Assembly (NCBI GenBank): GCA_902524945.1 | Contig: CABZFF010000006.1 | Coordinates: 1-64,000, forward strand | Direction of reading: 5' to 3' | Length of the DNA stretch: 64,000 bases | From: an uncultured Pelagibacteraceae bacterium | GTDB taxonomy: Bacteria; Pseudomonadota; Alphaproteobacteria; Pelagibacterales; Pelagibacteraceae | In this document: piece by piece, positions 1-64,000 of the stretch | Numbering within the stretch: position 1 is the first letter of the stretch | How the letters are laid out: every line of letters starts with the position of its first letter | Position numbers and translations under genes: made by a program | Notes under the pieces: model-generated | The model's input: only the letters and a program-made list of their open reading frames with translations | What the model was told of the DNA's origin: nothing | Database searches by the model: none

Positions 1-652
1 CACTTTTATTCAATTCAATTTTTTTTTGAAAAAACAATATTCCGATTAATCCTATCCAATAAAGATTCCCAACAAGTCCATCAACTGGGTGAATATGAAA
101 CATGAATAACCATAAAAAAGTAAAAATGTATATTTTTTTTTTTGAAAATTTAATTGATTTAATCGTAAGATAGAAAACTAAACAAAAGAAAAAAATTGAA
201 AATGCAGGAATTGGAAATCCCATTATTTCAAAATTTTCATTAATATTAATTGTTTCTTGAACATCTATATCGCTAATGAAAGAAATCAAGAACTTATGAA
301 AAGGATAATTTTCAGATGCACTTATAGATAAAAAAGTAAGTGATAACGACCAAATATCATTTGCTAAAATTCTTTTAAAAATTAAGAATAAAAAAACTGA
401 TGTAAGTGAAGGAAAAAAACAGTATCCAAAAAAGAGGTTTAATAATTCTAATGAAAAAATATTATTTAAAAAAATACTAATAAAAGGTTTGTAATTAGAA
501 ATCCTAATAGCTGTTTCTAGATCATTTGTATTTAAAATTACAGAATTAAAATTGAATTTTATCCAGATTAAAAAATAAATTATAAAGAATAAAAAAAGAC
601 CAATTGGATAAAAATTATCGAATAAAACTTTTTTAAATTTAGAAGTTTCCAT
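1..652 (-). CDS. Multi-pass membrane protein, unknown (partial, runs off the left edge)
   Basis: An open frame reads leftward from an ATG at 652 to the window edge with no stop, giving 217 codons. I do not recognise the family. It has a short basic N-terminus (METSKFKKV), a strongly hydrophobic segment at about residues 14-32, and at least three more hydrophobic stretches separated by short polar loops. That topology fits a polytopic inner-membrane protein such as a GT-C-type glycosyltransferase or a polysaccharide-cluster membrane protein. Its start overlaps the 3' end of the upstream GT2 gene by 14 bases, so the two are probably co-translated. The C-terminus lies outside the window and function is not assigned. 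Confidence 0.7.
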   Translation of the reverse strand, partial: METSKFKKVLFDNFYPIGLFLFFIIYFLIWIKFNFNSVILNTNDLETAIRISNYKPFISIFLNNIFSLELLNLFFGYCFFPSLTSVFLFLIFKRILANDIWSLSLTFLSISASENYPFHKFLISFISDIDVQETININENFEIMGFPIPAFSIFFFCLVFYLTIKSIKFSKKKIYIFTFLWLFMFHIHPVDGLVGNLYWIGLIGILFFQKKIELNKS

Positions 653-1340
653 TAAAAAATATCCTTAATGAACTTAAAATAGAAAGTAAAGAATATTTTA
701 TCTTTTTGGCTAAATTTTCGTTTGAGCCGGTTCCATATTTTCTTCTTAGGAATTTTACTTTAAATCTAATCACATCATATTTTTTTATTTTTGCTGAGAG
801 TAATATATATAAATCTAAAATCATACCATTAGGTAAATAATCGATCTTACTAAGCATAGATTTATGAAAAAGATTTGGCTGAGCATGTATATCAAAAAGA
901 GATTTTCTAAAAATAATACTATTAAAAAAAGACATAGCGTAAGTGAAAAAGTAATCTAAAAAAGATCTATTCGCTCTTAAACCTTTTACAAAAATATTCT
1001 TATTTTTTTTTGATTTATAAATCTTATAAGCAGTTAGAATATTACTCATCTTTACTTGAAGGTCGCCATGAGTATAGCAAATAATATCTGAGGTTGATTT
1101 CTGTAGCCCTTTTTTTATACCATTTCCAAATCCAATATTTTTTTTAACTTTAACTACCTTTATATATTTTATTTTTTTTTTAAAAATATTTATCTCTTTT
1201 TCAGTTTTATCTTCAGACCCGTTATTTACAACAATAAATTCTAAATCAATTTTTTTTTGTAATTTTTTTACTTGGTCAAATAAAGGTTTTATATTTTTTT
1301 CTTCATTATAACATGGTATAATTAAACTTATGTTTGACAT
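639..1340 (-). CDS. GT2 family glycosyltransferase, dolichyl/polyprenyl-phosphate mannosyltransferase-like
   Basis: This 233-residue GT-A fold enzyme probably moves a sugar from a nucleotide donor to a polyprenyl phosphate or glycan. The N-terminus has the GT2 signature (SLIIPCYNEEKNI), then the IVVNNGSEDKT donor-binding segment. THGDLQ near residue 91 takes the place of the DADLQ motif of dolichol-phosphate-mannose synthases. The GtrB/DPM1-type mid region (RANRSFLDYF) follows. No C-terminal membrane anchor is visible, so it is probably peripheral. It overlaps the downstream membrane protein by 14 bases, a pairing common in glycan modification modules. Donor and acceptor cannot be read from sequence. 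Confidence 0.85.
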   Translation of the reverse strand: MSNISLIIPCYNEEKNIKPLFDQVKKLQKKIDLEFIVVNNGSEDKTEKEINIFKKKIKYIKVVKVKKNIGFGNGIKKGLQKSTSDIICYTHGDLQVKMSNILTAYKIYKSKKNKNIFVKGLRANRSFLDYFFTYAMSFFNSIIFRKSLFDIHAQPNLFHKSMLSKIDYLPNGMILDLYILLSAKIKKYDVIRFKVKFLRRKYGTGSNENLAKKIKYSLLSILSSLRIFFNGNF

Positions 1341-1392
1341 GATTGTAATTTAACACAAATAAACTTTCTGATAAATAATGATATATTTATAA

Positions 1393-2007
1393 ATGGTACA
1401 TTATATTGCTCATAGACAAAATAAACTTGATAAATTACAAAATTTAAAAAAATTATGTTTTTCGGGAATCGAGTTAGATTTAAGAACTTTTTCAAAAAAT
1501 ATAGTTTTTCAACATGATCCCTTCAAAAAAGGGTTAGATTTTTTCAGCAACTATAAATTATTTAAGAATTTTTTTTTAATAATAGATGTTAAATCATCAG
1601 GTATATCAGAGAGGGTGATAAATTTTTTAAAAAAAAAGAAAGCAAAATTTTTAATACTTAATCTTCCTTCACCTGAATTAATAGAAATGATAAATAAAAA
1701 ATATGAAAAAAATTTATTTATTAGATATTCATTTTTTGAAAATATAGATTTTAAGAAAAAAAAATTTAAAAAAATTAATTGGGTTTGGATTGACTTTTTA
1801 AATAATTACTCCATTTCTACCAAAGATTACAAATACTTTAAAAAAAATAAGAAAAAAATTTGTTTAACATCACCTGATTTAGTCGGATTTGAAAAAAAAG
1901 CTGTTAAAAAATATATTTTTTATTTAAATAAATACAAAATTAAAGCTGACATGGTTTGCGTGAAGCAAAAAAATCTCAAAATTTGGAAAAAGTACTACAG
2001 ATATTAA
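1393..2007 (+). CDS. Minimal glycerophosphodiester phosphodiesterase-like (PI-PLC-like TIM barrel) protein
   Basis: A 204-residue protein with the scattered signature of the GDPD superfamily: His7-Arg8 (AHRQN), Glu27-x-Asp29 (IELDLR), His41-Asp42 (FQHDP) and Asp65-x-Lys67 (IIDVK). In the family these residues bind the metal and cleave a phosphodiester such as a glycerophosphodiester. It is shorter than typical GDPD enzymes (about 240-260 residues), and the second half is lysine-rich and poorly conserved to my eye. There is no signal peptide, so it is probably cytoplasmic. It is transcribed away from the GT2 gene and ends just before the opposite-strand tRNA-Leu. The fold call is fairly secure; substrate and activity are inference. 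Confidence 0.65.
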   Translation: MVHYIAHRQNKLDKLQNLKKLCFSGIELDLRTFSKNIVFQHDPFKKGLDFFSNYKLFKNFFLIIDVKSSGISERVINFLKKKKAKFLILNLPSPELIEMINKKYEKNLFIRYSFFENIDFKKKKFKKINWVWIDFLNNYSISTKDYKYFKKNKKKICLTSPDLVGFEKKAVKKYIFYLNKYKIKADMVCVKQKNLKIWKKYYRY

Positions 2008-2011
2008 TTAA

Positions 2012-2095
2012 TGGTGCGGTCGGAGAGACTCGAACTCTCACGGGAAACCCACACGCCCCTCAAGCGTGCCTGTCTACCAATTTCAGCACGACCGC
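2012..2095 (-). tRNA. tRNA-Leu (anticodon GAG)
   Basis: The reverse strand folds as a tRNA with a perfect 7-bp acceptor stem (GCGGTCG with CGACCGC), discriminator A and an encoded CCA. The anticodon stem CACGC/GCGTG encloses the loop TTGAGGG, so the anticodon is GAG, which reads CUU and CUC leucine codons. The 84-base length with a long variable arm is the class II form expected for leucine. Confidence 0.95.
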
Positions 2096-2156
2096 AATAA
2101 TAATGCGACAATAAATGAATGACAATTTAATCTCAAGTTGGTAAATTGGAATTAGT

Positions 2157-3146
2157 ATGTCTGTACAACAACAAAATTTAAGCTCTACTAAAGAGATTTA
2201 TAAGAAAATCTCAAAATTTGTACCTGAAGCTGAATGGAAAATTCATGCTCCATTAATAGAGAGAATTAATAAAATCAAAAAAGAGAAAAATGCGATTATA
2301 CTTGCTCATAACTATCAAACACCAGAAATTTATCATGGTGTAGCAGACATATCTGCTGACTCATTAGCGTTAGCAGTTGAAGCATCTAAAACAAAAGCTG
2401 ATAAAATTATTATGTGTGGGGTGCACTTTATGGCAGAGACAGCAAAATTAATGTGTCCTGAAAAAAAAGTGTTTCTTCCTGACATGCAAGCAGGTTGCTC
2501 TTTATCTAATTCTATTACAGGTGAAGATGTGAAATTGTTAAAGCAAAAATATCCTGGGGTTCCTGTGGTATCTTATGTAAATACTTCTGCAGATGTGAAG
2601 GCTGAAACTGATGTTTGTTGCACTTCTGCTAACGCCGTTAAAGTAGTTGAGTCTTTAAATGAAGATAAAGTAATTTTTCTTCCTGATCAATATTTAGCAA
2701 ACTACGTAGCAAAAAATACCAAGGTAAAAATAATTTCTTGGAAAGGAACTTGTATAGTGCATGAAAAGTTTACAGGAAAAGAAATTGAAGAAATTAAATC
2801 CGAAAATCCTGGAATTAAAATTATAGCTCATCCGGAATGTCCTCCTGATGTAATTGCTGCTTCTGATTTTGCAGGATCAACATCTGGAATGATTAATTAT
2901 GTAAAAAATAAACAACCTAAAAAAGTTATGTTAGTTACGGAATGTTCAATGAGTGATAACGTAGAAGCTGATAATCCAAACGTATCTTTTATCAAGCCAT
3001 GTAATTTATGTCCTTATATGAAAAAAATTAATTTAAAAAAAATATTAGATTGTTTAGAAAATGAAACTAACGAGATAATTTTAGATAGTAAAACTATAGA
3101 GGCCGCGAGAAAGTCTGTAATCAGAATGACCGAGATCGGTCGTTAG
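2157..3146 (+). CDS. nadA: Quinolinate synthase A
   Basis: NadA condenses iminoaspartate with dihydroxyacetone phosphate to quinolinate, a precursor of NAD, using an oxygen-sensitive [4Fe-4S] cluster. The 329 residues align by eye with E. coli NadA. The three cluster ligands are Cys114 (AGCSL), Cys199 (GTCIVH) and Cys285 (CNLCPYM). The substrate motifs AHNYQTPEI, HPECPPDV and GSTSGM are also present. nadC follows after 4 bases, so the two form an operon. No nadB (aspartate oxidase) is adjacent, so iminoaspartate must come from an enzyme encoded elsewhere. Confidence 0.97.
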   Translation: MSVQQQNLSSTKEIYKKISKFVPEAEWKIHAPLIERINKIKKEKNAIILAHNYQTPEIYHGVADISADSLALAVEASKTKADKIIMCGVHFMAETAKLMCPEKKVFLPDMQAGCSLSNSITGEDVKLLKQKYPGVPVVSYVNTSADVKAETDVCCTSANAVKVVESLNEDKVIFLPDQYLANYVAKNTKVKIISWKGTCIVHEKFTGKEIEEIKSENPGIKIIAHPECPPDVIAASDFAGSTSGMINYVKNKQPKKVMLVTECSMSDNVEADNPNVSFIKPCNLCPYMKKINLKKILDCLENETNEIILDSKTIEAARKSVIRMTEIGR

Positions 3147-3150
3147 ATCA

Positions 3151-3981
3151 GTGCAAATATTAAATCAATTTTATATAAAATCAGTTGTAAGAAAGGCTCT
3201 AGAAGAAGACCTGAAGCCTAGAGGTGATATTACTACAAACATCGTAAGTGTAAAAAATAAAATTATTAAAGCTAAAATTATAGCTAAACAAGATGGTGTG
3301 ATAGCTGGTTTAGAGTTTTGTAAAGCAGCATTTAAATTAATTGGGAGAGAAACCATTTTCACAAAGAAAGTCTCTGATGGAAAAAAAATAAAAAAAAATA
3401 AAGTAATTGCTAATATAAAAGCTAAAACAAAAACAATCTTAACTGCTGAGAGAACTGCTTTAAACTTTCTTAATCATGCCTCAGGTATCGCAACAATCAC
3501 TAATCAATTCGTGAAAAAAATTAGTAAAAAAACTAAGATCTGTTGTACAAGAAAAACTACACCTAATTTGAGAACACTTGAAAAATATGCTGTCAAAAAA
3601 GGTGGTGGTTATAATCATAGGTATAATTTAAGCGATGAAATTCTTATTAAAGAAAATCATATAAGCGCATCTAATAGTCTTAGGGAACTAGTTAAGAAAG
3701 CTATAAAAACAAAAAAAATTGTTACAGTTGAAGTTGAAAATCTAAATCAGCTTAAACAAATTTTAGGCTTAAAATTTAAAAGAATACTTTTTGATAATAT
3801 GAAATCTTCACAATTAAAAAATTGTTTAAAACTTTGTAAAAATAAATATGAGACAGAGTATTCCGGAAATGCTACTTTAAATAATATTAAACAAATATCG
3901 AAAACAGGGATAAATAGAATTTCGGTAGGCGCCATTATCCACAGCGCTAAATCTTTTGATAGTAGCTTATTAATACTTTAA
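3151..3981 (+). CDS. nadC: Nicotinate-nucleotide pyrophosphorylase (carboxylating)
   Basis: NadC converts quinolinate and PRPP to nicotinate mononucleotide, CO2 and pyrophosphate. Family motifs are in order over 276 residues: EEDLKPRGDITT at the N-terminus, the LTAERTALNFLNHASGIAT segment, the CCTRKTTPNLR PRPP/quinolinate site, KKGGGYNHR, and a C-terminal IKQISKTGINRISVG. The start is GTG, 4 bases after the nadA stop, and it places the conserved EDL..GDITT segment at the usual distance. Its TAA stop overlaps the convergent autotransporter stop in the shared tetranucleotide TTAA. Confidence 0.97.
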   Translation: MQILNQFYIKSVVRKALEEDLKPRGDITTNIVSVKNKIIKAKIIAKQDGVIAGLEFCKAAFKLIGRETIFTKKVSDGKKIKKNKVIANIKAKTKTILTAERTALNFLNHASGIATITNQFVKKISKKTKICCTRKTTPNLRTLEKYAVKKGGGYNHRYNLSDEILIKENHISASNSLRELVKKAIKTKKIVTVEVENLNQLKQILGLKFKRILFDNMKSSQLKNCLKLCKNKYETEYSGNATLNNIKQISKTGINRISVGAIIHSAKSFDSSLLIL

Positions 3982-6308
3982 AACTTTTTATTGTAAGTGA
4001 ATGATATTAAAGAGGAGTTCATATCATTTCTCGTGTTTTGAGTGCCGAAAGCATTTATTAAAAATTGACTATTATTTTTTTGATTAATTGATGAATATCC
4101 TAATCCTGCAGTAACAAATTGATCTCTTTTTTTATTTTCTGTTAAAGCATACCCATCTCCAGTATCTTTTATTGTAGCTGTCGAGTCAGTTCCGTCCAAT
4201 TTATTCTCCTCGCTGCCAAACAGCGAAAGATTAAATCCTTTGGATATGAAGCCATTATTTGAAAACTCTCTATCTAAATTGAAACCTAATTCTGGTTTGA
4301 TTTGCAATAAATTATCGGTTTTAATTTTAAGAGCTAAATCTCCCCCACTTTCATCAACATCATCTTGCAAAACATATGCAGTATTAACTGTAGCTGTTGG
4401 GTTAAAAACCCAACCGCCTAGATTTATTTTTTTTGAAATTCCTCCGGTTAAATCAAATCCTAGTTCATACCTTTCAGACTTTAATGTTTGGGTGCTTCCC
4501 TCAGTAATGTTCCTTGTTGAATTATTTTTAGAAACAAATGAGCCTAAATTTAAAGATGTATCAAATTTTCTATACTCTTTATTTGCAAAAAAATTGGCAT
4601 GTAAACTGTGAGTATTATTTAAACCATAACCCTCGTCATAATCTAATCCTGTTGAAGAAAATCCTAGTCCCCATCCTGCTTGTAAATTATCGATAATAGT
4701 TTGATTTCCAAAAACAAACCCTGCTGTAGTAGACTCATACCCAATATCATCTCCTACTTTTTCTTGATCAGTGACACCGCCAAAAGTTCTTAAATAAAAT
4801 GAATTGTCTGGTGCACCTATTTGTAATAAGTTTCTTTTTGAATAAATATTAGCGATATCACTAATTGTAAAATCATTTGTTAAATTTATTCTTTCTACTC
4901 CAGAATTATAATAATTTTGCACATCATCAAAACTTAAACTAGCAAAATTATTTTGAACTAATTGACCAAAGCTCGGTCCTTTAACCGCTGAGGTCATAGC
5001 TCTTTTAAAACTGTTATTGCTTCTTACACTTTGACCAATTGATTTTTGAATCGTCATTCCTTTAATTTGTCTCATTGCTTTTTCTAAAGCTGTATCTGAT
5101 AAAGAGTCAAGATTGCTTGTAAGAGTAGACTTGGTTCCATTAGTATTAAAGTTTTCTAAAACCGTAGCGATTGCTGAAAGTCTTGTTTTAGGTATTCTAA
5201 CTTTATAACCTGTTCTTCTGTTAGCTACTTCTAAATCCCAGTTATCTCCATTTGCTACCAACCTATATTTGAATGTACTATTATAATTAGTCCATGTTGC
5301 TTCGTTTCCAATATAGCTGGCTGCAATGTTCTGTAAAACTGCCGAATATGTATTTACTGCTAGTTCAGAGGAAGAATCAATCCCAAATGTAAGTGATCCA
5401 GACTCGTTTGAAAAATCAACTTTACCAAAATCTGAAGTAGAGTTTAAAATTATATTATAGTTAGTTGGAACGTTTCCATCTAATGTAAGCGAGTCACTTC
5501 CACCTTGGTCATTCGTTAATGTTGTGATAGTTCCAGTATTATTAATATCGTAAACGGCTCCATTTATTGTTCCTGTATTAGTGATTACTGCATTTGTTCC
5601 TTCGTTTAAAATAGCATCAGTACTTCCACTTTGAGTTATAGTCCCTGTATTAATTAAAGTTTGTCCATCTGCGCCAGAATAATACTGAATTGCTTTTTGA
5701 GATGTACCACTACCACCTATGGTAAATGTTCCATTATTTGTTACTGTTGTGTTATCACTTGAAATCATGCCCCCAGGGTTATTATCGAGACCTATTACCG
5801 TAATCGATGCACCACTAGAATTAGTAAAACTTTGTCCAGACCCTACATTAAATCTAAATGCACCATTATTTTTATTTCCACCTGAGGCTCCATAGTCTAG
5901 GTTTATTGTGCCGTTATTAATACTTTCACCATTATCACCTTCGTCATGAAAAGCGCTTTGGTATCCGTAACGATGTTGTGCGTTACTTTCAATTGTTCCG
6001 TTATTAACCATGGTTGTATCATCGAAACCATTATAAAAAGCTCGAACATTTCGATATCTAAGAGATATTGTTCCATCATTTGTATAGGTAGCCTCATCAG
6101 CAGCTCCAGATGTGTTACTTGCATTACCTGGATGACCAAAAAAACAATAAGAATCCGTCCAACTTATAGTTACAGTACCACTATTTGTTAAAGTTCCACA
6201 GTTTACTGCAGCTTTAACATTTAATTGAAATGAAAAAAATGATAAAAAAAAGAGTATTGTTATCTTAACAATTTTTGTTTGTTTGTTTGTTATGCTAATT
6301 AAATTCAT
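3978..6308 (-). CDS. Autotransporter outer-membrane protein (type Va secretion)
   Basis: A 776-residue surface protein in three parts. Residues 1-33 form a long signal peptide (basic KIVKI, hydrophobic core, VKA cleavage-like end). Residues about 34-350 are a passenger of short N/G/T-rich repeats such as NNGTI and NTGTI, the pattern of parallel beta-helix passengers. Residues about 480-776 fit an autotransporter beta-barrel, with alternating amphipathic strands and a terminal Phe (SFTYNKKF) suited to Bam recognition. In the family the barrel inserts in the outer membrane and exports the passenger. The passenger shows no recognisable protease or adhesin domain. It is probably monocistronic and faces nadC tail to tail. 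Large surface proteins are notable in so reduced a genome. Confidence 0.88.
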   Translation of the reverse strand: MNLISITNKQTKIVKITILFFLSFFSFQLNVKAAVNCGTLTNSGTVTISWTDSYCFFGHPGNASNTSGAADEATYTNDGTISLRYRNVRAFYNGFDDTTMVNNGTIESNAQHRYGYQSAFHDEGDNGESINNGTINLDYGASGGNKNNGAFRFNVGSGQSFTNSSGASITVIGLDNNPGGMISSDNTTVTNNGTFTIGGSGTSQKAIQYYSGADGQTLINTGTITQSGSTDAILNEGTNAVITNTGTINGAVYDINNTGTITTLTNDQGGSDSLTLDGNVPTNYNIILNSTSDFGKVDFSNESGSLTFGIDSSSELAVNTYSAVLQNIAASYIGNEATWTNYNSTFKYRLVANGDNWDLEVANRRTGYKVRIPKTRLSAIATVLENFNTNGTKSTLTSNLDSLSDTALEKAMRQIKGMTIQKSIGQSVRSNNSFKRAMTSAVKGPSFGQLVQNNFASLSFDDVQNYYNSGVERINLTNDFTISDIANIYSKRNLLQIGAPDNSFYLRTFGGVTDQEKVGDDIGYESTTAGFVFGNQTIIDNLQAGWGLGFSSTGLDYDEGYGLNNTHSLHANFFANKEYRKFDTSLNLGSFVSKNNSTRNITEGSTQTLKSERYELGFDLTGGISKKINLGGWVFNPTATVNTAYVLQDDVDESGGDLALKIKTDNLLQIKPELGFNLDREFSNNGFISKGFNLSLFGSEENKLDGTDSTATIKDTGDGYALTENKKRDQFVTAGLGYSSINQKNNSQFLINAFGTQNTRNDMNSSLISFTYNKKF

Positions 6309-6401
6309 AGTGCCTTTTGTCTACAACAATACCTGAAAGTTGTTTAATAACAATGGTTATATGATGAATAATCTGCAAAGATAATATGTTATTTTTTTAA
6401 T

Positions 6402-9062
6402 CTATTTTCTTAATTCCGCTTGTGCCGCAGCTAATCTTGCTACTGGCACTCTAAATGGAGAACAAGAAACATAATTAAGTCCTGTTCGAGAGCAAAACTC
6501 AATACTCTTTGGATCGCCACCGTGTTCACCGCAAATTCCTAACTTAATATTTTTATTAGTTTTTCTACCCCTAGAAGATGCAATTTCTACTAACTCACCT
6601 ACTCCATTTTGATCAATACTAACAAATGGATCTACATCAAAAATTTTATTATCGATATAGTCGTTTAAAAATTTTCCAGAGTCGTCTCTGCTTATTCCGT
6701 ATGTTGTTTGTGTTAAATCATTTGTTCCAAAACTAAAGAAATCAGCATGTTTTGAAATAGACTTTGCTTGTAAAGCAGCACGAGGTAATTCAATCATGGT
6801 GCCTACCATATATTCAAGTTTTAATTTATTTTCTTTTTCTATTTCTTTGGCAATTTTATTTACTAAAGCTCTTAAAATTTTTAATTCTGACTCAGTTGAA
6901 ACTAACGGTATCATTATTTCTACAAAAGCAGCTTTAACTTTTTGTTTTTTTAATTCAACTATGGCTTCAAATATTGCTCTACATTGCATCTCATAAATCT
7001 CCGGAAAAGAAATACCTAGTCTACATCCTCTATGTCCAAGCATGGGATTTTCCTCGTGAAGTTCCGTTATTCTATCTTTAACTTCTTTCGCTGATAGATT
7101 TGAAGATCTTGCCACTTCCTCTATGTCTTTGTCAGCTTTTGGTAAAAATTCATGAAGCGGTGGGTCTAATAATCTTACTGTAACAGGTAAGCCTGACATA
7201 ACTTTAAATATTTTTTTAAAGTCTTCTTTTTGATAAGGTAAAAGTTTATCAAGTGCGCTATTTCTGTCCTCTTTTGATTTTGATAAAATCATTTGTCTAA
7301 CAGAAAGAATTCTTTCTTCATCAAAAAACATATGCTCAGTTCTACATAGACCAATTCCTTCAGCGCCAAACTCTCTAGCCGTTTTGCTGTCTATTTCTGT
7401 TTCAGCGTTTGTTCTTACTTTTAATTTCCTAAATTCATCAGCCCATTTCATTATTGTAGAAAAGTATCCAGAAATTTCTGGTTGGACAGTCGGAACTAAC
7501 CCTTTCATTATTTTTCCACTTCCGCCATCTATAGTAATAATATCTCCCTCTTTTATAATCACATCTCCAGCTTTAAATTGTTTTAAATCATAATCGATTG
7601 TAATTTCACTTGAGCCCGAAACGCATGGTCTCCCCATTCCACGTGCTACAACTGCTGCATGACTAGTCATACCACCTCTTGCAGTAAGAATTCCTTTAGC
7701 TGCATGCATTCCATGTATATCCTCTGGTGAAGTTTCTAACCTCACTAATATTACATCTTGCATCATCCCATTTAATTTTTCTGCTTCATCAGCAGTGAAA
7801 ACAACTTTACCACTTGCAGCTCCTGGTGATGCAGGTAAGCCTGAAGCAATAACTTCTTTCTCAACTTTTTCATCTAAAGTAGGATGTAATAGAGTATCTA
7901 AAGTTTTCGGGTCTATTCTTTTTATTGCCTCTTTTTTTGAAATTAATTTTTCTTTAACCATATCAACTGCAATTTTTATTGCAGCCTTAGCAGTTTTTTT
8001 TCCCGATCTTGTTTGAAGCATCCAAAGTTTATTATTCTCAACTGTAAACTCAATATCTTGCATATCTTTATAATGCTTTTCTAATTTTAGAAACACTTTA
8101 GTTAATTCTTTGTAAACTTTAGGCATAGCCTCCTCCATTGAAGGATCTTTTGAACCTGATTCTTGTTTAGCTTTCTTTGTTATATATCGAGGAGTTCTTG
8201 TGCCTGCTACTACATCTTCACCTTGTGCATTAATCAAATATTCCCCGAAAAAAGAATTTTCTCCTGTTGAAGGATTTCTAGTAAAGGCAACTCCTGTTGA
8301 ACAATCATCACCCATATTTCCAAAAACCATTGCTTGAATATTTACAGCTGTTCCCCAATGGTCTGGAATTTGATTTAATTTTCTATAAGTTTTTGCTCTT
8401 TGGCTTTCCCAAGATAAAAATACAGCATTGATAGCTCCTAATAGCTGTTCTTTGACATCTTGAGGAAAATTAATTTTTTTTTCATTTTTTACTAACTCTT
8501 TAAAATTAATAATTAAACCATCCCAATCACTCTCATCTAAGTCTGTATCGAGCAAAACTCCTTTGGTTAACTTGTAATTATCAATCAGCTCTTCAAACAA
8601 ATGTCCTTCTACGCCTAAAACTACATTACTGTACATTTGTATAAACCTCCTATAGCTATCTTTAGCAAACCTTCCGTTTAATGTTTTTTTCTTTAAGGAC
8701 TCTACTGTTTTATCATTTAAGCCAAGATTAAGGATAGTATCCATCATTCCAGGCATTGAAGTTCTTGCACCAGATCTTACGGAGATTAAAAGAGGATTTT
8801 TTAAGTCACCAAACTTCTTTTTAGTTTTCTTTTCGATATTTTTAAGTTCCGCCTCAATATCTTTAATTAGATTTTTAGGAAGTTTTTTTTTATTTTTGTA
8901 AAAAAGATCACAAACATCTGTGGTAATAGTAAATCCTGGAGGAACAGGTAAACCTAATCTACCCATTTCACCCAGATTAGCACCTTTGCCGCCTAAAATG
9001 TTTTTTTTATTCTTTAATTTTTTTGCAGACTTGTCATCAAAACTAAATATACATTTTACCAT
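6402..9062 (-). CDS. ppdK: Pyruvate, phosphate dikinase
   Basis: PPDK interconverts pyruvate, ATP and phosphate with phosphoenolpyruvate, AMP and pyrophosphate, giving reversible glycolytic or gluconeogenic flux. The 886-residue length is normal. The N-terminal nucleotide domain starts GGKGANLGEM. The swivelling phosphohistidine domain has GGMTSHAAVVARG, and the C-terminal PEP domain has the catalytic-cysteine loop GICGEHGGDP. Its ATG shares one base with the glyS stop, so the two are translationally coupled downstream of glyQ-glyS, an order known in alphaproteobacteria. The pyrophosphate-dependent design suits an energy-sparing oligotroph. Confidence 0.98.
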   Translation of the reverse strand: MVKCIFSFDDKSAKKLKNKKNILGGKGANLGEMGRLGLPVPPGFTITTDVCDLFYKNKKKLPKNLIKDIEAELKNIEKKTKKKFGDLKNPLLISVRSGARTSMPGMMDTILNLGLNDKTVESLKKKTLNGRFAKDSYRRFIQMYSNVVLGVEGHLFEELIDNYKLTKGVLLDTDLDESDWDGLIINFKELVKNEKKINFPQDVKEQLLGAINAVFLSWESQRAKTYRKLNQIPDHWGTAVNIQAMVFGNMGDDCSTGVAFTRNPSTGENSFFGEYLINAQGEDVVAGTRTPRYITKKAKQESGSKDPSMEEAMPKVYKELTKVFLKLEKHYKDMQDIEFTVENNKLWMLQTRSGKKTAKAAIKIAVDMVKEKLISKKEAIKRIDPKTLDTLLHPTLDEKVEKEVIASGLPASPGAASGKVVFTADEAEKLNGMMQDVILVRLETSPEDIHGMHAAKGILTARGGMTSHAAVVARGMGRPCVSGSSEITIDYDLKQFKAGDVIIKEGDIITIDGGSGKIMKGLVPTVQPEISGYFSTIMKWADEFRKLKVRTNAETEIDSKTAREFGAEGIGLCRTEHMFFDEERILSVRQMILSKSKEDRNSALDKLLPYQKEDFKKIFKVMSGLPVTVRLLDPPLHEFLPKADKDIEEVARSSNLSAKEVKDRITELHEENPMLGHRGCRLGISFPEIYEMQCRAIFEAIVELKKQKVKAAFVEIMIPLVSTESELKILRALVNKIAKEIEKENKLKLEYMVGTMIELPRAALQAKSISKHADFFSFGTNDLTQTTYGISRDDSGKFLNDYIDNKIFDVDPFVSIDQNGVGELVEIASSRGRKTNKNIKLGICGEHGGDPKSIEFCSRTGLNYVSCSPFRVPVARLAAAQAELRK

Positions 9063-11116
9063 TACAAACCCTCTAATTTTGAAAAATCGATAAAGTTATC
9101 AAATGTATTACAGAACATTTTTAACAACTCTAATCGATTATTTTTAATATCCTGATTTTCATCATTTACTACCACATTTTCAAAAAAATTATCTGTAGTT
9201 TCTTTAGTATCAGAAAGCTTTATCAACAAGCTTTCGTAGTCTTTATTATCATCTTTAACTGTAAAAGCTTTACGTATCTCATTTATTTTTTCATGAAGTA
9301 TTTTTTCTTCATCTTTTCTAAATAATACTGCATCGGGTATACCAGTGATGTCCTTTCCAGCTTTAACTAAAATATTTGAAGCTCTTTTATAAGAACTTAT
9401 AGCATTAAGGCCAATTCCTTTATTTTTGTATTTATTCATTAAAATTGTTTTTATATAAAGTGCTAAGAAATTATCTCCTGCGTGGGAGCTAATTGATGCC
9501 TCAATAATATCAGTTTTAATATTTTTCAATTTTAATACGTTTCGCATTCTTTCCTTTATAAATTCCAAAACCTCATGTTCTGTTTTCACATTTATCATTT
9601 TAACACCTTGTTCTTGATAAAGTCTTATAGCGTAACTAATTAAATCTCTAAGTTTAAACAATAATTTATTTTCGATAATTATTCTAAGCAATCCAATCGC
9701 AGCCCGTCTTAAAGCAAAAGGATCTTTTGAACTCGTAGGTTTTTCATCGATGAAGAAAAATCCTACTAACGTATCTATCTTATCTACAATTGAAATAGAA
9801 TAGCTAAAAGGTTTTTTGGGTATTACTGAAGTAAGCCCTACGGGCAAATAATGATCACTTACTGAATTTGCTACATCTTCATCAAAACCTTGTGCTAATG
9901 CAAAATATTTTCCCATCACGCCTTGGAGTTCTGGATATTCTCCAACTAGGTCAGAACATAAATCGGATTTAGAAATAGAAGCTGCAACTTGAACTTTTTC
10001 TTTATTGATATTTAAATCATCAGATAATAAGCCAGCCAACTGTCTTAACCTTTGTGTTTTATCATAAATAGTCCCTAGTTTTTCGTAAAAAGTTACTGTT
10101 TTAAGGTTTGCTATTTGTTTAATTAAATTTTTAGATCTATCTTTATCCCAGAAAAATTTAGCATCTGCTAGTCTAGCTTCTACAACTCTTCTATTTCCTT
10201 GGTTAATTAATTTTTTTTCATCTTTTTTATTTGCCACAACAAAAAAATAATTAGTTAATCGATCTCTACTATCAAAAATTGGGAAGTATCTTTGATGTTT
10301 CTCAAGTGTGGAGATTATAATTTCTTTAGGTATTTTCAAATAATCTTTACTAAAACTCACATGAAGTAAATTTGGATCCTCAACAATATTAACGACTTCT
10401 TCTAAAAGTTTCTGATTAATTCTCTCTTTGTACTGTTTAGATTGAGAAAATGATCTTATTTTTCTAAGAATAATCTCCTCTCTCTCCTTATGATCTACGA
10501 TTATTTTATTAGTTTTTAAAAAATTTAAGTAATCATTGAAATCTTTTATTTTTTTAGTTTTTATAAGTAAATCTTGTTCAATAATTACCTGATCAGTAGT
10601 ATCAAGATGTTCAAATTTAAATGTTAATTTTTTATTGTTGAACTTTGCAAAAATTGACCTAAGAGGCCTACCCCACATTAAATTATGATCTGACCATTTC
10701 ATTGATTTTTTCCAATTTATTGATCCTATTGCCTTTGGAATAATTTTGATTAATAAGCCTTCAACTAAGATTGATTGAGATTGTGTTTTAATAAAGTAAA
10801 ATTTTCCTTTATCAGTATTTTTTTCAATTAAGTCTTTCTCATTTACATTTTTAGCTCTTATGAAACCTTGTAATACTCGATCAGAAGAACCCACCTTGGG
10901 TCCTTTGATTTCTTGAGCCTCTATTTTAATTTTTTCAGCGAGATCTTTTATAAATATAGTTAGTCTTGTAGGTGAAGAGTAAACTGATAATTCCTTATAT
11001 TTTATATTGTCCTCCTTTAAAGAGGTTTCAATATATTGTTTTATTTGAGATCTTGCTGCTATTTGTAATTGTGGTGGAATTTCCTCACTATATAATTCCA
11101 ATAAAAGTTCTGCCAT
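9062..11116 (-). CDS. glyS: Glycyl-tRNA synthetase beta subunit
   Basis: This is the beta subunit of the heterotetrameric bacterial GlyRS, which charges tRNA-Gly together with GlyQ. The 684 residues begin with the typical MAELLLELYSEEIPP. They include the conserved KSMKWSD and WGRPLRSI region, the HQRYFPIFD segment and DPFALRRAA. The anticodon-binding alpha-helical domain is at the C-terminus. It lies 3 bases after glyQ and overlaps ppdK by one base. Confidence 0.98.
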   Translation of the reverse strand: MAELLLELYSEEIPPQLQIAARSQIKQYIETSLKEDNIKYKELSVYSSPTRLTIFIKDLAEKIKIEAQEIKGPKVGSSDRVLQGFIRAKNVNEKDLIEKNTDKGKFYFIKTQSQSILVEGLLIKIIPKAIGSINWKKSMKWSDHNLMWGRPLRSIFAKFNNKKLTFKFEHLDTTDQVIIEQDLLIKTKKIKDFNDYLNFLKTNKIIVDHKEREEIILRKIRSFSQSKQYKERINQKLLEEVVNIVEDPNLLHVSFSKDYLKIPKEIIISTLEKHQRYFPIFDSRDRLTNYFFVVANKKDEKKLINQGNRRVVEARLADAKFFWDKDRSKNLIKQIANLKTVTFYEKLGTIYDKTQRLRQLAGLLSDDLNINKEKVQVAASISKSDLCSDLVGEYPELQGVMGKYFALAQGFDEDVANSVSDHYLPVGLTSVIPKKPFSYSISIVDKIDTLVGFFFIDEKPTSSKDPFALRRAAIGLLRIIIENKLLFKLRDLISYAIRLYQEQGVKMINVKTEHEVLEFIKERMRNVLKLKNIKTDIIEASISSHAGDNFLALYIKTILMNKYKNKGIGLNAISSYKRASNILVKAGKDITGIPDAVLFRKDEEKILHEKINEIRKAFTVKDDNKDYESLLIKLSDTKETTDNFFENVVVNDENQDIKNNRLELLKMFCNTFDNFIDFSKLEGL

Positions 11117-11119
11117 AAT

Positions 11120-12016
11120 TTAACTTTGTGAACTTAACCATAAAGCACCGCAACCTTTTGCGAGCTCCCTTATCCTAGTAATATAACCAGTTCTTTCTGC
11201 AACGCCAATTACCCCGCGCGCATCTAATAAATTAAAAATATGACTTGCTTTTAGACATTGATCATAAGCTGGCAACGAGAGTTTTTTTTCGAGTAAAGAT
11301 TTGCACTCATTTTCTGTATCTTCAAAACTTTTAAGTAAAGTATCAGTATTTGCGAACTCAAAGTTGTAAGCAGAAAATTCTTTTTCGGATTGAAAAAAAA
11401 CTTCTTTATATTTCACACCATCATTATTCCAATCCAAGTCAAATACATTATTTTTTCCTTGAACAAACATACATAGCCTCTCTAGACCAAAGGTAATCTC
11501 AACTGGAACAGGTTTACACTCTATGCCTGTCATTTGTTGAAAGTAGGTAAATTGAGTAATCTCCATTCCATCACACCAAACTTCCCATCCTAATCCTGCT
11601 GCTCCTAAAGTTGGACTTTCCCAATCATCTTCAACAAAACGAATGTCATGATTTTTAACATCAATACCTATAGCCGCTAAGCTTTTTAAATAAAGTTGTT
11701 TAATATTTTTTGGAGAAGGTTTTATGATTACTTGAAATTGATAATAATGTTGTAATCGATTTGGATTTTCACCGTACCTACCATCTGTTGGTCTTCTGGA
11801 CGGTTGCACATACGCAGCCTTCCAAGGTTTTGGGCCTAGTGATCTTAAAGTTGTCGCTGGGTGAAATGTTCCTGCACCAACTTCCATATCATACGGTTGT
11901 AAAATAACACATCCATGTTTTCCCCAAAATTTTTGTAGATTCATAGTCAAGTCTTGAAAAGACAAAAAATTTAATTTTCTAAATTTTTTTTTTTTTACCT
12001 TTTTTTTTGCTGGCAT
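11120..12016 (-). CDS. glyQ: Glycyl-tRNA synthetase alpha subunit
   Basis: The catalytic alpha subunit of glycyl-tRNA synthetase. After a lysine-rich leader of about 20 residues the class II core begins at [12 protein letters not shown]. It contains [10 protein letters not shown], the [20 protein letters not shown] motif and EITFGLERL near residue 196. The 298-residue length is normal. It starts immediately after the S49 peptidase stop. The poly-lysine leader could mean that the real start is the internal Met at residue 25, but the annotated ATG directly follows the upstream stop. Confidence 0.98.
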
Positions 12017-12829
12017 TTATAAACCAAATTTTTGCCACATCGACTTTTCTTCAATTATGTTTGCAATTTTTTCAACTGGATCTTGTGTAGACGAAGATAA
12101 TTTCCTTGCCAAAAAACCTTTTGGTTTTTCAAAAGTTTTAATAACAACCTTATCGCCGAATTTTTCTTTTAAGATTTGATCTGCATTGCCTAAGCCGTCA
12201 ATTAATCCAAGTTTGAGTGAGGCCTTTCCTGTCCAGAATTCTCCAGTAAAAATATTATTTTTTTCGGGATCTTTAAGCTTCGATCCTCTGCTTTTTTCTA
12301 CGATTTTTATGAAATCTTCATGAAGCTCTAATTGAATTTTCTTTAACCTTTTTATATCCTCTTCTTTCTCCTCTTTAAAAGGGTCCAGAGTACTTTTATT
12401 TTTTCCAGCAGTGTAAACTCTTCTTTCTACTCCAATCTTTTGAATTAGGTCTTTGAAACCAAAAGAAGCAGATATTACTCCTATAGAACCTATTATTGAA
12501 CTAGAGTTTGCATATATTTCATCGCCGGCACAAGCAATAAAATATCCACCAGAAGCAGCGACATCTTCTGCAAAAATTATTACTTTAACTTTATTTTTTT
12601 CAGCTAATTGTCTTATATAGCTATAAATTAAATGTGATTGAACTGGTGATCCTCCTGGTGAATTAATGGAAATCGCCACATGAGATATTTTTTTAACTGA
12701 AAACGCTTTTTTTAAAATATCTCTTTGATTAGCTAGCTCCATGCCTTGTTTAAATCTACCACCTGAGCCAATTATCCCAGTTAGTCTAACGTGTGGAACA
12801 ACTTTTTTTTTCTTTAAAAATGAAAACAT
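12017..12829 (-). CDS. Peptidase S49 / signal peptide peptidase SppA-like serine protease
   Basis: A short-form SppA relative of 270 residues. The S49 core is clear: SINSPGGSPVQS, the nucleophile segment VAASGGYFIACAGDEI, SIIGSIGVIS, and the general-base lysine region AGKNKSTLDPF. Family members cut membrane-embedded signal peptides or other small membrane proteins. No strong N-terminal transmembrane helix is visible, so it may be cytoplasmic or peripheral, like the SohB/SppA-like proteins that alphaproteobacteria keep beside glyQ. It heads the leftward S49-glyQ-glyS-ppdK run. Confidence 0.93.
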   Translation of the reverse strand: MFSFLKKKKVVPHVRLTGIIGSGGRFKQGMELANQRDILKKAFSVKKISHVAISINSPGGSPVQSHLIYSYIRQLAEKNKVKVIIFAEDVAASGGYFIACAGDEIYANSSSIIGSIGVISASFGFKDLIQKIGVERRVYTAGKNKSTLDPFKEEKEEDIKRLKKIQLELHEDFIKIVEKSRGSKLKDPEKNNIFTGEFWTGKASLKLGLIDGLGNADQILKEKFGDKVVIKTFEKPKGFLARKLSSSTQDPVEKIANIIEEKSMWQKFGL

Positions 12830-12911
12830 ATATTTACGATGATTATTTATTCTTATAACAGTAAAAATTTAAATTTTAATTAATAATTACGCTACTTATA
12901 GTTGAATTTTG

Positions 12912-12922
12912 GGTGCGTCACC
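12912..12922. repeat. Small GC-rich inverted repeat between divergent S49 peptidase and ispB
   Basis: The divergent gap 12830-12974 is AT-rich except for GGTG-CGT-CACC, a 4-bp inverted repeat with a 3-base centre, placed between the two start codons. It could be an operator for either gene, but it is short. Nothing else recognisable is present in this 145-base gap. Confidence 0.25.
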
Positions 12923-12974
12923 ACGTTACTATTAAAAAATTTATTATCACTGAAAAACAAATATAAATAAACCA

Positions 12975-13988
12975 ATGGGATCAGTTGTACCACTAAAAAA
13001 ATCAGCAAATTCTGCCTACTTAGAATTAAAAAATCTTTTAAACGAAAAACTAAATAAAGTAGAAACCCTTATTCAGCAAAAGCTTAAGAGTGATGTAGAC
13101 CTTATCGAAAAAATGAGTAATCACCATTTAAGTTCTGGAGGAAAAAGACTAAGAGCATTATTAACACTAGGATCTGCAAAATTAACTGGCTTTATACAAC
13201 AAGATAGAGATATTAATTTAGCTGCTTGCGTAGAATTAATTCATTCAGCAACCTTATTACATGATGATGTAATTGATGAAAGTAAGCTAAGAAGAGGAAC
13301 TCAAACAACTAATTCTATTTGGGGAAATCAATCTTCAATTTTAGTTGGTGATTATTTATTAAGTAGATGTTTTGAAATGATGGTTGAGGATGGTGATTTA
13401 GAAGTTTTAAAATTATTATCTTCTACATCCGCAAAGATTGCTCAAGGTGAAGTAATGCAGCTTCAACATAAGGGGGAGGCCGATTTATTAGAAGAAACAT
13501 ACATAGATATAATTAATTTGAAGACTGCCTCTCTTTTTTCAGCTGCAACTAAAACCGGGGCTTGCTTATCTAAAAGCAATGAAAAAGAAAAAAAAGCATT
13601 AGAATCATATGGAAGAAATTTAGGCTTAGCATTCCAAATTGCAGATGATGCTCTTGATTATTATGCAAAGGAAAAATTGTTTGGAAAAGAAATTGGTAAA
13701 GATTTTTTTGAGGGAAAAGTAACACTCCCTTTAATCTCAATATTTCAAAAGGGTAACGAAAAAGAAAAAAACTTTTTATCTGGGATTATGCAGAAAGAAA
13801 AGAGAACCGAAGAAGATTTTGGTGAAACCCTTACCTTGATAAATAAATATAAAGCAGTCGAAGCTACATTTAAAAAAGCAGAGTACTTCGTTAATGTTTC
13901 TTATGATGCCTTAGCTATATTTCCTGATAAAGAAGATAAAAGAATTTTACAAAATTTAACTAGCTTTAGTCTTAACAGGTCCTTTTAA
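12975..13988 (+). CDS. ispB: Polyprenyl (octaprenyl-type) diphosphate synthase
   Basis: A trans-prenyltransferase that extends farnesyl diphosphate with isopentenyl units to the long side chain of ubiquinone. The 337 residues carry the first aspartate-rich motif LLHDDVIDES followed by LRRGTQTTNSIWGNQ, and the second motif FQIADDALDY. The length and the spacing GGKRLRALLTL fit long-chain synthases rather than FPP synthase, whose gene is ispA at 17650. The stop overlaps the pdxH stop by four bases (TTAA). The product chain length is inferred from family and context. Confidence 0.95.
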   Translation: MGSVVPLKKSANSAYLELKNLLNEKLNKVETLIQQKLKSDVDLIEKMSNHHLSSGGKRLRALLTLGSAKLTGFIQQDRDINLAACVELIHSATLLHDDVIDESKLRRGTQTTNSIWGNQSSILVGDYLLSRCFEMMVEDGDLEVLKLLSSTSAKIAQGEVMQLQHKGEADLLEETYIDIINLKTASLFSAATKTGACLSKSNEKEKKALESYGRNLGLAFQIADDALDYYAKEKLFGKEIGKDFFEGKVTLPLISIFQKGNEKEKNFLSGIMQKEKRTEEDFGETLTLINKYKAVEATFKKAEYFVNVSYDALAIFPDKEDKRILQNLTSFSLNRSF

Positions 13989-14617
13989 GGATATAGGAGT
14001 TCTTTTTCCCAAACTCCATTTTTTTTTCTATAATTTAATCTCTCGTGTATTCTACCATCGCCATCTAACCAAAATTCTACTTCTTCAGGTAACAATCTCC
14101 ATCCAGACCAGTGTGGGGGTCTAGGAACATTTTTTTGATCAGGGAATTTTTTTTCAAATTCTTTTATTTTTTTTACAAAAATTTCTCTTTGGTCTAAAAC
14201 TTCAGATTGTGATGAAGCCCATGCGCCTATTCTATTTTTGTAAGGTCGTGAGTTAAAATAATCATCTGCCTCTTTTGCTGAAACCTCCTCTACTTTTCCA
14301 AGAGCTCTGACTTGACGTCTCAAGCTTTTCCAGTGAAAGCACATAGAGGCTCTTTGGTTCTCTTTAAGTTCATTCCCTTTCTTACTATTAAAATTAGTAT
14401 AAAAAACAAATCCTTTATCGCTCAAACCTTTAAGAAGGACCATTCTAACGTTTGGCTGATTATGTTTGTTTGAAGTAGCAACTGCAACCGCATTTGGGTC
14501 ATTAATTTCGCTTTCCTCTGCTTTTAAAAACCACTTTTTAAACAATTCTATAGGATTATCTAAATCTTCAAAGATTATATCTAAACCCAGTGAATTTTTG
14601 CCATTTTTTTGATTCAT
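13985..14617 (-). CDS. pdxH: Pyridoxamine/pyridoxine 5'-phosphate oxidase
   Basis: PdxH is an FMN enzyme that oxidises pyridoxine or pyridoxamine phosphate to pyridoxal phosphate. The 210 residues show RMVLLKGLSDKGFVFYTNF and KKGNELKENQRASMCFHWKSLRRQVR (FMN/substrate binding), the RPYKNRIGAWASSQS segment, and the C-terminal PPHWSGWRLLPEEVEFW with GRIHERLNY, typical of the family. It is transcribed divergently from aroC with a 34-base gap and convergently with ispB. Confidence 0.97.
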   Translation of the reverse strand: MNQKNGKNSLGLDIIFEDLDNPIELFKKWFLKAEESEINDPNAVAVATSNKHNQPNVRMVLLKGLSDKGFVFYTNFNSKKGNELKENQRASMCFHWKSLRRQVRALGKVEEVSAKEADDYFNSRPYKNRIGAWASSQSEVLDQREIFVKKIKEFEKKFPDQKNVPRPPHWSGWRLLPEEVEFWLDGDGRIHERLNYRKKNGVWEKELLYP

Positions 14618-14651
14618 AATTTCTTTAAAATAATTTATACATTAATTATCT

Positions 14652-15734
14652 ATGTCTTTTAATACTTTTGGAAAAATTTTTAGGTTCACAACTTGGGGGG
14701 AATCTCATGGACCTGCTATCGGTTGTGTAATTGATGGTTGTCCACCTAATATACCTTTATTAGAGAGTGAAATTCAAAAAGATATGGATAGAAGAAGACC
14801 TGGTCAATCTAAGTTTACTACGCAAAGAAAGGAGACTGATAAAGTCAATATTTTATCTGGAGTATTTGAGGGGAAAACAACAGGGACACCTATATCAATT
14901 ATTATTCACAATGAAGACAAAAGATCCCGAGATTATGAGACAATTAAAAATAAATTTAGACCTGGACACGCTGATTACACATATTTGAAGAAGTACGGTA
15001 TTAGAGATTATAGAGGTGGGGGTAGGCAGTCGGCAAGAGAAACTGCATGCAGAGTTGCAGCCGGGGCAATTGCAAAAATTGTTTTAAAAAAATTAATCGG
15101 TTCTAAATTTAATGTAATAGGAGCAGTTACCCAACTTGGTTTGATGTCTTGCGATAAAACAAATTGGGATAATAAAGAAATTAGAAAAAATCCTTTTTTC
15201 TGTCCTGATAAAAAGTCAGTGAAACTTTGGGAGGAATACCTTTTAGCCGTAAGAAAAGCTGGTTCCTCTTGTGGAGCAATAATTGAATTAAGGGCAACTG
15301 GTGTTCCTTTAGGATTGGGGGCTCCAATTTACTCAAAGCTTGATACAGACATATCAGCAGCTTTGATGAGCATAAATGCTGTAAAAGGTGTTAATATTGG
15401 TTCAGGTATGAATTCTGCTTTTTTAAGTGGAGAAGAAAACTCTGATGAGATGAATAAAACTTCAGGAAAAGTAAATTTTAAATCAAATCACGCAGGCGGT
15501 ATTTTAGGTGGAATTTCATCTGGTCAAGATATAGTTGCATCTTTTGCTGTTAAGCCTACGTCCTCTATTCTGACCAGTAGAAAAACCATAGACAAAAAAG
15601 GTAAAAATACAAATATTTCTGTGAAAGGAAGGCATGATCCTTGCGTTGGCATAAGAGCTGTGCCGATTGGTGAAGCAATGATGAACTGTGTAGTTTTAGA
15701 TCACCTTCTAATGCATAAAGCTCAATGTGGCTAA
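14652..15734 (+). CDS. aroC: Chorismate synthase
   Basis: AroC makes chorismate from 5-enolpyruvylshikimate 3-phosphate using reduced FMN, the last step of the shikimate trunk. The 360-residue protein has all family signatures: [33 protein letters not shown], the [18 protein letters not shown] block and the C-terminal [17 protein letters not shown]. It stands alone between the divergent pdxH and the convergent dxs, whose stop it overlaps by four bases (CTAA). Confidence 0.98.
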
Positions 15735-17653
15735 ATTGAAATTTTATTTTTATTTTTTGCTAAAATGATATTTGAATTTAGAGTTTCCTCTACTTTGTTT
15801 GCAATCGACAACTCGTCCAATCCAGCAATTTTGTACATATTTTCAGGAGTATCTTGATCAATAAATATATCTGGTAAAATCATAGATCTAAATTTTAATC
15901 CTTTATCAAAAACTCCTCTATCAGACAAAAGTTGCATAACATGTGAACCAAAACCGCCTACGGAACCCTCCTCAATAGTTATTAAAACTTCATGATTTGC
16001 TGCAATTTCAATTATTAATTTTTCATCTAAAGGTTTTGCGAATCGTGCATCTATAATTGTACAATTTATCCCTTTGGCAGAAAGTCTTTCGTTAGCTTTT
16101 TTACATTCTTCTAGTCTTGCGCCAAAATTTAATATAGCAACTTTTTTACCTTCATTGATAATTTTCCCCTTCCCTATATCTAAAATTTCATTAATAGATG
16201 GTAGTTTTACTCCTATACCGTTTCCTCTAGGGTATCTAAAAGCAGAAGGCTTATCACTTATACTTACTGATGTATTTATCATTTTTACAAGTTCTGCCTC
16301 ATCACTCGCAGCCATAACAATGAAATTTGGTAAAGTTGATAAATAAGTAATATCAAAAGATCCAGCATGTGTTGGACCATCTGCACCAACTAGGCCTGCA
16401 CGATCAATTGCAAATCTCACTGGTAATGATTGTAATGCAACATCATGAACTACTTGATCATAAGCTCTTTGTAAAAAGGTAGAATAAATAGCTGCAAAAG
16501 GCTTGTATCCCTCGGTAGCTAATCCAGCGGCAAATGTGACAGCATGTTGCTCTGCAATACCAACATCGAAGGTTCTATCAGGAAATTTTTTTTCAAATAA
16601 GTTTAAACCTGTTCCAGAAGGCATTGCCCCAGTTATTCCAACAATTTTAGTGTCTTGTTCTGCATGTTTTATAAGAGTTTCTGCAAAAACTTTTGTATAA
16701 GAAGGAGTATTTGATTTGGATTTTGACTGTTCTCCAGTAGATACATTAAATTTTGAAACTCCATGGTATTTATCTCCTGACTCTTCAGCAGGTTTGTATC
16801 CCTTTCCCTTTTGTGTTCTTACATGAATTAATACTGGCCCTTGATGGTTGGAATTTTTTACATTTTCGAAAATTTGAACTAAATTTTCAACGTCATGACC
16901 ATTTATTGGTCCAACATAGTAAAAACCTAACTCACTAAATAATGTTCCTCCAGTTACAATATTTCTCAACAAATCTTCGGCTTTACCTGCTTTTTGGCTA
17001 AATCTTTTAGAAAAAGCGGAAATAACCATTTTAAGAGTTTCTCTAAAACTAAAGTATAATTTACCAGATAACAATTTAGCTAGATAGCTGCTCATTGCTC
17101 CTACTGGTCTTGCAATAGACATATCATTGTCATTTAAAACAACAATTAAATTTGATTTTAACGCGCCTGCATTATTCATCGCTTCATAAGCCATACCTGC
17201 ACTCATTGCTCCATCTCCAATAACTGCTATCACATTATTATTATTATTTGATAGTTTTTTTGCTACTGCCATTCCAAGCGTAGAGGAAATTGAAGTTGAA
17301 CTATGCGCAGCTCCGAATGGATCATATTCACTTTCAGCTCTTTTTGTAAATCCAGACAGCCCACCGCCTTTTCTCAGCGTTTTTATTCGATCTCTTCTAC
17401 CAGTAATAATTTTGTGCGGATAGCATTGATGACTTACGTCCCAAACGAGTTTGTCTTTTGGTGTGTTAAAAACATAATGTAAGGCAATGGTAAGTTCAAC
17501 GACGCCTAAACCTGCTCCTAAATGACCACCCGTTTCTGATACCACATCAATTAATTCATCTCTCAATTCGTCTGATATTTGTCTCAAATTTTCTTTTTTG
17601 AGCTTTCTCAAATCATAGGGAAAATTTATTTGTTTTATTAATCTAGGCATCAA
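15731..17653 (-). CDS. dxs: 1-deoxy-D-xylulose-5-phosphate synthase
   Basis: DXS joins pyruvate and glyceraldehyde 3-phosphate to DXP using thiamine diphosphate, the entry to the MEP isoprenoid pathway. The 640 residues include [21 protein letters not shown], the ThDP motif [26 protein letters not shown], and the transketolase-like [15 protein letters not shown] and [12 protein letters not shown]. It overlaps ispA by four bases (ATGA), so isoprenoid entry and chain elongation are translationally coupled. Confidence 0.98.
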
Positions 17654-18525
17654 AAATTTCTATCTAAAATGAACTCTATAGTATCAATTAAGTTATTAGC
17701 ATCTTTTCCATGTTTTTTTAATTTAAGCAATATTTTTTTCTTTAAGTTATGCGCATAAATAAAAGCTTTTTCATATCCAAATAAATTTATTAAAGTTGAT
17801 TTTCCTTTTTTTTTGTCTTTTTTCGTTGGTTTGCCTACTAATTTACCAGAACCGCTTTCATCCAAAAAGTCGTCAGCAAGTTGAAATAATAATCCAATTT
17901 CTTCTCCTAACTCTCCTAATGATTTTATTTCTTTTTTATTTTTGTTTGCAATTATTGCAACAGATTGAAGACAAAAATTAAAAAGTTTTCCAGTTTTTTT
18001 TCTTTGCATGTCTAAAATTTCATTTTTATTTTTTCTTTTTTTTTCAAATTTTAGATCTAATTCTTGTCCGCCAGCTATACCAGTATGTCCTGAAAAATTT
18101 GCTAAAAGGCTAGTGATTTCATTTCTTTGTTTTAAAGATAACAAATTTTTTTTATCAGCAATAATTTCAAAAGCTAAAGTTAGTAAAGAATTTCCGGCTA
18201 ATACTGCTGTTGCCTCTCCAAACTTTCTATGGGTGGAAGGCTTTCCTCGCCTTATCGCATCATTATCCATACATGGTAAATCGTCATGAATAAGTGAGTA
18301 AGAATGTATGCATTCCACTGCGGCACAAATTATTTTAAGTTTTTTTTCTTTAACTTTAAATAATTTACCAGCATCTAAAATAATAGTAGATCTAATTTTT
18401 TTTCCACCAGATATCACTCCGTATTTCATTGGAGAAACAAGAAGAGATTTTTTTTGCTTCTTTAAAAAACTCACTATAAATTTATCTATTTCTGTTGCAT
18501 TTTTTCTTAATTTAGTTTTAATCAT
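17650..18525 (-). CDS. ispA: Farnesyl (geranyl) diphosphate synthase
   Basis: A short-chain prenyltransferase of 291 residues that makes GPP/FPP for quinone and undecaprenyl synthesis. The first aspartate-rich motif is [19 protein letters not shown], with the two-residue insertion before the last Asp that marks bacterial FPP synthases. The second is [10 protein letters not shown], and [14 protein letters not shown] is also present. It sits in the run xseB-ispA-dxs, a conserved order in proteobacteria. Confidence 0.95.
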
Positions 18526-18531
18526 TTTTTT

Positions 18532-18741
18532 TCATTTTTTAGTACTGGCAATTTTTTTAAATTTTATTTTGAAAATTTCTTCAATATGTTTGTTAAGTTT
18601 AACTAACCTTTTATATTCTTCCTCTATAGTGTCAAAATCCAAATTTTTATTATCAAGTTTTACTAGTATTTCATTAATTTCGTCTCTAGCCTCTTTTAAT
18701 GATTTACTTTTTATATCAGCTGGAATATTTTCAGATTTCAT
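18532..18741 (-). CDS. xseB: Exodeoxyribonuclease VII small subunit
   Basis: A 69-residue helical protein matching XseB in pattern: an EARDEINEILVKLDNKNLDFDTIEEEYKRLVKLNK-like block in which a helix, the N-L-DF-T-I-EEY turn and a second helix align with the family. XseB binds several copies to XseA to form the single-strand exonuclease. It lies 6 bases upstream of ispA, the usual xseB-ispA-dxs order. Length is in the family range (about 60-85). Confidence 0.9.
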   Translation of the reverse strand: MKSENIPADIKSKSLKEARDEINEILVKLDNKNLDFDTIEEEYKRLVKLNKHIEEIFKIKFKKIASTKK

Positions 18742-18762
18742 AAATTAAATAATAATTACATT

Positions 18763-19710
18763 ATGAAAAATATTTATACAAATATATTCTCTTTTAACAA
18801 TAAGGTGCTTAAAAAAACTATTAAAGCTTTAAAACAAGGGAATATTGCCGGTTTACCAACTGAGACTGTTTATGGGCTAGCTGGAAATGCTTATTCCATA
18901 GGTGCTGTAAGAAAAATTTTTAAATTAAAAAAAAGGCCAAAAAAAAATCCTTTGATAATTCATTTTTATGATAAAAAAAATCTTAAGAAAGATGTCAAAA
19001 TAAACAATCACTTTTCAAAGCTTTACGACAAACTTTGTCCTGGACCAATTACGTTTATTCTTAAAAAAAAAAAAAAATCTAAAATAGTTGATTTGGCAAT
19101 ATCTAGGCAAAATACAGTTGCAGTAAGATTTCCAAATCATAAAGTTGTACGATCAATTTTAAAAAAAACTGTCTTTCCGCTTGCGATGCCAAGTGCAAAT
19201 ATTTCATCAAAATTAAGTCCTGTAAATGCAATAGATGTTTCTGAAGAATTTAAAGAAAAATTAAAGATAATTATAAACGGAGGAAAATCAAAAATTGGTA
19301 TTGAGTCAACTGTAATTGATTTGACTGCAGCACCAAAAATATTAAGACCAGGAATAATTAGTTCAAATGAAATTAAAAAAATTTTAAAGGTTAATCTCTC
19401 AAAAAAAAGATCTAAAACAAAATCTCCGGGGATGCTAAAAAAACACTACTCGCCTGGAATACCCGTTTTACTGGGTAAAAAACCAAAAACTTTAGGAGAT
19501 GCTTACATTATTTATGGAAAAAAGAAACCAAAAAGACCGAATTATTTTAATTTAAGTCAAAAAGCCAACTTGAAAGAAGCTGCTGCTAATTTATATAAAA
19601 CTATGAGAATTATAAAAAAAAAAGGATTTAAAAGGATTTTTGTTTCAAAAATACCTAATAAAGGTGCAGGAATAGCAATAAATGATCGTTTAAAAAAAGC
19701 CTCAAGTTAA
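18763..19710 (+). CDS. L-threonylcarbamoyladenylate synthase, Sua5 long form
   Basis: The enzyme makes threonylcarbamoyl-AMP from threonine, bicarbonate and ATP for the t6A37 modification of ANN-decoding tRNAs. Residues 1-200 form the YrdC domain with GLPTETVYGLAGNA, KRPKKNPLIIHF and MPSANISSKLSP. Residues about 220-315 form the extra Sua5 domain, linked by KSPGMLKKHYSPGIP, which separates Sua5 from the shorter TsaC. The ABC ATPase gene starts on its last base. Confidence 0.93.
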   Translation: MKNIYTNIFSFNNKVLKKTIKALKQGNIAGLPTETVYGLAGNAYSIGAVRKIFKLKKRPKKNPLIIHFYDKKNLKKDVKINNHFSKLYDKLCPGPITFILKKKKKSKIVDLAISRQNTVAVRFPNHKVVRSILKKTVFPLAMPSANISSKLSPVNAIDVSEEFKEKLKIIINGGKSKIGIESTVIDLTAAPKILRPGIISSNEIKKILKVNLSKKRSKTKSPGMLKKHYSPGIPVLLGKKPKTLGDAYIIYGKKKPKRPNYFNLSQKANLKEAAANLYKTMRIIKKKGFKRIFVSKIPNKGAGIAINDRLKKASS

Positions 19711-20444
19711 TGTTTATTCAAATAAAAAATCTTTCTAAAGTCTATAATAAATTTTTAGCAGTTGATAAAATTAGTTTTGAAATTAATAAAAATAAAACTC
19801 TTGGATTATTAGGGCCAAACGGTTGCGGTAAAACAACAACGATAGGTATGATATTAGGTCTTGTGGCACCTTCAAACGGAGAAATAATAATTGAAAATAA
19901 AAACATAAATAAATTTAAAAGACATGAAATCCTTTTTAGGTTTAATTTTGCATCACCGTACGTTGAACTTCCAAAAAAATTAACAGTAAAACAAAATCTC
20001 GAAATATATGGAAGATTATATGGCGTTCACGATCTGAATAAAAGAATAAGTGAAATTTCAAGTGATTTAGATATAAAAAAATTTTTTGAGAGAAAAACAG
20101 GTGAATTATCATCTGGTCAAAAAAATAGAGTATCTTTAGCAAAGTCTTTAATAAATAAACCTGAAATCTTACTTCTAGATGAACCAACAGCTAGTTTAGA
20201 TCCTGATATTGGAGACTTTGTTAGAAGTTATATAGATGAATATAAGTCAAAAAATAAGGTAACCATTTTGCTTGCCTCACATAATATGAATGAAGTTGAA
20301 AGACTTTGCGACAGTGTGATTATGATGAAAAAAGGAAAAATTTTAGACAGAGGAACCTGCAAAAATCTTATAATTAAACACGGAAGGGATAATTTAGAAG
20401 ATACATTTTTAAAATTAGCTAGGAGCAAAGATGAATTTCAATAA
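19710..20444 (+). CDS. ABC transporter ATP-binding protein (ABC-2 exporter type)
   Basis: A 244-residue ATPase with Walker A GPNGCGKTTT, a Q-loop region near NFASPYVELPKKLTV, the signature LSSGQKNRVSLAK, Walker B ILLLDEPTASLD and the switch His in LLASHNMNEVERL. It belongs to the CcmA/DrrA-like ABC-2 exporter group by motif spacing. It overlaps the permease gene by 14 bases, so the pair forms one exporter. The substrate is unknown. The following oxygenase and glycosyltransferase genes make a glycan or lipid cargo possible, but that is inference. Confidence 0.95.
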   Translation: MFIQIKNLSKVYNKFLAVDKISFEINKNKTLGLLGPNGCGKTTTIGMILGLVAPSNGEIIIENKNINKFKRHEILFRFNFASPYVELPKKLTVKQNLEIYGRLYGVHDLNKRISEISSDLDIKKFFERKTGELSSGQKNRVSLAKSLINKPEILLLDEPTASLDPDIGDFVRSYIDEYKSKNKVTILLASHNMNEVERLCDSVIMMKKGKILDRGTCKNLIIKHGRDNLEDTFLKLARSKDEFQ

Positions 20445-21222
20445 GATATATGCTCTCGGTTTAAGGCATCTTTACTTAATTTTAAATTCTTTTCCAAGAG
20501 TTTTAGATTTAATATACTGGCCCACTGTTCAAATATTTTTATGGGGATTTATTTCAAAATTTTTTACTCTTAATTCTGAATATTATAACAATACCGTAGG
20601 TATTATTCTTACTGCAGCTATTTTATATGATTTTTTATTTAGAGCCAGTATCAGCTTTAATATGATGTTTTTAGAAGAAATATGGAGCAGAAATTTTACA
20701 AACTTATTTATTGCTCCAATTAGAATAAGAGAAATCATAGCAGCGTTAACTTTAACTGCTATTTTAAGAACTTTAATAGGTTTGATTCCAGCTGTTTTAA
20801 TTGCTGTTCCTTTATTTGGTGTTTCTATTTTAAAACTTGGCTTACCTCTTATTTTTCTATTATTGGGGTTGTATTTATTTGGTGTTACTTTAGGTTTACT
20901 AGTTGCATCAGGATTACTGAGATATGGACCATCATTCGAAAATGTAGCGTGGGCAAGTCTATTTCTTTTAGCTCCTCTTGGTTGTATTTATTATCCAATT
21001 GAGATTTTACCTTATTCACTACAATTTATCGCTAAGGGATTGCCTCTAGTTCATATTTTTGAAGAAATGAGAAGTATTTTAATAAATAATTCTGTAGATT
21101 ATATCAATATAATCAAATCGATCTCAATATCAGTAGTTTATTTTATTTTTGGTGTTATAGTTTTTTACTTTTCTTATTTTGGTGCAAAAAAAAGGGGAAC
21201 TTTAATTAATATGGGTGAATAA
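20431..21222 (+). CDS. ABC-2 type transporter permease
   Basis: A 263-residue membrane protein with about six transmembrane segments and an ABC-2 permease pattern: a first helix region DLIYWPTVQIFLWGF, the coupling-helix stretch EEIWSRNFTNLFIAPIRIREI, and the late PLGCIYYPIEILPYSLQFIAKGLPLVHIFEEMR segment typical of the family. It pairs with the ATPase gene it overlaps by 14 bases. The next gene follows 2 bases later, so at least three genes share a transcript. Confidence 0.93.
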   Translation: MNFNKIYALGLRHLYLILNSFPRVLDLIYWPTVQIFLWGFISKFFTLNSEYYNNTVGIILTAAILYDFLFRASISFNMMFLEEIWSRNFTNLFIAPIRIREIIAALTLTAILRTLIGLIPAVLIAVPLFGVSILKLGLPLIFLLLGLYLFGVTLGLLVASGLLRYGPSFENVAWASLFLLAPLGCIYYPIEILPYSLQFIAKGLPLVHIFEEMRSILINNSVDYINIIKSISISVVYFIFGVIVFYFSYFGAKKRGTLINMGE

Positions 21223-21224
21223 TC

Positions 21225-21932
21225 ATGCGAGAACAAATTGATAAGATTAAAGAAGATGAGGGAAAACCAATAGTTTTAAAGAATGTTTTTAACAGAGATG
21301 AAATTGAAAAGTTTCTTCAGTTGTATAAAAATTTGCCAATTACCGTTCACAATAAAAAACAAAATGTTATTAAAAAAAGATGGTTATCGAATTACGGAGA
21401 GGATCTAGAAAAATTATTTTATAAAAAATTAAGTAATGAAATCGGTGATTTTAAGTACGATAATCTAAAGTCTGAAGATGGAAAAAGTATCCTTGGATTA
21501 TTTCAAGAAAGCTATAATCCTATTGGTTTACATATTGATGGCGGTTTTGATTTTAAAGATTTAATTTATAAACAAAGTTTAATTCCTCTCACGCCAGTCG
21601 GAAGTACAATAATTTTCAAAAATAGATTTTATGGACAATCAACTAATTTTACGATTGACAAAGATGAGTTAAAAAAAAAAGATCTTAAATATGGTCAAAA
21701 CAATAGATCTTCTGAACATTTAAACCTTTTTGGAAAAAAACCTTTTGATTCGCAAATGCATAAAAAATATCTAAATCATGAAAAAATTGAAAATTTAACT
21801 GGCCTTGAGGTAGAACTTATTTATGAATGGGAGTTGGGTTCAATGTTAATTTTTGATAGAAGTAATCTGCACTGTTCCTCTTCTGTGATAGAGGGGAAAA
21901 AAATAGGATTGACTACGTTTACAAAAAAATAA
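21225..21932 (+). CDS. Putative 2-oxoglutarate/Fe(II)-dependent oxygenase-like protein
   Basis: A 235-residue protein with features of a double-stranded beta-helix dioxygenase. The candidate iron triad is His103-x-Asp105 (GLHIDGG) and His216 (SNLHCSS). Ten residues after the distal His sits Lys226 (EGKKIGLT), where the family usually has the 2-oxoglutarate-binding Arg; a Lys at a comparable role is known in some members such as FIH. No signal peptide is seen. It is flanked by an ABC exporter and GT17 genes, so it may hydroxylate a surface glycan, lipid or peptide. Family assignment is moderate; the substrate is unknown. Confidence 0.6.
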   Translation: MREQIDKIKEDEGKPIVLKNVFNRDEIEKFLQLYKNLPITVHNKKQNVIKKRWLSNYGEDLEKLFYKKLSNEIGDFKYDNLKSEDGKSILGLFQESYNPIGLHIDGGFDFKDLIYKQSLIPLTPVGSTIIFKNRFYGQSTNFTIDKDELKKKDLKYGQNNRSSEHLNLFGKKPFDSQMHKKYLNHEKIENLTGLEVELIYEWELGSMLIFDRSNLHCSSSVIEGKKIGLTTFTKK

Positions 21933-21938
21933 ATCTTA

Positions 21939-22742
21939 ATGGCAATTTACGACTGTTTTCAATATTTTAATGAAGATCATATGGTTGATTTGCGAATGAA
22001 AATTCTCAATGATCATGTAGATTATTTTGTTATATCAGAATCTACAAAAACTCACCAAGGAGAAAATAAAAAACTTAATTTCGATATTAAAACTTTTAAG
22101 AAATATGAAAAAAAAATTATTTACGTTGTAGCCGATTTTGAAGAAGAAAAGAAATTTTTTAATCATAGAGGAGGAGAGTCCCTAATTGAACAACATCAAA
22201 GAAATAAAATATCCGATGGACTTAAAAATGCACAAGACAATGATTTAATTATACTTTCAGACTCAGATGAGATACCTGATTTAAACAAATTAAATGAAAT
22301 TAAACCGAGAACAAAATTTACTGCTTTTTCACAAATGATGTTTATGTATAAACTAAATTTAAAAAACTTAGAGGAAAGTAACTGGATAGGGTCAAAAGTT
22401 TGTTTAAAAAAAAATTTTCCAAGACCGCAAATACTTAGAGATCTAAAGTTCAAAAATTATCCTTTTTGGAGAATAGATAAATTGAATTTGCAAATAATTA
22501 AAGGGGGTTGGCATTTTTCTTTTCTTCAGACTCCAGAGGATATTATTAAAAAAATAAAATCTTATTCCCATGGTGAGTTTAATTCAGAAAAGCATACTAA
22601 TGAGGAAACTATAAAAAAAAGAATGAAAAATAATCTAGATATTTTTGGTAGGGGATTTGAGTTAAGAAAAATTGACATAGATAAAACATTTCCTGATTAT
22701 GTAGTAAAAAATCAAGAAATTTTAAAAGATTGGATTATTTAA
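21939..22742 (+). CDS. Glycosyltransferase family 17-like protein
   Basis: The 267 residues match the Glyco_transf_17 pattern: an N-terminal IYDCFQYFNEDHMVDLRMKIL, VDYFVISESTKTHQGE, the RNKISDGL segment and the acidic motif LSDSDEIPD near residue 110, followed by WHFSFLQTPEDIIKKIKSYSHGEFN. Eukaryotic GT17 members add bisecting N-acetylglucosamine to N-glycans; bacterial ones sit in polysaccharide clusters. It follows the oxygenase-like gene by 6 bases and precedes another glycosyltransferase-like gene by 13, which supports a surface-glycan module. Confidence 0.88.
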   Translation: MAIYDCFQYFNEDHMVDLRMKILNDHVDYFVISESTKTHQGENKKLNFDIKTFKKYEKKIIYVVADFEEEKKFFNHRGGESLIEQHQRNKISDGLKNAQDNDLIILSDSDEIPDLNKLNEIKPRTKFTAFSQMMFMYKLNLKNLEESNWIGSKVCLKKNFPRPQILRDLKFKNYPFWRIDKLNLQIIKGGWHFSFLQTPEDIIKKIKSYSHGEFNSEKHTNEETIKKRMKNNLDIFGRGFELRKIDIDKTFPDYVVKNQEILKDWII

Positions 22743-22755
22743 TTGAAAAATAAAT

Positions 22756-23571
22756 ATGAGTAATAATTTAATTTTAGCTGCCGCAGTTGGTTACAACTTT
22801 AAACAAATAGAGCTTTTTATTAAGAGCTTAAGAAATTTTTACTTTGATAAAATATGCCTTATTATTCATAGAAAAGATATTAATTTAGAAAAAGAATTAC
22901 AAAAATATAGTTGTGAAATCATAAAAACAAATATAGATAAAAAAAAAATTCAATTTAAAAGGTATGAAATTTTTTTAGATTATTTAAAAGAAAAAAATTT
23001 TGATAAAATATTATTATGCGATAGTCGAGATGTTTATTTTCAAAAAAACCCTTTTGATTTTAATTATCATAGCAAAATTAATTTCTTTCTCGAGGATTTT
23101 AAAATAAAAGATTGTCCATATAATTCTAATTGGATAATTAAAACTTACGGTAAAAATGAATATGATAAAATTTCAAATAATACAATTCTATGCTCTGGTA
23201 CAGTTTTGGGTGATAAGAACAAAATAATTGAATACCTAAAACTTATTAATGTTCATATAAAAAAATATAAATACAAAAAAAAATTAAAATATCTTTTAAC
23301 TTTAAGAGTAGACCCAGAGGGCAGAGGCTGTGATCAGGGTCATGCAAATTTTATAGTACATAAAGAATTAATCAAAGGAAAAAATTTTTACAAAAATAAC
23401 GAAGGACCCTTTGCAACTGTTTTTTACTTAAAAGAGATTAAATTTGATGATAATTCAAAACTTTTAAACAAGTTTGGAAAACCTTACTTATTAGTTCATC
23501 AATATGATAAAAGATGGAATGAATTTTCTAATGCAATTAACTTTATTAAAAAAAAATTTGATATCGCCTAA
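22756..23571 (+). CDS. Putative GT-A-fold glycosyltransferase
   Basis: I do not recognise a named family, but the 271 residues look like a nucleotide-sugar transferase. They have an N-terminal AAAVGYNFKQIELFIKSLR, a DxD-like metal motif in LLCDSRDVYFQKNPFDF near residue 92, and a downstream CDQGHANF acceptor-side motif near residue 194. It ends the rightward exporter/oxygenase/GT17 run and stops 16 bases before the opposite-strand tRNA-Arg. The likely role is decorating the same surface molecule as the GT17 enzyme, which is inference. Confidence 0.65.
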   Translation: MSNNLILAAAVGYNFKQIELFIKSLRNFYFDKICLIIHRKDINLEKELQKYSCEIIKTNIDKKKIQFKRYEIFLDYLKEKNFDKILLCDSRDVYFQKNPFDFNYHSKINFFLEDFKIKDCPYNSNWIIKTYGKNEYDKISNNTILCSGTVLGDKNKIIEYLKLINVHIKKYKYKKKLKYLLTLRVDPEGRGCDQGHANFIVHKELIKGKNFYKNNEGPFATVFYLKEIKFDDNSKLLNKFGKPYLLVHQYDKRWNEFSNAINFIKKKFDIA

Positions 23572-23587
23572 TCTATGTTTTTGTGGT

Positions 23588-23665
23588 TGGTGCGCCGGAT
23601 AGGAGTCGAACCCATAACCTCCGGAGCCGAAATCCGGCGCTCTATCCAGTTGAAGCTACCGGCGC
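23588..23665 (-). tRNA. tRNA-Arg (anticodon TCG)
   Basis: The reverse strand folds with acceptor stem GCGCCGG/CCGGCGC, discriminator A and an encoded CCA. The anticodon stem CCGGA/TCCGG encloses TTTCGGC, giving anticodon TCG for CGN arginine codons. The length of 78 bases is normal for class I with CCA. It lies between the glycosyltransferase module and rluD. Confidence 0.95.
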
Positions 23666-23690
23666 ATTATCTGTTAATTTAAATTAATTT

Positions 23691-24671
23691 ATGAATAAAA
23701 CAATAAAATTATTAGTTAGTAAAAAAAGTATTGGTGAAAGATTAGATGTTTATTTATCAGGTGAAATAAACGAACTTACTCGATCGCATATAAAAAAATT
23801 AATAAGAAAAAATGAATTGAAAATAAACGATAAAACGATTACATCCCCGGCACACAAAATTAAAGAAAAAGATAAAATTTATTTTTCAATAAATCAAAAA
23901 AATGATGATGTTCTTACCCCAAGGAAAATGAATTTAGATATTATTTATGAAGATAAAGATATCTTGATAGTAAATAAACCAAAAGGTATGGTGGTACATC
24001 CTGGTGCTGGTCACAATGACTATACTTTAGCTAACGCACTCTCATATAATTTTAAAAAAAATCTCTCAAATATCAACGGTATATTGAGACCTGGAATAGT
24101 CCACAGAATAGATAAAGATACAAGCGGAATTTTAGTTATAGCAAAAAATAATTTTAGTCATTCTAAATTGGGAGATCAATTTAGCAGCCATACTATAAAA
24201 AGAAAATATAAATGTTTAATATGGGGTATTATAAGGCCATTAAATGGAAGAGTTGAAACTTTAATTACAAGAAGTAAAAAAAATAGACAAATCATGACAG
24301 TAAGTGATGTGAGCGGAAAAAAAGCAATTACAAATTATAAAACAATCAAAGTATTCTCCAATAAAGATATTCCAAAAATAAGCTTGATTGAATGTCAATT
24401 GGAAACTGGAAGAACCCATCAAATAAGAGTACACTTAAAATACAAAGGTACTTCAATTATAGGTGATCACCAATATGGTAATAAAAAAATTAAATTTAAA
24501 AAGATAAACGAGGATTTTTTAAAAAGATTAATAAATATAAATGGACAAATATTACACGCACAATCTTTAGAGTTTATTCATCCTACAAAAAATAAATGGG
24601 TAAAATTTAAATCCAATCTACCTCAAGATTTCAAAAAAATGTTATTATTACTTAATAAACTCTCTAGTTGA
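23691..24671 (+). CDS. rluD: RluA-family 23S rRNA pseudouridine synthase, RluD-like
   Basis: The enzyme isomerises uridines in 23S rRNA; E. coli RluD acts on helix 69. An N-terminal S4 RNA-binding domain (residues about 13-70, GERLDVYLSG...RSHIKKLIRKNEL) precedes the RluA catalytic domain, with Asp141 in HRIDKDTSG and the later GRTHQIRVHL and DHQYGN motifs. The 326-residue length fits RluD. rluD followed by rpoH is a known alphaproteobacterial order and supports RluD over RluC. Confidence 0.92.
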   Translation: MNKTIKLLVSKKSIGERLDVYLSGEINELTRSHIKKLIRKNELKINDKTITSPAHKIKEKDKIYFSINQKNDDVLTPRKMNLDIIYEDKDILIVNKPKGMVVHPGAGHNDYTLANALSYNFKKNLSNINGILRPGIVHRIDKDTSGILVIAKNNFSHSKLGDQFSSHTIKRKYKCLIWGIIRPLNGRVETLITRSKKNRQIMTVSDVSGKKAITNYKTIKVFSNKDIPKISLIECQLETGRTHQIRVHLKYKGTSIIGDHQYGNKKIKFKKINEDFLKRLININGQILHAQSLEFIHPTKNKWVKFKSNLPQDFKKMLLLLNKLSS

Positions 24672-24701
24672 AAAAAAAATTATAGTGTATAAATCTGATT
24701 A

Positions 24702-27696
<2,995 letters not shown>

Positions 27697-27697
27697 A

Positions 27698-29029
27698 TTA
27701 TTTTATAGATTTTGTAATTAAATTAATGCATTTTTTAATCAAACTTCTATCATAGGACTCTGCCATAATCCTTATTTTAGGTTCTGTACCAGACTTTCTA
27801 ACCAAAATTCTTCCTTTTGTCCCCATGATTTTATTAGCAATTTTTATTGCTTTTTTACTTTTTGGTTTATTAATAATTTTCTTATCTATTACTGAGATAT
27901 TCTTTAAAGTTTGTGGCAAAGGTTTAAAAACACTTAACAAATTGCTTGCCTTTTTTCCCTTTCTCATCGAAAATAATATTTCTAAGGCAACTAAAAGTCC
28001 GTCCCCAGTAGTGGCAAATTTTCCTAAAATTATGTGGCCTGACTGCTCACCGCCTAAGTTAAAATTTAACTTTCTCATTTTTTCTTTTACATATCTATCT
28101 CCAACTTTAGACCTATAAAATTTTATTTTTTCACTTTTTAAAAATTTTTCTAATCCATAATTTGACATTAAGGTTCCTATAACACCTCCCTTTAAAATTT
28201 TTTTTGACTTCCACCTCCTTGCTAACATTGCAATTATTTGATCTCCATCAATAATACTTCCTTTTTCATCGCACATTATTATTCTGTCAGCGTCTCCATC
28301 AAAAGAAATACCGATACCAGCTTTATATTTTTTAACAGCTAATTGAATTTTAGAAGGGTAAGTTGATCCACATTTTTTATTTATATTCAAACCGTTTGGT
28401 TTAATACCGATCGATATTATTTTTGCTCCAAGCTCTCTCAATAATTTTGGAGCAGCCTTATAACAAGCTCCATTCGCACAATCTAAAACAATTTTAATTC
28501 CTCTTAAATGAAAATTTTTAGGAAAATTGCTTTTTAAAATTTTAATATATTTATCATTTCCATCTTCTAGTCTTTTTACTCTTCCAAGAAGCTTGGGGTT
28601 AGTAAGTTGTTTAGTGTTCTTTGCATCTATTAATTTTTCAATTTTTTTCTCAATTTGATCTGATAACTTCATACCATCAGGTCCAAATAATTTTAATCCG
28701 TTGTCATAATAAGGGTTGTGTGAAGCTGTAATCATTATACCCATATTTGCTCGCATAGACTTGGTTAGCATTGCAAGTCCATTTGTTGGTAAAGGCCCAA
28801 GAGTAAACACATGCATCCCACCAGAAACTAAACCTGATACTAAAGCTGGTTCCAATGTATAACCTGAGAGTCTTGTATCTTTTGCAATTACTGCAACTTG
28901 TTTAGTTTTTTTTTGATTTTTAAAATATGTTCCGGATGCTAATCCAAACTTGAAAAATTTTTCTCCTGTGATATTTCCCTGATTAACAGTCCCTCTTATA
29001 CCATCTGTTCCAAAATATTTATTTTTCAT
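27698..29029 (-). CDS. glmM: Phosphoglucosamine mutase
   Basis: GlmM converts glucosamine 6-phosphate to glucosamine 1-phosphate for UDP-GlcNAc, peptidoglycan and lipid A. The 443 residues begin KYFGTDGIRGTVNQ. They contain the active-site phosphoserine loop ITASHNPYYDNGLK, the metal site SFDGDADRIIMCD, sugar-binding GGEQSGHI and phosphate-binding RKSGTEPKIRIMAE. It overlaps folP by four bases, the same folP-glmM pairing as in many proteobacteria. Confidence 0.98.
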   Translation of the reverse strand: MKNKYFGTDGIRGTVNQGNITGEKFFKFGLASGTYFKNQKKTKQVAVIAKDTRLSGYTLEPALVSGLVSGGMHVFTLGPLPTNGLAMLTKSMRANMGIMITASHNPYYDNGLKLFGPDGMKLSDQIEKKIEKLIDAKNTKQLTNPKLLGRVKRLEDGNDKYIKILKSNFPKNFHLRGIKIVLDCANGACYKAAPKLLRELGAKIISIGIKPNGLNINKKCGSTYPSKIQLAVKKYKAGIGISFDGDADRIIMCDEKGSIIDGDQIIAMLARRWKSKKILKGGVIGTLMSNYGLEKFLKSEKIKFYRSKVGDRYVKEKMRKLNFNLGGEQSGHIILGKFATTGDGLLVALEILFSMRKGKKASNLLSVFKPLPQTLKNISVIDKKIINKPKSKKAIKIANKIMGTKGRILVRKSGTEPKIRIMAESYDRSLIKKCINLITKSIK

Positions 29030-30090
29030 TTATTTAATAATAGTTTATTGAATACTAAAATACTTTGTTTAACTTCATGTACATCATGAACTCTAAATAT
29101 TTGGACTCCTTGAGACAACAAATAAAGAATTGATGCCAATGTACCTCCTATTCTTTCTTTGCTATCATATTTTCTAGATATTTGGTTTATAAATCTTTTT
29201 CTAGAAGTGCCAACTAAAATAGGAAAACCAAGGCTATGAAACAATGAAATTTTAGAAAGCAAAGTCAAATTATGTTTCAAATTTTTACCAAAACCTATAC
29301 CTGGATCTAAAATTATATATTTATCATTAAATTTATTTTTAATACTTTTTTCAAAATAGTCGTAAACATCTAGTAAAACATTACTATAAATTGGTCTTAT
29401 TTGCATGGTATTAGGTGTTCCCTTCATATGATGAAGCACTTTTGAAATTTTTTTTTTATTTATAAGCTTTAAAGAATTTTTATCGTAATTAAAACCTGAA
29501 ACATCATTTATTAAATCAACCCCATATTTTAAACCTTCTTCCATTACTTTTGATTTTCTACTATCAAGTGATAAACAAATTTTTTTATATTTTTTTTTAA
29601 AAATTTTTAAAACTTTTCCTACTCTTTTTAATTCTATATTTGTTTTTACTTCTTTTGATCCAGGTCGAGTTGACTCACCGCCAATATCGATAATTTTTGC
29701 ACCAGACTCAACCATATTTTTAATTTGTTTTAACGACTTATTCATTTTATTAAATTTACCTCCATCCGAAAAGCTATCTGGTGTCAAATTAAGAATTCCC
29801 ATGATTGTTGGATTTGAAAAATTTATGTTTTTTAAAAAATTATTTCTTTTTGAAATAATGTTTTTAATATCCATATTGACTTTATTTTTTTTCTTTTTTT
29901 CAAGTTTTTTAATATCTTTTATCTTAATTAATTTAATATTAATTTGATTTTTGAATCTTGAAAAAACTTCGATAGAGTTAAAAGCCACGAAATTATTTCC
30001 ACATAATGGTAAGGCTTGTTTTTGCTTTATTAATTTCTTTGCTTGAGGTCCATAATAAAAATTACACGCTCTTGTGTAATATTTTACCAT
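29026..30090 (-). CDS. folP: Dihydropteroate synthase with alphaproteobacterial N-terminal extension
   Basis: FolP couples p-aminobenzoate to the pterin diphosphate in folate synthesis. The catalytic barrel starts near residue 93 and has IMGILNLTPDSFSDGGKF, IIDIGGESTRPGS, ILDPGIGFGKNLKHN and GTSRKRF. At 354 residues it is about 80 longer than E. coli FolP. The extra N-terminus (YYTRACNFYYGPQAKKL..ALPLCGNNFVAFNSIEVFSR) resembles an extension I recall in other alphaproteobacterial DHPS proteins, so it is probably not a start error. It follows ftsH by 4 bases. Confidence 0.95.
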   Translation of the reverse strand: MVKYYTRACNFYYGPQAKKLIKQKQALPLCGNNFVAFNSIEVFSRFKNQINIKLIKIKDIKKLEKKKKNKVNMDIKNIISKRNNFLKNINFSNPTIMGILNLTPDSFSDGGKFNKMNKSLKQIKNMVESGAKIIDIGGESTRPGSKEVKTNIELKRVGKVLKIFKKKYKKICLSLDSRKSKVMEEGLKYGVDLINDVSGFNYDKNSLKLINKKKISKVLHHMKGTPNTMQIRPIYSNVLLDVYDYFEKSIKNKFNDKYIILDPGIGFGKNLKHNLTLLSKISLFHSLGFPILVGTSRKRFINQISRKYDSKERIGGTLASILYLLSQGVQIFRVHDVHEVKQSILVFNKLLLNK

Positions 30091-30094
30091 TTTC

Positions 30095-31990
30095 TTAGAC
30101 TGCAGGTTTTGGTTTTAATCCTATTGATCCCAGACCAGAGGAAGATTTTCCTTCATCATTTTCCTCTTCTTTAAAAGATCTCGTCGGTTTAATATCTTTT
30201 AAGATTAAATCTCTTATTTCATCGCCAGATAGAGTCTCATAAATTAAAAGGGCTTTAGCAATTTTGTGTAAATCATCAATTTTTTCAGTCAAAACTTTTC
30301 TTGCTCTCTCATAACCTTTATCTACTATTTTCTTAACCTCAGCATCAATTTTTTTTGCAGTGTCCTCTGACATATTTTGTTGCTTTGTTACTGATCTTCC
30401 TAAAAAAACTTCCTCTTCATTTTCACCATAAGCAATCGTTCCTAACTCTGTGCTCATACCATATTTGGTCACCATATTTTTAGCCATTTTTGTTACCATA
30501 TCAATGTCTGAAGAAGCTCCGGAAGTTACTTTGTCGTGACCAAAAATTATTTCCTCTGCAATTCTTCCTCCCATTGCGACTGCTATATCAGCATTCATTT
30601 TTTCCCTTGTTACAGATAATTGATCCCTTTCTGGCAACCTCATTACCATTCCTAATGCTCTTCCTCTTGGAATTATCGTTGCTTTATGAATAGGATCTGA
30701 TGCTTGCTCGTTTAAAGCGACGATTGCATGACCGCCCTCATGGTATGCTGTAAGTTTTTTTTCATCTTCCGACATGACCATAGATCTTCTTTCTGCTCCC
30801 ATCATAACTTTATCTTTTGCTTCCTCAACATCGGACATTGTAACAACTCTTTTATTTTTTCTTGCTGCTAATAAAGCAGACTCATTTATTAAATTAGCTA
30901 AATCAGCTCCAGAGAACCCTGGGGTTCCTCTTGCAATGGTTCTCAATTTCACATCTGGTCCAAGGTTAACTTTTTTTACGTGAACTTTTAAAATCGCTTC
31001 TCTTCCAATTAAGTCTGGATTTCCAACTACTACTTGTCTGTCAAATCTTCCCGGCCTCAAAAGCGCGGGGTCTAGAACATCTGGTCTGTTAGTTGCTGCA
31101 ATCAAAATAATTCCTTCATTTGTATCAAAGCCATCCATTTCAACTAAAAGCTGGTTAAGTGTTTGTTCTCTTTCGTCATTTCCTCCGCCTAATCCGGCAC
31201 CTCTACTTCTACCTACAGCATCAATCTCGTCAATAAAAATTATACATGGAGAATGTTTTTTACCTTGTTCAAACATATCTCTTACTCTTGAGGCTCCTAC
31301 CCCTACAAACATTTCAACAAAGTCTGAACCTGATATTGAAAAAAATGGAACGTTTGCTTCTCCCGCAATTGCTTTTGCTAACAATGTTTTACCGGTCCCT
31401 GGCGGTCCAATCAGAAGCGCTCCTTTTGGAATTTTTCCACCTAACCGACTAAATTTTTTAGGATCCTTTAAAAATTCAACAATTTCTTCAACTTCTTCTT
31501 TAGCCTCTTCAACGCCTGCTACGTCGTTAAATGTTACTTTACCTTGAGCTTCATTAAGAAGTTTTGCTTTTGATCTACCAAAACCCATGGCTCCACCTTT
31601 TCCACCTTGCATCTGTCTCATAAAAAATATCCACACACCGATTAATAAAAGCATAGGGAACCATGACAATAGAATGCCTAACAATGATGGCATTTTATCT
31701 TCTTTAGGAGAAGCAACTATACTCACGCCTTTGTCAGAAAGCCTTTCGACCAATTCGGGATAGTTAGGTGAGTATGTGTTAAATGATTTTCCATCAGCCA
31801 AAACACCTGAAATGTTGTTTCCTTGTATCTTTACTTCAACAACTCTTCCGGCGTCAACCTCGTTCAAGAAGTTTGAGAATGGTAGAGTGTTTCTATCTGA
31901 TTTGATTTTATTTGGATCTTGAAACATATTGAATAGTCCTACAGACAAAAGAACTATAACAACCCACATAATTAAATTTTTTAAATTCAT
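30095..31990 (-). CDS. ftsH: ATP-dependent zinc metalloprotease FtsH
   Basis: FtsH is the hexameric inner-membrane AAA+ protease that removes damaged membrane proteins and, in E. coli, RpoH and LpxC. I place the start at the ATG at 31990, giving 631 residues beginning [11 protein letters not shown], the family's usual N-terminus; an upstream in-frame ATG at 32140 would run into tilS. Transmembrane helices lie at about 5-22 and 102-124. Walker A is GPPGTGKT (195-202), the second region of homology is [10 protein letters not shown], and the zinc site is HEGGH (417-421). The C-terminus is glycine/serine-rich. It is part of the tilS-ftsH-folP-glmM run. Confidence 0.97.
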
Positions 31991-32004
31991 ACTATTTAAA
32001 TAGT
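31991..32004. repeat. Perfect 14-base palindrome abutting the ftsH start codon
   Basis: ACTATTTAAATAGT lies directly before the ftsH ATG and takes the place of a Shine-Dalgarno sequence. In RNA it could form a 5-bp stem with a TTAA loop next to the start codon. It could tune translation or bind a protein, or it may be chance in AT-rich DNA. Confidence 0.35.
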
Positions 32005-32014
32005 TATTAAAATT

Positions 32015-32042
32015 AATATAACAAGTATATTTTAACTGTAAA
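32015..32042 (-). promoter_or_regulatory. Candidate sigma-70-type promoter for ftsH
   Basis: Read leftward, TTTACA (32042-32037) and TATATT (32020-32015) are separated by 16 bases, each one mismatch from the consensus boxes. Transcription would begin near 32008, about 18 bases before the ftsH ATG. No sigma-32-type box (CTTGAA/CCCCAT) was seen here. In an AT-rich genome such matches occur by chance. Confidence 0.4.
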
Positions 32043-32088
32043 TTGGTTGTAAATAAGACAAAATATCTTAAAAGTAATAAAAAACTTA

Positions 32089-33105
32089 CTATTTTACTGA
32101 TTTTAAGACCAGTGTATCCTTGTTCCTCGTAAAAAGACATCCTCCGAGGGTTGAATTTTCAAATTTATTACTCTCAATATTGCTTATTAGATTAATTACT
32201 TTTTTTGATCTAGGGTTGTAGTAATTATTCTTAAGATATTTAATAGAAAGATTAATAATATTCATCTTAATTTCTTTGTTTAAACTTTTAAATTTTTTTA
32301 GATCAATAGAAACTTTTTTATAAGAAATTATGGTAGTTTCTTTAAAAATTTTTTCAAAATATTGATCCAGTGTAGCCTTGCTTGAGGCTAAATTATTGAT
32401 AGATTTTATAATCTGCTCGTAATGAATGCCACTTTTTTTAAGCGGTTTTTCTAAATTTCTAATTTTAATTCTTAAAAACTTTTGATCTTTATTTGATGGA
32501 TCTTTAAAAAATTTATTAAACATAATTTTAGATAATTTTATTAAATATTTTTTTTTTGTGTCAAGTAAGGGCCTATAAAGATTGATATTATTTCCAATTT
32601 TAGTAAGTGTTCTCATTGAAGATAATCCAGTAAGTCCACTACCTCTTGATAATCGTATAAAAAAAGTTTCTACTTGGTCTTCAAGATTATGAGCTGTCAA
32701 AATAATTTTTATACTTTTTTTATTGCAATACTTTTTGATTAAATCGTATCTAATCTGTCTAGCCTGGCTTTGAATATTACGATTTATTTTAATTTTATTA
32801 TCGATGATTTTAAGATTAATTTGATATTTTTTAAGTAATTTTTTAACTTGAAGTGCCTCTTTGGTTGAATTTTTTCTAATGTTATGGTTAACCAAAACAA
32901 ACTCGAACTTAGTTTTCTTTTTATAACTATAAGCTTTACAAAGAGCAACTAGAGCTAGACTATCTGGACCGCCTGAAAGAGCTACAACAAATTTTTTTTT
33001 TTTTAAATTTTCAATTTTATCGCAAAAATTTTCAAAAATTTTTGATAAATCACTGTAATCCTTAAAACCACTTTTAAGAATTACACTTGAATTTTTTTTG
33101 CTCAT
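32089..33105 (-). CDS. tilS: tRNA(Ile)-lysidine synthase
   Basis: TilS attaches lysine to C34 of the CAU-anticodon isoleucine tRNA, switching it from AUG to AUA decoding. That matters in a genome rich in AUA codons. The PP-loop ATPase motif [14 protein letters not shown] is near residue 43, with [13 protein letters not shown] and [25 protein letters not shown] following. The 338 residues include a shortened C-terminal region. Its start lies 32 bases inside the 3' end of cpoB/ybgF. It belongs to the conserved ybgF-tilS-ftsH order. Confidence 0.95.
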
Positions 33106-34039
33106 ACTGAGCTTTTTGTAACACAGACTTGCTTGCTTTTGGGTATTCTTTTTTCAAACCAGAAATCATCTTACAACCTTGGTCTTTTTCACCAAGTTGA
33201 ACCATGGTTATCCCAAGTTTTAAAAGGTTATCAGGAGCCTTTTTGCTTTTAGGATAGTTTTGATATCCATCTAAATAAGCTGTAGCTGCATCAGAGTATA
33301 ATTGTCTTATTCTAAAAGTTTCACCGTACCAATACTGAGCGCTTCCAGCTAAATCATGATCTTTGTTTTTATCAATAAATTCTTTAAGCGCTGCTTCTGC
33401 AGTTTCATAATCACCAATTTTCATAAAGCTTACTGCAAACTCATATTGTTCATTTGGGTTTTTATTTGGTAACAACGACTCAGTTTTCTCTGGTTGAGCC
33501 TCTATCACTGTTTTCGCACTTTCAACAGAATTTATAGTTTGTTGATTAGGTAAATTAGTCATTTTATATCCTGGATTTGCTCCAAAATCTTGGGGTTTAC
33601 TTGCACCAGGTAAAACTGCTTGCTCCTTTTTATTTTGAAAAGAGGAAGTTCCATTTTCTAGATCTGAGAATCTTAATTGATTATCGGATTGAATTTTAGT
33701 CACTCTAGAAGATAATTTATCAAGCTTAAAATTAACTTCTTCAAATTTATTTGTGAGTAATCTAAATTGATCTTCAATTTCATTTAATTTTAATAAATGT
33801 TTAGTAAGTATATCTTCATTTAAACCATCAGTTTTTACTGAGCTCGAGGAATTGTTTAAGGAAATTTCAGATTTTTGATAGACTGCTTTTTCTAAAGTTT
33901 TTAAATCTTTAGTAATCACTTGAATTTGATCGGCAATCGCCTTTAAATAAATTTCCTCTTCCTCTGCAATTGATAGACTAAAGGTTAGAATCGATAAGAT
34001 AAATGTTAAAATAGTAAATCTTATTTTAATACATGCCAT
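33074..34039 (-). CDS. cpoB: Tol-Pal system coordinator CpoB (YbgF), periplasmic TPR protein
   Basis: CpoB links Tol-Pal constriction with peptidoglycan synthesis at the septum. I chose the ATG at 34039 (MACIKIRF...), which gives a compact signal peptide ending near SLSIA; an upstream ATG at 34072 would add 11 residues and lie in the terminator region. After the signal come an N-terminal coiled coil (about residues 30-120), a polar linker, and C-terminal TPR repeats (NEQYEFAVSFMKIGDYETAEAALKEFI, AQYWYGETFRIRQLYSDAATAYLDGYQNYPKSKKAPDNLLKLG). It lies downstream of pal, as is usual, but a strong terminator separates them. Confidence 0.93.
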   Translation of the reverse strand: MACIKIRFTILTFILSILTFSLSIAEEEEIYLKAIADQIQVITKDLKTLEKAVYQKSEISLNNSSSSVKTDGLNEDILTKHLLKLNEIEDQFRLLTNKFEEVNFKLDKLSSRVTKIQSDNQLRFSDLENGTSSFQNKKEQAVLPGASKPQDFGANPGYKMTNLPNQQTINSVESAKTVIEAQPEKTESLLPNKNPNEQYEFAVSFMKIGDYETAEAALKEFIDKNKDHDLAGSAQYWYGETFRIRQLYSDAATAYLDGYQNYPKSKKAPDNLLKLGITMVQLGEKDQGCKMISGLKKEYPKASKSVLQKAQYEQKKFKCNS

Positions 34040-34070
34040 AGTAAATAAATTCTTAAGCTTACAAAATGGC

Positions 34071-34113
34071 AAAAAAAAGACCCTTTAATTTAAGTTGCTG
34101 TTAAAGGGTCTTT
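34071..34113 (-). terminator. Rho-independent terminator after pal
   Basis: Read leftward, a perfect 13-bp stem (34113-34101 with 34088-34076, core GACCC/GGGTC) closes a 12-base loop and runs into eight T residues on the transcript strand (34078-34071). It lies 16 bases after the pal stop and before cpoB. It is the clearest intrinsic terminator I noticed in the window. Confidence 0.93.
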
Positions 34114-34129
34114 AAAGTTTATAAATTTT

Positions 34130-34606
34130 TTAGTTTACTTTAACTGTAACTGAACGTCTGTTTTGTGACCAAGCTATAGGCGAAGATTTTGGATTAACTG
34201 GTTTTTCTTTACCATAACTTATAACTGAAATTCTTTTTCCAGAAATTCCGTAAGTCATCAAATAATCTCGTGCAGCGTTAGCTCTTCTCTCACCCAATGC
34301 TAAGTTATATTCTCTAGTTCCTCTTTCGTCAGCATGACCTTCTATAGTCACATTAAGATTTTTGTTTTTTCTTAAAAAAGTAGCTTGTTTTCTTAATGTA
34401 GCTCTTGAAGCTGTAGTTAACGAAGACTTGTTCGTAGCAAAAAATACTCTGTCTGGAACACCTGCTGCTAAATACTCTACAGTTTCTTTCCCAGTGTAAA
34501 CGTCGCCTTCTATATCACCTGATTTCTTAGCAGTAGAACAAGCGCTAAGTATTAAAGTAGTGAAAATTATTAGTAATATATTTTTTAAATTCGTATTTAA
34601 TGTCAT
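34130..34606 (-). CDS. pal: Peptidoglycan-associated lipoprotein Pal
   Basis: Pal is an outer-membrane lipoprotein that binds peptidoglycan and TolB. The signal peptide ends in the lipobox LSAC with Cys23 as the lipidation site. The OmpA-like domain follows: VFFATNKSSLTTASRATLRKQA, then the diaminopimelate-binding NVTIEGHADERGTREYNLALGERRANAARDYL. The 158-residue length is normal. It ends 16 bases before an intrinsic terminator, and tolB lies 75 bases upstream. Confidence 0.97.
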   Translation of the reverse strand: MTLNTNLKNILLIIFTTLILSACSTAKKSGDIEGDVYTGKETVEYLAAGVPDRVFFATNKSSLTTASRATLRKQATFLRKNKNLNVTIEGHADERGTREYNLALGERRANAARDYLMTYGISGKRISVISYGKEKPVNPKSSPIAWSQNRRSVTVKVN

Positions 34607-34681
34607 TTTTTCCCCTAGGTTTAATGTGGTTATTTCAAATTATTAGAAGTTATTCAAGTATATTTTACATTAAATTCAACC

Positions 34682-36019
34682 TCACTTAGATAATAATGAA
34701 GACCAAGATGGGTCAGAAGCGTCGGTTTTTGTTGAAAGCCTTCTCTCGTTATAACCTGTTATATCAATAGACCATAATTTGGCTGAAAACCCCTCTCCTT
34801 TTTCACCAGCTTTTGTCTCTCTATAAAATACCAAAACTCTTCCGTTAGGAGACCATGAAGGAGCCTCTTGATAATAGTTTTCGGTCAATAGTCTTTCACC
34901 GCTTCCATCTATTCTCATTACTCCTATATAAAATTTTCCTTTATGCATTTTAGTAAAGGCTATTAGATCTCCTCTAGGGGACCAAACAGGTGTCCCATAT
35001 ATTCCTTTTCCAAAAGTAATTCTTTTTACATTGCTTCCATCGCTTCTCATTACATAAATTTGTTGTAGACCACTTCTGTCAGAATTAAACGCAATAAATT
35101 TACCGTTCGGTGAAAAAGACGGAGACGTATCAATTGATGAGTGATCGGTGATTCTTTCAACTAATCTTGTTTCTAAATCCATAGTATAAATATCAGAATT
35201 ACCATCTTTAGCAAAACTCATGATTATTTTTTTTCCATCTGGAGAAAATCTTGGAGCAAAAGTCATACCAGGAAAATTTCCTACAATTTCTTGGGTGCCT
35301 GTTTCTATATCTAACAAATATACTCTAGGCATATTTCTGAAGTAAGACATATAAGTAACCATCTGATTAGTAGGATTAAATCGTGGAGTTAAAACCAATT
35401 CGTTACCTAAAGTTAAATATTTCGTATTAAATCCATCTTGATCCATAATAGCTAGCTTTTTAACTCTTTGATTTTTTGGTCCACTTTCAGCAACATATAT
35501 AATTCTTGTATCAAAATATCCCTTCTCACCGGTAAGTCTTTCATAAATTTTATCTGAAATTATATGCGCAACTCTTCTCCAGTTTGAAGGCGTTGTTGTA
35601 AAAGCTAACGCTGTCATTTCCTTATCAGCTGTTAAATCCCAAAGTCTAAATTCAACTTTTAATTTACTGTCCTTTACTAAAATTTTTCCAGTAACTAATG
35701 CCTGGGCTTTTATCAAGCGCCAATCTTCAAATCTTGGTTTTAAATGGGCTATATCGGGCTTTTGAACAAATGCATCTTTTTTAAGTGGATTAAACAATCC
35801 TGTATTTTTAAAATTAACTTCAATTACTTTAGAAATATTTGCACCTAATTCTCTTACATTTATATCTTTATATTTTTGAGAACTTATATCTACGTGTAAA
35901 GGTGAAACTGCAATTGGTAGTGGATCAAGGTTTCCTCTCGTAATATCGACTTTAATCAATGCAAAAGATTTATTTAAAAATAAAAAGCTTATTATTGATA
36001 CAAAAATAAATTTTTTCAT
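34682..36019 (-). CDS. tolB: Tol-Pal system periplasmic protein TolB
   Basis: TolB is the periplasmic partner that shuttles between TolA and Pal during outer-membrane constriction. The 445 residues start with a signal peptide (about 1-20). An N-terminal domain follows ([13 protein letters not shown] to GKILV), then a six-bladed beta-propeller with repeated SPDGK and DIYTMDL-type blades (for example [37 protein letters not shown]). It starts 1 base after tolA ends. Confidence 0.97.
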
Positions 36020-36020
36020 A

Positions 36021-36830
36021 CTAACCTTTTAACATTTCAGTTGGATTAAAGTTAAGTTGAATATTTTTCCATTTATCGTAGCCTGTTGGAGGTACTTTTA
36101 ATGGTTGGCACAATCTGACCGCTCTTAAAGCGCTTTCTGCTAAAACTTTATAAAATTTCTGCCCAGGTTTATTCATTCTCTCATGATCTAAAATTTCGGA
36201 CTTCATTATTGTACCATCTTTTTTTAACTCTAATTTGATCCTTACCAACAAATTTTGATCAAAAGGCAATCCTAAAGGTATACTCCAACAACCAAATATT
36301 TGTGCTCTCAAAGCATCTTCCTCTGATAAACTAAGACCTGTTGCAAATGAATTTTTTTGATTACTTTGAGTAATTTTATTACTATCTTTTTCTTTAACTG
36401 CTTCAACTTCTTTTGCCTTATCAATTAAAGCTGCTATTTGATTAGTATCAATAAGTTCTTTTTTCTCAAATTCTGATGATTGTCTTATTTGCGGTTTAAC
36501 TTCTTCTGGATTCTGTTTTTTTTTAATTATCTGTTTTTCCTCTTCTTTATCATTGGGTAATGGAATTCTATCAGGTTTCTCTTTAGCTTTTGCCGCTGGA
36601 GGAGCTTGTTCTGATACTACTCTTTCCTGCTCCTTTTTTTTAGTTTCTTCAATAATTTTTCTTGCTTTAGGTGCGTAAGGTATATTTGTTTTGTCTGCGA
36701 TTTGTATCAATTCTACTGAAACTATTGGAGGTAAATCTACCGGTTCTCTAAGCATAAAGGGTAAGCTCAAAACAGTAAGAAGTATCATTACTGAGTGAAA
36801 TGAAAGTGAATAAATTAAACTTCTTAACAT
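36021..36830 (-). CDS. tolA: Tol-Pal protein TolA
   Basis: TolA spans the periplasm from the TolQR motor to the outer membrane. The 269 residues show one N-terminal membrane helix (about 5-27), a charged Lys/Glu/Gln-rich helical linker to about residue 170, and a C-terminal domain ([31 protein letters not shown] ... [14 protein letters not shown]) like TolA domain III. Sequence is weakly conserved in this family; position between tolR and tolB makes the call firm. The linker is shorter than in E. coli. Confidence 0.93.
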
Positions 36831-36839
36831 ATAGCATTC

Positions 36840-37253
36840 TCAATTTTTATAAGGCTCAGAAATCAAAGCAACTTTTGAAAAACCTGCGCCGGATAATGTA
36901 CCCATCACTTCTAAAACCCTTCCATAATTTATATTTTTATCACCTCTTACATATATTCTTGTGTCAGTTCTATTTTTAGAAATAGCAAGCAGTTTAGGGA
37001 CAATTTTTTGATATTTAACTTTATGCTCTTGAATATATATTTCACCCTTTGAATTAATACTAATGGTTAAAGGTTCTTGATCATCAGGAAGAGAGTCTGC
37101 AGAAGATTCGGGTAAATCTACTTGAACGCCAACAGTCAACAGAGGAGCTGTTACCATAAAAATAATTAACAAAACAAGCATTACATCCACGAAGGGAGTT
37201 ACATTTATCTCACTCATTGGTTCATTTTTTGAGCGATTAAAATTAAAAGACAT
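36840..37253 (-). CDS. tolR: Tol-Pal proton-channel protein TolR (ExbD family)
   Basis: TolR forms the proton-driven motor with TolQ. The 137 residues carry the N-terminal segment SEINVTPFVDVMLVLLIIFMVTAPLL, whose membrane Asp in FVDVMLVLLIIFM is the proton-binding residue of the family. A periplasmic domain with the RGDKNINYGRVLEVMGTLSGAG motif follows. It starts 2 bases after tolQ. Confidence 0.97.
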   Translation of the reverse strand: MSFNFNRSKNEPMSEINVTPFVDVMLVLLIIFMVTAPLLTVGVQVDLPESSADSLPDDQEPLTISINSKGEIYIQEHKVKYQKIVPKLLAISKNRTDTRIYVRGDKNINYGRVLEVMGTLSGAGFSKVALISEPYKN

Positions 37254-37255
37254 TT

Positions 37256-37936
37256 TTATATTATTGACAAAAATCTTTTTGAAAAATTTTCAATTTTAGA
37301 AAAGTATCTTCGTGAGTCACTATTAAATTTGTTATATGCAACAACTGCTGGGATTGCAGCTAATAAACCTAAAGCTGTAGCAAATAAAGCCTCTGCTATT
37401 CCTGGAGCAACTATTGCTAGGCTGGTATTTCGCGATATTGCTATTGATTGAAACGAATTCATGATACCCCAAACTGTTCCGAACAATCCTATAAATGGAG
37501 CTGTAGACCCAATAGTCGCTAGATAGGTAAAATTTTTCTCTACTTTTTTTAACTCGGTGTCTGTTGCAATTTCAAGAATTCTTTGAACTCTAGCAGATTG
37601 AATTACAGACGATTGTCTTTTTGTCTTAATAAGCTCTGTCATAGCCGCTTTAAAAATCAATGTGGCAGGATCATTAGTATTACTAGGAAGACTATTATTG
37701 AAACTTTCTGCTGATTTAGCTTTCCAAAACTTTTTCTCAAAGTCTTCGGTAGATTTATTTATATTTTTGAATAACTTAAATTTGTCAAAAATTAACGCCC
37801 AAGAAAATATTGAACTGACTATGAGTAAAATAATAACGAATTTTACAACAAAGTCGGCTCTCATAAATAAGCTCCATAAAGTAAAATCTGAGGAGCCGCC
37901 TAGGCCAACAACTTGAGCTGCTATATCTTGTTCCAT
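37256..37936 (-). CDS. tolQ: Tol-Pal motor protein TolQ (ExbB/MotA family)
   Basis: TolQ is the multi-pass stator partner of TolR. The 226 residues have a first membrane helix at about 29-50 (VKFVIILLIVSSIFSWALIF) and the paired helices around FTYLATIGSTAPFIGLFGTVWGIMNSFQSI and IAEALFATALGLLAAIPAVVAYN, the signature stretch of ExbB/TolQ proteins. ybgC, which usually precedes tolQ in proteobacteria, is absent here. Confidence 0.97.
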   Translation of the reverse strand: MEQDIAAQVVGLGGSSDFTLWSLFMRADFVVKFVIILLIVSSIFSWALIFDKFKLFKNINKSTEDFEKKFWKAKSAESFNNSLPSNTNDPATLIFKAAMTELIKTKRQSSVIQSARVQRILEIATDTELKKVEKNFTYLATIGSTAPFIGLFGTVWGIMNSFQSIAISRNTSLAIVAPGIAEALFATALGLLAAIPAVVAYNKFNSDSRRYFSKIENFSKRFLSII

Positions 37937-37994
37937 AAAAGTTGATTACTTTTAGAATGTGTCATGAATTTGGCGTTTTTTTAATAAATTAATA

Positions 37995-38486
37995 CTAATT
38001 ATTATCTTTTAATCTTGTCTCATAATAAAATCTTGCTATTAAAATAGCATCAGACTTATTTACATCTTTTTTTTTTGATAACTGGCTTGAAATAGAGGGA
38101 TACATTTCAATTGCTTTTGTTCTACTTGAGTCTTTTGACGAATTAATCAATTCAAAATATTTTTTCCATTTTGATGGTCTAACAAAAAAAATTGGTAAAT
38201 TAAGAGCGGCACATACACCCTTTATAGCCCCAAAAGTTTGTCCAAAATTAAACATACTTGTAACCCCTTGTCCTGGCATGGCATTAACTTGTTCTACTAC
38301 AACAGCTACTTCCTCATTAGCTTTAATATTCTCATTAATAATAGTCACCAATTGTGCACTATTCAGCTGTCTTTTATTTTTTTTTCCTTCAGCCATAACT
38401 GGCATATCAAGTAATTTTAGAACTTTTTTATCTTCTAAAATTGCTATTGCACCACTTAATCCAGGATCTATACCTATTAATTTCAT
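37995..38486 (-). CDS. RuvC-like Holliday junction resolvase of the phage-type/short family
   Basis: A 163-residue RNase H-fold nuclease with acidic residues Asp7 (GIDPGLSGA), Glu65 (VVVEQV), Asp141 and Asp146 (KKDVNKSDA), the pattern of RuvC. The core AMPGQGVTSMFNFGQTFGAIKG is typical of RuvC-like proteins common in phages and some bacteria, rather than classical RuvC. It occupies the ruvC position after yebC, but ruvA, ruvB and ybgC, which normally follow, are missing. The likely role is resolving recombination intermediates. Whether it replaces or descends from the original ruvC cannot be told by eye. Confidence 0.85.
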   Translation of the reverse strand: MKLIGIDPGLSGAIAILEDKKVLKLLDMPVMAEGKKNKRQLNSAQLVTIINENIKANEEVAVVVEQVNAMPGQGVTSMFNFGQTFGAIKGVCAALNLPIFFVRPSKWKKYFELINSSKDSSRTKAIEMYPSISSQLSKKKDVNKSDAILIARFYYETRLKDNN

Positions 38487-39212
38487 TTAATTAATTTCTA
38501 AATTTGCATTAGTAAATACATTTTGAACATCGTCTAATTCCTCAAGAGCATTTAAAACATCAAACATTTTTTTACTTTGTTCTTTATTCAAACTTAAATA
38601 ATCTACAGGTCTCCACTCTATTGCTGAATAAGCAAAATTATCTATTTTTTTTTCTAACTCAGTTTTGACTTTATAAAAATCCTCTTTTATGGTTATAATT
38701 TCGTGAAAATCTTGGTTTTTTAAACAGTCTTTAGCTCCTGAATTTATTGCAATTTCAAAAGCTTCTTCCTCAGTAATTTTATTTACTTCAATATGAATAA
38801 TTCCGCAATTATTAAACATATGAGAAGTAGAGCCAGTTTCACCAAGTCTGCCCCCATTTTTTTGTAAAATTGTTCTAATACTTGAAGCTGATCTGTTTTT
38901 GTTGTCTGTTAATGTTTCAATTATAAGTGCAGTGTTAAAAGGTCCAAATCCCTCATACCTTAAACTTTCGAAATTTTTGTCTCCAACTATCTCTGATTTG
39001 TTTATAGCTCTAGAAATATTATCTTTTGGCATATTAGCTTGCCTTGCTGCATGTATTGCAGTTCTTAATCTCGGATTCATATCCGGATTTTTATCTCCAA
39101 GTTTAGCAGCTACAGTTATTTCTCTAGAAAGTTTTGAAAATATCTTTGACCTTTCTTTATCTGCTCTACCTTTCTTGTGTTTAATCCCAGCCCAATGAGA
39201 ATGACCTGCCAT
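38487..39212 (-). CDS. yebC: YebC/TACO1-family protein
   Basis: A 241-residue protein beginning MAGHSHWAGIKHKKGRADKERSKIFSKL, the invariant start of the family. LRTAIHAARQANMPKDNI, YEGFGPFNTALIIE and KNGGRLGETGSTSHMF follow. YebC proteins have been described as transcription regulators and more recently as ribosome-associated factors that relieve stalling; the role in this organism is not shown. It abuts the RuvC-like gene with no gap. Confidence 0.96.
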   Translation of the reverse strand: MAGHSHWAGIKHKKGRADKERSKIFSKLSREITVAAKLGDKNPDMNPRLRTAIHAARQANMPKDNISRAINKSEIVGDKNFESLRYEGFGPFNTALIIETLTDNKNRSASSIRTILQKNGGRLGETGSTSHMFNNCGIIHIEVNKITEEEAFEIAINSGAKDCLKNQDFHEIITIKEDFYKVKTELEKKIDNFAYSAIEWRPVDYLSLNKEQSKKMFDVLNALEELDDVQNVFTNANLEIN

Positions 39213-39214
39213 AA

Positions 39215-40021
39215 CTATTTTTCTAGAGATCCTCCCGTAATTATTCTGGATATTTTTACTGCTAGACCTGTTTCCACATCAGCTTCAACAACTATTCCTG
39301 AGAGAGTGCCTTCTCCTTCAGAGGGAAAATGGCTTTTAGCATCTTTTTCTTTAAAAAATCTTTTTAATGAATTTTCTTTATTCATACCAATAACTGAATT
39401 GTAATCTCCGCACATTCCAATGTCGGTTTGATATGCTGTTCCTTTATCCAAAATTCTTGTATCAGCTGTAGGAATATGTGTGTGAGTTCCTACTACACAA
39501 GTTGATGTTCCATCAAAAAAGTGTCCAATTGCCATTTTTTCACTTGTAATTTCTCCATGAAAATCAATTATCGAGAAATCTACATTTTTTTTTAAAATAA
39601 TCTTTTTACTAATTTCTTTTGCTTTTTTAAAAACATCTTCTGTTTTTTTCATGAATACGTTTCCCATTAAGTTTATTACGGCAATTTTATATTTTTTATC
39701 TTTGGACAAATAAATACCAAAACCTTTACCGGGAGATCCCTCTATCAAATTAGCTGGACGGAGCAGTCTGTTTTCTTCTTCAATATAAGTTGAAGTTTCT
39801 TGTTTATCCCAAATGTGATTGCCAGAAGTAATCACATCAATTCCTAAAGAGAAAAATTCCTCAGCTATTTCTTTTGTAATTCCTTTTCCATCATCGGAAG
39901 AATTTTCACCATTTATAATTGCAAAATTAATTTTATTTTCATCTAGTAATTTTGATAAATTTTTTCTCAAAGCTTTTCTACCTGACATACCCATTACGTC
40001 TCCTAAGATCAAAATTTTCAT
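39215..40021 (-). CDS. YmdB-family metallophosphoesterase
   Basis: A 268-residue calcineurin-like phosphoesterase of the TIGR00282/YmdB family. Metal-binding motifs are visible: ILGDVMG at the N-terminus, NGENSSDDGKGI, TSGNHIWDKQE, IIDFHGEITSEKMA and GTHTHIPTADTRIL. Characterised relatives hydrolyse 2',3'-cyclic nucleotides. The start shares a base with the cyclo-ligase stop. The substrate here is not known. Confidence 0.92.
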   Translation of the reverse strand: MKILILGDVMGMSGRKALRKNLSKLLDENKINFAIINGENSSDDGKGITKEIAEEFFSLGIDVITSGNHIWDKQETSTYIEEENRLLRPANLIEGSPGKGFGIYLSKDKKYKIAVINLMGNVFMKKTEDVFKKAKEISKKIILKKNVDFSIIDFHGEITSEKMAIGHFFDGTSTCVVGTHTHIPTADTRILDKGTAYQTDIGMCGDYNSVIGMNKENSLKRFFKEKDAKSHFPSEGEGTLSGIVVEADVETGLAVKISRIITGGSLEK

Positions 40022-40572
40022 TATATCATTCCCTTTTCAGTTATTATGTAATCCAACTTAAAATCTTTATCATTTACCGGCAGGTTATGATATTTTTGAA
40101 AAGAAAAAGCAACACCAACAGTTATAATTTTTCTATGAATTTTTACAAATTTATTTAAGTACCTATCGTAAAAACCTTTACCATAGCCAATCCTATTTTT
40201 ATTTTTATCATAAGCTAGCAAAGGAACTAAAATAATATTAGGAATAATTTTTTTAGATTTGAATGGTTCAGGTATCCCGTACTTATTTAAATACAATATT
40301 TGATTTTTATTCCATTTGTAGAAATGCATTGTATCATTGTTATCAATTATTGGTAGTAAAAGACTAAATTTTTTAAAATATTTTATGTCAAAAATTTTTA
40401 AAATATTTACTTCAAAAGAACTTGGAAAATATATTGAAATATTAATTCTTTTATTTTTACTTAATTTTTTAATTACCCTTAATAATGGAGCAAAAAAATC
40501 ATTATCTATGTCGAAATAGTTTTTCTTTCTTTTTAGGAAATAGCTTCTTCTAATAAGCTTTTTTTTATCCAT
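40021..40572 (-). CDS. 5-formyltetrahydrofolate cyclo-ligase
   Basis: A 183-residue divergent MTHFS that converts 5-formyl-THF to methenyl-THF with ATP. The N-terminal KKLIRRSYFLKRKK, the FKSKKIIPNIILVPLLAYDKNKNRIGYGKGFYDRYL block (ATP/folate site) and the C-terminal YIITEKGMI are recognisable. It sits directly after zapA with no gap, matching the common zapA-MTHFS order. The space that holds 6S RNA in many genomes does not exist here. Confidence 0.9.
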   Translation of the reverse strand: MDKKKLIRRSYFLKRKKNYFDIDNDFFAPLLRVIKKLSKNKRINISIYFPSSFEVNILKIFDIKYFKKFSLLLPIIDNNDTMHFYKWNKNQILYLNKYGIPEPFKSKKIIPNIILVPLLAYDKNKNRIGYGKGFYDRYLNKFVKIHRKIITVGVAFSFQKYHNLPVNDKDFKLDYIITEKGMI

Positions 40573-41019
40573 TTATTGAATTTTAGATAAAGACTCTGTG
40601 TTAGAGATTATTTTTTCAAGTGATTGAGTTGTTTTGTCTAACATTGACTCGTAAAGATAATTATTTTCCTCGATTGTTTTTTTAAATTTTTCCAGTTCTT
40701 GATTTAAATTTTTAATTTCTATATCTTTATCTTTTTTATATTCAATAGCTAACGATCTTATTTCTTTAAATTTGTTTGATATCTCGTCAAGTTTATTTTT
40801 TTGCTCTGTCACCCTTTGTTTAAGATCAAAATACTCATCTATTAAATGAATGGTGGTGATTAATAAAAGTTTATTTTCTCCGATATTTCCAAGTTTATCT
40901 TTTAATTCAGAGTATTTTTTATCCAAATAACTTGTAAATTTTTTCAATGATTCTTCCTGACCATCATCACAAGATAATAGATAATCTTTATTGTTAAATT
41001 TTACATTTACATTTGCCAT
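40573..41019 (-). CDS. zapA: Cell division protein ZapA
   Basis: ZapA bundles FtsZ filaments at midcell. The 148 residues begin VNVKFNNKDYLLSCDDGQEESLKKFTSYLDKKYSEL, the ZapA globular domain, then LLLITTIHLIDEYFDLKQ and a long C-terminal coiled coil. At 148 residues it is longer than E. coli ZapA (about 109) because of the coiled-coil extension. It overlaps the upstream coiled-coil gene by 13 bases. Confidence 0.9.
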   Translation of the reverse strand: MANVNVKFNNKDYLLSCDDGQEESLKKFTSYLDKKYSELKDKLGNIGENKLLLITTIHLIDEYFDLKQRVTEQKNKLDEISNKFKEIRSLAIEYKKDKDIEIKNLNQELEKFKKTIEENNYLYESMLDKTTQSLEKIISNTESLSKIQ

Positions 41020-41330
41020 TTTTCAATTTCTGATACCAAATTTTCTGCATCTTGACTTAACTCATCTATCTCTTGGTTAAAATTATCCTCAAGCGCTGAT
41101 CGCTTTTTAACTTCTATTTGCAAATTTTGAATTTTTTCTTTTAAATATTTGTGTTCCCTTAGTAATTCTTGATTTTTTTTTTCCATTTCAGTTTTTTGTC
41201 TTGATATTTCATTTTTTTCTGTTTTGATTTTTTCTATTTCATAAGTTGGTTGTGAATAAGTTAAACTCAAAGAATTTAGCTTATCAATTAATAGGTTTAG
41301 ATTTTTTTCTTTTTTTTCAATTGTGCTCAT
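41007..41330 (-). CDS. Small coiled-coil protein upstream of zapA
   Basis: A 107-residue protein that is almost entirely Glu/Lys-rich heptad-like coiled coil, with no signal peptide or membrane segment. No catalytic motif is visible. Its 13-base overlap with zapA suggests a joint role in division, like the short coiled-coil proteins (DUF4164 or ZapB-like) found beside zapA in alphaproteobacteria. That role is inferred from position only. Confidence 0.75.
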   Translation of the reverse strand: MSTIEKKEKNLNLLIDKLNSLSLTYSQPTYEIEKIKTEKNEISRQKTEMEKKNQELLREHKYLKEKIQNLQIEVKKRSALEDNFNQEIDELSQDAENLVSEIEKWQM

Positions 41331-41332
41331 AA

Positions 41333-41351
41333 AATATTATATCATAATATT
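41333..41351. repeat. Inverted repeat between the divergent zapA operon and tkt
   Basis: A perfect 8-bp inverted repeat with a 3-base spacer (AATATTAT, ATC, ATAATATT) lies in the 57-base divergent promoter region. It could be an operator. A TTGATA at 41350 followed 17 bases later by TATAGG could serve tkt. Both are weak evidence in AT-rich DNA. Confidence 0.3.
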
Positions 41352-41387
41352 GATATACTTAGTTTAAGTCTATATAGGTTATTAAAA

Positions 41388-43370
41388 GTGAGCGTAAATT
41401 TAATTCAATTATCAAATGCAGTAAGGTTTTTATCAATCGATGCTGTGCAAAAAGCAAACTCTGGCCATCCAGGTATGCCTATGGGTATGGCTGACGTTGC
41501 TACAGTCTTATTTAAATACCACCTGAGGTTTAATCCAAAAAATCCTGGTTGGATTAATAGAGACAGATTTATTTTATCTGCAGGGCATGGGTCAATGTTA
41601 CTTTATTCTTTGCTCCATTTAACTGGATATGAAAGTGTATCAATTAAAGATATTAAAAATTTCAGACAACTTAATTCTATATGTGCTGGACACCCTGAGT
41701 ATCAAAAAGGAACAGGTATTGAGACAACAACTGGGCCTTTAGGTCAGGGCTTAGGTAATGCAGTTGGAATGGCCATTGCTGAAGAAATTTATAGAAAAAA
41801 ATTTGGTTCAAATATTATTAATAATAAAACTTACGTAATTGCGAGTGACGGGGACTTAATGGAGGGAATTAGTCATGAAGCAATGAGTCTGGCTGGCCAT
41901 CTTAAATTAAAGAATCTAATAGTTTTTTTTGACAATAATAAAATTTCAATCGACGGTTCAACATCGCTTAGTGTTTCAGATAATTACAAAAAAAGATTTG
42001 AGTCTTACGGTTGGAGCTTCTTAGAGGTAAACGGTCATAATGAAAAACAAATTTCAAAAGCGATCACAAAAGCATCAAAATCAAAAAAACCTACAATAAT
42101 ATCTTGTAAAACTATAATAGGATTTGGTTCACCTAATAAATCTGGTAAAGCTTCCTCTCACGGCTCTCCTTTAGGAGATGAAGAAATAGCTTTAGTGAGA
42201 AAAAAACTAAAATGGAACAACCAGCCATTTGAAGTACCTCAAGAAATACTAGATGAATGGAGAAATATAGGTAACAAGGGTGCGCAACTTGAAAATAAAT
42301 GGCTTGAAACAGTAAATAAAAAGAATCCTAAAATTAAAAGTGAACTTAACGGCGCTAATGAGAAATTGGATTTGAACGGTCTAGAAAATTTAATTCGTAA
42401 AGAAAAAGATAAATATTTTGAATCTAAGCCAAGTTTAGCTACACGACAATGCTCAATGGCTGCTATAGAAAAAATTTCTGCTTTTCTCCCTAAATTAATA
42501 GGTGGTTCTGCAGATTTAAGTGGTTCTAATAATACAAAAACAAATAATTCTAAAATTATAAACTCTAAAAATTTTAATGGAAATTATATTCATTACGGAG
42601 TTAGAGAACATGGTATGGCAGCAGTTATGAATGGTTTAGCGCTTTATGGAGGTATAATACCTTATGGTGGAACATTTTTAATATTCTCAGATTATTGTAA
42701 ACCCTCTATAAGGCTATCTGCTTTAATGGGTCTTAAGGTAATTTATGTTTTTTCACACGACTCGATTGGTCTTGGTGAGGATGGTCCTACTCACCAACCT
42801 ATAGAACAACTTACTGGATTGCGAGCAATTCCAAATTTAAATGTCTTCAGGCCAGCAGATATTAATGAAACATTTGAATGTTGGGAAATAGCTATAAAAA
42901 GTGAAAATAACCCAAGTGCTATTGCTTTATCAAGACAAAAAGTTCCCTACATCAATCCAAGCAATTCTAAAGAGAATAAATGTGAAAAAGGAGCCTATGT
43001 CATTAATTTAACTTCGCATGAGAGCAATGTAACATTAATTGCCTCAGGTACTGAGGTAGAACTTGCCTTAAAAGTTCAAAATAATCTTAAAGAAAACAAT
43101 ATCCACTCAAAAGTAGTTTCAATGCCATGTATGGAGCTTTTTGATAAACAGCCTGAAGATTACCAGAAAAATATTTTAGAAGAAAACTCATTGATAATCA
43201 CATTAGAAGCTGGAAGTGTAATGTCCTGGCGAAAATATATTAAAAATAAAGGTAGCAATTTAGGTATAGATAAATTTGGTGAAAGTGCTCCTTATAAAGA
43301 AGTTTACAAACATTTTAAATTATCAGAGGAAGATATAACTAATTTTATTCAAAAAAAATTAAGAGAGTAA
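41388..43370 (+). CDS. tkt: Transketolase
   Basis: Transketolase moves two-carbon units between pentose and hexose phosphates with thiamine diphosphate. The 660 residues have ANSGHPGMPMGMADVATVLF, the ThDP motif ASDGDLMEGISHEAMSLAGH through FFDNNKIS, HYGVREHGMAAVMNGLALYGG and a C-terminal domain starting near residue 520. The start is GTG. tkt-pgk-fba matches the alphaproteobacterial Calvin-type/gluconeogenic cluster order but lacks gap, which usually lies between tkt and pgk. Confidence 0.98.
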   Translation: MSVNLIQLSNAVRFLSIDAVQKANSGHPGMPMGMADVATVLFKYHLRFNPKNPGWINRDRFILSAGHGSMLLYSLLHLTGYESVSIKDIKNFRQLNSICAGHPEYQKGTGIETTTGPLGQGLGNAVGMAIAEEIYRKKFGSNIINNKTYVIASDGDLMEGISHEAMSLAGHLKLKNLIVFFDNNKISIDGSTSLSVSDNYKKRFESYGWSFLEVNGHNEKQISKAITKASKSKKPTIISCKTIIGFGSPNKSGKASSHGSPLGDEEIALVRKKLKWNNQPFEVPQEILDEWRNIGNKGAQLENKWLETVNKKNPKIKSELNGANEKLDLNGLENLIRKEKDKYFESKPSLATRQCSMAAIEKISAFLPKLIGGSADLSGSNNTKTNNSKIINSKNFNGNYIHYGVREHGMAAVMNGLALYGGIIPYGGTFLIFSDYCKPSIRLSALMGLKVIYVFSHDSIGLGEDGPTHQPIEQLTGLRAIPNLNVFRPADINETFECWEIAIKSENNPSAIALSRQKVPYINPSNSKENKCEKGAYVINLTSHESNVTLIASGTEVELALKVQNNLKENNIHSKVVSMPCMELFDKQPEDYQKNILEENSLIITLEAGSVMSWRKYIKNKGSNLGIDKFGESAPYKEVYKHFKLSEEDITNFIQKKLRE

Positions 43371-43379
43371 TAGAAGTCG

Positions 43380-44570
43380 ATGGATGAAATAAATTTCTTT
43401 CCTGACGATTTAGAAATCAAAGATCAAAAGATAATTCTTAGATTAGACTTAAATGTTCCAATTAAAGACAAAGTTATAAAAGATGATACAAGAATAACTT
43501 TATGTTTACCTTTTATAAATAGACTAATTGAAAAAAAAGCAAAAATTATAATCATCAGTCATTTAGGTCGACCTAAAGGAATTAATATACCTGACCTGTC
43601 TTTAATACCTGTCTACAAATATCTCAAAAATGCGCTTAAAACTAATGTTTATTTTTTTAGAGGAACTTTTGATGGTGAAACTAAAGAAAAATTTTCTCAC
43701 CTAAAAGGGGGTGAGGTAATATTAATTGAGAATATAAGATTTTTTAAAGAAGAAACTGAAGATGGCCAAGATTTTTCAAAAAAATTAGGTGAACTTGGGG
43801 ACATTTATATTAATGATGCATTTTCATGCTCACATAGGAAACAAGCATCTGTGCATAGTATAACAAAATTTGTAAAAAAAAGTTATGCTGGTCCATTATT
43901 AAAAAAAGAAATATCGGCAATAAATCTTGTTATAAAAAATAAAAAAGAACCAGTCACTTGCATTATCGGAGGATCAAAAATTTCTACAAAGATTAATGTT
44001 ATTACTAATCTTATAAAGAAAGTAAATAATATAGTGATCGTTGGGGCAATGGCTAATAATTTCTTTGTTCATAAGAATTTAAAAGTTGGTAAATCTTTAA
44101 TTGAAAAAAATACAAAAAAGACAATAGCAAATATTTATAAAAAAGCAGAGGAACATAATTGTAAAATATTAATACCTGAAGATTGTATGGTAGGAATGGG
44201 CTTTGGAGGAACTGGTAAAAATAAAAATCTTAATGAGATTCAAGAGAATGAAATAATTTTAGATATCGGCTTCAATACAATCAAAAAAATTCAAAAAAAG
44301 ATTGAAGAGTCAAATACTGTTCTGTGGAATGGACCAGCCGGGTATTTTGAAAATAAGAACTTCTTAAAAGGTACATTATCAATTGCAGAAAATATCTCTA
44401 AAAATACTATTGAAAAATCTTTAATATCTATTCTTGGAGGTGGAGACACTCTCGCAGCAATAAATAAAAGTAAAGACAAGCTTACTTTCTCTCACTTATC
44501 AACAGCAGGAGGAGCATTTTTAGAGTACTTAGAAGGAAAAGACTTGCCTGGTATAAGTGTTTTAAAATAA
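43380..44570 (+). CDS. pgk: Phosphoglycerate kinase
   Basis: PGK transfers phosphate between 1,3-bisphosphoglycerate and ADP. The 396 residues include RLDLNVPIKDKVIKDDTRI, HLGRPKG, LIENIRFFKEE, CIIGGSKISTKINVI, ILIPEDCMVG and the nucleotide site SILGGGDTLAAINK with HLSTAGGAFLEYLEGK. It is 9 bases after tkt and 9 bases before fbaB, so the three sugar-phosphate genes are co-transcribed. Confidence 0.98.
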   Translation: MDEINFFPDDLEIKDQKIILRLDLNVPIKDKVIKDDTRITLCLPFINRLIEKKAKIIIISHLGRPKGINIPDLSLIPVYKYLKNALKTNVYFFRGTFDGETKEKFSHLKGGEVILIENIRFFKEETEDGQDFSKKLGELGDIYINDAFSCSHRKQASVHSITKFVKKSYAGPLLKKEISAINLVIKNKKEPVTCIIGGSKISTKINVITNLIKKVNNIVIVGAMANNFFVHKNLKVGKSLIEKNTKKTIANIYKKAEEHNCKILIPEDCMVGMGFGGTGKNKNLNEIQENEIILDIGFNTIKKIQKKIEESNTVLWNGPAGYFENKNFLKGTLSIAENISKNTIEKSLISILGGGDTLAAINKSKDKLTFSHLSTAGGAFLEYLEGKDLPGISVLK

Positions 44571-44579
44571 ATAATTGCT

Positions 44580-45596
44580 ATGACATTAAATGAAATAGCT
44601 AAAAAAATGTGCACTAAAGGAAAGGGTATCCTTGCTGCAGATGAAAGTACTGGAACAATAGCTAAAAGATTTAAAAGTATAAATGTTGAAAACATAGAAA
44701 AAAATAGACTAAATTTTAGACAAACTCTTTTTAATTCAAGTGCTATGAAAGATTTTATTGGGGGAGTAATTTTATTTGATGAAACAATCAGACAAAAAAC
44801 TACCTTGGGTCCATCAATTCCAGAATTAATATCTAAACATGGAGCTGTACCTGGAATTAAAGTTGATAAAGGTGCTAAACCACTTGCTGGATCTAGTGAT
44901 GAAACTGTAACAGAGGGTTTAGATGGTTTACGAGAAAGGTTAAAAGAGTATTATGATTTAGGTGCGAGATTTACAAAATGGAGAGCTGTCTATAAAATTT
45001 CAGATAAATTTCCATCTGCCCAATCTATTAAGTCTAATGCCCACGCATTAGCAAGATACGCTGCTTTAGTTCAAGAAGCCAAAATGGTGCCGATAGTCGA
45101 ACCAGAAGTTTTGATGGATGGTTTACATAACATTGATAAATGCTATCAAGTTACAACAAATGTACTTAATGAGTGTTATAACGAGCTAGAAATACACAAA
45201 GTTGATTTGAGTGGAACTGTTCTTAAACCTAATATGGTTATACCTGGCTCTGAGTGCAAAGACAAATCGAATGCAGAAGAAATTGCAAAAAAAACTTTAG
45301 ACTGCTTAAAGAAAAATGTTCCTGTTGATGTTCCAGGAATTGCTTTTTTATCGGGCGGTCAGTCTGAAATCGAGTCTAGTAAAAATCTTAATGAAATAAA
45401 CAAAATTAATGATAGTAATTTTTTAATTACTTTCTCTTATGGAAGAGGGTTGCAAGCAAGTGCATTAAAGGAATTTGGAAAAAATCAAGAAAATACAGAA
45501 AATATTCAAAAAGCCTTTAACCATAGAGCAAAAATGAATGGTCTGTCATCTAAAGGGGAGTGGTCTGAAGAATTAGAGAAAGAATTTGCGGCCTAA
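44580..45596 (+). CDS. fbaB: Class I fructose-bisphosphate aldolase
   Basis: This Schiff-base aldolase cleaves or forms fructose 1,6-bisphosphate. The 338 residues have the class I (animal/plant-like) pattern: GKGILAADESTGTIAKRF, FDETIRQKTTLGP, GIKVDKGAKPLAGSSDETVTEGLDGL, ARFTKWRAVYKI, VPIVEPEVLMDG and the lysine segment LKPNMVIPGS. No zinc-site class II features are seen. With ppdK, pgk and tkt it supports gluconeogenic carbon flow. Confidence 0.96.
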   Translation: MTLNEIAKKMCTKGKGILAADESTGTIAKRFKSINVENIEKNRLNFRQTLFNSSAMKDFIGGVILFDETIRQKTTLGPSIPELISKHGAVPGIKVDKGAKPLAGSSDETVTEGLDGLRERLKEYYDLGARFTKWRAVYKISDKFPSAQSIKSNAHALARYAALVQEAKMVPIVEPEVLMDGLHNIDKCYQVTTNVLNECYNELEIHKVDLSGTVLKPNMVIPGSECKDKSNAEEIAKKTLDCLKKNVPVDVPGIAFLSGGQSEIESSKNLNEINKINDSNFLITFSYGRGLQASALKEFGKNQENTENIQKAFNHRAKMNGLSSKGEWSEELEKEFAA

Positions 45597-45601
45597 AACA
45601 T

Positions 45602-46204
45602 TTGAAGAAATTAGTATACTTAATTTCACCTAATAAAATTGATCAGAATTTCTTCGCTAGTTTAGATAAAGTATTATCTTTTAAGAATGTGAAGTTTTTT
45701 CAATTAAGATTAAAAAATTTGAGTCAAAAAAAACTTCTTTATTTATCTAAAAGAATTATAAAAATTACCACTAAGCATAAAGTTAAGTTTATCATTAATG
45801 ATAATTTCATTTTAGCATCGAAAATAAACGCTGATGGGTGTCATATGGGTCAACACGATGGATCATTTTCAAAAGCAAGAAAAAAACTCAAAAATAAAAT
45901 ATTTGGTATCACATGTCATAACTCAAAAAAACTTGCAACTAATGCAATTAAAAATAATGCGAGTTATATTGCTTTTGGATCTTTTTTTAAATCCGAACTT
46001 AAGCAAAATGCAATAAAAGCTAATCTTAATATTTTGAGATGGGCAAAAAAGAACGTAAAAAAACCTATTGTGGCAATAGGTGGAATAAATAATAAAAATT
46101 ACAAAAAATTAATAAGAGCAGGAGCAAAATATATTGCAATATCAAGTTTTATTTGGGATAACCCCAAATTAAAACCGGAACTTGCGATTAGAAAATTCAA
46201 ATGA
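45602..46204 (+). CDS. thiE: Thiamine-phosphate synthase-like protein
   Basis: ThiE joins HMP-diphosphate and thiazole phosphate to thiamine phosphate. The 200 residues keep the ThiE barrel pattern: FQLRLKNL near residue 40, FIINDNFILASKINADGCHMGQHDG (pyrophosphate/Mg region), FGITCHN, ASYIAFGSFFKSE and VAIGGINNKNYKKLIRAGAKYIAI. The start is TTG, five bases after fbaB, and no better ATG lies nearby. The stop overlaps the efp ATG (ATGA). The sequence is divergent, so thiazole tautomerase-like (TenI) activity is an alternative. Confidence 0.83.
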   Translation: MKKLVYLISPNKIDQNFFASLDKVLSFKNVKFFQLRLKNLSQKKLLYLSKRIIKITTKHKVKFIINDNFILASKINADGCHMGQHDGSFSKARKKLKNKIFGITCHNSKKLATNAIKNNASYIAFGSFFKSELKQNAIKANLNILRWAKKNVKKPIVAIGGINNKNYKKLIRAGAKYIAISSFIWDNPKLKPELAIRKFK

Positions 46205-46764
46205 AAATAACTGCTATTGAAATAAAACCTGGAATGATAATTGAACATAAAAATGATTATTGGAATGTTCTTAAAACTCAACATGTTAAGCCTGGGAAAG
46301 GCGGGGCTTTTAATCAGGTTGAATTAAAAAGTGTTATCAAAGGTACAAAGCTGAATGAAAGATTTAGATCAAGCGAAACAGTGGAAAAAGCGGAAGTTGA
46401 TGAAAAAAAATTTAATTTTTTGTACCTAGATGGAGATAGTTGCCATTTTATGGATAACAATACTTATGAGCAAGTAGAAATATCGAAATCTATTGCTGGA
46501 GAACAGTATAAATTATTAAAAGAAAATTTAGAAGTTACAATTTCTTTTATGGAAGACAAGCCGATATCAATTGAGTTACCAAACAATATTGAATGTACAA
46601 TTGAAACTACGGATGCCGCTATTAAAAACCAAACAGCTTCATCATCTTATAAACCTGCTCTCCTCGACTGTGGTATTAAAATTAATGTCCCGCCATTTAT
46701 AGAAAGTGGAGAAAAAATAATTATTGATACTCGAACACTTGAATATGTAAAAAGAGTAAATTAA
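46201..46764 (+). CDS. efp: Elongation factor P
   Basis: EF-P relieves ribosome stalling at polyproline stretches. The 187 residues have the three-domain EF-P length and motifs: IEIKPGMIIEHKNDYW, the loop HVKPGKGGAF with the lysine that is modified in many bacteria (about residue 33), and a C-terminal TASSSYKPALLDCGIKINVPPFIESGEKIIIDTRTLEY. It overlaps thiE by four bases and suhB by one. Confidence 0.97.
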   Translation: MKITAIEIKPGMIIEHKNDYWNVLKTQHVKPGKGGAFNQVELKSVIKGTKLNERFRSSETVEKAEVDEKKFNFLYLDGDSCHFMDNNTYEQVEISKSIAGEQYKLLKENLEVTISFMEDKPISIELPNNIECTIETTDAAIKNQTASSSYKPALLDCGIKINVPPFIESGEKIIIDTRTLEYVKRVN

Positions 46765-47567
46765 TGAGATTAGAATCACCACAAATAAACTTAATTACTA
46801 GGGCGTGTATCAAAGCTTCGAAATCTTTAATAAGAGACTTCGGGGAAATTGAAAATTTGCAAGTTTCCTCTAAGGCTCCGGGGGATTTTGTTACATCTGC
46901 TGATAAAAGAACAGAAAAAATTCTAATTGATGAACTGTACAAAGCTCATCCAGATTATGGAATAATTACTGAAGAGAGTGGGATTTTAAATAAATCTAAT
47001 ACAAATAACAAATGGATAATTGATCCTATAGACGGCACAATGAATTTTTTGAATGGAATTCCTCACTTTGCTATTTCAGTTGGCTACGAAGAAAAAAATG
47101 AGATCAAGTGCGGTGTAATTTTTGACCCAATTAAAAATGAAATGTTTTGTGCTGAGAAAGGGAATGGCGCTTTCGTTAATAATACAAGAATTAGGGTCTC
47201 AAATAAAAAGCACCTTAAAGAAGCACTGTTAGTAACTGGCGGTCCTAAAAATCAAAGTAAAATTAAAGATAAAATTTTTTCTGAGTATATTAATATTTCA
47301 AAAAATATTCTCGCACCGATTAGAAAGTTTGGAAGTGCTGCATTAGATTTATCTTATATCGCTTGTGGTAGGTTTGATGGATACTGGCAACGAGAGTTAA
47401 ACTATTGGGATGTCGCTGCAGGTATAATAATTGTCAAAGAAGCGGGGGGTTTTGTTGATTTTTTTGAGCAAGAAAAGAGTTTTCCTCTTAAAAATAACAT
47501 ATTAGCCACTAATTCAAATATTCATGATGACTTAAAACATTTGATTGAAAAAAAAGATATTGAGTAA
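46764..47567 (+). CDS. suhB: Inositol monophosphatase family protein (SuhB-like)
   Basis: A 267-residue Mg-dependent phosphatase with the two IMPase signatures: IIDPIDGTMNFLNGIPHFAISVGY (metal and phosphate site, after ITEES) and the C-terminal NYWDVAAGIIIVKEAGG. SuhB proteins dephosphorylate inositol or related sugar phosphates, and in E. coli SuhB also helps rRNA transcription antitermination. Which role applies here is unknown. The efp-suhB order is seen in other alphaproteobacteria. Confidence 0.95.
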   Translation: MRLESPQINLITRACIKASKSLIRDFGEIENLQVSSKAPGDFVTSADKRTEKILIDELYKAHPDYGIITEESGILNKSNTNNKWIIDPIDGTMNFLNGIPHFAISVGYEEKNEIKCGVIFDPIKNEMFCAEKGNGAFVNNTRIRVSNKKHLKEALLVTGGPKNQSKIKDKIFSEYINISKNILAPIRKFGSAALDLSYIACGRFDGYWQRELNYWDVAAGIIIVKEAGGFVDFFEQEKSFPLKNNILATNSNIHDDLKHLIEKKDIE

Positions 47568-47595
47568 AAACAATTAATAATATAAAACTCCGCAC

Positions 47596-47820
47596 ATGAA
47601 AAAAAACATACATCCTAATTATCATAAAATAAAAGTTGTAATGACTGATGGATCAGAATTTGAAACCAGGTCAACCTGGGGAAAAGAGAATGATGTATTA
47701 AAGTTGGACATTGATCCTAAATCACATTTTGCATGGACAGGAGGTTCTCAAAAAATTTTAGATAAAGGAAGAGTGAGCAAGTATAATAAAAAGTTTAGTA
47801 ACCTAAGATCAAAAAAATAA
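47596..47820 (+). CDS. rpmE: 50S ribosomal protein L31
   Basis: A 74-residue ribosomal protein starting [29 protein letters not shown], the usual L31 start, and ending in a basic tail. The zinc-ligand cysteines of the C+ form are absent, so this is the zinc-independent form. It lies between suhB and trcR, 7 bases before the latter. Confidence 0.95.
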
Positions 47821-47827
47821 TTGTATT

Positions 47828-48412
47828 ATGACAGATGTACCATTTATGCCAAAAGCTACTGCGGTTTGGCTTGTAGAAAACACTACACTCACATTTAGAC
47901 AAATAGCAGAATTTTGTGATTTACACGAGTTAGAGATCAAAGGGATAGCTGACGGTGATGTTGCAAAAGGGATAAAGGCTTATAATCCAATTTTAGCAGG
48001 ACAACTTTCGAGAGATGAAATAGAGCTCTGCTCCAAAGATCCCAAAAAAAAATTAAGATTAATTAAAAAACTTGATGAAGTTGAAATTAAAGAGAGAAAA
48101 AAACCTAAATACACTCCTTTATCAAAAAGACAAGATAGACCAGATGCAATTTTATGGTTGTGTAAAAATGCGTCAGAATTAACAGATGGTCAAATTTCAA
48201 AATTAGTTGGAAGCACTAAAGGTACAGTCTCTCTAATTAGAAAACGAAGCTATTGGAATTTTTCAAATTTAAAGCCTAGAGACCCTGTAATTTTAGCATT
48301 GTGCACTCAAGAAGCTTTTCAAAAAAGTTTAGATAAAGCTAAAAGAAGAGTGGAAAGAGAGAAAAAAGCTAAAATAAGAGAGGAAAAGAAGGCTCAATCA
48401 GCTTCGGCCTAG
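47828..48412 (+). CDS. trcR: DUF1013 family cell-cycle regulator TrcR
   Basis: A 194-residue alphaproteobacterial-specific protein (DUF1013), recognised by FMPKATAVWLVENTTLTFRQIAEFC, the helix-turn-helix-like repeat, ILAGQLSRDEI and the second copy DRPDAILWLCKNASELTDGQISKLVGSTKGTVSLIRKRSYWN. The two similar helical repeats suggest DNA binding. In Caulobacter and Sinorhizobium relatives it has been linked to CtrA-dependent cell-cycle control. The C-terminus is a charged helix. It is followed by the unusual rpsU gene. Confidence 0.85.
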   Translation: MTDVPFMPKATAVWLVENTTLTFRQIAEFCDLHELEIKGIADGDVAKGIKAYNPILAGQLSRDEIELCSKDPKKKLRLIKKLDEVEIKERKKPKYTPLSKRQDRPDAILWLCKNASELTDGQISKLVGSTKGTVSLIRKRSYWNFSNLKPRDPVILALCTQEAFQKSLDKAKRRVEREKKAKIREEKKAQSASA

Positions 48413-48453
48413 ACAAATAAAGTTGCAGATGATAACAACCATAAAATTTAACT

Positions 48454-48458
48454 GGAGG
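48454..48458 (+). promoter_or_regulatory. Strong Shine-Dalgarno sequence deciding the rpsU start
   Basis: GGAGG lies five bases before the ATT at 48464, ideal spacing for that codon and too far (11 bases) for the ATA two codons on. It supports ATT as the initiation codon of rpsU. Confidence 0.75.
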
Positions 48459-48463
48459 ATTTT

Positions 48464-48658
48464 ATTAAAATAGACGTAAAAGATAATAATGTAGAGCAAG
48501 CAATAAGGGTTCTAAAAAGAAAACTTCAAAAAGAAGGCTTTTTTAAAGTAATGAAAATGAAAAGTACTTATGAAAAGCCGTCTGAGCGAAAAAAAAGAGT
48601 GCAAACTGAAAATCTTAAAAGAATTAAAAAACTCCAAAAACTAAAAAATAGATATTAA
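48464..48658 (+). CDS. rpsU: 30S ribosomal protein S21, apparent AUU start codon
   Basis: The reading frame encodes 64 residues matching S21: (M)KIDVKDNNVEQAIRVLKRKL, QKEGFFKVMKMKSTYEKPSE, RKKR and a basic tail. No ATG, GTG or TTG lies in frame upstream before a TAA at 48448. The S21 homology begins at the ATT at 48464, which has GGAGG at ideal distance, so ATT is the likely start. AUU starts are classically known from infC (IF3), where IF3 rejects them to autoregulate. An assembly error changing ATG to ATT is the alternative. S21 helps initiation on the 30S subunit. The tail is a few residues shorter than the common 70. Confidence 0.88.
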   Translation: MKIDVKDNNVEQAIRVLKRKLQKEGFFKVMKMKSTYEKPSERKKRVQTENLKRIKKLQKLKNRY

Positions 48659-48683
48659 CTTAACGACAATGAGAGGATTAACA

Positions 48684-48887
48684 ATGCCATCTGGTAAAGT
48701 GAAATGGTTTAACGCCAAAAAGGGTTATGGTTTTATTACTGATAACAAAACAAAAAAAGATATTTTTCTTCACGTTTCTGCATTAGAGGACTCAAAACTA
48801 AGAGTTCTTAAAGAGGAGCAGACTATATATTATGATATAAAAGAAGAGAAAGATAAACTTCAAGCTATAAACATAAAAAAAAAATAA
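48684..48887 (+). CDS. Cold-shock domain protein (CspA family)
   Basis: A single-stranded nucleic-acid-binding OB-fold protein. I start at the ATG at 48684 (MPSGKVKWFNAKKGYGFITD, 67 residues), as in most Csp proteins, because an AGAGGA Shine-Dalgarno precedes it; the ATG at 48669 would add five residues. RNP1 is KGYGFI and RNP2 is DIFLHVSAL. It lies 25 bases after rpsU and just before tRNA-fMet. Confidence 0.93.
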   Translation: MPSGKVKWFNAKKGYGFITDNKTKKDIFLHVSALEDSKLRVLKEEQTIYYDIKEEKDKLQAINIKKK

Positions 48888-48892
48888 TTCAT

Positions 48893-48969
<77 letters not shown>

Positions 48970-48996
48970 ATTTCTAATAAACATTTTAAATGAAAA

Positions 48997-49893
48997 TTAG
49001 ATATACCACATATATTTTTTTAAAATAAATCTTGGAGTTCCCAGAATTATTAAATTCTTAAAATTTAAAAGAATATTTAAATATTTCATAAAAAAGGTTA
49101 TTGAGGAAAAATAGTTTTTTGAAAATTTTTTTTGAAGAAATTGTAAATTAACTATTTTTTGTTCAATTTTCTTTATTTGAATAGTATCTAAGTTTCTTTT
49201 ATTTTTTTTTAGCCAAAAGATTAATTCTTTTATAAATAATTCTTTTTTAAGTAAAGATAAGTTTTTTCTATGGAGTCTATAAATCGCTACAGGTTCTGAA
49301 AAATACCTAAACTTAAATTTTTTTGCAAGTCTAATAAAAAAATCAAAATCCCCAATAATGTTAAATCTTTTATTAAAAGTTATATTATGCTTTTTTAAAA
49401 TAGATCTCTTTATAATTGCAGTTAAAATCTGAATATCATAGTTATTTATTAAATCTTGGTAAATATATCCACTATTAAGATTTTTATTTGTATATTTTTT
49501 TATCCTTTTATTATTTTCATCTTTTAACCAAGAATTTGAGTAAACCACCGCTGTATCGTTATCTTTAAAAAGTTTAATTTGTTTTAATAATTTATTTCTA
49601 TCCCACATGTCATCTGCATCAATAAAACCTAAATATTCACCTGAAGCTTTTTTTATTGCTAGATTTCGGGCTTCATATAACGAAGTATGTTTTTTAGCTA
49701 AGAAATATTTAAAATTTTTATTTTTAAATGATTTAAAAATATTTTTACTATTATCATTTGATCTATTATCCCAGAAAATTAATTCCCAATTTTTGTAAGA
49801 TTGATTTATTATACTTATTAATGCATCTTTTAAGTATTTTTCCCCGTTATAGCAATTTAAAATAATACTTACTTTTTTTTGATAAATACTCAT
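48997..49893 (-). CDS. GT2 family glycosyltransferase
   Basis: A 298-residue GT-A enzyme with VSIILNCYNGEKYLKDALISIINQSYKNWELIFWDNRSNDNS at the N-terminus, ARNLAIKKASGEYLGFIDADDMWD containing the DxD-type metal motif near residue 93, and the later FNIIGDFDFFIRLAKKFKFRYFSEPVAIYRLH region, typical of polysaccharide-elongating GT2 enzymes. It lies between the tRNA-fMet gene (tail to tail, 27 bases) and the transaldolase gene (16 bases), as a lone glycosyltransferase among housekeeping genes. That fits recent insertion next to a tRNA, but this is inference. Confidence 0.92.
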   Translation of the reverse strand: MSIYQKKVSIILNCYNGEKYLKDALISIINQSYKNWELIFWDNRSNDNSKNIFKSFKNKNFKYFLAKKHTSLYEARNLAIKKASGEYLGFIDADDMWDRNKLLKQIKLFKDNDTAVVYSNSWLKDENNKRIKKYTNKNLNSGYIYQDLINNYDIQILTAIIKRSILKKHNITFNKRFNIIGDFDFFIRLAKKFKFRYFSEPVAIYRLHRKNLSLLKKELFIKELIFWLKKNKRNLDTIQIKKIEQKIVNLQFLQKKFSKNYFSSITFFMKYLNILLNFKNLIILGTPRFILKKYMWYI

Positions 49894-49909
49894 TATTTTG
49901 AAAAATTAA

Positions 49910-50608
49910 TTAAATTCTAAAATTTGATTTTTTACTATCATTAAGAAAATTTTTGACTGTATCTATCGTTAATGATTTATTGCTTTTGCCAAAATTTGAA
50001 ATTTGATTAATCACTTTAGGAGGCATAGTAATTATATTACAATTTAATTGTTTTGCTTGAAGAAAATTATAAGCTTCTCGAGTGCTTGCCCATAAAATTT
50101 CAATATTCTTATTTTTTTTTGTTAAAGAGATACTTTTTTTAAATATTGGCACTGGGTCTTTGCCTTTATCAGCCATTCGTCCGGCAAATATTGAAATAAT
50201 AGATTTAGTTTTTTTATTTAATTTTTTATAAATTTTTTTTGTTTGTTCAAATGAATAAACTGCTGTGATATTCAACTTTACTCCTTTATCACTTAATTCT
50301 TTTATAACAGATCCCATAAACTTACCTTTAGAATTGATGACTGGTATTTTCACATAAATATTTTTTCCCCATGAATTAATCTTATAAGCCTGCTCAAGCA
50401 TATCTTTTGGAGTATCCGCAAATACCTCAAAAGAAATAGGTTTTTTTTTGCAATACTTAAGGATTTTTAAAGAGTATTCTTTATAACTTCTCGCACCAGC
50501 AAGTCTCATCAAGCTTGGGTTTGTAGTGAATCCATCAACTATAGTTTTTTTATTAAAAATTTTTATAGTGTTTAAATCAGCAATATCACAAAAAATTTTT
50601 GTCCTCAT
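49910..50608 (-). CDS. Transaldolase / fructose-6-phosphate aldolase-like protein
   Basis: A 232-residue short transaldolase (TalC/MipB type). Schiff-base Lys87 is in IYVKIPV. DGFTTNPSLM near the N-terminus, KLNITAVYSFEQ, FAGRMADKGKDP and the ILWASTREAYNF segment are family marks. It would link the pentose-phosphate intermediates handled by tkt with glycolysis. It shares one base with the pntB start. True transaldolase versus F6P aldolase activity cannot be decided from the sequence. Confidence 0.92.
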   Translation of the reverse strand: MRTKIFCDIADLNTIKIFNKKTIVDGFTTNPSLMRLAGARSYKEYSLKILKYCKKKPISFEVFADTPKDMLEQAYKINSWGKNIYVKIPVINSKGKFMGSVIKELSDKGVKLNITAVYSFEQTKKIYKKLNKKTKSIISIFAGRMADKGKDPVPIFKKSISLTKKNKNIEILWASTREAYNFLQAKQLNCNIITMPPKVINQISNFGKSNKSLTIDTVKNFLNDSKKSNFRI

Positions 50609-52011
50609 TAATCCAAGTTTTTTACAATGTCCTCAGTCATTTTTTTTGCATCGGAAAAAAGCATTAAAGTGTTATCTTTATAGAATAACTCGTTATCTAT
50701 TCCTGCATACCCTGGAGATAAACTTCTTTTGACAAATAAAACAGATTTACTCTTTTCAACATCTAAAACTGGCATTCCAAAAATTGGGCTTTTCGGGTCT
50801 GTTTTAGCAACCGGGTTAGTCACATCATTAGCTCCTATTACAAAGGCAACATCTGAGTTTGCAAAATCATTATTTATATCTTCTAGTTCAAATACTTCAT
50901 CATAAGGTACATTAGCTTCTGCCAATAAAACATTCATGTGACCTGGCATCCTGCCTGCCACTGGATGGATTGCGTAAGTAACTTTAATACCATTTTTTTT
51001 TAATTTATCTACCATTTCTCTCAGCGCATGTTGTGCTTGAGCTACCGCCATTCCATAACCTGGGACTATTATAACTGATGATGCATTTTTCATTAAAAAG
51101 GCTGCATCCTCTGCATTTCCACTTTTCACAGGTTTTTGATCTTGTTTCTCATTCTTGTCTGCAGACGTATTGTCTGCTCCGAATCCACCGAGTATCACAC
51201 TAAAGAAAGATCTGTTCATAGCTTTGCACATTATGTACGAAAGGATAGCCCCTGAGGATCCGACGAGAGCTCCAGTAATTATTAATGCAGAATTTTCCAG
51301 TGTGAAACCTATTCCTGCTGCAGCCCAACCAGAATAAGAATTAAGCATTGAAATTACTACAGGCATATCCGCACCACCAATAGGTATGATTAAAAGTATT
51401 CCAATAAAAAATGAAATTGCAATTAATGACCAATAAATGTTAGCAGTCTGTGTTTTGCAAAGATAAAAGATGAGTACAAAAATACTTATTCCTAAAAAAA
51501 GATTTAGATAATGTTGTCCAGTAAAAGTAATTGGTGCTCCGGACATAATACCTCTTAATTTTAAAAAAGCTATTATTGAGCCAGAAAATGTAACGGCTCC
51601 AACTGCAGCACCAATTGACATTTCAATTAAACTGGCAAGTTTTATATTTCCCGAAGAGCCTAAATTAAAAATATCAGGATTTAAGAATGCAGCTATTGCA
51701 ACAAATACAGCTGCGAGTCCGACTAAACTATGAAAACCTGCAACTAATTCTGGCATCGCAGTCATCGGGATTCTAAAAGCTATAAATGAGCCAATTGCTC
51801 CACCTATTAACAAAAAAACCAAAACATAAATCAGGGAAGTTGAGAAATTACCTATAGACAAAAATGTTACTAAAATAGCAATAAACATTCCTGCGATACC
51901 GAAATAATTTCCCTGTCTTGATGTATCAGGTGATGATAATCCTCTTAAGGCTAAAATAAATAATATGCCTGAAACTAAATAGAATATCGCGGATAAATTA
52001 GCTGATATCAT
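50608..52011 (-). CDS. pntB: NAD(P) transhydrogenase subunit beta
   Basis: PntB holds the NADP(H)-binding domain and most of the proton channel of the energy-linked transhydrogenase. The 467 residues start with a polytopic membrane part of about nine helices to residue ~275. A soluble C-terminal domain follows with VIVPGYGMAVAQAQHALREM, AIHPVAGRMPGHMNVLLAEA, GANDVTNPVAK and RSLSPGYAGIDN. It overlaps pntAB by four bases. It makes NADPH at the cost of proton motive force. Confidence 0.98.
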   Translation of the reverse strand: MISANLSAIFYLVSGILFILALRGLSSPDTSRQGNYFGIAGMFIAILVTFLSIGNFSTSLIYVLVFLLIGGAIGSFIAFRIPMTAMPELVAGFHSLVGLAAVFVAIAAFLNPDIFNLGSSGNIKLASLIEMSIGAAVGAVTFSGSIIAFLKLRGIMSGAPITFTGQHYLNLFLGISIFVLIFYLCKTQTANIYWSLIAISFFIGILLIIPIGGADMPVVISMLNSYSGWAAAGIGFTLENSALIITGALVGSSGAILSYIMCKAMNRSFFSVILGGFGADNTSADKNEKQDQKPVKSGNAEDAAFLMKNASSVIIVPGYGMAVAQAQHALREMVDKLKKNGIKVTYAIHPVAGRMPGHMNVLLAEANVPYDEVFELEDINNDFANSDVAFVIGANDVTNPVAKTDPKSPIFGMPVLDVEKSKSVLFVKRSLSPGYAGIDNELFYKDNTLMLFSDAKKMTEDIVKNLD

Positions 52012-52319
52012 TTTTTCTTATCTTTCTTTTTTTTGTACATCTGAAGCATTCTTTGGGTCACAAGAAAACCTCCAAAAATATTTACAGCTGCTAAAATTAT
52101 AGCCGCATATCCAAAAATACTCGATGTACTAAATGTTACTTCAGACGAGCCTGCTAAAGCAGCAATTATCGCTCCTACAATTATGACTGAAGAAATAGCA
52201 TTAGTTACTGACATTAACGGTGTATGTAAGGATGGTGTCACACTCCAAACTACATAGTAACCAACAAATATTGATAAAATAAATATACTTAATCTAAATA
52301 TGAATGGATCTATCTCCAT
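52008..52319 (-). CDS. pntAB: NAD(P) transhydrogenase subunit alpha, membrane part
   Basis: A 103-residue membrane protein with three to four helices and the conserved stretch VWSVTPSLHTPLMSVTNAISSVIIVGA, which matches the membrane domain of E. coli PntA. As in Rhodospirillum rubrum, the alpha subunit is split into a soluble part and this small membrane part. It starts one base after pntAA and overlaps pntB by four. Confidence 0.97.
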   Translation of the reverse strand: MEIDPFIFRLSIFILSIFVGYYVVWSVTPSLHTPLMSVTNAISSVIIVGAIIAALAGSSEVTFSTSSIFGYAAIILAAVNIFGGFLVTQRMLQMYKKKKDKKK

Positions 52320-52320
52320 T

Positions 52321-53415
52321 TTAAACCTCCTTAATAAGAGTTTTGCTTATTATTTCATCCTCTAAATTTATATTAAAAACTTTTTTCTCCCTACTATACA
52401 AATTTCTTATAAAGCTAAATAAATTTTTTGCGTATAAATTTGATGCGGTCAAAGGCAATCTATTCATTAAGTTTTTAACACCAATTATTTTTACTCCATT
52501 AATATTATTTATTTTTCCAACTTCTGAAAACGCAGAATTTCCACCTTGTTCAGTCGCTAAATCATAAATTATTGAACCAGGTTTCATTAATTTTACTAAT
52601 TCTTCGTTCAAAATTCTTGGCGCTGGTTTTCCAGGTATCAAAGCAGTGCAAATAACAATATCGTTCTTTTTCAAAGCATCGCGCATCATCTCAGCCTGTT
52701 TTTTTTTGTATTCTTCGCTTAATTCTTTAGCATATCCACCTGAAGTTTCCATATCTTCCTTTTGATCAACTGTTAAAAATTTTCCTCCTAAACTTTCTAC
52801 TTGTTCTTTTGATGCAGATCTTACATCCGTAGCGGATACTATCGCTCCTAATCTTTTAGCTGTAGCAATAGCTTGTAATCCAGCTACTCCGGCCCCAATT
52901 ACTAAAATCTTAGCAGCAGGTACTGTTCCAGCTGCAGTCATCATCATTGGAATGGCTTTTTCAAATTCATAAATAGAGTCTATTACCGATCTATAACCCG
53001 CTAAATTAGACTGAGATGATAAAACATCCATGGATTGAGCTCTAGTTATACGAGGCAAAAGCTCTAAAGAGAAAACGTTTATTTTTTTTTTTGTTAATTG
53101 ATTAAGTTTATTTTTATTCTTACTTGGATTTAACATACCAATTAAAGTAATATCTTCTTTTAAATAATCAATTTCTTCATCTAAAGGACAATTCACTTTT
53201 ACCAATAGATTACATTGTTTTAGTACATCTAATGAAGAATTTTTTATTTCTACTCCAACATTTTCATACTCCTTATCGGCTATTCCAATATGAGATGCAT
53301 AATTTTTTTCGATACAAATTTTAAGTCCAAGACCAATAATATTTTTTGCAGCTTCAGGTGTTAAAGAAACTCTTTTTTCTTGCGATAAATCTTCTTTTGT
53401 TGATCCAATTATCAT
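52321..53415 (-). CDS. pntAA: NAD(P) transhydrogenase subunit alpha, NAD-binding part
   Basis: The soluble 364-residue NAD(H)-binding subunit, similar to alanine dehydrogenase. It has GSTKEDLSQEKRVSLTPEAA, the nucleotide-binding VIGAGVAGLQAIATAKRLGA, TDVRSASKEQVESLGGKF and DLATEQGGN. It lacks the C-terminal membrane helices of the fused E. coli PntA, consistent with the split three-subunit arrangement. The tiny cox subunit IV gene precedes it by 19 bases. Confidence 0.97.
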   Translation of the reverse strand: MIIGSTKEDLSQEKRVSLTPEAAKNIIGLGLKICIEKNYASHIGIADKEYENVGVEIKNSSLDVLKQCNLLVKVNCPLDEEIDYLKEDITLIGMLNPSKNKNKLNQLTKKKINVFSLELLPRITRAQSMDVLSSQSNLAGYRSVIDSIYEFEKAIPMMMTAAGTVPAAKILVIGAGVAGLQAIATAKRLGAIVSATDVRSASKEQVESLGGKFLTVDQKEDMETSGGYAKELSEEYKKKQAEMMRDALKKNDIVICTALIPGKPAPRILNEELVKLMKPGSIIYDLATEQGGNSAFSEVGKINNINGVKIIGVKNLMNRLPLTASNLYAKNLFSFIRNLYSREKKVFNINLEDEIISKTLIKEV

Positions 53416-53434
53416 TTTTAATATCTTTTATTAA

Positions 53435-53545
53435 TTAAAGTAATGTAATAGCTAAAATGGCTAATAATACAATTACAGCTATTGTTGCCCACAAGACTAG
53501 CTTTGTGAAACCATTGTAAGTTTTCTTGAAATCGTTTTCGCTCAT
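53435..53545 (-). CDS. Small aa3-type cytochrome c oxidase subunit IV-like membrane protein
   Basis: A 36-residue open frame with a polar N-terminus (MSENDFKKTYNGF) and one membrane helix (VLWATIAVIVLLAILAITLL). The pattern (K)TY.GF.KL..W.TI matches the bacterial aa3-type oxidase subunit IV family (COX4_pro_2), whose gene lies beside pntA in other alphaproteobacteria as I recall. An AAGG Shine-Dalgarno-like sequence precedes the ATG at 53545, six bases after rpmJ. It is easily missed because of its size. The membrane location is secure; the oxidase role is by family resemblance and context. Confidence 0.72.
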   Translation of the reverse strand: MSENDFKKTYNGFTKLVLWATIAVIVLLAILAITLL

Positions 53546-53551
53546 TTTTTA

Positions 53552-53677
53552 TTAGCCTTGTCGAGCTTTAAATTTAGGATTTTTTTTATTAATTACGTAA
53601 AGCTTTCCTTTCCGCTTTACTAATTTAGAGTTTAGATCTCTTTTTTTTAATGATTTTAATGAGCTAGCAACTTTCAT
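53552..53677 (-). CDS. rpmJ: 50S ribosomal protein L36
   Basis: A 41-residue basic protein starting [20 protein letters not shown] and ending [20 protein letters not shown], the long zinc-independent form of L36 found in proteobacteria. Cysteines of the zinc-ribbon form are absent. Its ATG is only about ten bases after the 5S rRNA 3' end, on the same strand, leaving little room for a separate promoter or a normal Shine-Dalgarno. It is likely transcribed with the 5S gene. Confidence 0.93.
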
Positions 53678-53686
53678 AATTTTAAT

Positions 53687-53804
53687 AGCCTGGCAACGTC
53701 CTACTCTCCCATATCTTAAGACAAAGTACCATCGGCGCTGAAGGACTTAACTTCCGAGTTCGGAATGGGATCGGGTGTGGCCCCTTCGCAATAATTACCA
53801 GGCA
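53687..53804 (-). rRNA. rrf: 5S ribosomal RNA
   Basis: Read leftward, the 118-base sequence starts TGCCTGGTAATTATTGCGAA. It contains the universal 5S segments CCACACCCGATCCCATTCCGAAC and GGAAGTTAAG, and ends GTTGCCAGGCT, pairing with the 5' end in helix I. No 23S or 16S rRNA lies upstream within the window (protein genes start 84 bases away), so the 5S gene is unlinked from the other rRNA genes here. Ends are estimated from helix I pairing. Confidence 0.95.
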
Positions 53805-53808
53805 GTGT

Positions 53809-53837
53809 TTTATAGTGTTTTTGAGAAATTAAGTAAA
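53809..53837 (-). promoter_or_regulatory. Candidate promoter of the solitary 5S rRNA gene
   Basis: Read leftward, TTTACT (53837-53832) and TATAAA (53814-53809) are spaced by exactly 17 bases. The -10 box ends five bases before the estimated 5S 5' end, as expected if transcription begins at or next to the mature end. This supports independent transcription of 5S. Confidence 0.6.
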
Positions 53838-53887
53838 GTGAATTTTTAGAGAGTTTAATAACAAAACCGCTTTAATTTTACAATTAT

Positions 53888-55093
53888 CTATGTTTTTTGA
53901 TTACTAATAAAATTAAAAAAATTTTTATAATTTTTGGCCATCTTTTTTGAGGAGAATGATTTATCTATAAGAGTTTTGCCGACTTTACTTCTCTGTTTCC
54001 AGGCACTCTTATTTTTTACGAAATTTAGTAATGCTAATTTTAGTTCATTTTTATTATTTGGCTTAATTAATTTTGAATTTTTATTATTTAAAAATTCCAT
54101 TACACCTCCAACTTTTGTTGCTAAAACAGGAGTTTTTGCGGATAAAGCCTCTGCCAAAGAAAGTCCAAAGCCTTCAAAATCTTTTGTAAGCGAAATTAAT
54201 AAATCAAGTTTTTTAAGAATTTTAAAACTATCCTCGTGAATATAACCTGTAATCACAAAGTATTTTCTTAAATTAAGATTATTTAACTTTTGCTTAAGTT
54301 CTATTAAATATTCTTTCGAACAATTACCAATAAAGTAAACTTTAATTTTTTTCTTAATTTTGCATGGTAATTCGTTAAATGCATTAATTAAATCCTCGTG
54401 TCCTTTGTTTTTTTCAACTCTTGATAATATTCCTATTTTTAAAGTTTTAGAGTTTTTAAATAATTTATTAATTTTTGTTAAACTTTTATCATCTGGATTA
54501 TTTTTAACTCCATTATAAATTATTTTTGTTTTTAATTTTGGTGAAAATAAGTTTGTGTTCAATTTAATATTTTTCTTCGTAGCTTTTGAAACAAAGATTA
54601 AACCATTTATGCTTTTATTAATTAAATAATCAATCATTCTTAGTAAAAAGTTCCAAATATAAGGCTTGGTGAATGAGTGATGAATTAATAACAACTTAGT
54701 TGGAAACTTTAAAAAATTACTTGCTAAAATACCAGAAACCTCAGACCTAAAATCTCCATATCCGCCACACTCAGCTAATAAGATATCAAATCTATAATTT
54801 TTGAGTATGAAAAAAAATTGTATTATAGACATAAAAAATAAAAAAGGTCTTAAAATGAAAAAGATGAATTTTAAGATTATATTTTTAAAAAAAATTACAT
54901 TTAAGGAATTATAATAATGAAATTTTACATTTTTTTCTTTCAACTTTTTTTTTAAGATTAAAGTTGCCTTATTTGTCCTATTAGTAAAGATTACAAATTC
55001 ATAACTTTTAAATACTTTGTCATTTAAAAGATTTTCTAAATGAGTTGTAACACCACCCGGTTCGAAATTTTCCCATAAAATTCCAATTTTCAT
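53888..55093 (-). CDS. GT4 family glycosyltransferase
   Basis: A 401-residue GT-B enzyme. The N-terminal half has ILWENFEPGGVTTHLENLL (acceptor side) and a hydrophobic stretch near residues 70-95. The C-terminal half has IGILSRVEKNKGHEDLINAF, then the donor-binding E-x7-E region FEGFGLSLAEALSAKTPVLATKVGGVMEFL. It probably extends a lipopolysaccharide or capsule glycan. It is the first gene right of the 5S rRNA and the last of the leftward accessory series, 38 bases after the sulfatase-GDPD gene. Confidence 0.94.
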   Translation of the reverse strand: MKIGILWENFEPGGVTTHLENLLNDKVFKSYEFVIFTNRTNKATLILKKKLKEKNVKFHYYNSLNVIFFKNIILKFIFFILRPFLFFMSIIQFFFILKNYRFDILLAECGGYGDFRSEVSGILASNFLKFPTKLLLIHHSFTKPYIWNFLLRMIDYLINKSINGLIFVSKATKKNIKLNTNLFSPKLKTKIIYNGVKNNPDDKSLTKINKLFKNSKTLKIGILSRVEKNKGHEDLINAFNELPCKIKKKIKVYFIGNCSKEYLIELKQKLNNLNLRKYFVITGYIHEDSFKILKKLDLLISLTKDFEGFGLSLAEALSAKTPVLATKVGGVMEFLNNKNSKLIKPNNKNELKLALLNFVKNKSAWKQRSKVGKTLIDKSFSSKKMAKNYKNFFNFISNQKT

Positions 55094-55131
55094 AAATATA
55101 AATAATGTGTTTTAAATTTTATCTTTTAATT

Positions 55132-57606
55132 TTAATTTAGATTATTAGCAAACTGGTCATTTTTTAATAATATAATACCAATATTATCATTAGAAATAAT
55201 TTCATTGAATGAATTTAGATTTTCTATATTCCAAATATGCCATTTATAATTTTTAAAATCTTTAAAATTCTTTATTGCTTTGTATCCAGAAAAATTAAAT
55301 GTAATAGAGCCAATTTTAGTATTATTTAAAAATTTTATGATTTCTTTGAATTTTTTATCACACTTAAATTTCTCTTCTGCTTTTAAATTTTCCTCAGAAC
55401 AATTATTTAAGAAAGATGTTGGCATGTAATAAGCTATCTCAACGTTATTTAAATTATTAATCTCATCTATACAATCTTTCCATTCTTGATTTTCTAAATT
55501 TTCTATTGATGAGGTGGGTGTTTCAACTAAGGCACTTAAATAATTTTTTGAGTTCTTTCTTATCCAATTAGAAGCGAATTTACATTGTTTAGTTTCATCT
55601 ATGTTTTTCGAGTCAAACCAAATTGTATTTTTTTGAAAATTCGATTTAAAAAAATCATCAATTATCAAATTTGTGTCATTCTGTAATCCATGTGCAGATA
55701 AAGCTTTGTCTTTGAAAAAAAGAATATCTGTCTCAAAACATCCATTAGATAAAGAGGATTGAAATTGATTAATAAACGAATTCGCTCGATGCTTACATAC
55801 TAAGTTTTTTATATTTTGATTATCTGAAAGTTTTTTGCTTTTTAAAAAATTATTTAGTTGCCAAAGAGTAATACTGGTATCTTGTTTAGAAAATTTTTTT
55901 TCAAGATAAGTGTCACCTTTTAAACTTCCTTCAAATTCCCAATAAACAGGAACTTTGCTTAAAATTCCATCCAGATCGATTCTATCGTAGATAAATTTTG
56001 ATTCTAAACTTTTAAATTTATCTGCTTTGTACAAAACTTCTTTTTTTTTATTTAATACATCGATATCATTCAAATAAAGTATAATGTCACTCAATACTTT
56101 TAGGGTGAGGTTTTTACTTTCTAATTTTTTTAACTTATCAAATTTTTCTTTATAAATATTATAAGCACTGTCGTTAAAAAAAATAATTAAGGGCACATGT
56201 AACATTTCATATGTAAGGCGGCTAGAATCGTGACCTCTTGCTGATGCTGGAGACTCACCATGATCTGAAAAATAAATAAATATCATTGGCTGAGAATTTT
56301 TTTCAAAATTTGAAAAACTACAATTATAAACTTCACCGATTGTTTTATCTATATACTTCATGACTGAGTCGTATTCGCTTATTAATTTAAAATTTCTAAA
56401 ATCTTTACCCAAAAAATTTTTTTTATTGATGTAATTTGGATATTGAAAACCTATCTGATTTGGAATTGTATCTAGATATCCTCCATATTGTCCGTGACCT
56501 GCGTATGAGTGAAGTATTGATAAAGTAGAAGAGTTATTTTTAAAAATATCGTTATTTTGACAAAAGCTTTCATAAAAAAAGTCATGGTCTTTTATTTTTG
56601 GCTTATATCTATTGCCAAGAAATTTTCTTGAGTTATCAAAATTTTCCTCTTTTAAGTTCCAAGGATAAATTTGATCTTTAGTATTAAAAACCAACTTAGT
56701 TGCATGATTGTGACCACCATAAGATCCTTGGGTACTAAATAAAAAAGTTTTAATATCAGTTTTATTTAGTACATCAACAATAGACAAATTATTTTTCTGA
56801 TGATTATGTATTAAAGAACAATCCTCTTTTGGTTGATTTATACAAAGAGAGAACGCACTCCATAATGCGTCGACTGTATGGGTATGGGATGCATAAACTC
56901 TATCAAATTTGATAAATTTTTTATTCTTCTCTAGTAATTTACTCAGTCTCGGAGTGGTTTCAAAAGGATATCCATATAAACTTAGATTTAGTGCAGAGGT
57001 GCTTTCTCCAACATATACTATAGTACTTAAGGGATTATTTGAATTTCTTTTTACTTCATAGTTCAAAATATTTTTTTTAAATTCGTTTTCAATTTTTGTT
57101 AAATGTTCTCCAACTTCTAAACTTGATTTTGCAAGCGATAATATTAAATAAAAACCAAAAACTAACGCAACGAAAAGTATAAAATTAAAGTACCTACTTA
57201 AAATTAATATATCAATTTTTCTTGTTTTGAAGAAGTATTTTATAAACAGATAAATAGTCATTGAGCTAGCAAATGAACTTAAAAATATTAACCAAAAACG
57301 TCTTCTTCTGAATATCTCGGGATCTAATAAAAAAGAAAAAAAAGTATTTGTATAAAATATAGCTTCACCTAAATCTGCATTTAATTCACTAAGCGAGTCC
57401 TGGCCAATAGAAGCAAAAAATTCTGGCAAATATGAATAATGATAAAATAGAAAAAATAAAGGAAGCAAAGCTGTAAAACAACTTTTAAAAAAATTATTTT
57501 TTTCAATAAAAGAATAAATAGAGTAAAAAAATAATAAAACTAATGAAGTAAATACCAAAAGTTCTTCGACAAATATTGTTAAAAAGATTTTATATATGAA
57601 TTCCAT
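55132..57606 (-). CDS. Membrane sulfatase/phosphoethanolamine-transferase-like protein fused to a GDPD-like domain
   Basis: An 824-residue fusion. Residues 1-160 hold about four to five membrane helices. Residues about 190-530 form an alkaline-phosphatase-fold domain like EptA-type phosphoethanolamine transferases: VGESTSALNLSLYGYPFETTPRL with Glu201 and Ser202 where EptA has Glu and the Thr nucleophile, His371, and SDHGES (447-452). Residues about 600-824 resemble a glycerophosphodiesterase barrel: His606-Arg607 (KHRANS), Glu625-x-Asp627 (FETDIL), His639 and Asp665-x-Lys667. EptA relatives move phosphoethanolamine from lipid to glycan at the periplasmic face, leaving diacylglycerol. The extra domain could act on glycerophosphodiesters. 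It follows the VTC gene by 3 bases. Confidence 0.78.
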   Translation of the reverse strand: MEFIYKIFLTIFVEELLVFTSLVLLFFYSIYSFIEKNNFFKSCFTALLPLFFLFYHYSYLPEFFASIGQDSLSELNADLGEAIFYTNTFFSFLLDPEIFRRRRFWLIFLSSFASSMTIYLFIKYFFKTRKIDILILSRYFNFILFVALVFGFYLILSLAKSSLEVGEHLTKIENEFKKNILNYEVKRNSNNPLSTIVYVGESTSALNLSLYGYPFETTPRLSKLLEKNKKFIKFDRVYASHTHTVDALWSAFSLCINQPKEDCSLIHNHQKNNLSIVDVLNKTDIKTFLFSTQGSYGGHNHATKLVFNTKDQIYPWNLKEENFDNSRKFLGNRYKPKIKDHDFFYESFCQNNDIFKNNSSTLSILHSYAGHGQYGGYLDTIPNQIGFQYPNYINKKNFLGKDFRNFKLISEYDSVMKYIDKTIGEVYNCSFSNFEKNSQPMIFIYFSDHGESPASARGHDSSRLTYEMLHVPLIIFFNDSAYNIYKEKFDKLKKLESKNLTLKVLSDIILYLNDIDVLNKKKEVLYKADKFKSLESKFIYDRIDLDGILSKVPVYWEFEGSLKGDTYLEKKFSKQDTSITLWQLNNFLKSKKLSDNQNIKNLVCKHRANSFINQFQSSLSNGCFETDILFFKDKALSAHGLQNDTNLIIDDFFKSNFQKNTIWFDSKNIDETKQCKFASNWIRKNSKNYLSALVETPTSSIENLENQEWKDCIDEINNLNNVEIAYYMPTSFLNNCSEENLKAEEKFKCDKKFKEIIKFLNNTKIGSITFNFSGYKAIKNFKDFKNYKWHIWNIENLNSFNEIISNDNIGIILLKNDQFANNLN

Positions 57607-57609
57607 CTA

Positions 57610-58356
57610 TTATTCTGAGGTTTCACTTCTCACTTTACAATTGCATACACCTAAAACAAATTTAGAAATCGATCTCCTGTTTAAATTATATGATTGTATA
57701 ATTCTATGAAACCAAGCAGGAATACTTCTTTCAAACTTTACCTCTAGAATTGAATTGCCTGGCTTGTATTCTAATGGAAATTTAAATTTTTTATCATTCT
57801 CAAATAAATTTCCTGTTTTCGTCGAAATCAAATCAGAGTCAAAGGTTAATCTAAAGTATAAGCCAAATTTGTTTATTAAAGGCCTTCTGTTGTAATCAAT
57901 CATTATCTTAGGTTTGATATTTTTTCTTTTTACATCATAAATAAAATCTTTTATTAGATCATTACCGTTATATTTTTTACTTAATTCATCTAAATTTTTT
58001 AAAGTCTCAAAGTATTTTATGTCATTTTTATCAATCATAATTCTTTTTTTAATTATTCTGTCATGAGCTCTACCTTTCATTTCAAAAAAAACTGGGCTTT
58101 TAGAATTAAAACTTTTACCGTAGCTCCTTAATCTAAATTTCTTTCTTACTTTAATCCCATCTACTTTTTCAAAAAAATTGCTATAATCATTATTGTCAAA
58201 ATATAATGATCTAACCAAGTATTTATGATTTTTACTTTTCGAGGCAAAATTATCAATATTCATGAAATTTAAAGATTGATTAAATATTTCATTTGAAATT
58301 TTTGAACTCATGAAATATTTAAACTCGTATCTTAAAAAAATTCTATTATCGATCAT
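57610..58356 (-). CDS. VTC-domain (polyphosphate polymerase-like) protein
   Basis: A 248-residue VTC/triphosphate-tunnel protein. Typical blocks are RYEFKY (9-14), VRSLYFDN (48-55), DGIKVRKKFRLRSY (66-79), the charged strand FFEMKGR (90-96), IMIDYNRRP and the C-terminal SILEVKFERSIPAWFHRII. In yeast Vtc4 the same fold polymerises phosphate from ATP; bacterial homologues are mostly uncharacterised. No membrane segment is seen, so a cytoplasmic face is likely. It overlaps the CotH gene by one base. Polyphosphate synthesis is a family-based guess; capping or transfer of a nucleotide is also possible. Confidence 0.88.
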   Translation of the reverse strand: MIDNRIFLRYEFKYFMSSKISNEIFNQSLNFMNIDNFASKSKNHKYLVRSLYFDNNDYSNFFEKVDGIKVRKKFRLRSYGKSFNSKSPVFFEMKGRAHDRIIKKRIMIDKNDIKYFETLKNLDELSKKYNGNDLIKDFIYDVKRKNIKPKIMIDYNRRPLINKFGLYFRLTFDSDLISTKTGNLFENDKKFKFPLEYKPGNSILEVKFERSIPAWFHRIIQSYNLNRRSISKFVLGVCNCKVRSETSE

Positions 58357-61010
58357 TAATTTTTATTTTGAGAAAAATTTTTACCTATTATTTTTTTTCT
58401 ACCTTTAATTTTTGTGTTAAATATTTCAATTTTAGAATTTTGTATTAAGTTTGTATCTTTTTTTTTATTAAAATCTTCAGGATCCATTGTGGTCACAAAC
58501 TTGTTTTCTTCAGACTCGATTAATGAGTCAAAAACTTGAGCATTACCACCATTTCCATAACGCCAATTTTTTGCATAACTTGCTAATTGAATCTCATTGT
58601 TTGAAAAAATTACATCAAAAAATTTTCCTTTTGAGCTATCCTTTATTGCTGCTCCAATTTTATTATTTTTAAAAATTGAATTCTTTATAATCACATCTGA
58701 ATTTTCACCGATAGAGACTCCTTTGTCTTGTGAGTTAACCACCTCTAAATTTTCAATTATCGCTTTGGATTCCATAAAGTCTACTCCATCATTTTTGGAA
58801 TCTTTAATTTTGACATTTTTAAGTATAACGTTATTTGAAATATCAATATCTATTGCATCGCTATAAGCGTTTTTAATTTCAATATTTTTTAATAAAATAT
58901 TTGATGAATAAATAATATGAATTGTATCATCAAACAATTCATTAAATGAAAATTTTGAATTTGATAATTTTATATCGGAGGAGTTATGAATTGATAACAT
59001 AGATAAAAACTTATATTGATTTAAATTACCCCCACTACCACCTTGAAAAATTACGTTATCCAAAATACTCTCTTTAGAACCTTTGCCAATTATAGCTACT
59101 GTGCCCCAAGGTTTATCCCCTTTTTGATTTTTTTTGAAAATTATAGGCAACTCTTTTGTTCCCTCAGCTGATACTTTTCTTTTAAATACAATGTGTTTAT
59201 TCGGTTTAATCAAAAATTTAGTTCCTGGAAGTATCTTGACCTCATTTTCAAAAATTAAATTTTTATCGACTAAGATTGTTCCATTCAAAGAAATAGTTTT
59301 TGGTATTTTATTTACCTCCAAATTTACAATATTATTTGATACATTAGCTTTGACTGCACTTTTAAATTTTTTCTCTTGTAATATGAAATTTTTTTTACTA
59401 AAAAAATTTAAACTTTCAATCTGTGTTGGAACTGCACCGTTATTTGCGATCATTCTGAAATAAGTGTTAGAATGATTAATTTTATAATTGTGAAATTTAG
59501 TGCTAAGATTATTATTTTGTTTGAATCTATTTGAATAAAAAGCAAGAGGTATTTTGAATCTGTTAATTTCTTGATCCACAAAAAATTTTGGCTCATTTTC
59601 CTCAATTATATTATTGTAATTAACATCTACACCTACCCATTCAGGCATTAGATCATCGGGAAATTTTATTTTTAAATTAAATAAAGGAGTATAACCATTA
59701 ACAGATACATCAAAATTTTTTAAGTTTTTGTTCCATGAACTTTCTGGATTATCATTTAAAATTTTCAGAAGTTTGTTTTTATTCTTAGATAGCATTGAAA
59801 GAATTCTTTTCATCTCTTGATGATGATCTTTACCTCTTACATCATAAGGTTCCTTTTTTTGTACGGTGATAAGGTCTTCTCTGATTTTTTCGATATTTAA
59901 TTCAACTTTTTCAATTACATCATTTTCAAAAAGATAATGGTAAATCCATTGATATTTTTTATGGATGTAATTAGTGTTTTTATTTAGGAAAGTATTCAAA
60001 TCATTTGAGCTAAAATCCAATTCAAAGTCATCTCTAGATGCCATACCAGGGTCGACGATAAGTTGAGTAATTTTTCCATTCCATGGATCTAATATTAATC
60101 TCATATTATGGAAAAAATCGTGGTGAACATTGTTAGTAATTGTTAAAAAAGCATCGAATTTAGAAAAGTAATCTATATCTATATAATCATTTAAAGAAGG
60201 ATCTGAGTAATATTTATTTGATTTAAGTGTTTTAAGGAATTTTTTAAGATCTTTAGTGCTATTAGGATTTTCTTGATTAAAAATTGCTAATTTTGACCAA
60301 ATATTTGGATTATTAAATAGATTTCTATTTAGTCCTATATGGTACTCTGTAGCGTGATTTTCTCCCTTGTAAATGTTCGTAGGCATTAATTTATTTTTTC
60401 TTAAAAAAGTCTCATCGATTCTTTCTTGCTCAATATATAAACCGTTTGACTCACCATTTACATAAAGTTCTACTAAATTATATTTTTGAGTGATGAGACC
60501 CATATTTTCAGAAATGAAATATGGGAGGTATTTATCGGCTTTAAATATTTTGTAATCATAATATCTATATCCATCAATCAACTCATTTCGTCTTGTTTTA
60601 ATTCTCAATTGTTTTTTTTGATTTAACCAATTAATTGGATTATCGCCTCTAAATCTCAATCTAATTTCTTGAAAATTAATTTTTTTGTTGGGATAATTAA
60701 TATATGCCTCTACCCAATCCTTAGTAGACTGTGGTAAATTACTTAAAAGTTTTCTTGAATTTTGCTCGCTTACAAAAATACTTACTCGAGGAAAGTTGGT
60801 TTGGTAAGTTTTGTCAAAAATTTTATTTTTAAATTTTTTCAATTCTGAAAAAAAAATCTGTTTTGGCCAAGAGAAATTTGTTTGATACACATGAGCAGAT
60901 TGATAACCAAATTGATATTCAAACTTTAAAACCTTAAAAGAAAAAAGCAGGAAAATTCCAAGAATTACAGGTAATACGTAAGGGTAAAGTATTTTAATTA
61001 TTTTTCTCAT
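58356..61010 (-). CDS. CotH-kinase-like protein with C-terminal parallel beta-helix
   Basis: An 884-residue exported protein. A membrane anchor lies at about residues 7-25. A CotH-type atypical kinase region follows, with RLRFRGD (117-123), the CotH signature NGLYIEQERID (189-199), HHDFFHN (296-302) and DPWNGKITQLIVDPG (308-322). A beta-sandwich-like stretch leads to a right-handed parallel beta-helix from about 590 to 870 with repeated NNVILKNVKIKDS-type turns. CotH of Bacillus phosphorylates spore-coat proteins; functions elsewhere are unknown. It overlaps the VTC gene by one base and follows the TPR gene by one. The kinase motifs are divergent, so activity is uncertain. Confidence 0.82.
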   Translation of the reverse strand: MRKIIKILYPYVLPVILGIFLLFSFKVLKFEYQFGYQSAHVYQTNFSWPKQIFFSELKKFKNKIFDKTYQTNFPRVSIFVSEQNSRKLLSNLPQSTKDWVEAYINYPNKKINFQEIRLRFRGDNPINWLNQKKQLRIKTRRNELIDGYRYYDYKIFKADKYLPYFISENMGLITQKYNLVELYVNGESNGLYIEQERIDETFLRKNKLMPTNIYKGENHATEYHIGLNRNLFNNPNIWSKLAIFNQENPNSTKDLKKFLKTLKSNKYYSDPSLNDYIDIDYFSKFDAFLTITNNVHHDFFHNMRLILDPWNGKITQLIVDPGMASRDDFELDFSSNDLNTFLNKNTNYIHKKYQWIYHYLFENDVIEKVELNIEKIREDLITVQKKEPYDVRGKDHHQEMKRILSMLSKNKNKLLKILNDNPESSWNKNLKNFDVSVNGYTPLFNLKIKFPDDLMPEWVGVDVNYNNIIEENEPKFFVDQEINRFKIPLAFYSNRFKQNNNLSTKFHNYKINHSNTYFRMIANNGAVPTQIESLNFFSKKNFILQEKKFKSAVKANVSNNIVNLEVNKIPKTISLNGTILVDKNLIFENEVKILPGTKFLIKPNKHIVFKRKVSAEGTKELPIIFKKNQKGDKPWGTVAIIGKGSKESILDNVIFQGGSGGNLNQYKFLSMLSIHNSSDIKLSNSKFSFNELFDDTIHIIYSSNILLKNIEIKNAYSDAIDIDISNNVILKNVKIKDSKNDGVDFMESKAIIENLEVVNSQDKGVSIGENSDVIIKNSIFKNNKIGAAIKDSSKGKFFDVIFSNNEIQLASYAKNWRYGNGGNAQVFDSLIESEENKFVTTMDPEDFNKKKDTNLIQNSKIEIFNTKIKGRKKIIGKNFSQNKN

Positions 61011-61011
61011 A

Positions 61012-62040
61012 CTATTTGCAAGAAGAATTGACTAAATTTAATTTATCAAATTTCATCGTAAATATAATTTTATCTATTTTCTTATAAACTTGATCAAGTC
61101 TTAAATTTACTATTTCATTATTTTCTGCAGAAAAAAAAATCTGATTTTGAGAAGTATTATTATTAAAAAAGGTATTCTTAGATAAAATTACTAAATCTTT
61201 TTCTGAAATATCATAGATGTTATTTTCTGAAAAAAGTTTTAAATTTTTTATCTCTAAACTAACACCAGGATTAAAACTAAAAATCATTTTTATCAATGAA
61301 ATATTAAATGGCTTCTCAGGAATTAATTCATATTGATCAAATTTACCATTATTAATTCCTCTAATGATATAATCGTTTTCATCTTTAGATTTTAAAGTCT
61401 CAAGCCTAATTGCAAAATCATTAAAATTAAAACCATCGAATTTAGTTAATTGAAATCTTTTTTGTTTTCCTCCAAATTCAGATTCTAAATATTTGTTACA
61501 ATAAAAATTAAACTTTTCAGTATTTTTTTGATTTAAAAAAATCTGCAAAGCAAGTCTGTAAGGTTCTGGGTCCAAGGGTGATAGAGCTATAGCTTTATCT
61601 ATTTCTATTACTGACTCTTCAATTTTATTGTTCGCATATAACGATTTAGCATACCATATTTTGGCTTCATACAATGAAGGATCTAAATTAGTTAATTTTA
61701 AAAAAAATTCTTCTAAAGCGCCATAATTTTTTTCATCGACGATACTAGATTGTACTAAATTTGCCACGTCATAAATACCAATAAGTAATCTACTTTTTCC
61801 ACTAGATATTTTTTCCGAAACTATAATAAAATTTTTAAGTTTATTATTGATTAAATTATAATCTGGTTCTGGTTGCTTTAGGAGGGTTTGCATTGAAACT
61901 ATCATATAAATTTTATAACTATTTAAAACTGAATTTAATGTTGATTTTCTAAGATTTGTATTAAAAGTAATCAGAAAAAGAGCTAACAGAAATAAAAAAA
62001 ATATTAGTAAAAAAAACTTTTTGTAAATATTTTTAAACAT
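61012..62040 (-). CDS. Membrane-anchored TPR-like protein of the CotH/VTC cassette
   Basis: A 342-residue protein with one N-terminal membrane helix (about 7-27), then helical repeats in residues about 90-190 that fit TPR units (SLYEAKIWYAKSLYANNKIEESVIEIDKAIALSPLDPEPYRLALQIFL). A beta-rich C-terminal domain (residues about 195-340) matches nothing I recognise. It is probably periplasmic, tethered to the inner membrane. Its place between DUF4956 and CotH, with gaps of 17 and 1 bases, suggests a scaffold for the cassette. Confidence 0.75.
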   Translation of the reverse strand: MFKNIYKKFFLLIFFLFLLALFLITFNTNLRKSTLNSVLNSYKIYMIVSMQTLLKQPEPDYNLINNKLKNFIIVSEKISSGKSRLLIGIYDVANLVQSSIVDEKNYGALEEFFLKLTNLDPSLYEAKIWYAKSLYANNKIEESVIEIDKAIALSPLDPEPYRLALQIFLNQKNTEKFNFYCNKYLESEFGGKQKRFQLTKFDGFNFNDFAIRLETLKSKDENDYIIRGINNGKFDQYELIPEKPFNISLIKMIFSFNPGVSLEIKNLKLFSENNIYDISEKDLVILSKNTFFNNNTSQNQIFFSAENNEIVNLRLDQVYKKIDKIIFTMKFDKLNLVNSSCK

Positions 62041-62057
62041 TTAGAGTAAAAGGGAAA

Positions 62058-62750
62058 CTAATAATCGACATCACTTTTAGCAGCAATAATTACAATTTCT
62101 TTTAATCCTTTAATTTTTGAAAGTTCTGACAACAGGTCAGTTTGGTTTAGTTCATCTTTCAACACAATATCAAAACTCACTTTTATGCTTTTGCTATCTT
62201 CAGAGCTCTCTGAACTTAGTAGAGTTGATGATTTGGAGAATTTAGAAATAGTTTTGTTGAAAAGTTTTGAAATTTCAGAATTGTTTGATGGGGTTCTAAA
62301 TTGTAAAATAAATTCACTCTTTATTATTGAGCCAAAATTGGTTTTATGTAAAATCAATGCTATTGAGCTTATTATGAATGTCCCCGAGATAGCTAAGAAA
62401 TAGCTCCCTGTTCCAGCAGCCATACCTGCAGCAAGAGACCAAAAAATATAAGCTGTATCTTTTGTATCTTTTACAACTGTTCTAAATCTAATAATTGAGA
62501 GAGCTCCAACCAAAGCAAATGCTCTTGCTAAGCTGTTTCCTATTATCATAATTACCATACAAACAATAACTGCAACAAAAATATTTGTTATCATAAAAGA
62601 TTGGGAATAACTTAATCCTTTATGAGTAAATTTATAAATTACAGAAATTATTAATCCTAATATAAATGATAGAATTAAATTAATAATTATTTCTTGTGGA
62701 AGATAAATTGAAGTAAAACTGTCAGCTATATTTTGTAAATTATTATTCAT
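62058..62750 (-). CDS. DUF4956 family membrane protein
   Basis: A 230-residue protein with four membrane helices in residues about 20-140, including the family hallmark ALVGALSIIRFRTVVKDTKDTAYIFWSLAAGMAAGTG, and a soluble C-terminal domain (about 145-230) of ferredoxin-like alternation. DUF4956 proteins have no proven function; genes for them are commonly found beside VTC and CotH genes, as here. It is the first gene of the leftward five-gene cassette. The ATG is at 62750, with no obvious Shine-Dalgarno. Confidence 0.88.
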   Translation of the reverse strand: MNNNLQNIADSFTSIYLPQEIIINLILSFILGLIISVIYKFTHKGLSYSQSFMITNIFVAVIVCMVIMIIGNSLARAFALVGALSIIRFRTVVKDTKDTAYIFWSLAAGMAAGTGSYFLAISGTFIISSIALILHKTNFGSIIKSEFILQFRTPSNNSEISKLFNKTISKFSKSSTLLSSESSEDSKSIKVSFDIVLKDELNQTDLLSELSKIKGLKEIVIIAAKSDVDY

Positions 62751-62761
62751 TAAATAAGTTC

Positions 62762-62789
62762 ATAATATCTATATAAGTGAAATTAGCAA
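62762..62789 (-). promoter_or_regulatory. Candidate promoter of the DUF4956-CotH-VTC cassette
   Basis: Read leftward, TTGCTA (62789-62784) and TATTAT (62767-62762) are spaced by 16 bases. Transcription would start near 62755 and leave an almost leaderless mRNA. The rest of the gap 62790-62877 shows only AT-rich DNA. Weak evidence. Confidence 0.3.
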
Positions 62790-62877
62790 ATCATTCTAAA
62801 TAGTAATAGAATCAATATTTCAAAATTTAATAGTGTTATTTATCAATTTAATTAAAATTTTTTAACAAAAATAAGGT

Positions 62878-62952
62878 TGGTGGGACTAGCAAGAATCGAA
62901 CTTGCCACCCCTTCGATGTCAACGAAGTGCTCTACCGATGAGCTATAGTCCC
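62878..62952 (-). tRNA. tRNA-Val (anticodon GAC)
   Basis: The reverse strand folds with acceptor stem GGGACTA/TAGTCCC, D stem GCTC/GAGC, anticodon stem CTTCG/CGAAG around TTGACAT (anticodon GAC, codons GUC/GUU), T stem GCAAG/CTTGC, discriminator A and an encoded CCA, 75 bases in all. It lies between the sugar-nucleotide genes and the DUF4956 cassette. Confidence 0.96.
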
Positions 62953-62980
62953 AAACTTGTCAACATATTGAAAAGTAAAG

Positions 62981-63883
62981 TTACTGTCTTTTATAATATC
63001 TAATTGTTTTAAGCAAACCTTTATTAAAATTGGTTTTTGGATACCACTTAAGAATTGTTTTAGCTTTAGAAATATTTGGATAAATTTTAATAATTTCATC
63101 TTTTCTAAGTTTTATTTTACCAAAACAAGGTTGGCCTCCTTTAAGCTTTATAGTCAAAAAATTAATAACATCTTTAATTTTTTTTGGTTCTCCTGTTCCG
63201 ATATTGAATATTTCCCCTTTTGATTTGTTTGAATGTAAAGCTTTTAAAATGACATTAATAACGTCATCAATATAAATAAAATCTCTTAATTGTTTCCCAT
63301 CAGAACAAGCAAATTTTTTATTCTTAATACAAGCATCAATAACGATAGGAATAAATCGATTTATGTCCTGTCTTGGTCCATAGGCTTGATAGAGTCTTAA
63401 AATAGTGACTGGAAATTTAATTTTTTTATATAAGTTTAAAAGATGGGCGGTTGCTAAAAACTTAGACTTTGCATAAATTGATTTGGGATTACCTCCAATA
63501 GACTCTAATTGGGGAGACTTTAATTTACCATATTCTCCGCTGCTGCCTAACTGTACGAAAGACTTAATTTCTTTATTTATAAATATTTTTGCAAGATTTT
63601 TACATCCAATAAAGTGACTGTTATATGTTTTTTTTTTATTAGTATGATCTACATAGCCACCAAGATTTACAACGAAATCATATTTTTGATTTATTTTACT
63701 TAGATCTTTTGTTTTTGATAAATCACCGGTCAAATAAGTTACATTTTTAAGATATCTTTTTTTGCGTGGTTTATTTTTAGAGAAACTAAAAACTTGCCAT
63801 TTTTTTTTAAGACATTTTTTGGCTAAGTGATAACCAATAAATCCCGTTCCCCCAACTACCAAAATTTTTTTTGTCTTTTTCAA
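62981..63883 (-). CDS. NAD-dependent epimerase/dehydratase (extended SDR)
   Basis: A 300-residue sugar-nucleotide modifying enzyme. The Rossmann motif VVGGTGFIGYHL is at the N-terminus, with the catalytic Ser-Ser (LGSSGEYG) and YAKSK, then LRLYQAYGPRQDINRFIP and RDFIYIDDVINVI. The start is TTG at 63883, overlapping the upstream cytidylyltransferase TGA by two bases, which points to tight coupling. That partner suggests a CDP-dideoxyhexose reductase or synthase (abequose/paratose type) or a related CDP-sugar enzyme. The exact product is not readable. Confidence 0.88.
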   Translation of the reverse strand: MKKTKKILVVGGTGFIGYHLAKKCLKKKWQVFSFSKNKPRKKRYLKNVTYLTGDLSKTKDLSKINQKYDFVVNLGGYVDHTNKKKTYNSHFIGCKNLAKIFINKEIKSFVQLGSSGEYGKLKSPQLESIGGNPKSIYAKSKFLATAHLLNLYKKIKFPVTILRLYQAYGPRQDINRFIPIVIDACIKNKKFACSDGKQLRDFIYIDDVINVILKALHSNKSKGEIFNIGTGEPKKIKDVINFLTIKLKGGQPCFGKIKLRKDEIIKIYPNISKAKTILKWYPKTNFNKGLLKTIRYYKRQ

Positions 63884-64000
63884 TTAAATTTATTTTCTTT
63901 ATAAATTTTATCTAGAACTTTTCGATCACGTAAAGTATCCATACATTTCCAAAAACCAGAGTGTTTGAAAGCTAATAATTGTTTTTTTGATGCAGCTTTT
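63880..64000 (-). CDS. rfbF: Glucose-1-phosphate cytidylyltransferase, C-terminal end (partial)
   Basis: Only the last 39 codons lie in the window. They end with LLAFKHSGFWKCMDTLRDRKVLDKIY, which matches the C-terminus of RfbF-type cytidylyltransferases (L-x-A/V-F/Y-x-H-x-G-F-W-x-x-M-D-T-x-R). The enzyme makes CDP-glucose for dideoxyhexose synthesis in O-antigen. It is coupled to the epimerase gene by a two-base overlap. The rest lies beyond the right edge. Confidence 0.82.
   Translation of the reverse strand, partial: KAASKKQLLAFKHSGFWKCMDTLRDRKVLDKIYKENKFN

Follow-up and report, generated by a model that had tools for sequence, protein, structure and literature searches.

The closest described relatives of this locus are the accessory genes cotH-PPP-DUF4956, which have been described beside Gram-positive Pel loci and were reported as not seen elsewhere (PMC7112168). 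In Streptococcus intermedius, the same trio is SIR_1592-1594 (PMC12345266). Deletion of the CotH gene lowers Pel, deletion of the DUF4956-type gene raises it, and either deletion changes aggregation; for the single deletion of the VTC gene SIR_1593, no change in Pel was reported (PMC12345266). Another related system is the yeast VTC complex (Vtc4/Vtc1), in which inactive enzyme was obtained by changes at R264, R266, and E426 (PMC9911596). In the window (the whole 64,000-nucleotide stretch analysed here), the DUF4956, VTC, and CotH families are all adjacent on one strand. The locus has in common with the Gram-positive Pel-locus trio the same three families in one operon and a surface polysaccharide context. 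It differs by a TPR partner, by a tRNA-adjacent cassette, and by its CotH protein, which carries a beta-helix where SIR_1594 is reported to have an FN3 domain. PelG had no match in the 12 trio-bearing genomes tested, including this genome (87% complete); hence, the trio as such is not defined by an association with Pel.

The five minus-strand open reading frames were confirmed by the ORF listing, with intergenic gaps of 17, 1, -1, and 3 bases (Table 1). The block at 53888-62750 has been inserted into the slot that separates tRNA-Val from pntA. In sister genomes, the distance between these two conserved neighbours is 0.4-0.9 kb, and the interval contains no comparable block. Repeats searched for at the insertion edges gave AT-rich chance matches only, and the promoter scan returned a number of sites not above that of shuffled sequence. 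The window cassette adjoins glycan genes. The size and AT-rich composition of the genome would suit SAR11. A sequence-only reading had described five leftward genes with this spacing, bounded by tRNA-Val and a GT4 gene, and the ORF listing, ARAGORN, and Pfam bore out that layout. Its family names were upheld by Pfam for DUF4956, CotH/Beta_helix, VTC, and Sulfatase; the TPR protein had no Pfam match, and the GDPD-like domain had a modest structural match to a GDPD (E 1.3e-3).

Table 1. Features of the insertion and its edges in the window.
Feature	Position	Strand	Remarks
pntA-type transhydrogenase alpha subunit	52321..53415	-	other slot edge; conserved neighbour of tRNA-Val
GT4 glycosyltransferase	53888..55093	-	Pfam; within the same insertion
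EptC/CptA-like sulfatase-superfamily transferase + GDPD-like TIM barrel	55132..57606	-	824 aa; neighbour outside the conserved module
VTC tunnel-domain protein	57610..58356	-	248 aa; core gene 3; without SPX or membrane segment
CotH kinase-like + middle domain + right-handed beta-helix	58356..61010	-	884 aa; core gene 2; N-terminal membrane anchor
TPR-like protein, one N-terminal membrane helix	61012..62040	-	342 aa; optional partner
DUF4956 membrane protein	62058..62750	-	230 aa; core gene 1; weakly MgtC-like; Pfam
tRNA-Val(GAC)	62878..62952	-	ARAGORN; insertion-site landmark

Which of these genes belong together was evaluated by neighbourhood surveys. The genus survey (40 loci) was seeded from VTC and is free of DUF4956 bias. 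The CotH gene was adjacent to VTC in 40/40 loci, and DUF4956 was present in all 34 loci not cut by a contig end. Across many phyla, VTC lay within 3 kb in 71 of 80 loci; these were collected via DUF4956, which biases this survey towards that family. DUF4956 served as the query because the VTC alignment held no stretch conserved enough for a genome-contig scan. The conserved unit is a three-gene DUF4956, VTC, and CotH module, widespread among bacteria. In other loci, VTC-DUF4956 is found beside the PHO4 phosphate transporter (L116) or beside Cthe_2159 carbohydrate-binding proteins.

The TPR gene occurs in 3/40 genus VTC loci (2/39 when the window locus is excluded), and the sulfatase-GDPD gene in 0 of the other 39. 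Sulfatase-GDPD homologues sit away from VTC, beside pntAB or lpt/kdsD genes. The sequence-only reading had treated all five genes as one functional set, and a five-gene unit was rejected on these counts. Rare co-occurrence, which that reading had itself named as grounds for refutation, applies to the sulfatase-GDPD gene and very nearly to the TPR gene. In such a unit, the sulfatase-GDPD protein, the TPR protein, and the trio would all act on a single surface polymer containing phosphate, a view that the single strand, the short gaps, and the shared insertion favour. Small gaps are normal in the window, with a median of 3.5 bases between same-strand genes elsewhere and 27/38 of these gaps at 20 bases or fewer; tight spacing therefore says little, and we rejected it as a sign of shared function. 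For the sulfatase, the five-gene reading is largely refuted, and as a whole we consider it very improbable. The TPR gene is an optional partner of the trio that shares its tRNA-adjacent accessory cassette, and the sulfatase-GDPD gene is a passenger in a shared insertion slot, separate from the trio and probably concerned with surface modification. The claim that the system was undescribed was also too strong, given the reports beside pel genes (PMC7112168) and the partial deletion analysis in S. intermedius (PMC12345266). Two further expectations held, namely the presence of the VTC tunnel residues and a CotH-like fold, both described below.

The VTC protein matched the Pfam family with E 3e-37, above the curated cut-off. 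A single-sequence search of the PDB returned chance-level matches only, and the identity was resolved by a profile search, which matched VTC subunits only, catalytic Vtc4 first (yeast Vtc4, E 2e-23). The positions aligned with Vtc4 residues K200, R264, R266, K281, K294, R361, R373, E426, and K458 do not vary among 39 bacterial homologues. As judged from this alignment, the invariance of the nine tunnel residues is new here. Vtc4 K455 and R253 are not kept. The window protein has the tunnel fold and the nine catalytic/tunnel residues in common with the yeast complex. Unlike the yeast complex, with its SPX and fused membrane domain, it consists of the VTC domain alone, lacking SPX, a membrane domain, and any hydrophobic segment. 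As membrane partner it has a DUF4956 protein of unrelated appearance, and CotH is an addition. No bacterial VTC of this type with measured polymerase activity was found in the literature. Tunnel enzymes are described as having several activities (PMC4641920), and the lack of SPX and membrane domains, both present in yeast Vtc4, would also suit a short-chain triphosphatase or cyclase of the triphosphate-tunnel superfamily, with the module acting as a signalling device. The restriction of the profile matches to VTC subunits, with catalytic Vtc4 in first place, makes this quite improbable.

PPK1 was not found in this genome or in genome G032, both of which carry two VTC copies. Together with the DUF4956-VTC-PHO4 neighbourhood, this could indicate a phosphate store, in which VTC and DUF4956 would put a polyphosphate reserve in the periplasm and CotH or its substitutes would retain it at the surface. 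PPK1 is present in other VTC-bearing genomes, on which ground VTC as a PPK1 replacement was rejected; the store would also leave the constant presence of CotH in the genus unexplained, and we hold it to be improbable.

The DUF4956 protein matched its Pfam family with E 7e-16, above the curated cut-off, and MgtC with E 5e-4. The motif GALSIxRFR is invariant in 83 DUF4956 homologues, with R90 and G109 lying outside the search pattern, and the invariant arginines adjoin membrane segments. None of the tests made here indicated homology to Vtc1.

The CotH protein matched CotH (E 3e-12) and Beta_helix (E 9e-15) in Pfam, both above the curated cut-off. The CotH domain spans approximately residues 55-430 and the beta-helix approximately 570-850, with a middle domain between them. 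A structure search with the AF2 model (pLDDT 82.7) recovered Bacillus cereus CotH first (5jda, target TM 0.77, E 7e-15), followed by GH87/AlgG/GH28. The window protein has the kinase-like fold of the Bacillus spore-coat kinase (5jd9/5jda), with an added membrane anchor and beta-helix and no spores. D298 and D320, which we take from B. cereus CotH to be the active-site aspartates, are present, and each is replaced in several homologues. Some CotH homologues may be pseudokinases, since the Asp aligned with D298 is replaced in several. The beta-helix carries an invariant Asp ladder, and conservation of this ladder exceeds that of the kinase part. The domain has a right-handed beta-helix with stacked Asp in common with GH87/GH28 enzymes and the AlgG epimerase, at low similarity. 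Of three catalytic Asp, two align with Asp here and one, a GH87 catalytic Asp, with Asn, in a weak alignment (E 5e-4), and a polysaccharide activity is putative. The fusion of CotH to a polysaccharide-enzyme-like beta-helix with a well-conserved Asp ladder is new here.

The TPR protein has a single N-terminal hydrophobic helix. In five loci from other phyla (L022-L024, L026, and L028), the gene immediately upstream of CotH encodes a TPR protein of similar layout. Their profile similarity to the window protein is weak, and homology by sequence outside the genus was set aside in favour of a likeness in position and layout only.

The sulfatase domain of the neighbouring gene matched Pfam with E 1.5e-19, above the curated cut-off, and has the GEST motif region and SDHGES in common with EptC/CptA phosphoethanolamine transferases. 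The C-terminal domain had no Pfam match; it is predicted to fold as a TIM barrel, as in GDPDs, and a GDPD was the best PDB match at a modest E of 1.3e-3 and a query TM-score of 0.46. Five homologues all keep H606, E625, D627, H639, and K667. The fusion of the two, which sets the protein apart from EptC/CptA transferases and GDPDs, was found in 4/169 genus genomes, with one more match among 289 class-level genomes.

A phosphate-polymer or surface-phosphorylation role, as the sequence-only reading proposed, is still the most reasonable guess, for the trio and not for a five-gene set. We tentatively propose, with a probability of roughly 0.38, that the trio makes polyphosphate in the cytosol and, via DUF4956, couples this synthesis to the phosphorylation of a surface glycan or protein beyond the inner membrane. 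The stripped-down Vtc4-like VTC would work on the cytosolic side, transferring ATP gamma-phosphates onto a polyphosphate chain. DUF4956, in place of a Vtc1-type channel, would move the chain across the inner membrane, where polyphosphate may serve as the phosphate donor outside the cell. Membrane-anchored CotH, on the outer side, would then phosphorylate a surface glycan or exported protein held or processed by the beta-helix. Gene linkage, folds, conserved active-site residues, and the N-terminal anchor were observed here. The proposal is supported by the trio linkage, the Vtc4 residues, the CotH fold, the Asp-ladder beta-helix, the PHO4 and Cthe_2159 neighbours, and the S. intermedius deletions. 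Against it we count the SIR_1593 deletion, the replacement of the D298-aligned Asp, the tests made here giving no homology of DUF4956 to Vtc1, and a literature search that found no measured polymerase activity for a bacterial VTC of this type. A narrower form, in which a minimal VTC-DUF4956 exports ATP energy as polyphosphate and the anchored CotH-beta-helix protein phosphorylates surface polysaccharide, is unlikely.

Alternatively, the trio may tune an exopolysaccharide by setting its amount, processing, or anchoring, with CotH and the beta-helix acting on the glycan and VTC/DUF4956 being a phosphate- or energy-sensing regulator, not a polymer exporter. The position beside pel genes in Gram-positives (PMC7112168), the Pel changes in the two deletion mutants, and the glycan genes abutting the window cassette fit this possibility. 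We regard it as somewhat doubtful, as the invariant VTC catalytic residues argue for an enzyme and not a sensor, and the cassette is also found in slots remote from glycan clusters (locus L106).

The trio occurs in many phyla, and the evidence on its function so far comes from one Streptococcus, in which deletion gave a partial phenotype. This analysis separates the DUF4956-VTC-CotH unit from its passengers and shows the trio in genomes without PelG. VTC R75/R77/E205, DUF4956 R88/R90, CotH D298/D320, and beta-helix D718/D741 are candidate residues for mutation. If polyphosphate is exported as proposed, this would explain the source of the phosphate donor for an exported kinase. If the mechanism is true, VTC would give bacteria a second way to polyphosphate besides PPK, exported kinases would have a source of phosphate, and this organism would maintain, with an AT-rich genome of only ~1 Mb, a surface trait that is costly in phosphate.

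Of 169 genomes in the genus, 39 carry VTC. The count of distinct matches gave 42 VTC sites, of which 40 were inspected (the window and 39 others). CotH adjoined VTC in all 40 loci, and DUF4956 was adjacent in all 34 loci where the contig does not end there (the loci cut by a contig end are L106, L141, L143, L150, L155, and L158). In one locus, L149, an opposite-strand gene separates DUF4956 from CotH. The conserved unit is thus three genes, DUF4956, VTC, and CotH. The sequence-only reading had proposed a five-gene system that also included a TPR protein and a sulfatase-GDPD fusion. Its five genes were located as described, and four of its families (DUF4956, CotH with beta-helix, VTC, and Sulfatase) were matched by Pfam over the family cut-offs. 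The five-gene set itself was not retained: the sulfatase gene was found in none of the 39 other genus loci, and the TPR gene in 2 of 39 (L013 and L106). The median same-strand gap is 3.5 bases in the rest of the window, so small gaps are usual there and spacing by itself is no proof of a functional unit. The window genome is a draft, 87% complete.

Coordinates of the features (L-numbers, compared loci; other positions, window)
Feature	Location	Strand	Remark
Five ORFs	55132-62750	minus	intergenic gaps 17, 1, -1, and 3 bases
tRNA-Val(GAC)	62878-62952		flanks the five-ORF block
GT4 gene (Pfam)	53888-55093		flanks the block on the other side
Fusion gene by pntA/pntB	55132-57606		window
Fusion gene by pntA/pntB	L108:8715-11189
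Fusion gene by pntA/pntB	L132:8561-11152
Second trio	L012:9548-13101		window's genome (G000:C1)
CotH with TPR-family stretch	L026:5786-9097
DUF4956-VTC-PHO4	L116:9121-12272

The sulfatase gene is a passenger beside the trio, not a member of the module. Its product is similar to EptC/CptA phosphoethanolamine transferases. A TIM barrel was predicted for the C-terminal 254 residues (mean pLDDT 76.7), with GDPD 3qvq as the best PDB match (E 1.3e-3) and 2otd also in the list; the alignment of this GDPD-like domain is thin. Three other genomes of the genus carry full-length homologues (46-60% identity). The G008 copy has among its neighbours a SIS-CBS (KdsD-like) protein and an ABC ATPase, presumably of the kind seen in lpt clusters; G300 has the same gene order, judged by gene sizes. 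In G377, the gene lies between tRNA-Val and pntA, and in G623, from another family of the class, an 863-aa member adjoins pntB and pntA. Among the genomes with sulfatase homologues, VTC was found only in G300, on a separate contig. Three genomes, one of which belongs to a different family of the class, have this rare EptC-like/GDPD-like fusion next to pntA or pntB.

In ten sister genomes, tRNA-Val and pntA lie ~0.4-0.9 kb apart with no comparable gene block between them; hence, the best reading of 53888-62750 is that it was inserted between the two. Beyond tRNA-Val, on the far side from pntA, the sisters carry mostly surface-glycan genes, and those of L124 share 66% and 75% identity with their counterparts in the window. 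This surface-glycan region varies in gene content among the sisters (L121-L130), a few of which have cassettes inserted on the side of pntA. The closest cassette relative, in G391 (VTC 62% identical), lies 21 bases from tRNA-Leu. About 18 of 40 cassettes have a tRNA within ~1 kb, and several tRNA types are involved; many of these cassettes represent the same slot in related genomes and are therefore not independent events. The tRNA-Val slot of L149 holds a different trio type. The window's genome carries a second, divergent VTC-CotH-DUF4956 trio, 47 bases from tRNA-Met and adjoining a GT61 gene. No PPK1 match was found in G000 (the window's genome) or G032, the two genomes with two VTC trios, both incomplete drafts; PPK1 is present in many of their relatives.

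The VTC profile (39 sequences) matched yeast Vtc4 (E 2e-23) better than Vtc2 or Vtc3. Positions aligned with Vtc4 K200, R264, R266, K281, K294, R361, R373, E426, and K458 are invariant in 39/39 homologues; Vtc4 K455 and R253 are not retained in the bacterial homologues. VTC was inactivated by replacing R264, R266, and E426 (PMC9911596), and Arg264 and Arg266 were reported as essential (PMC8749416). The DUF4956 motif GALSIxRFR shows no variation across 83 homologues; R90 and G109 fall outside the pattern used for the homologue search.

The AlphaFold2 model of CotH (pLDDT 82.7) matched Bacillus cereus CotH best (target TM-score 0.77, E 7e-15), followed by GH87 glucanases, AlgG, and polygalacturonases. 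D298 and D320, which we take to be the positions aligned with the CotH active site, are kept in the window protein and substituted in several homologues. Across 17 homologues, conservation was higher in the beta-helix than in the kinase part (mean 0.45 vs 0.38; near-invariant positions 29 vs 9): D695, D718, D721, D744, K790, and S793 do not vary, and D741 is almost invariant. D718 and D741 align with the Asp-rich turns of a GH87 glucanase (beta-helix profile, E 5e-4), although one Asp of these turns is Asn in the window protein. The TPR protein (342 aa) has a single N-terminal hydrophobic helix and no Pfam match. Proteins of this layout lie directly upstream of CotH-beta-helix in L022-L024, L026, and L028, with weak profile similarity and a thin alignment. 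In the L026 CotH, the stretch between kinase and beta-helix matches the C-terminal part of the upstream TPR family (E 5e-13), which suggests, from sequence, a domain in common.

A scan with the DUF4956 alignment yielded 80 loci from Proteobacteria, Planctomycetes, Chloroflexi, Acidobacteria, Firmicutes, Spirochaetes, and others. With the models built here, 71 of them had VTC, and 53 had CotH, on the same strand no more than 3 kb away; the scan starts from DUF4956 and retains the loci closest to the window protein, so percentages are not population values. Pfam recognised six more neighbouring proteins as CotH. In a VTC search of a phylum-wide sample, DUF4956 stood beside VTC in all loci of this list: G097 (two loci), G143, G159 (contig C3), G173, G181, and G233, with L159, the second G159 locus, outside this tally. 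In L116, a gene for a PHO4-family phosphate transporter comes after DUF4956-VTC and CotH was not detected; this arrangement may be a variant for handling phosphate. In L030, L046, L074, L091, and L100, Cthe_2159 carbohydrate-binding proteins adjoin VTC-DUF4956 with no CotH found nearby, as if they replaced it.

The cassette had been called a candidate undescribed system, but the trio was already known from streptococci, clostridia, and bifidobacteria, where it adjoins pel genes (PMC7112168), and a Clostridium perfringens locus has VTC and CotH genes together with a chitin-synthase-like gene (PMC2879425). The three-gene arrangement was not found outside the Pel locus by the authors of PMC12345266. 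PelG had no match in 12 trio- or VTC-carrying genomes; hence, the trio is not tied to Pel.

We propose a mechanism for this module, whose linkage, folds, conserved residues, and N-terminal anchors are documented here. VTC would build a phosphate polymer from ATP, and CotH, outside the inner membrane, would phosphorylate a surface glycan or protein, with the beta-helix perhaps holding or trimming the glycan. As little ATP is present outside the cytosol, exported polyphosphate is the proposed phosphate donor for CotH. DUF4956 would take the place of the Vtc1-type channel, by analogy with VTC, in which polyphosphate synthesis and translocation are coupled (PMC9911596). Counting against this mechanism, the VTC-type mutant of S. 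intermedius had no reported effect (PMC12345266), and no report of bacterial VTC activity was found in the literature searched. In the same species, deleting the DUF4956-type gene raised Pel production and deleting the CotH gene lowered it, and aggregation was reduced in both mutants (PMC12345266). These phenotypes, the DUF4956-VTC-PHO4 locus, and the Cthe_2159 carbohydrate-binding partners in other phyla are hints in favour of the proposed mechanism.

Follow-up and report, generated by a model that had tools for sequence, protein, structure and literature searches.

The locus described here raises the question of what a single protein may do when it carries, on one chain, a phosphoethanolamine-transferase (PET) domain of the sulfatase superfamily and a barrel resembling those of the glycerophosphodiesterases (GDPD). 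The gene lies in a window (the whole stretch of DNA that was analyzed, 64,000 nucleotides in length) from an uncultured Pelagibacteraceae bacterium, and a first-pass annotation had suggested that one protein might here both transfer and cleave a phospho-head group. The balance of the evidence tips slightly toward a head-group transferase that faces the periplasm and bears on the same chain a GDPD-type phosphodiesterase, which is probably active. The gene and the parts of its product, with their positions in the window, are as follows:

55132..57606, minus strand: sulfatase/PET and GDPD-like barrel fusion, an 824-aa ORF (open frame; homologues in four other genomes)
57088..57606, minus strand: membrane-anchor region, residues 1–173 (hydropathy and model helices)
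55927..57087, minus strand: sulfatase-superfamily, PET-like domain, residues 174–560 (PF00884 at 196–481; EptC/EptA fold match)
56875..56877, minus strand: Thr244, predicted phospho-accepting nucleophile (EptC/EptA alignment)
55135..55884, minus strand: GDPD-like (alpha/beta)8 barrel, residues 575–824 (structure models, VIA-align, viral Foldseek)

The homologues in the four other genomes are 819–863 aa in length. Hydropathy segments of the fusion protein span residues 4–35, 104–122, and 131–163, and helices occur there in the structure model too, so that the membrane helices noted previously lie before residue 165 by both approaches. The residue numbers given in the first-pass annotation are all correct (GES 200–202, SDHGES 447–452, His606-Arg607, Glu625/Asp627, His639, and Asp665/Lys667), including one set that, as described below, had been misinterpreted.

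The sulfatase core that had been recognized by eye is recovered by PF00884, which matches residues 196–481 (E 1.5e-19; 70.9 bits vs. a cut-off of 25) and places the protein in the sulfatase superfamily. The best NCBIfam model is that of CptA (PRK10649; 71.2 bits vs. a cut-off of 404), and the EptA model scores 33.6 vs. a cut-off of 660; because these scores are far below the NCBIfam cut-offs, the protein is not filed as CptA or EptA. In a sequence search of the PDB with the fusion protein, EptC and EptA were the sole significant matches. Residues 179–555 of the full-length model align with Escherichia coli EptC (6a82_B; Z 21.1, 299 aligned, rmsd 3.8), and the model matches Neisseria NmEptA (4kav) at Z 20.2, and on the predicted structure the fold class of domain 1 is that of the phosphoethanolamine transferases.

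In pairwise alignments, GESTSALN of the fusion protein stands opposite GESTQ and GETTRAAN of EptC/EptA, while HTHT, of which residue 244 is the last, stands opposite RPYT and TST, whose last Thr we take to be the nucleophile. At the Thr244 column the five homologues have T, T, S, T, and T, and Glu201, Asp448, and His449 are invariant in all five, which completes the Glu, Thr, Asp, and His residues of a PET metal site. For MCR-1, PMC10285318 gives the PET ligands as Glu246, Thr285, Asp465, and His466. The first-pass annotation had called Ser, rather than the Thr of EptA, at the nucleophile position, a claim that arose from a misread GES motif: Ser202 sits directly after the metal ligand Glu201, where EptA has GETT, and is rejected as the nucleophile. 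The EptA/EptC Thr column falls instead on Thr244, with no Thr-to-Ser swap in this protein. Similar to CptA/EptC and EptA/MCR, the fusion has an N-terminal membrane region, the sulfatase fold that PETs have in their periplasmic domain, and the metal-site Glu/Thr/Asp/His, and one fusion genome also shares their DgkA neighbor. It differs from these families in its low NCBIfam scores, in the replacement of Thr244 by Ser in one of the five homologues, and in the possession of a 250-aa C-terminal barrel that they lack.

The barrel itself was examined in two structure models. The full-length model (shallow, 4 sequences; mean pLDDT 61, mostly 80–91 across residues 660–800) contains eight strands (603–606, 623–631, 660–666, 689–696, 722–727, 767–771, 788–792, and 809–814) alternating with helices, i.e., the TIM barrel that the first-pass annotation had anticipated. 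A separate model of the barrel (shallow, 5 sequences; mean pLDDT 71.7, pTM 0.72) keeps seven of these strands, strand 1 being absent where the pLDDT is <50, and His606 and His639 lie in or beside low-pLDDT stretches of the models. When the predicted barrel was compared with known structures, GDPDs were its best VIA-align matches, as had been expected from the residue pattern: rows 1–8 are all GDPD (best, 2otd_A; Z 11.5, 181 aligned, rmsd 3.4), as are 14 of the best 50 rows by title. A Z of 11.5 points to a GDPD/PI-PLC-like fold, though other barrels follow within 1–1.5 Z, with a glucanase as the first unrelated barrel (Z 10.8) and unrelated TIM barrels in general at Z 9.4–10.8. In a Foldseek search of viral models, the top 5 matches, including all 4 at E<=1e-3, are GDPD/GP-PDE.

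The proximity of these other barrels bears on whether the domain could belong to another family altogether (e.g., an EAL or sugar-phosphate barrel), with its GDPD motif acquired by convergence. In the PDB, the one Foldseek match at E<=1e-3, and thus the top match, is the EAL domain 4y9o (E 6.3e-4, TM 0.37), and a GDPD comes no higher than fourth (E 5.1e-3), a result that speaks for such an origin. The uniform GDPD identity of the leading VIA-align rows and of the significant viral matches argues against it, as does the placement of the H, ExD, and H motifs on those of GDPDs along the alignment path given below, and we see only a slim chance that the barrel is of another family rather than of the GDPD type.

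At the level of sequence families, no Pfam or NCBIfam family matched residues 575–824. PF03009, the GDPD family, matched neither the window protein nor the five C-terminal members, and a PF03009 scan of the whole window genome returned a single match, in a different gene (C3:92332-93171). Since the fold is like that of GDPDs and a PF03009 match is lacking, the domain is termed GDPD-like here and is not counted as a member of PF03009; the GDPD identity of residues 575–824 is supported, but more weakly than the class of domain 1. Profile-profile comparison of the barrel with a profile of 24 alphaproteobacterial GDPDs gave a weak match (probability 1.4%, E 0.038, score 20.95) at a score that 1 of 200 column shuffles reached and the reversed profile (12.1) did not, and in global mode this comparison gave no match. 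Along the hhalign path, His606-Arg607 falls on HR, Glu625-x-Asp627 on ExD, His639 on the histidine of HD, and the region of Trp792 on vWTVN of the GDPDs. The residues of the predicted site are:

55789..55791, minus strand: His606, predicted catalytic, at the end of strand 1 (invariant 5/5; hhalign on the GDPD HR motif)
55726..55734, minus strand: Glu625-x-Asp627, predicted metal ligands, strand 2 (invariant 5/5; hhalign on GDPD ExD)
55690..55692, minus strand: His639, predicted catalytic (invariant 5/5; hhalign on the GDPD HD His)
55606..55614, minus strand: Asp665-x-Lys667, at the end of strand 3, replacing the GDPD ExK (invariant 5/5; assigned by strand order)

The His, ExD, His set is ordered on strands 1–2, with strand 1 seen in the full-length model only. 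Asp665-x-Lys667 was not aligned to ExK by hhalign, and the Glu-x-Lys that GDPDs have on strand 3 is not found. In the five-protein alignment, 35 of the 250 barrel positions and 9 of the 64 ionizable positions are invariant, and these nine include all six predicted residues (His606, Glu625, Asp627, His639, Asp665, and Lys667), which had been picked out in a single sequence and for which the hypergeometric P is about 1e-6. The residue pattern that had first suggested a GDPD therefore stands for these six residues and fails for Arg607, which varies (Ala in G375). The cysteines show a further contrast: all six in the barrel are invariant in the five proteins and none of the five outside it is, a distribution that would fit disulfides in an oxidizing periplasm.

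Compared with GDPDs (PF03009; 2otd, 3qvq, and GlpQ 5t9c), the fusion barrel has in common the predicted barrel fold, the strand-1 His, the strand-2 ExD followed by a His, and a Trp near the last strands, whereas it departs from them in the absent PF03009 match, DxK for ExK, the variable Arg of HR, the six conserved cysteines, and its tethering to a transferase. Some of these departures, namely scores below every family threshold, the Asp for the Glu of ExK, and the variability of Arg607, would also be expected of a catalytically dead barrel retained as a binding module that places the phosphodiester or the glycan acceptor for the transferase domain. A domain needed for binding only would not require that the six site residues be so concentrated among the invariant ionizable positions, however, and we judge such a role distinctly unlikely compared with an active phosphodiesterase tethered to the transferase. 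The barrel also resembles Menorin/FAM151 (PF10223), an otherwise unrelated biological context, in its pattern of His-x-x-Asn, ExD, His, and Asp-x-Lys, which we assume to be the motif of that family. At E<=10, PF10223 matched none of the five members; a genome search matched 0 of 200 phylum genomes but likewise 0 of 14 controls and so carries no information. FAM151 is described as PLC-like in PMC6965129.

The first-pass annotation had proposed a search for the same domain pair in other proteins, and four further genomes proved to hold it. Both domains, in the same order, are conserved in five proteins, those of the window, G008, G057, G1134, and G375, with identities to the window protein of 60% (G008), 51% (G057), 46% (G1134), and about 25–26% (G375). 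Four of the carriers are SAR11, and G375 is an alphaproteobacterium of another family. All five C-terminal matches share their chain with a sulfatase domain. An assembly or frame artefact was rejected, as the gene occurs in five genomes. Between the window and the four other proteins, identity is 60, 53, 31, and 48% in the sulfatase part and 62, 54, 23, and 50% in the barrel; because both domains diverge in step, the fusion is old and inherited as a unit, and no recent accident.

The fusion is also rare in the genomes sampled. A whole-protein search matched 3 of 150 relatives, and the C-terminal profile matched 4 of 169 genomes of the genus, 2 of 297 of the family, 2 of 385 of the class, and 1 of 398 of the phylum, the four profile counts each including the window genome; the samples overlap, and many of the genomes are incomplete. 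For the family and the order of G375, one of two genomes matched in each case, this being G375 itself. A first search of genome contigs found none, and another found 2 loci, matching G057 and G008. Mobile elements gave no sign of the barrel: no C-terminal relative was found in phage records at E<=0.01 or in plasmid records at E<=0.1, and in the latter at E<=10 the G375 barrel had 4 chance-level matches and the window barrel none. With the whole protein, plasmid records gave 545 matches; the 20 listed cover 41–47% of the query, in the PET half, and no match covers 80% of it. Viral contigs gave no match. Among open-licence papers, as represented by titles and the starts of abstracts, no report of a PET-GDPD-like fusion was found; PMC6971210 has the two as neighboring, separate genes.

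In the window, the fusion gene is flanked by genes on the same strand, and both this copy and that of G057 lie in or adjoin surface-polysaccharide genes. The neighbors in the window are:

53888..55093, minus strand: GT4-type glycosyltransferase, downstream (PF00534 1.4e-23)
57610..58356, minus strand: VTC-domain protein, directly upstream, 3-base gap (PF09359 E 2.6e-37)
58356..61010, minus strand: CotH kinase-like protein with a C-terminal beta-helix (PF08757 3.1e-12, PF13229 9.2e-15)
61012..62040, minus strand: TPR-like protein (TPR match weak, E 0.18)
62058..62750, minus strand: DUF4956 membrane protein (PF16316 6.9e-16)

The glycosyltransferase begins 38 bases 3' of the fusion gene. Given the shared strand and upstream gaps of <=17 bases, the series DUF4956, TPR-like, CotH, VTC, and fusion looks like a single operon as judged from gene layout. 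A gene set of CotH, polyphosphate polymerase, and DUF4956 appears in PMC7112168. In G032 the VTC gene is present without the fusion gene, so the link between the two is not fixed.

The remaining copies occupy other settings. In G375, the fusion gene adjoins DgkA (PF01219 1.9e-18), beyond which come pntB, pntAB, and pntAA; DgkA recycles the diacylglycerol made by PETs and is often the neighbor of a PET gene, according to PMC7559476 and PMC10285318. In both G008 and G1134, the fusion has on one side an NDUFA9-like gene, with a KdsD-like gene and LPS-export-like genes farther out, and on the other an SMR gene, which is followed by DAGK, PlcP-like (metallophosphoesterase), Agt-like (glycosyltransferase), PhoR-like kinase, PstS, and PstC genes; apart from the genes that a domain scan covered, these names are our own assignments. 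The NDUFA9-like gene was matched in 53 of 61 genomes, and 30 of its loci, 27 of them from the same genus, were examined. Of the 27 same-genus loci, 25 have SMR directly next; G008 has the fusion there, and G024 has a plain EptA, which is convergent, is cut by the contig end, and matches the PET domain model at 495.5 bits. The 3 loci of a second family have neither. The window genome's own NDUFA9-like site has SMR, a ugp-type ABC operon, GDPD, and DAGK (names that, GDPD excepted, are our own assignments), without the fusion. The transferase half of the preferred reading is supported by the fold, the residues, the DgkA neighbor, and the occurrence of EptA in the same slot.

The phosphate-related genes at this site suggest a different use for the same two domains, in which a phosphate-starved cell strips the head groups of its phospholipids; the sulfatase domain would then be a phospholipase C working in the periplasm, and the barrel would cut the resulting or incoming glycerophosphodiesters. 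Such phosphorus salvage would suit the lipid- and phosphate-related genes beside the fusion in G008 and G1134, the ugp, GDPD, and DAGK genes at the same site in the window genome, and the VTC (polyphosphate-type) gene of the window operon; in SAR11, plcP-agt is tied to lipid remodeling (PMC4796936). Against this, the site is without the fusion in 25 of 27 same-genus loci, which makes the fusion an optional insert there, two of the five copies adjoin glycan clusters instead, and G375 shows neither context. Moreover, Pho-box-like sites are not above chance (L008, 0; L014, 0; window, 3 vs. 3.6 expected). The consensus used for this site search is presumed to be that of the Pho box. Salvage is, in our estimation, rather unlikely to be what the protein does, and a surface-directed transferase with a tethered phosphodiesterase is preferred.

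Published systems offer parallels for this pairing. In the surface-glycan cluster of Shewanella vesiculosa HM13, as given in Table 1 of PMC6971210, the GDPD-like HM3345 lies beside the OpgE-type PET HM3344 and Wzx; thus the same two predicted activities are encoded by adjacent genes. Here HM13 has two separate proteins and the window a single chain, and the likeness is one of annotation. Loss of surface-glycolipid genes, including a PET, frees the vesicle cargo P49 in HM13 (PMC7281004, the LOS structure paper). By analogy, the HM3344/HM3345 cluster would be the best outside support for a PET and GDPD-type pairing. A PET domain is also fused to a lipid-phosphate enzyme in PAP2-MCR of Sutterella wadsworthensis (PMC10285318), but its partner is an N-terminal PAP2 phosphatase, with no GDPD-like barrel.

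In the mechanism that we propose, the protein would be an inner-membrane enzyme with both catalytic domains directed toward the periplasm. Domain 1 (residues 174–560) would act as a zinc-dependent PET-type transferase, with Glu201, Thr244, Asp448, and His449 holding the metal. Thr244 would take the phospho-head-group off a phospholipid, most likely phosphatidylethanolamine and possibly phosphatidylglycerol, with release of diacylglycerol, and the head group would then be passed to a surface glycan or to lipid A/core. Domain 2 (residues 575–824) would form a disulfide-stabilized GDPD/PI-PLC-type barrel in which His606, Glu625, Asp627, His639, Asp665, and Lys667 build a metal phosphodiesterase site, and would cut a phosphodiester on the same face of the membrane. 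Its most plausible task would be to trim the glycan that bears the head group, or a glycerophosphodiester. The phosphodiesterase half of this scheme draws on a moderate fold match and on conserved residues. The periplasmic side, the activity, the donor, the acceptor, and a single substrate shared by both domains are what we infer, and one protein may in this way both transfer and cleave a phospho-head group, as first suggested.

A more specific, and tentative, version of this scheme is that of a surface enzyme that writes and trims: the PET domain would install lipid-derived head groups on a glycan, and the GDPD-type domain would remove or shorten them or recycle glycerol phosphate, with HM3344/HM3345 as the split, two-gene form in marine gammaproteobacteria. 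We consider this possible, if doubtful at present; if true, it would define a role for the GDPD-like genes that lie beside PET genes in surface-glycan clusters. The fusion may also serve as a Rosetta stone, predicting that adjacent PET and GDPD-like proteins elsewhere, such as those of HM13, act jointly on surface glycolipids, and its predicted six-residue site provides a defined set for mutation. As SAR11 genomes are small, the retention in a few of them of an 824-aa, two-domain envelope enzyme is itself a notable feature of the group.

Next to the fusion gene, the window carries, on the reverse strand, a set of the following composition:

57610-62750 (-), window: VTC, CotH-kinase/beta-helix, TPR-like and DUF4956 genes of a SAR11 genome

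In Gram-positives, one published study describes DUF4956, CotH and polyphosphate polymerase genes grouped adjoining Pel clusters (PMC7112168). The VTC gene of the window has matches in 8 of 150 relatives, and besides itself only that of the relative G032 (53%) is strong. Transhydrogenase (pnt) genes lie near the fusion gene in three of the five fusion-bearing loci, in differing arrangements:

50608-55093, window: pnt and fusion gene vicinity
4645-10469, fusion-gene locus L007: the same
9061-14871, fusion-gene locus L009: the same

The window genome has its own copy, on contig C3, of the site at which two relatives bear the fusion; it is occupied by an SMR gene, an ABC operon of the ugp type, a DAGK and a canonical GDPD. 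In the SAR11 relative G024, the same site has a plain EptA-type gene, convergent with the NDUFA9-like gene:

1750-9107, locus L078, contig C3: the window genome's copy of the site
3-1589, locus L080, G024: EptA-type gene, incomplete at the contig end

Among genomes of a second family (f2), many NDUFA9-like matches contain an in-frame TAG or TGA.

The site, as seen in the two fusion-bearing relatives and in L078, is a variable phosphorus-related island.
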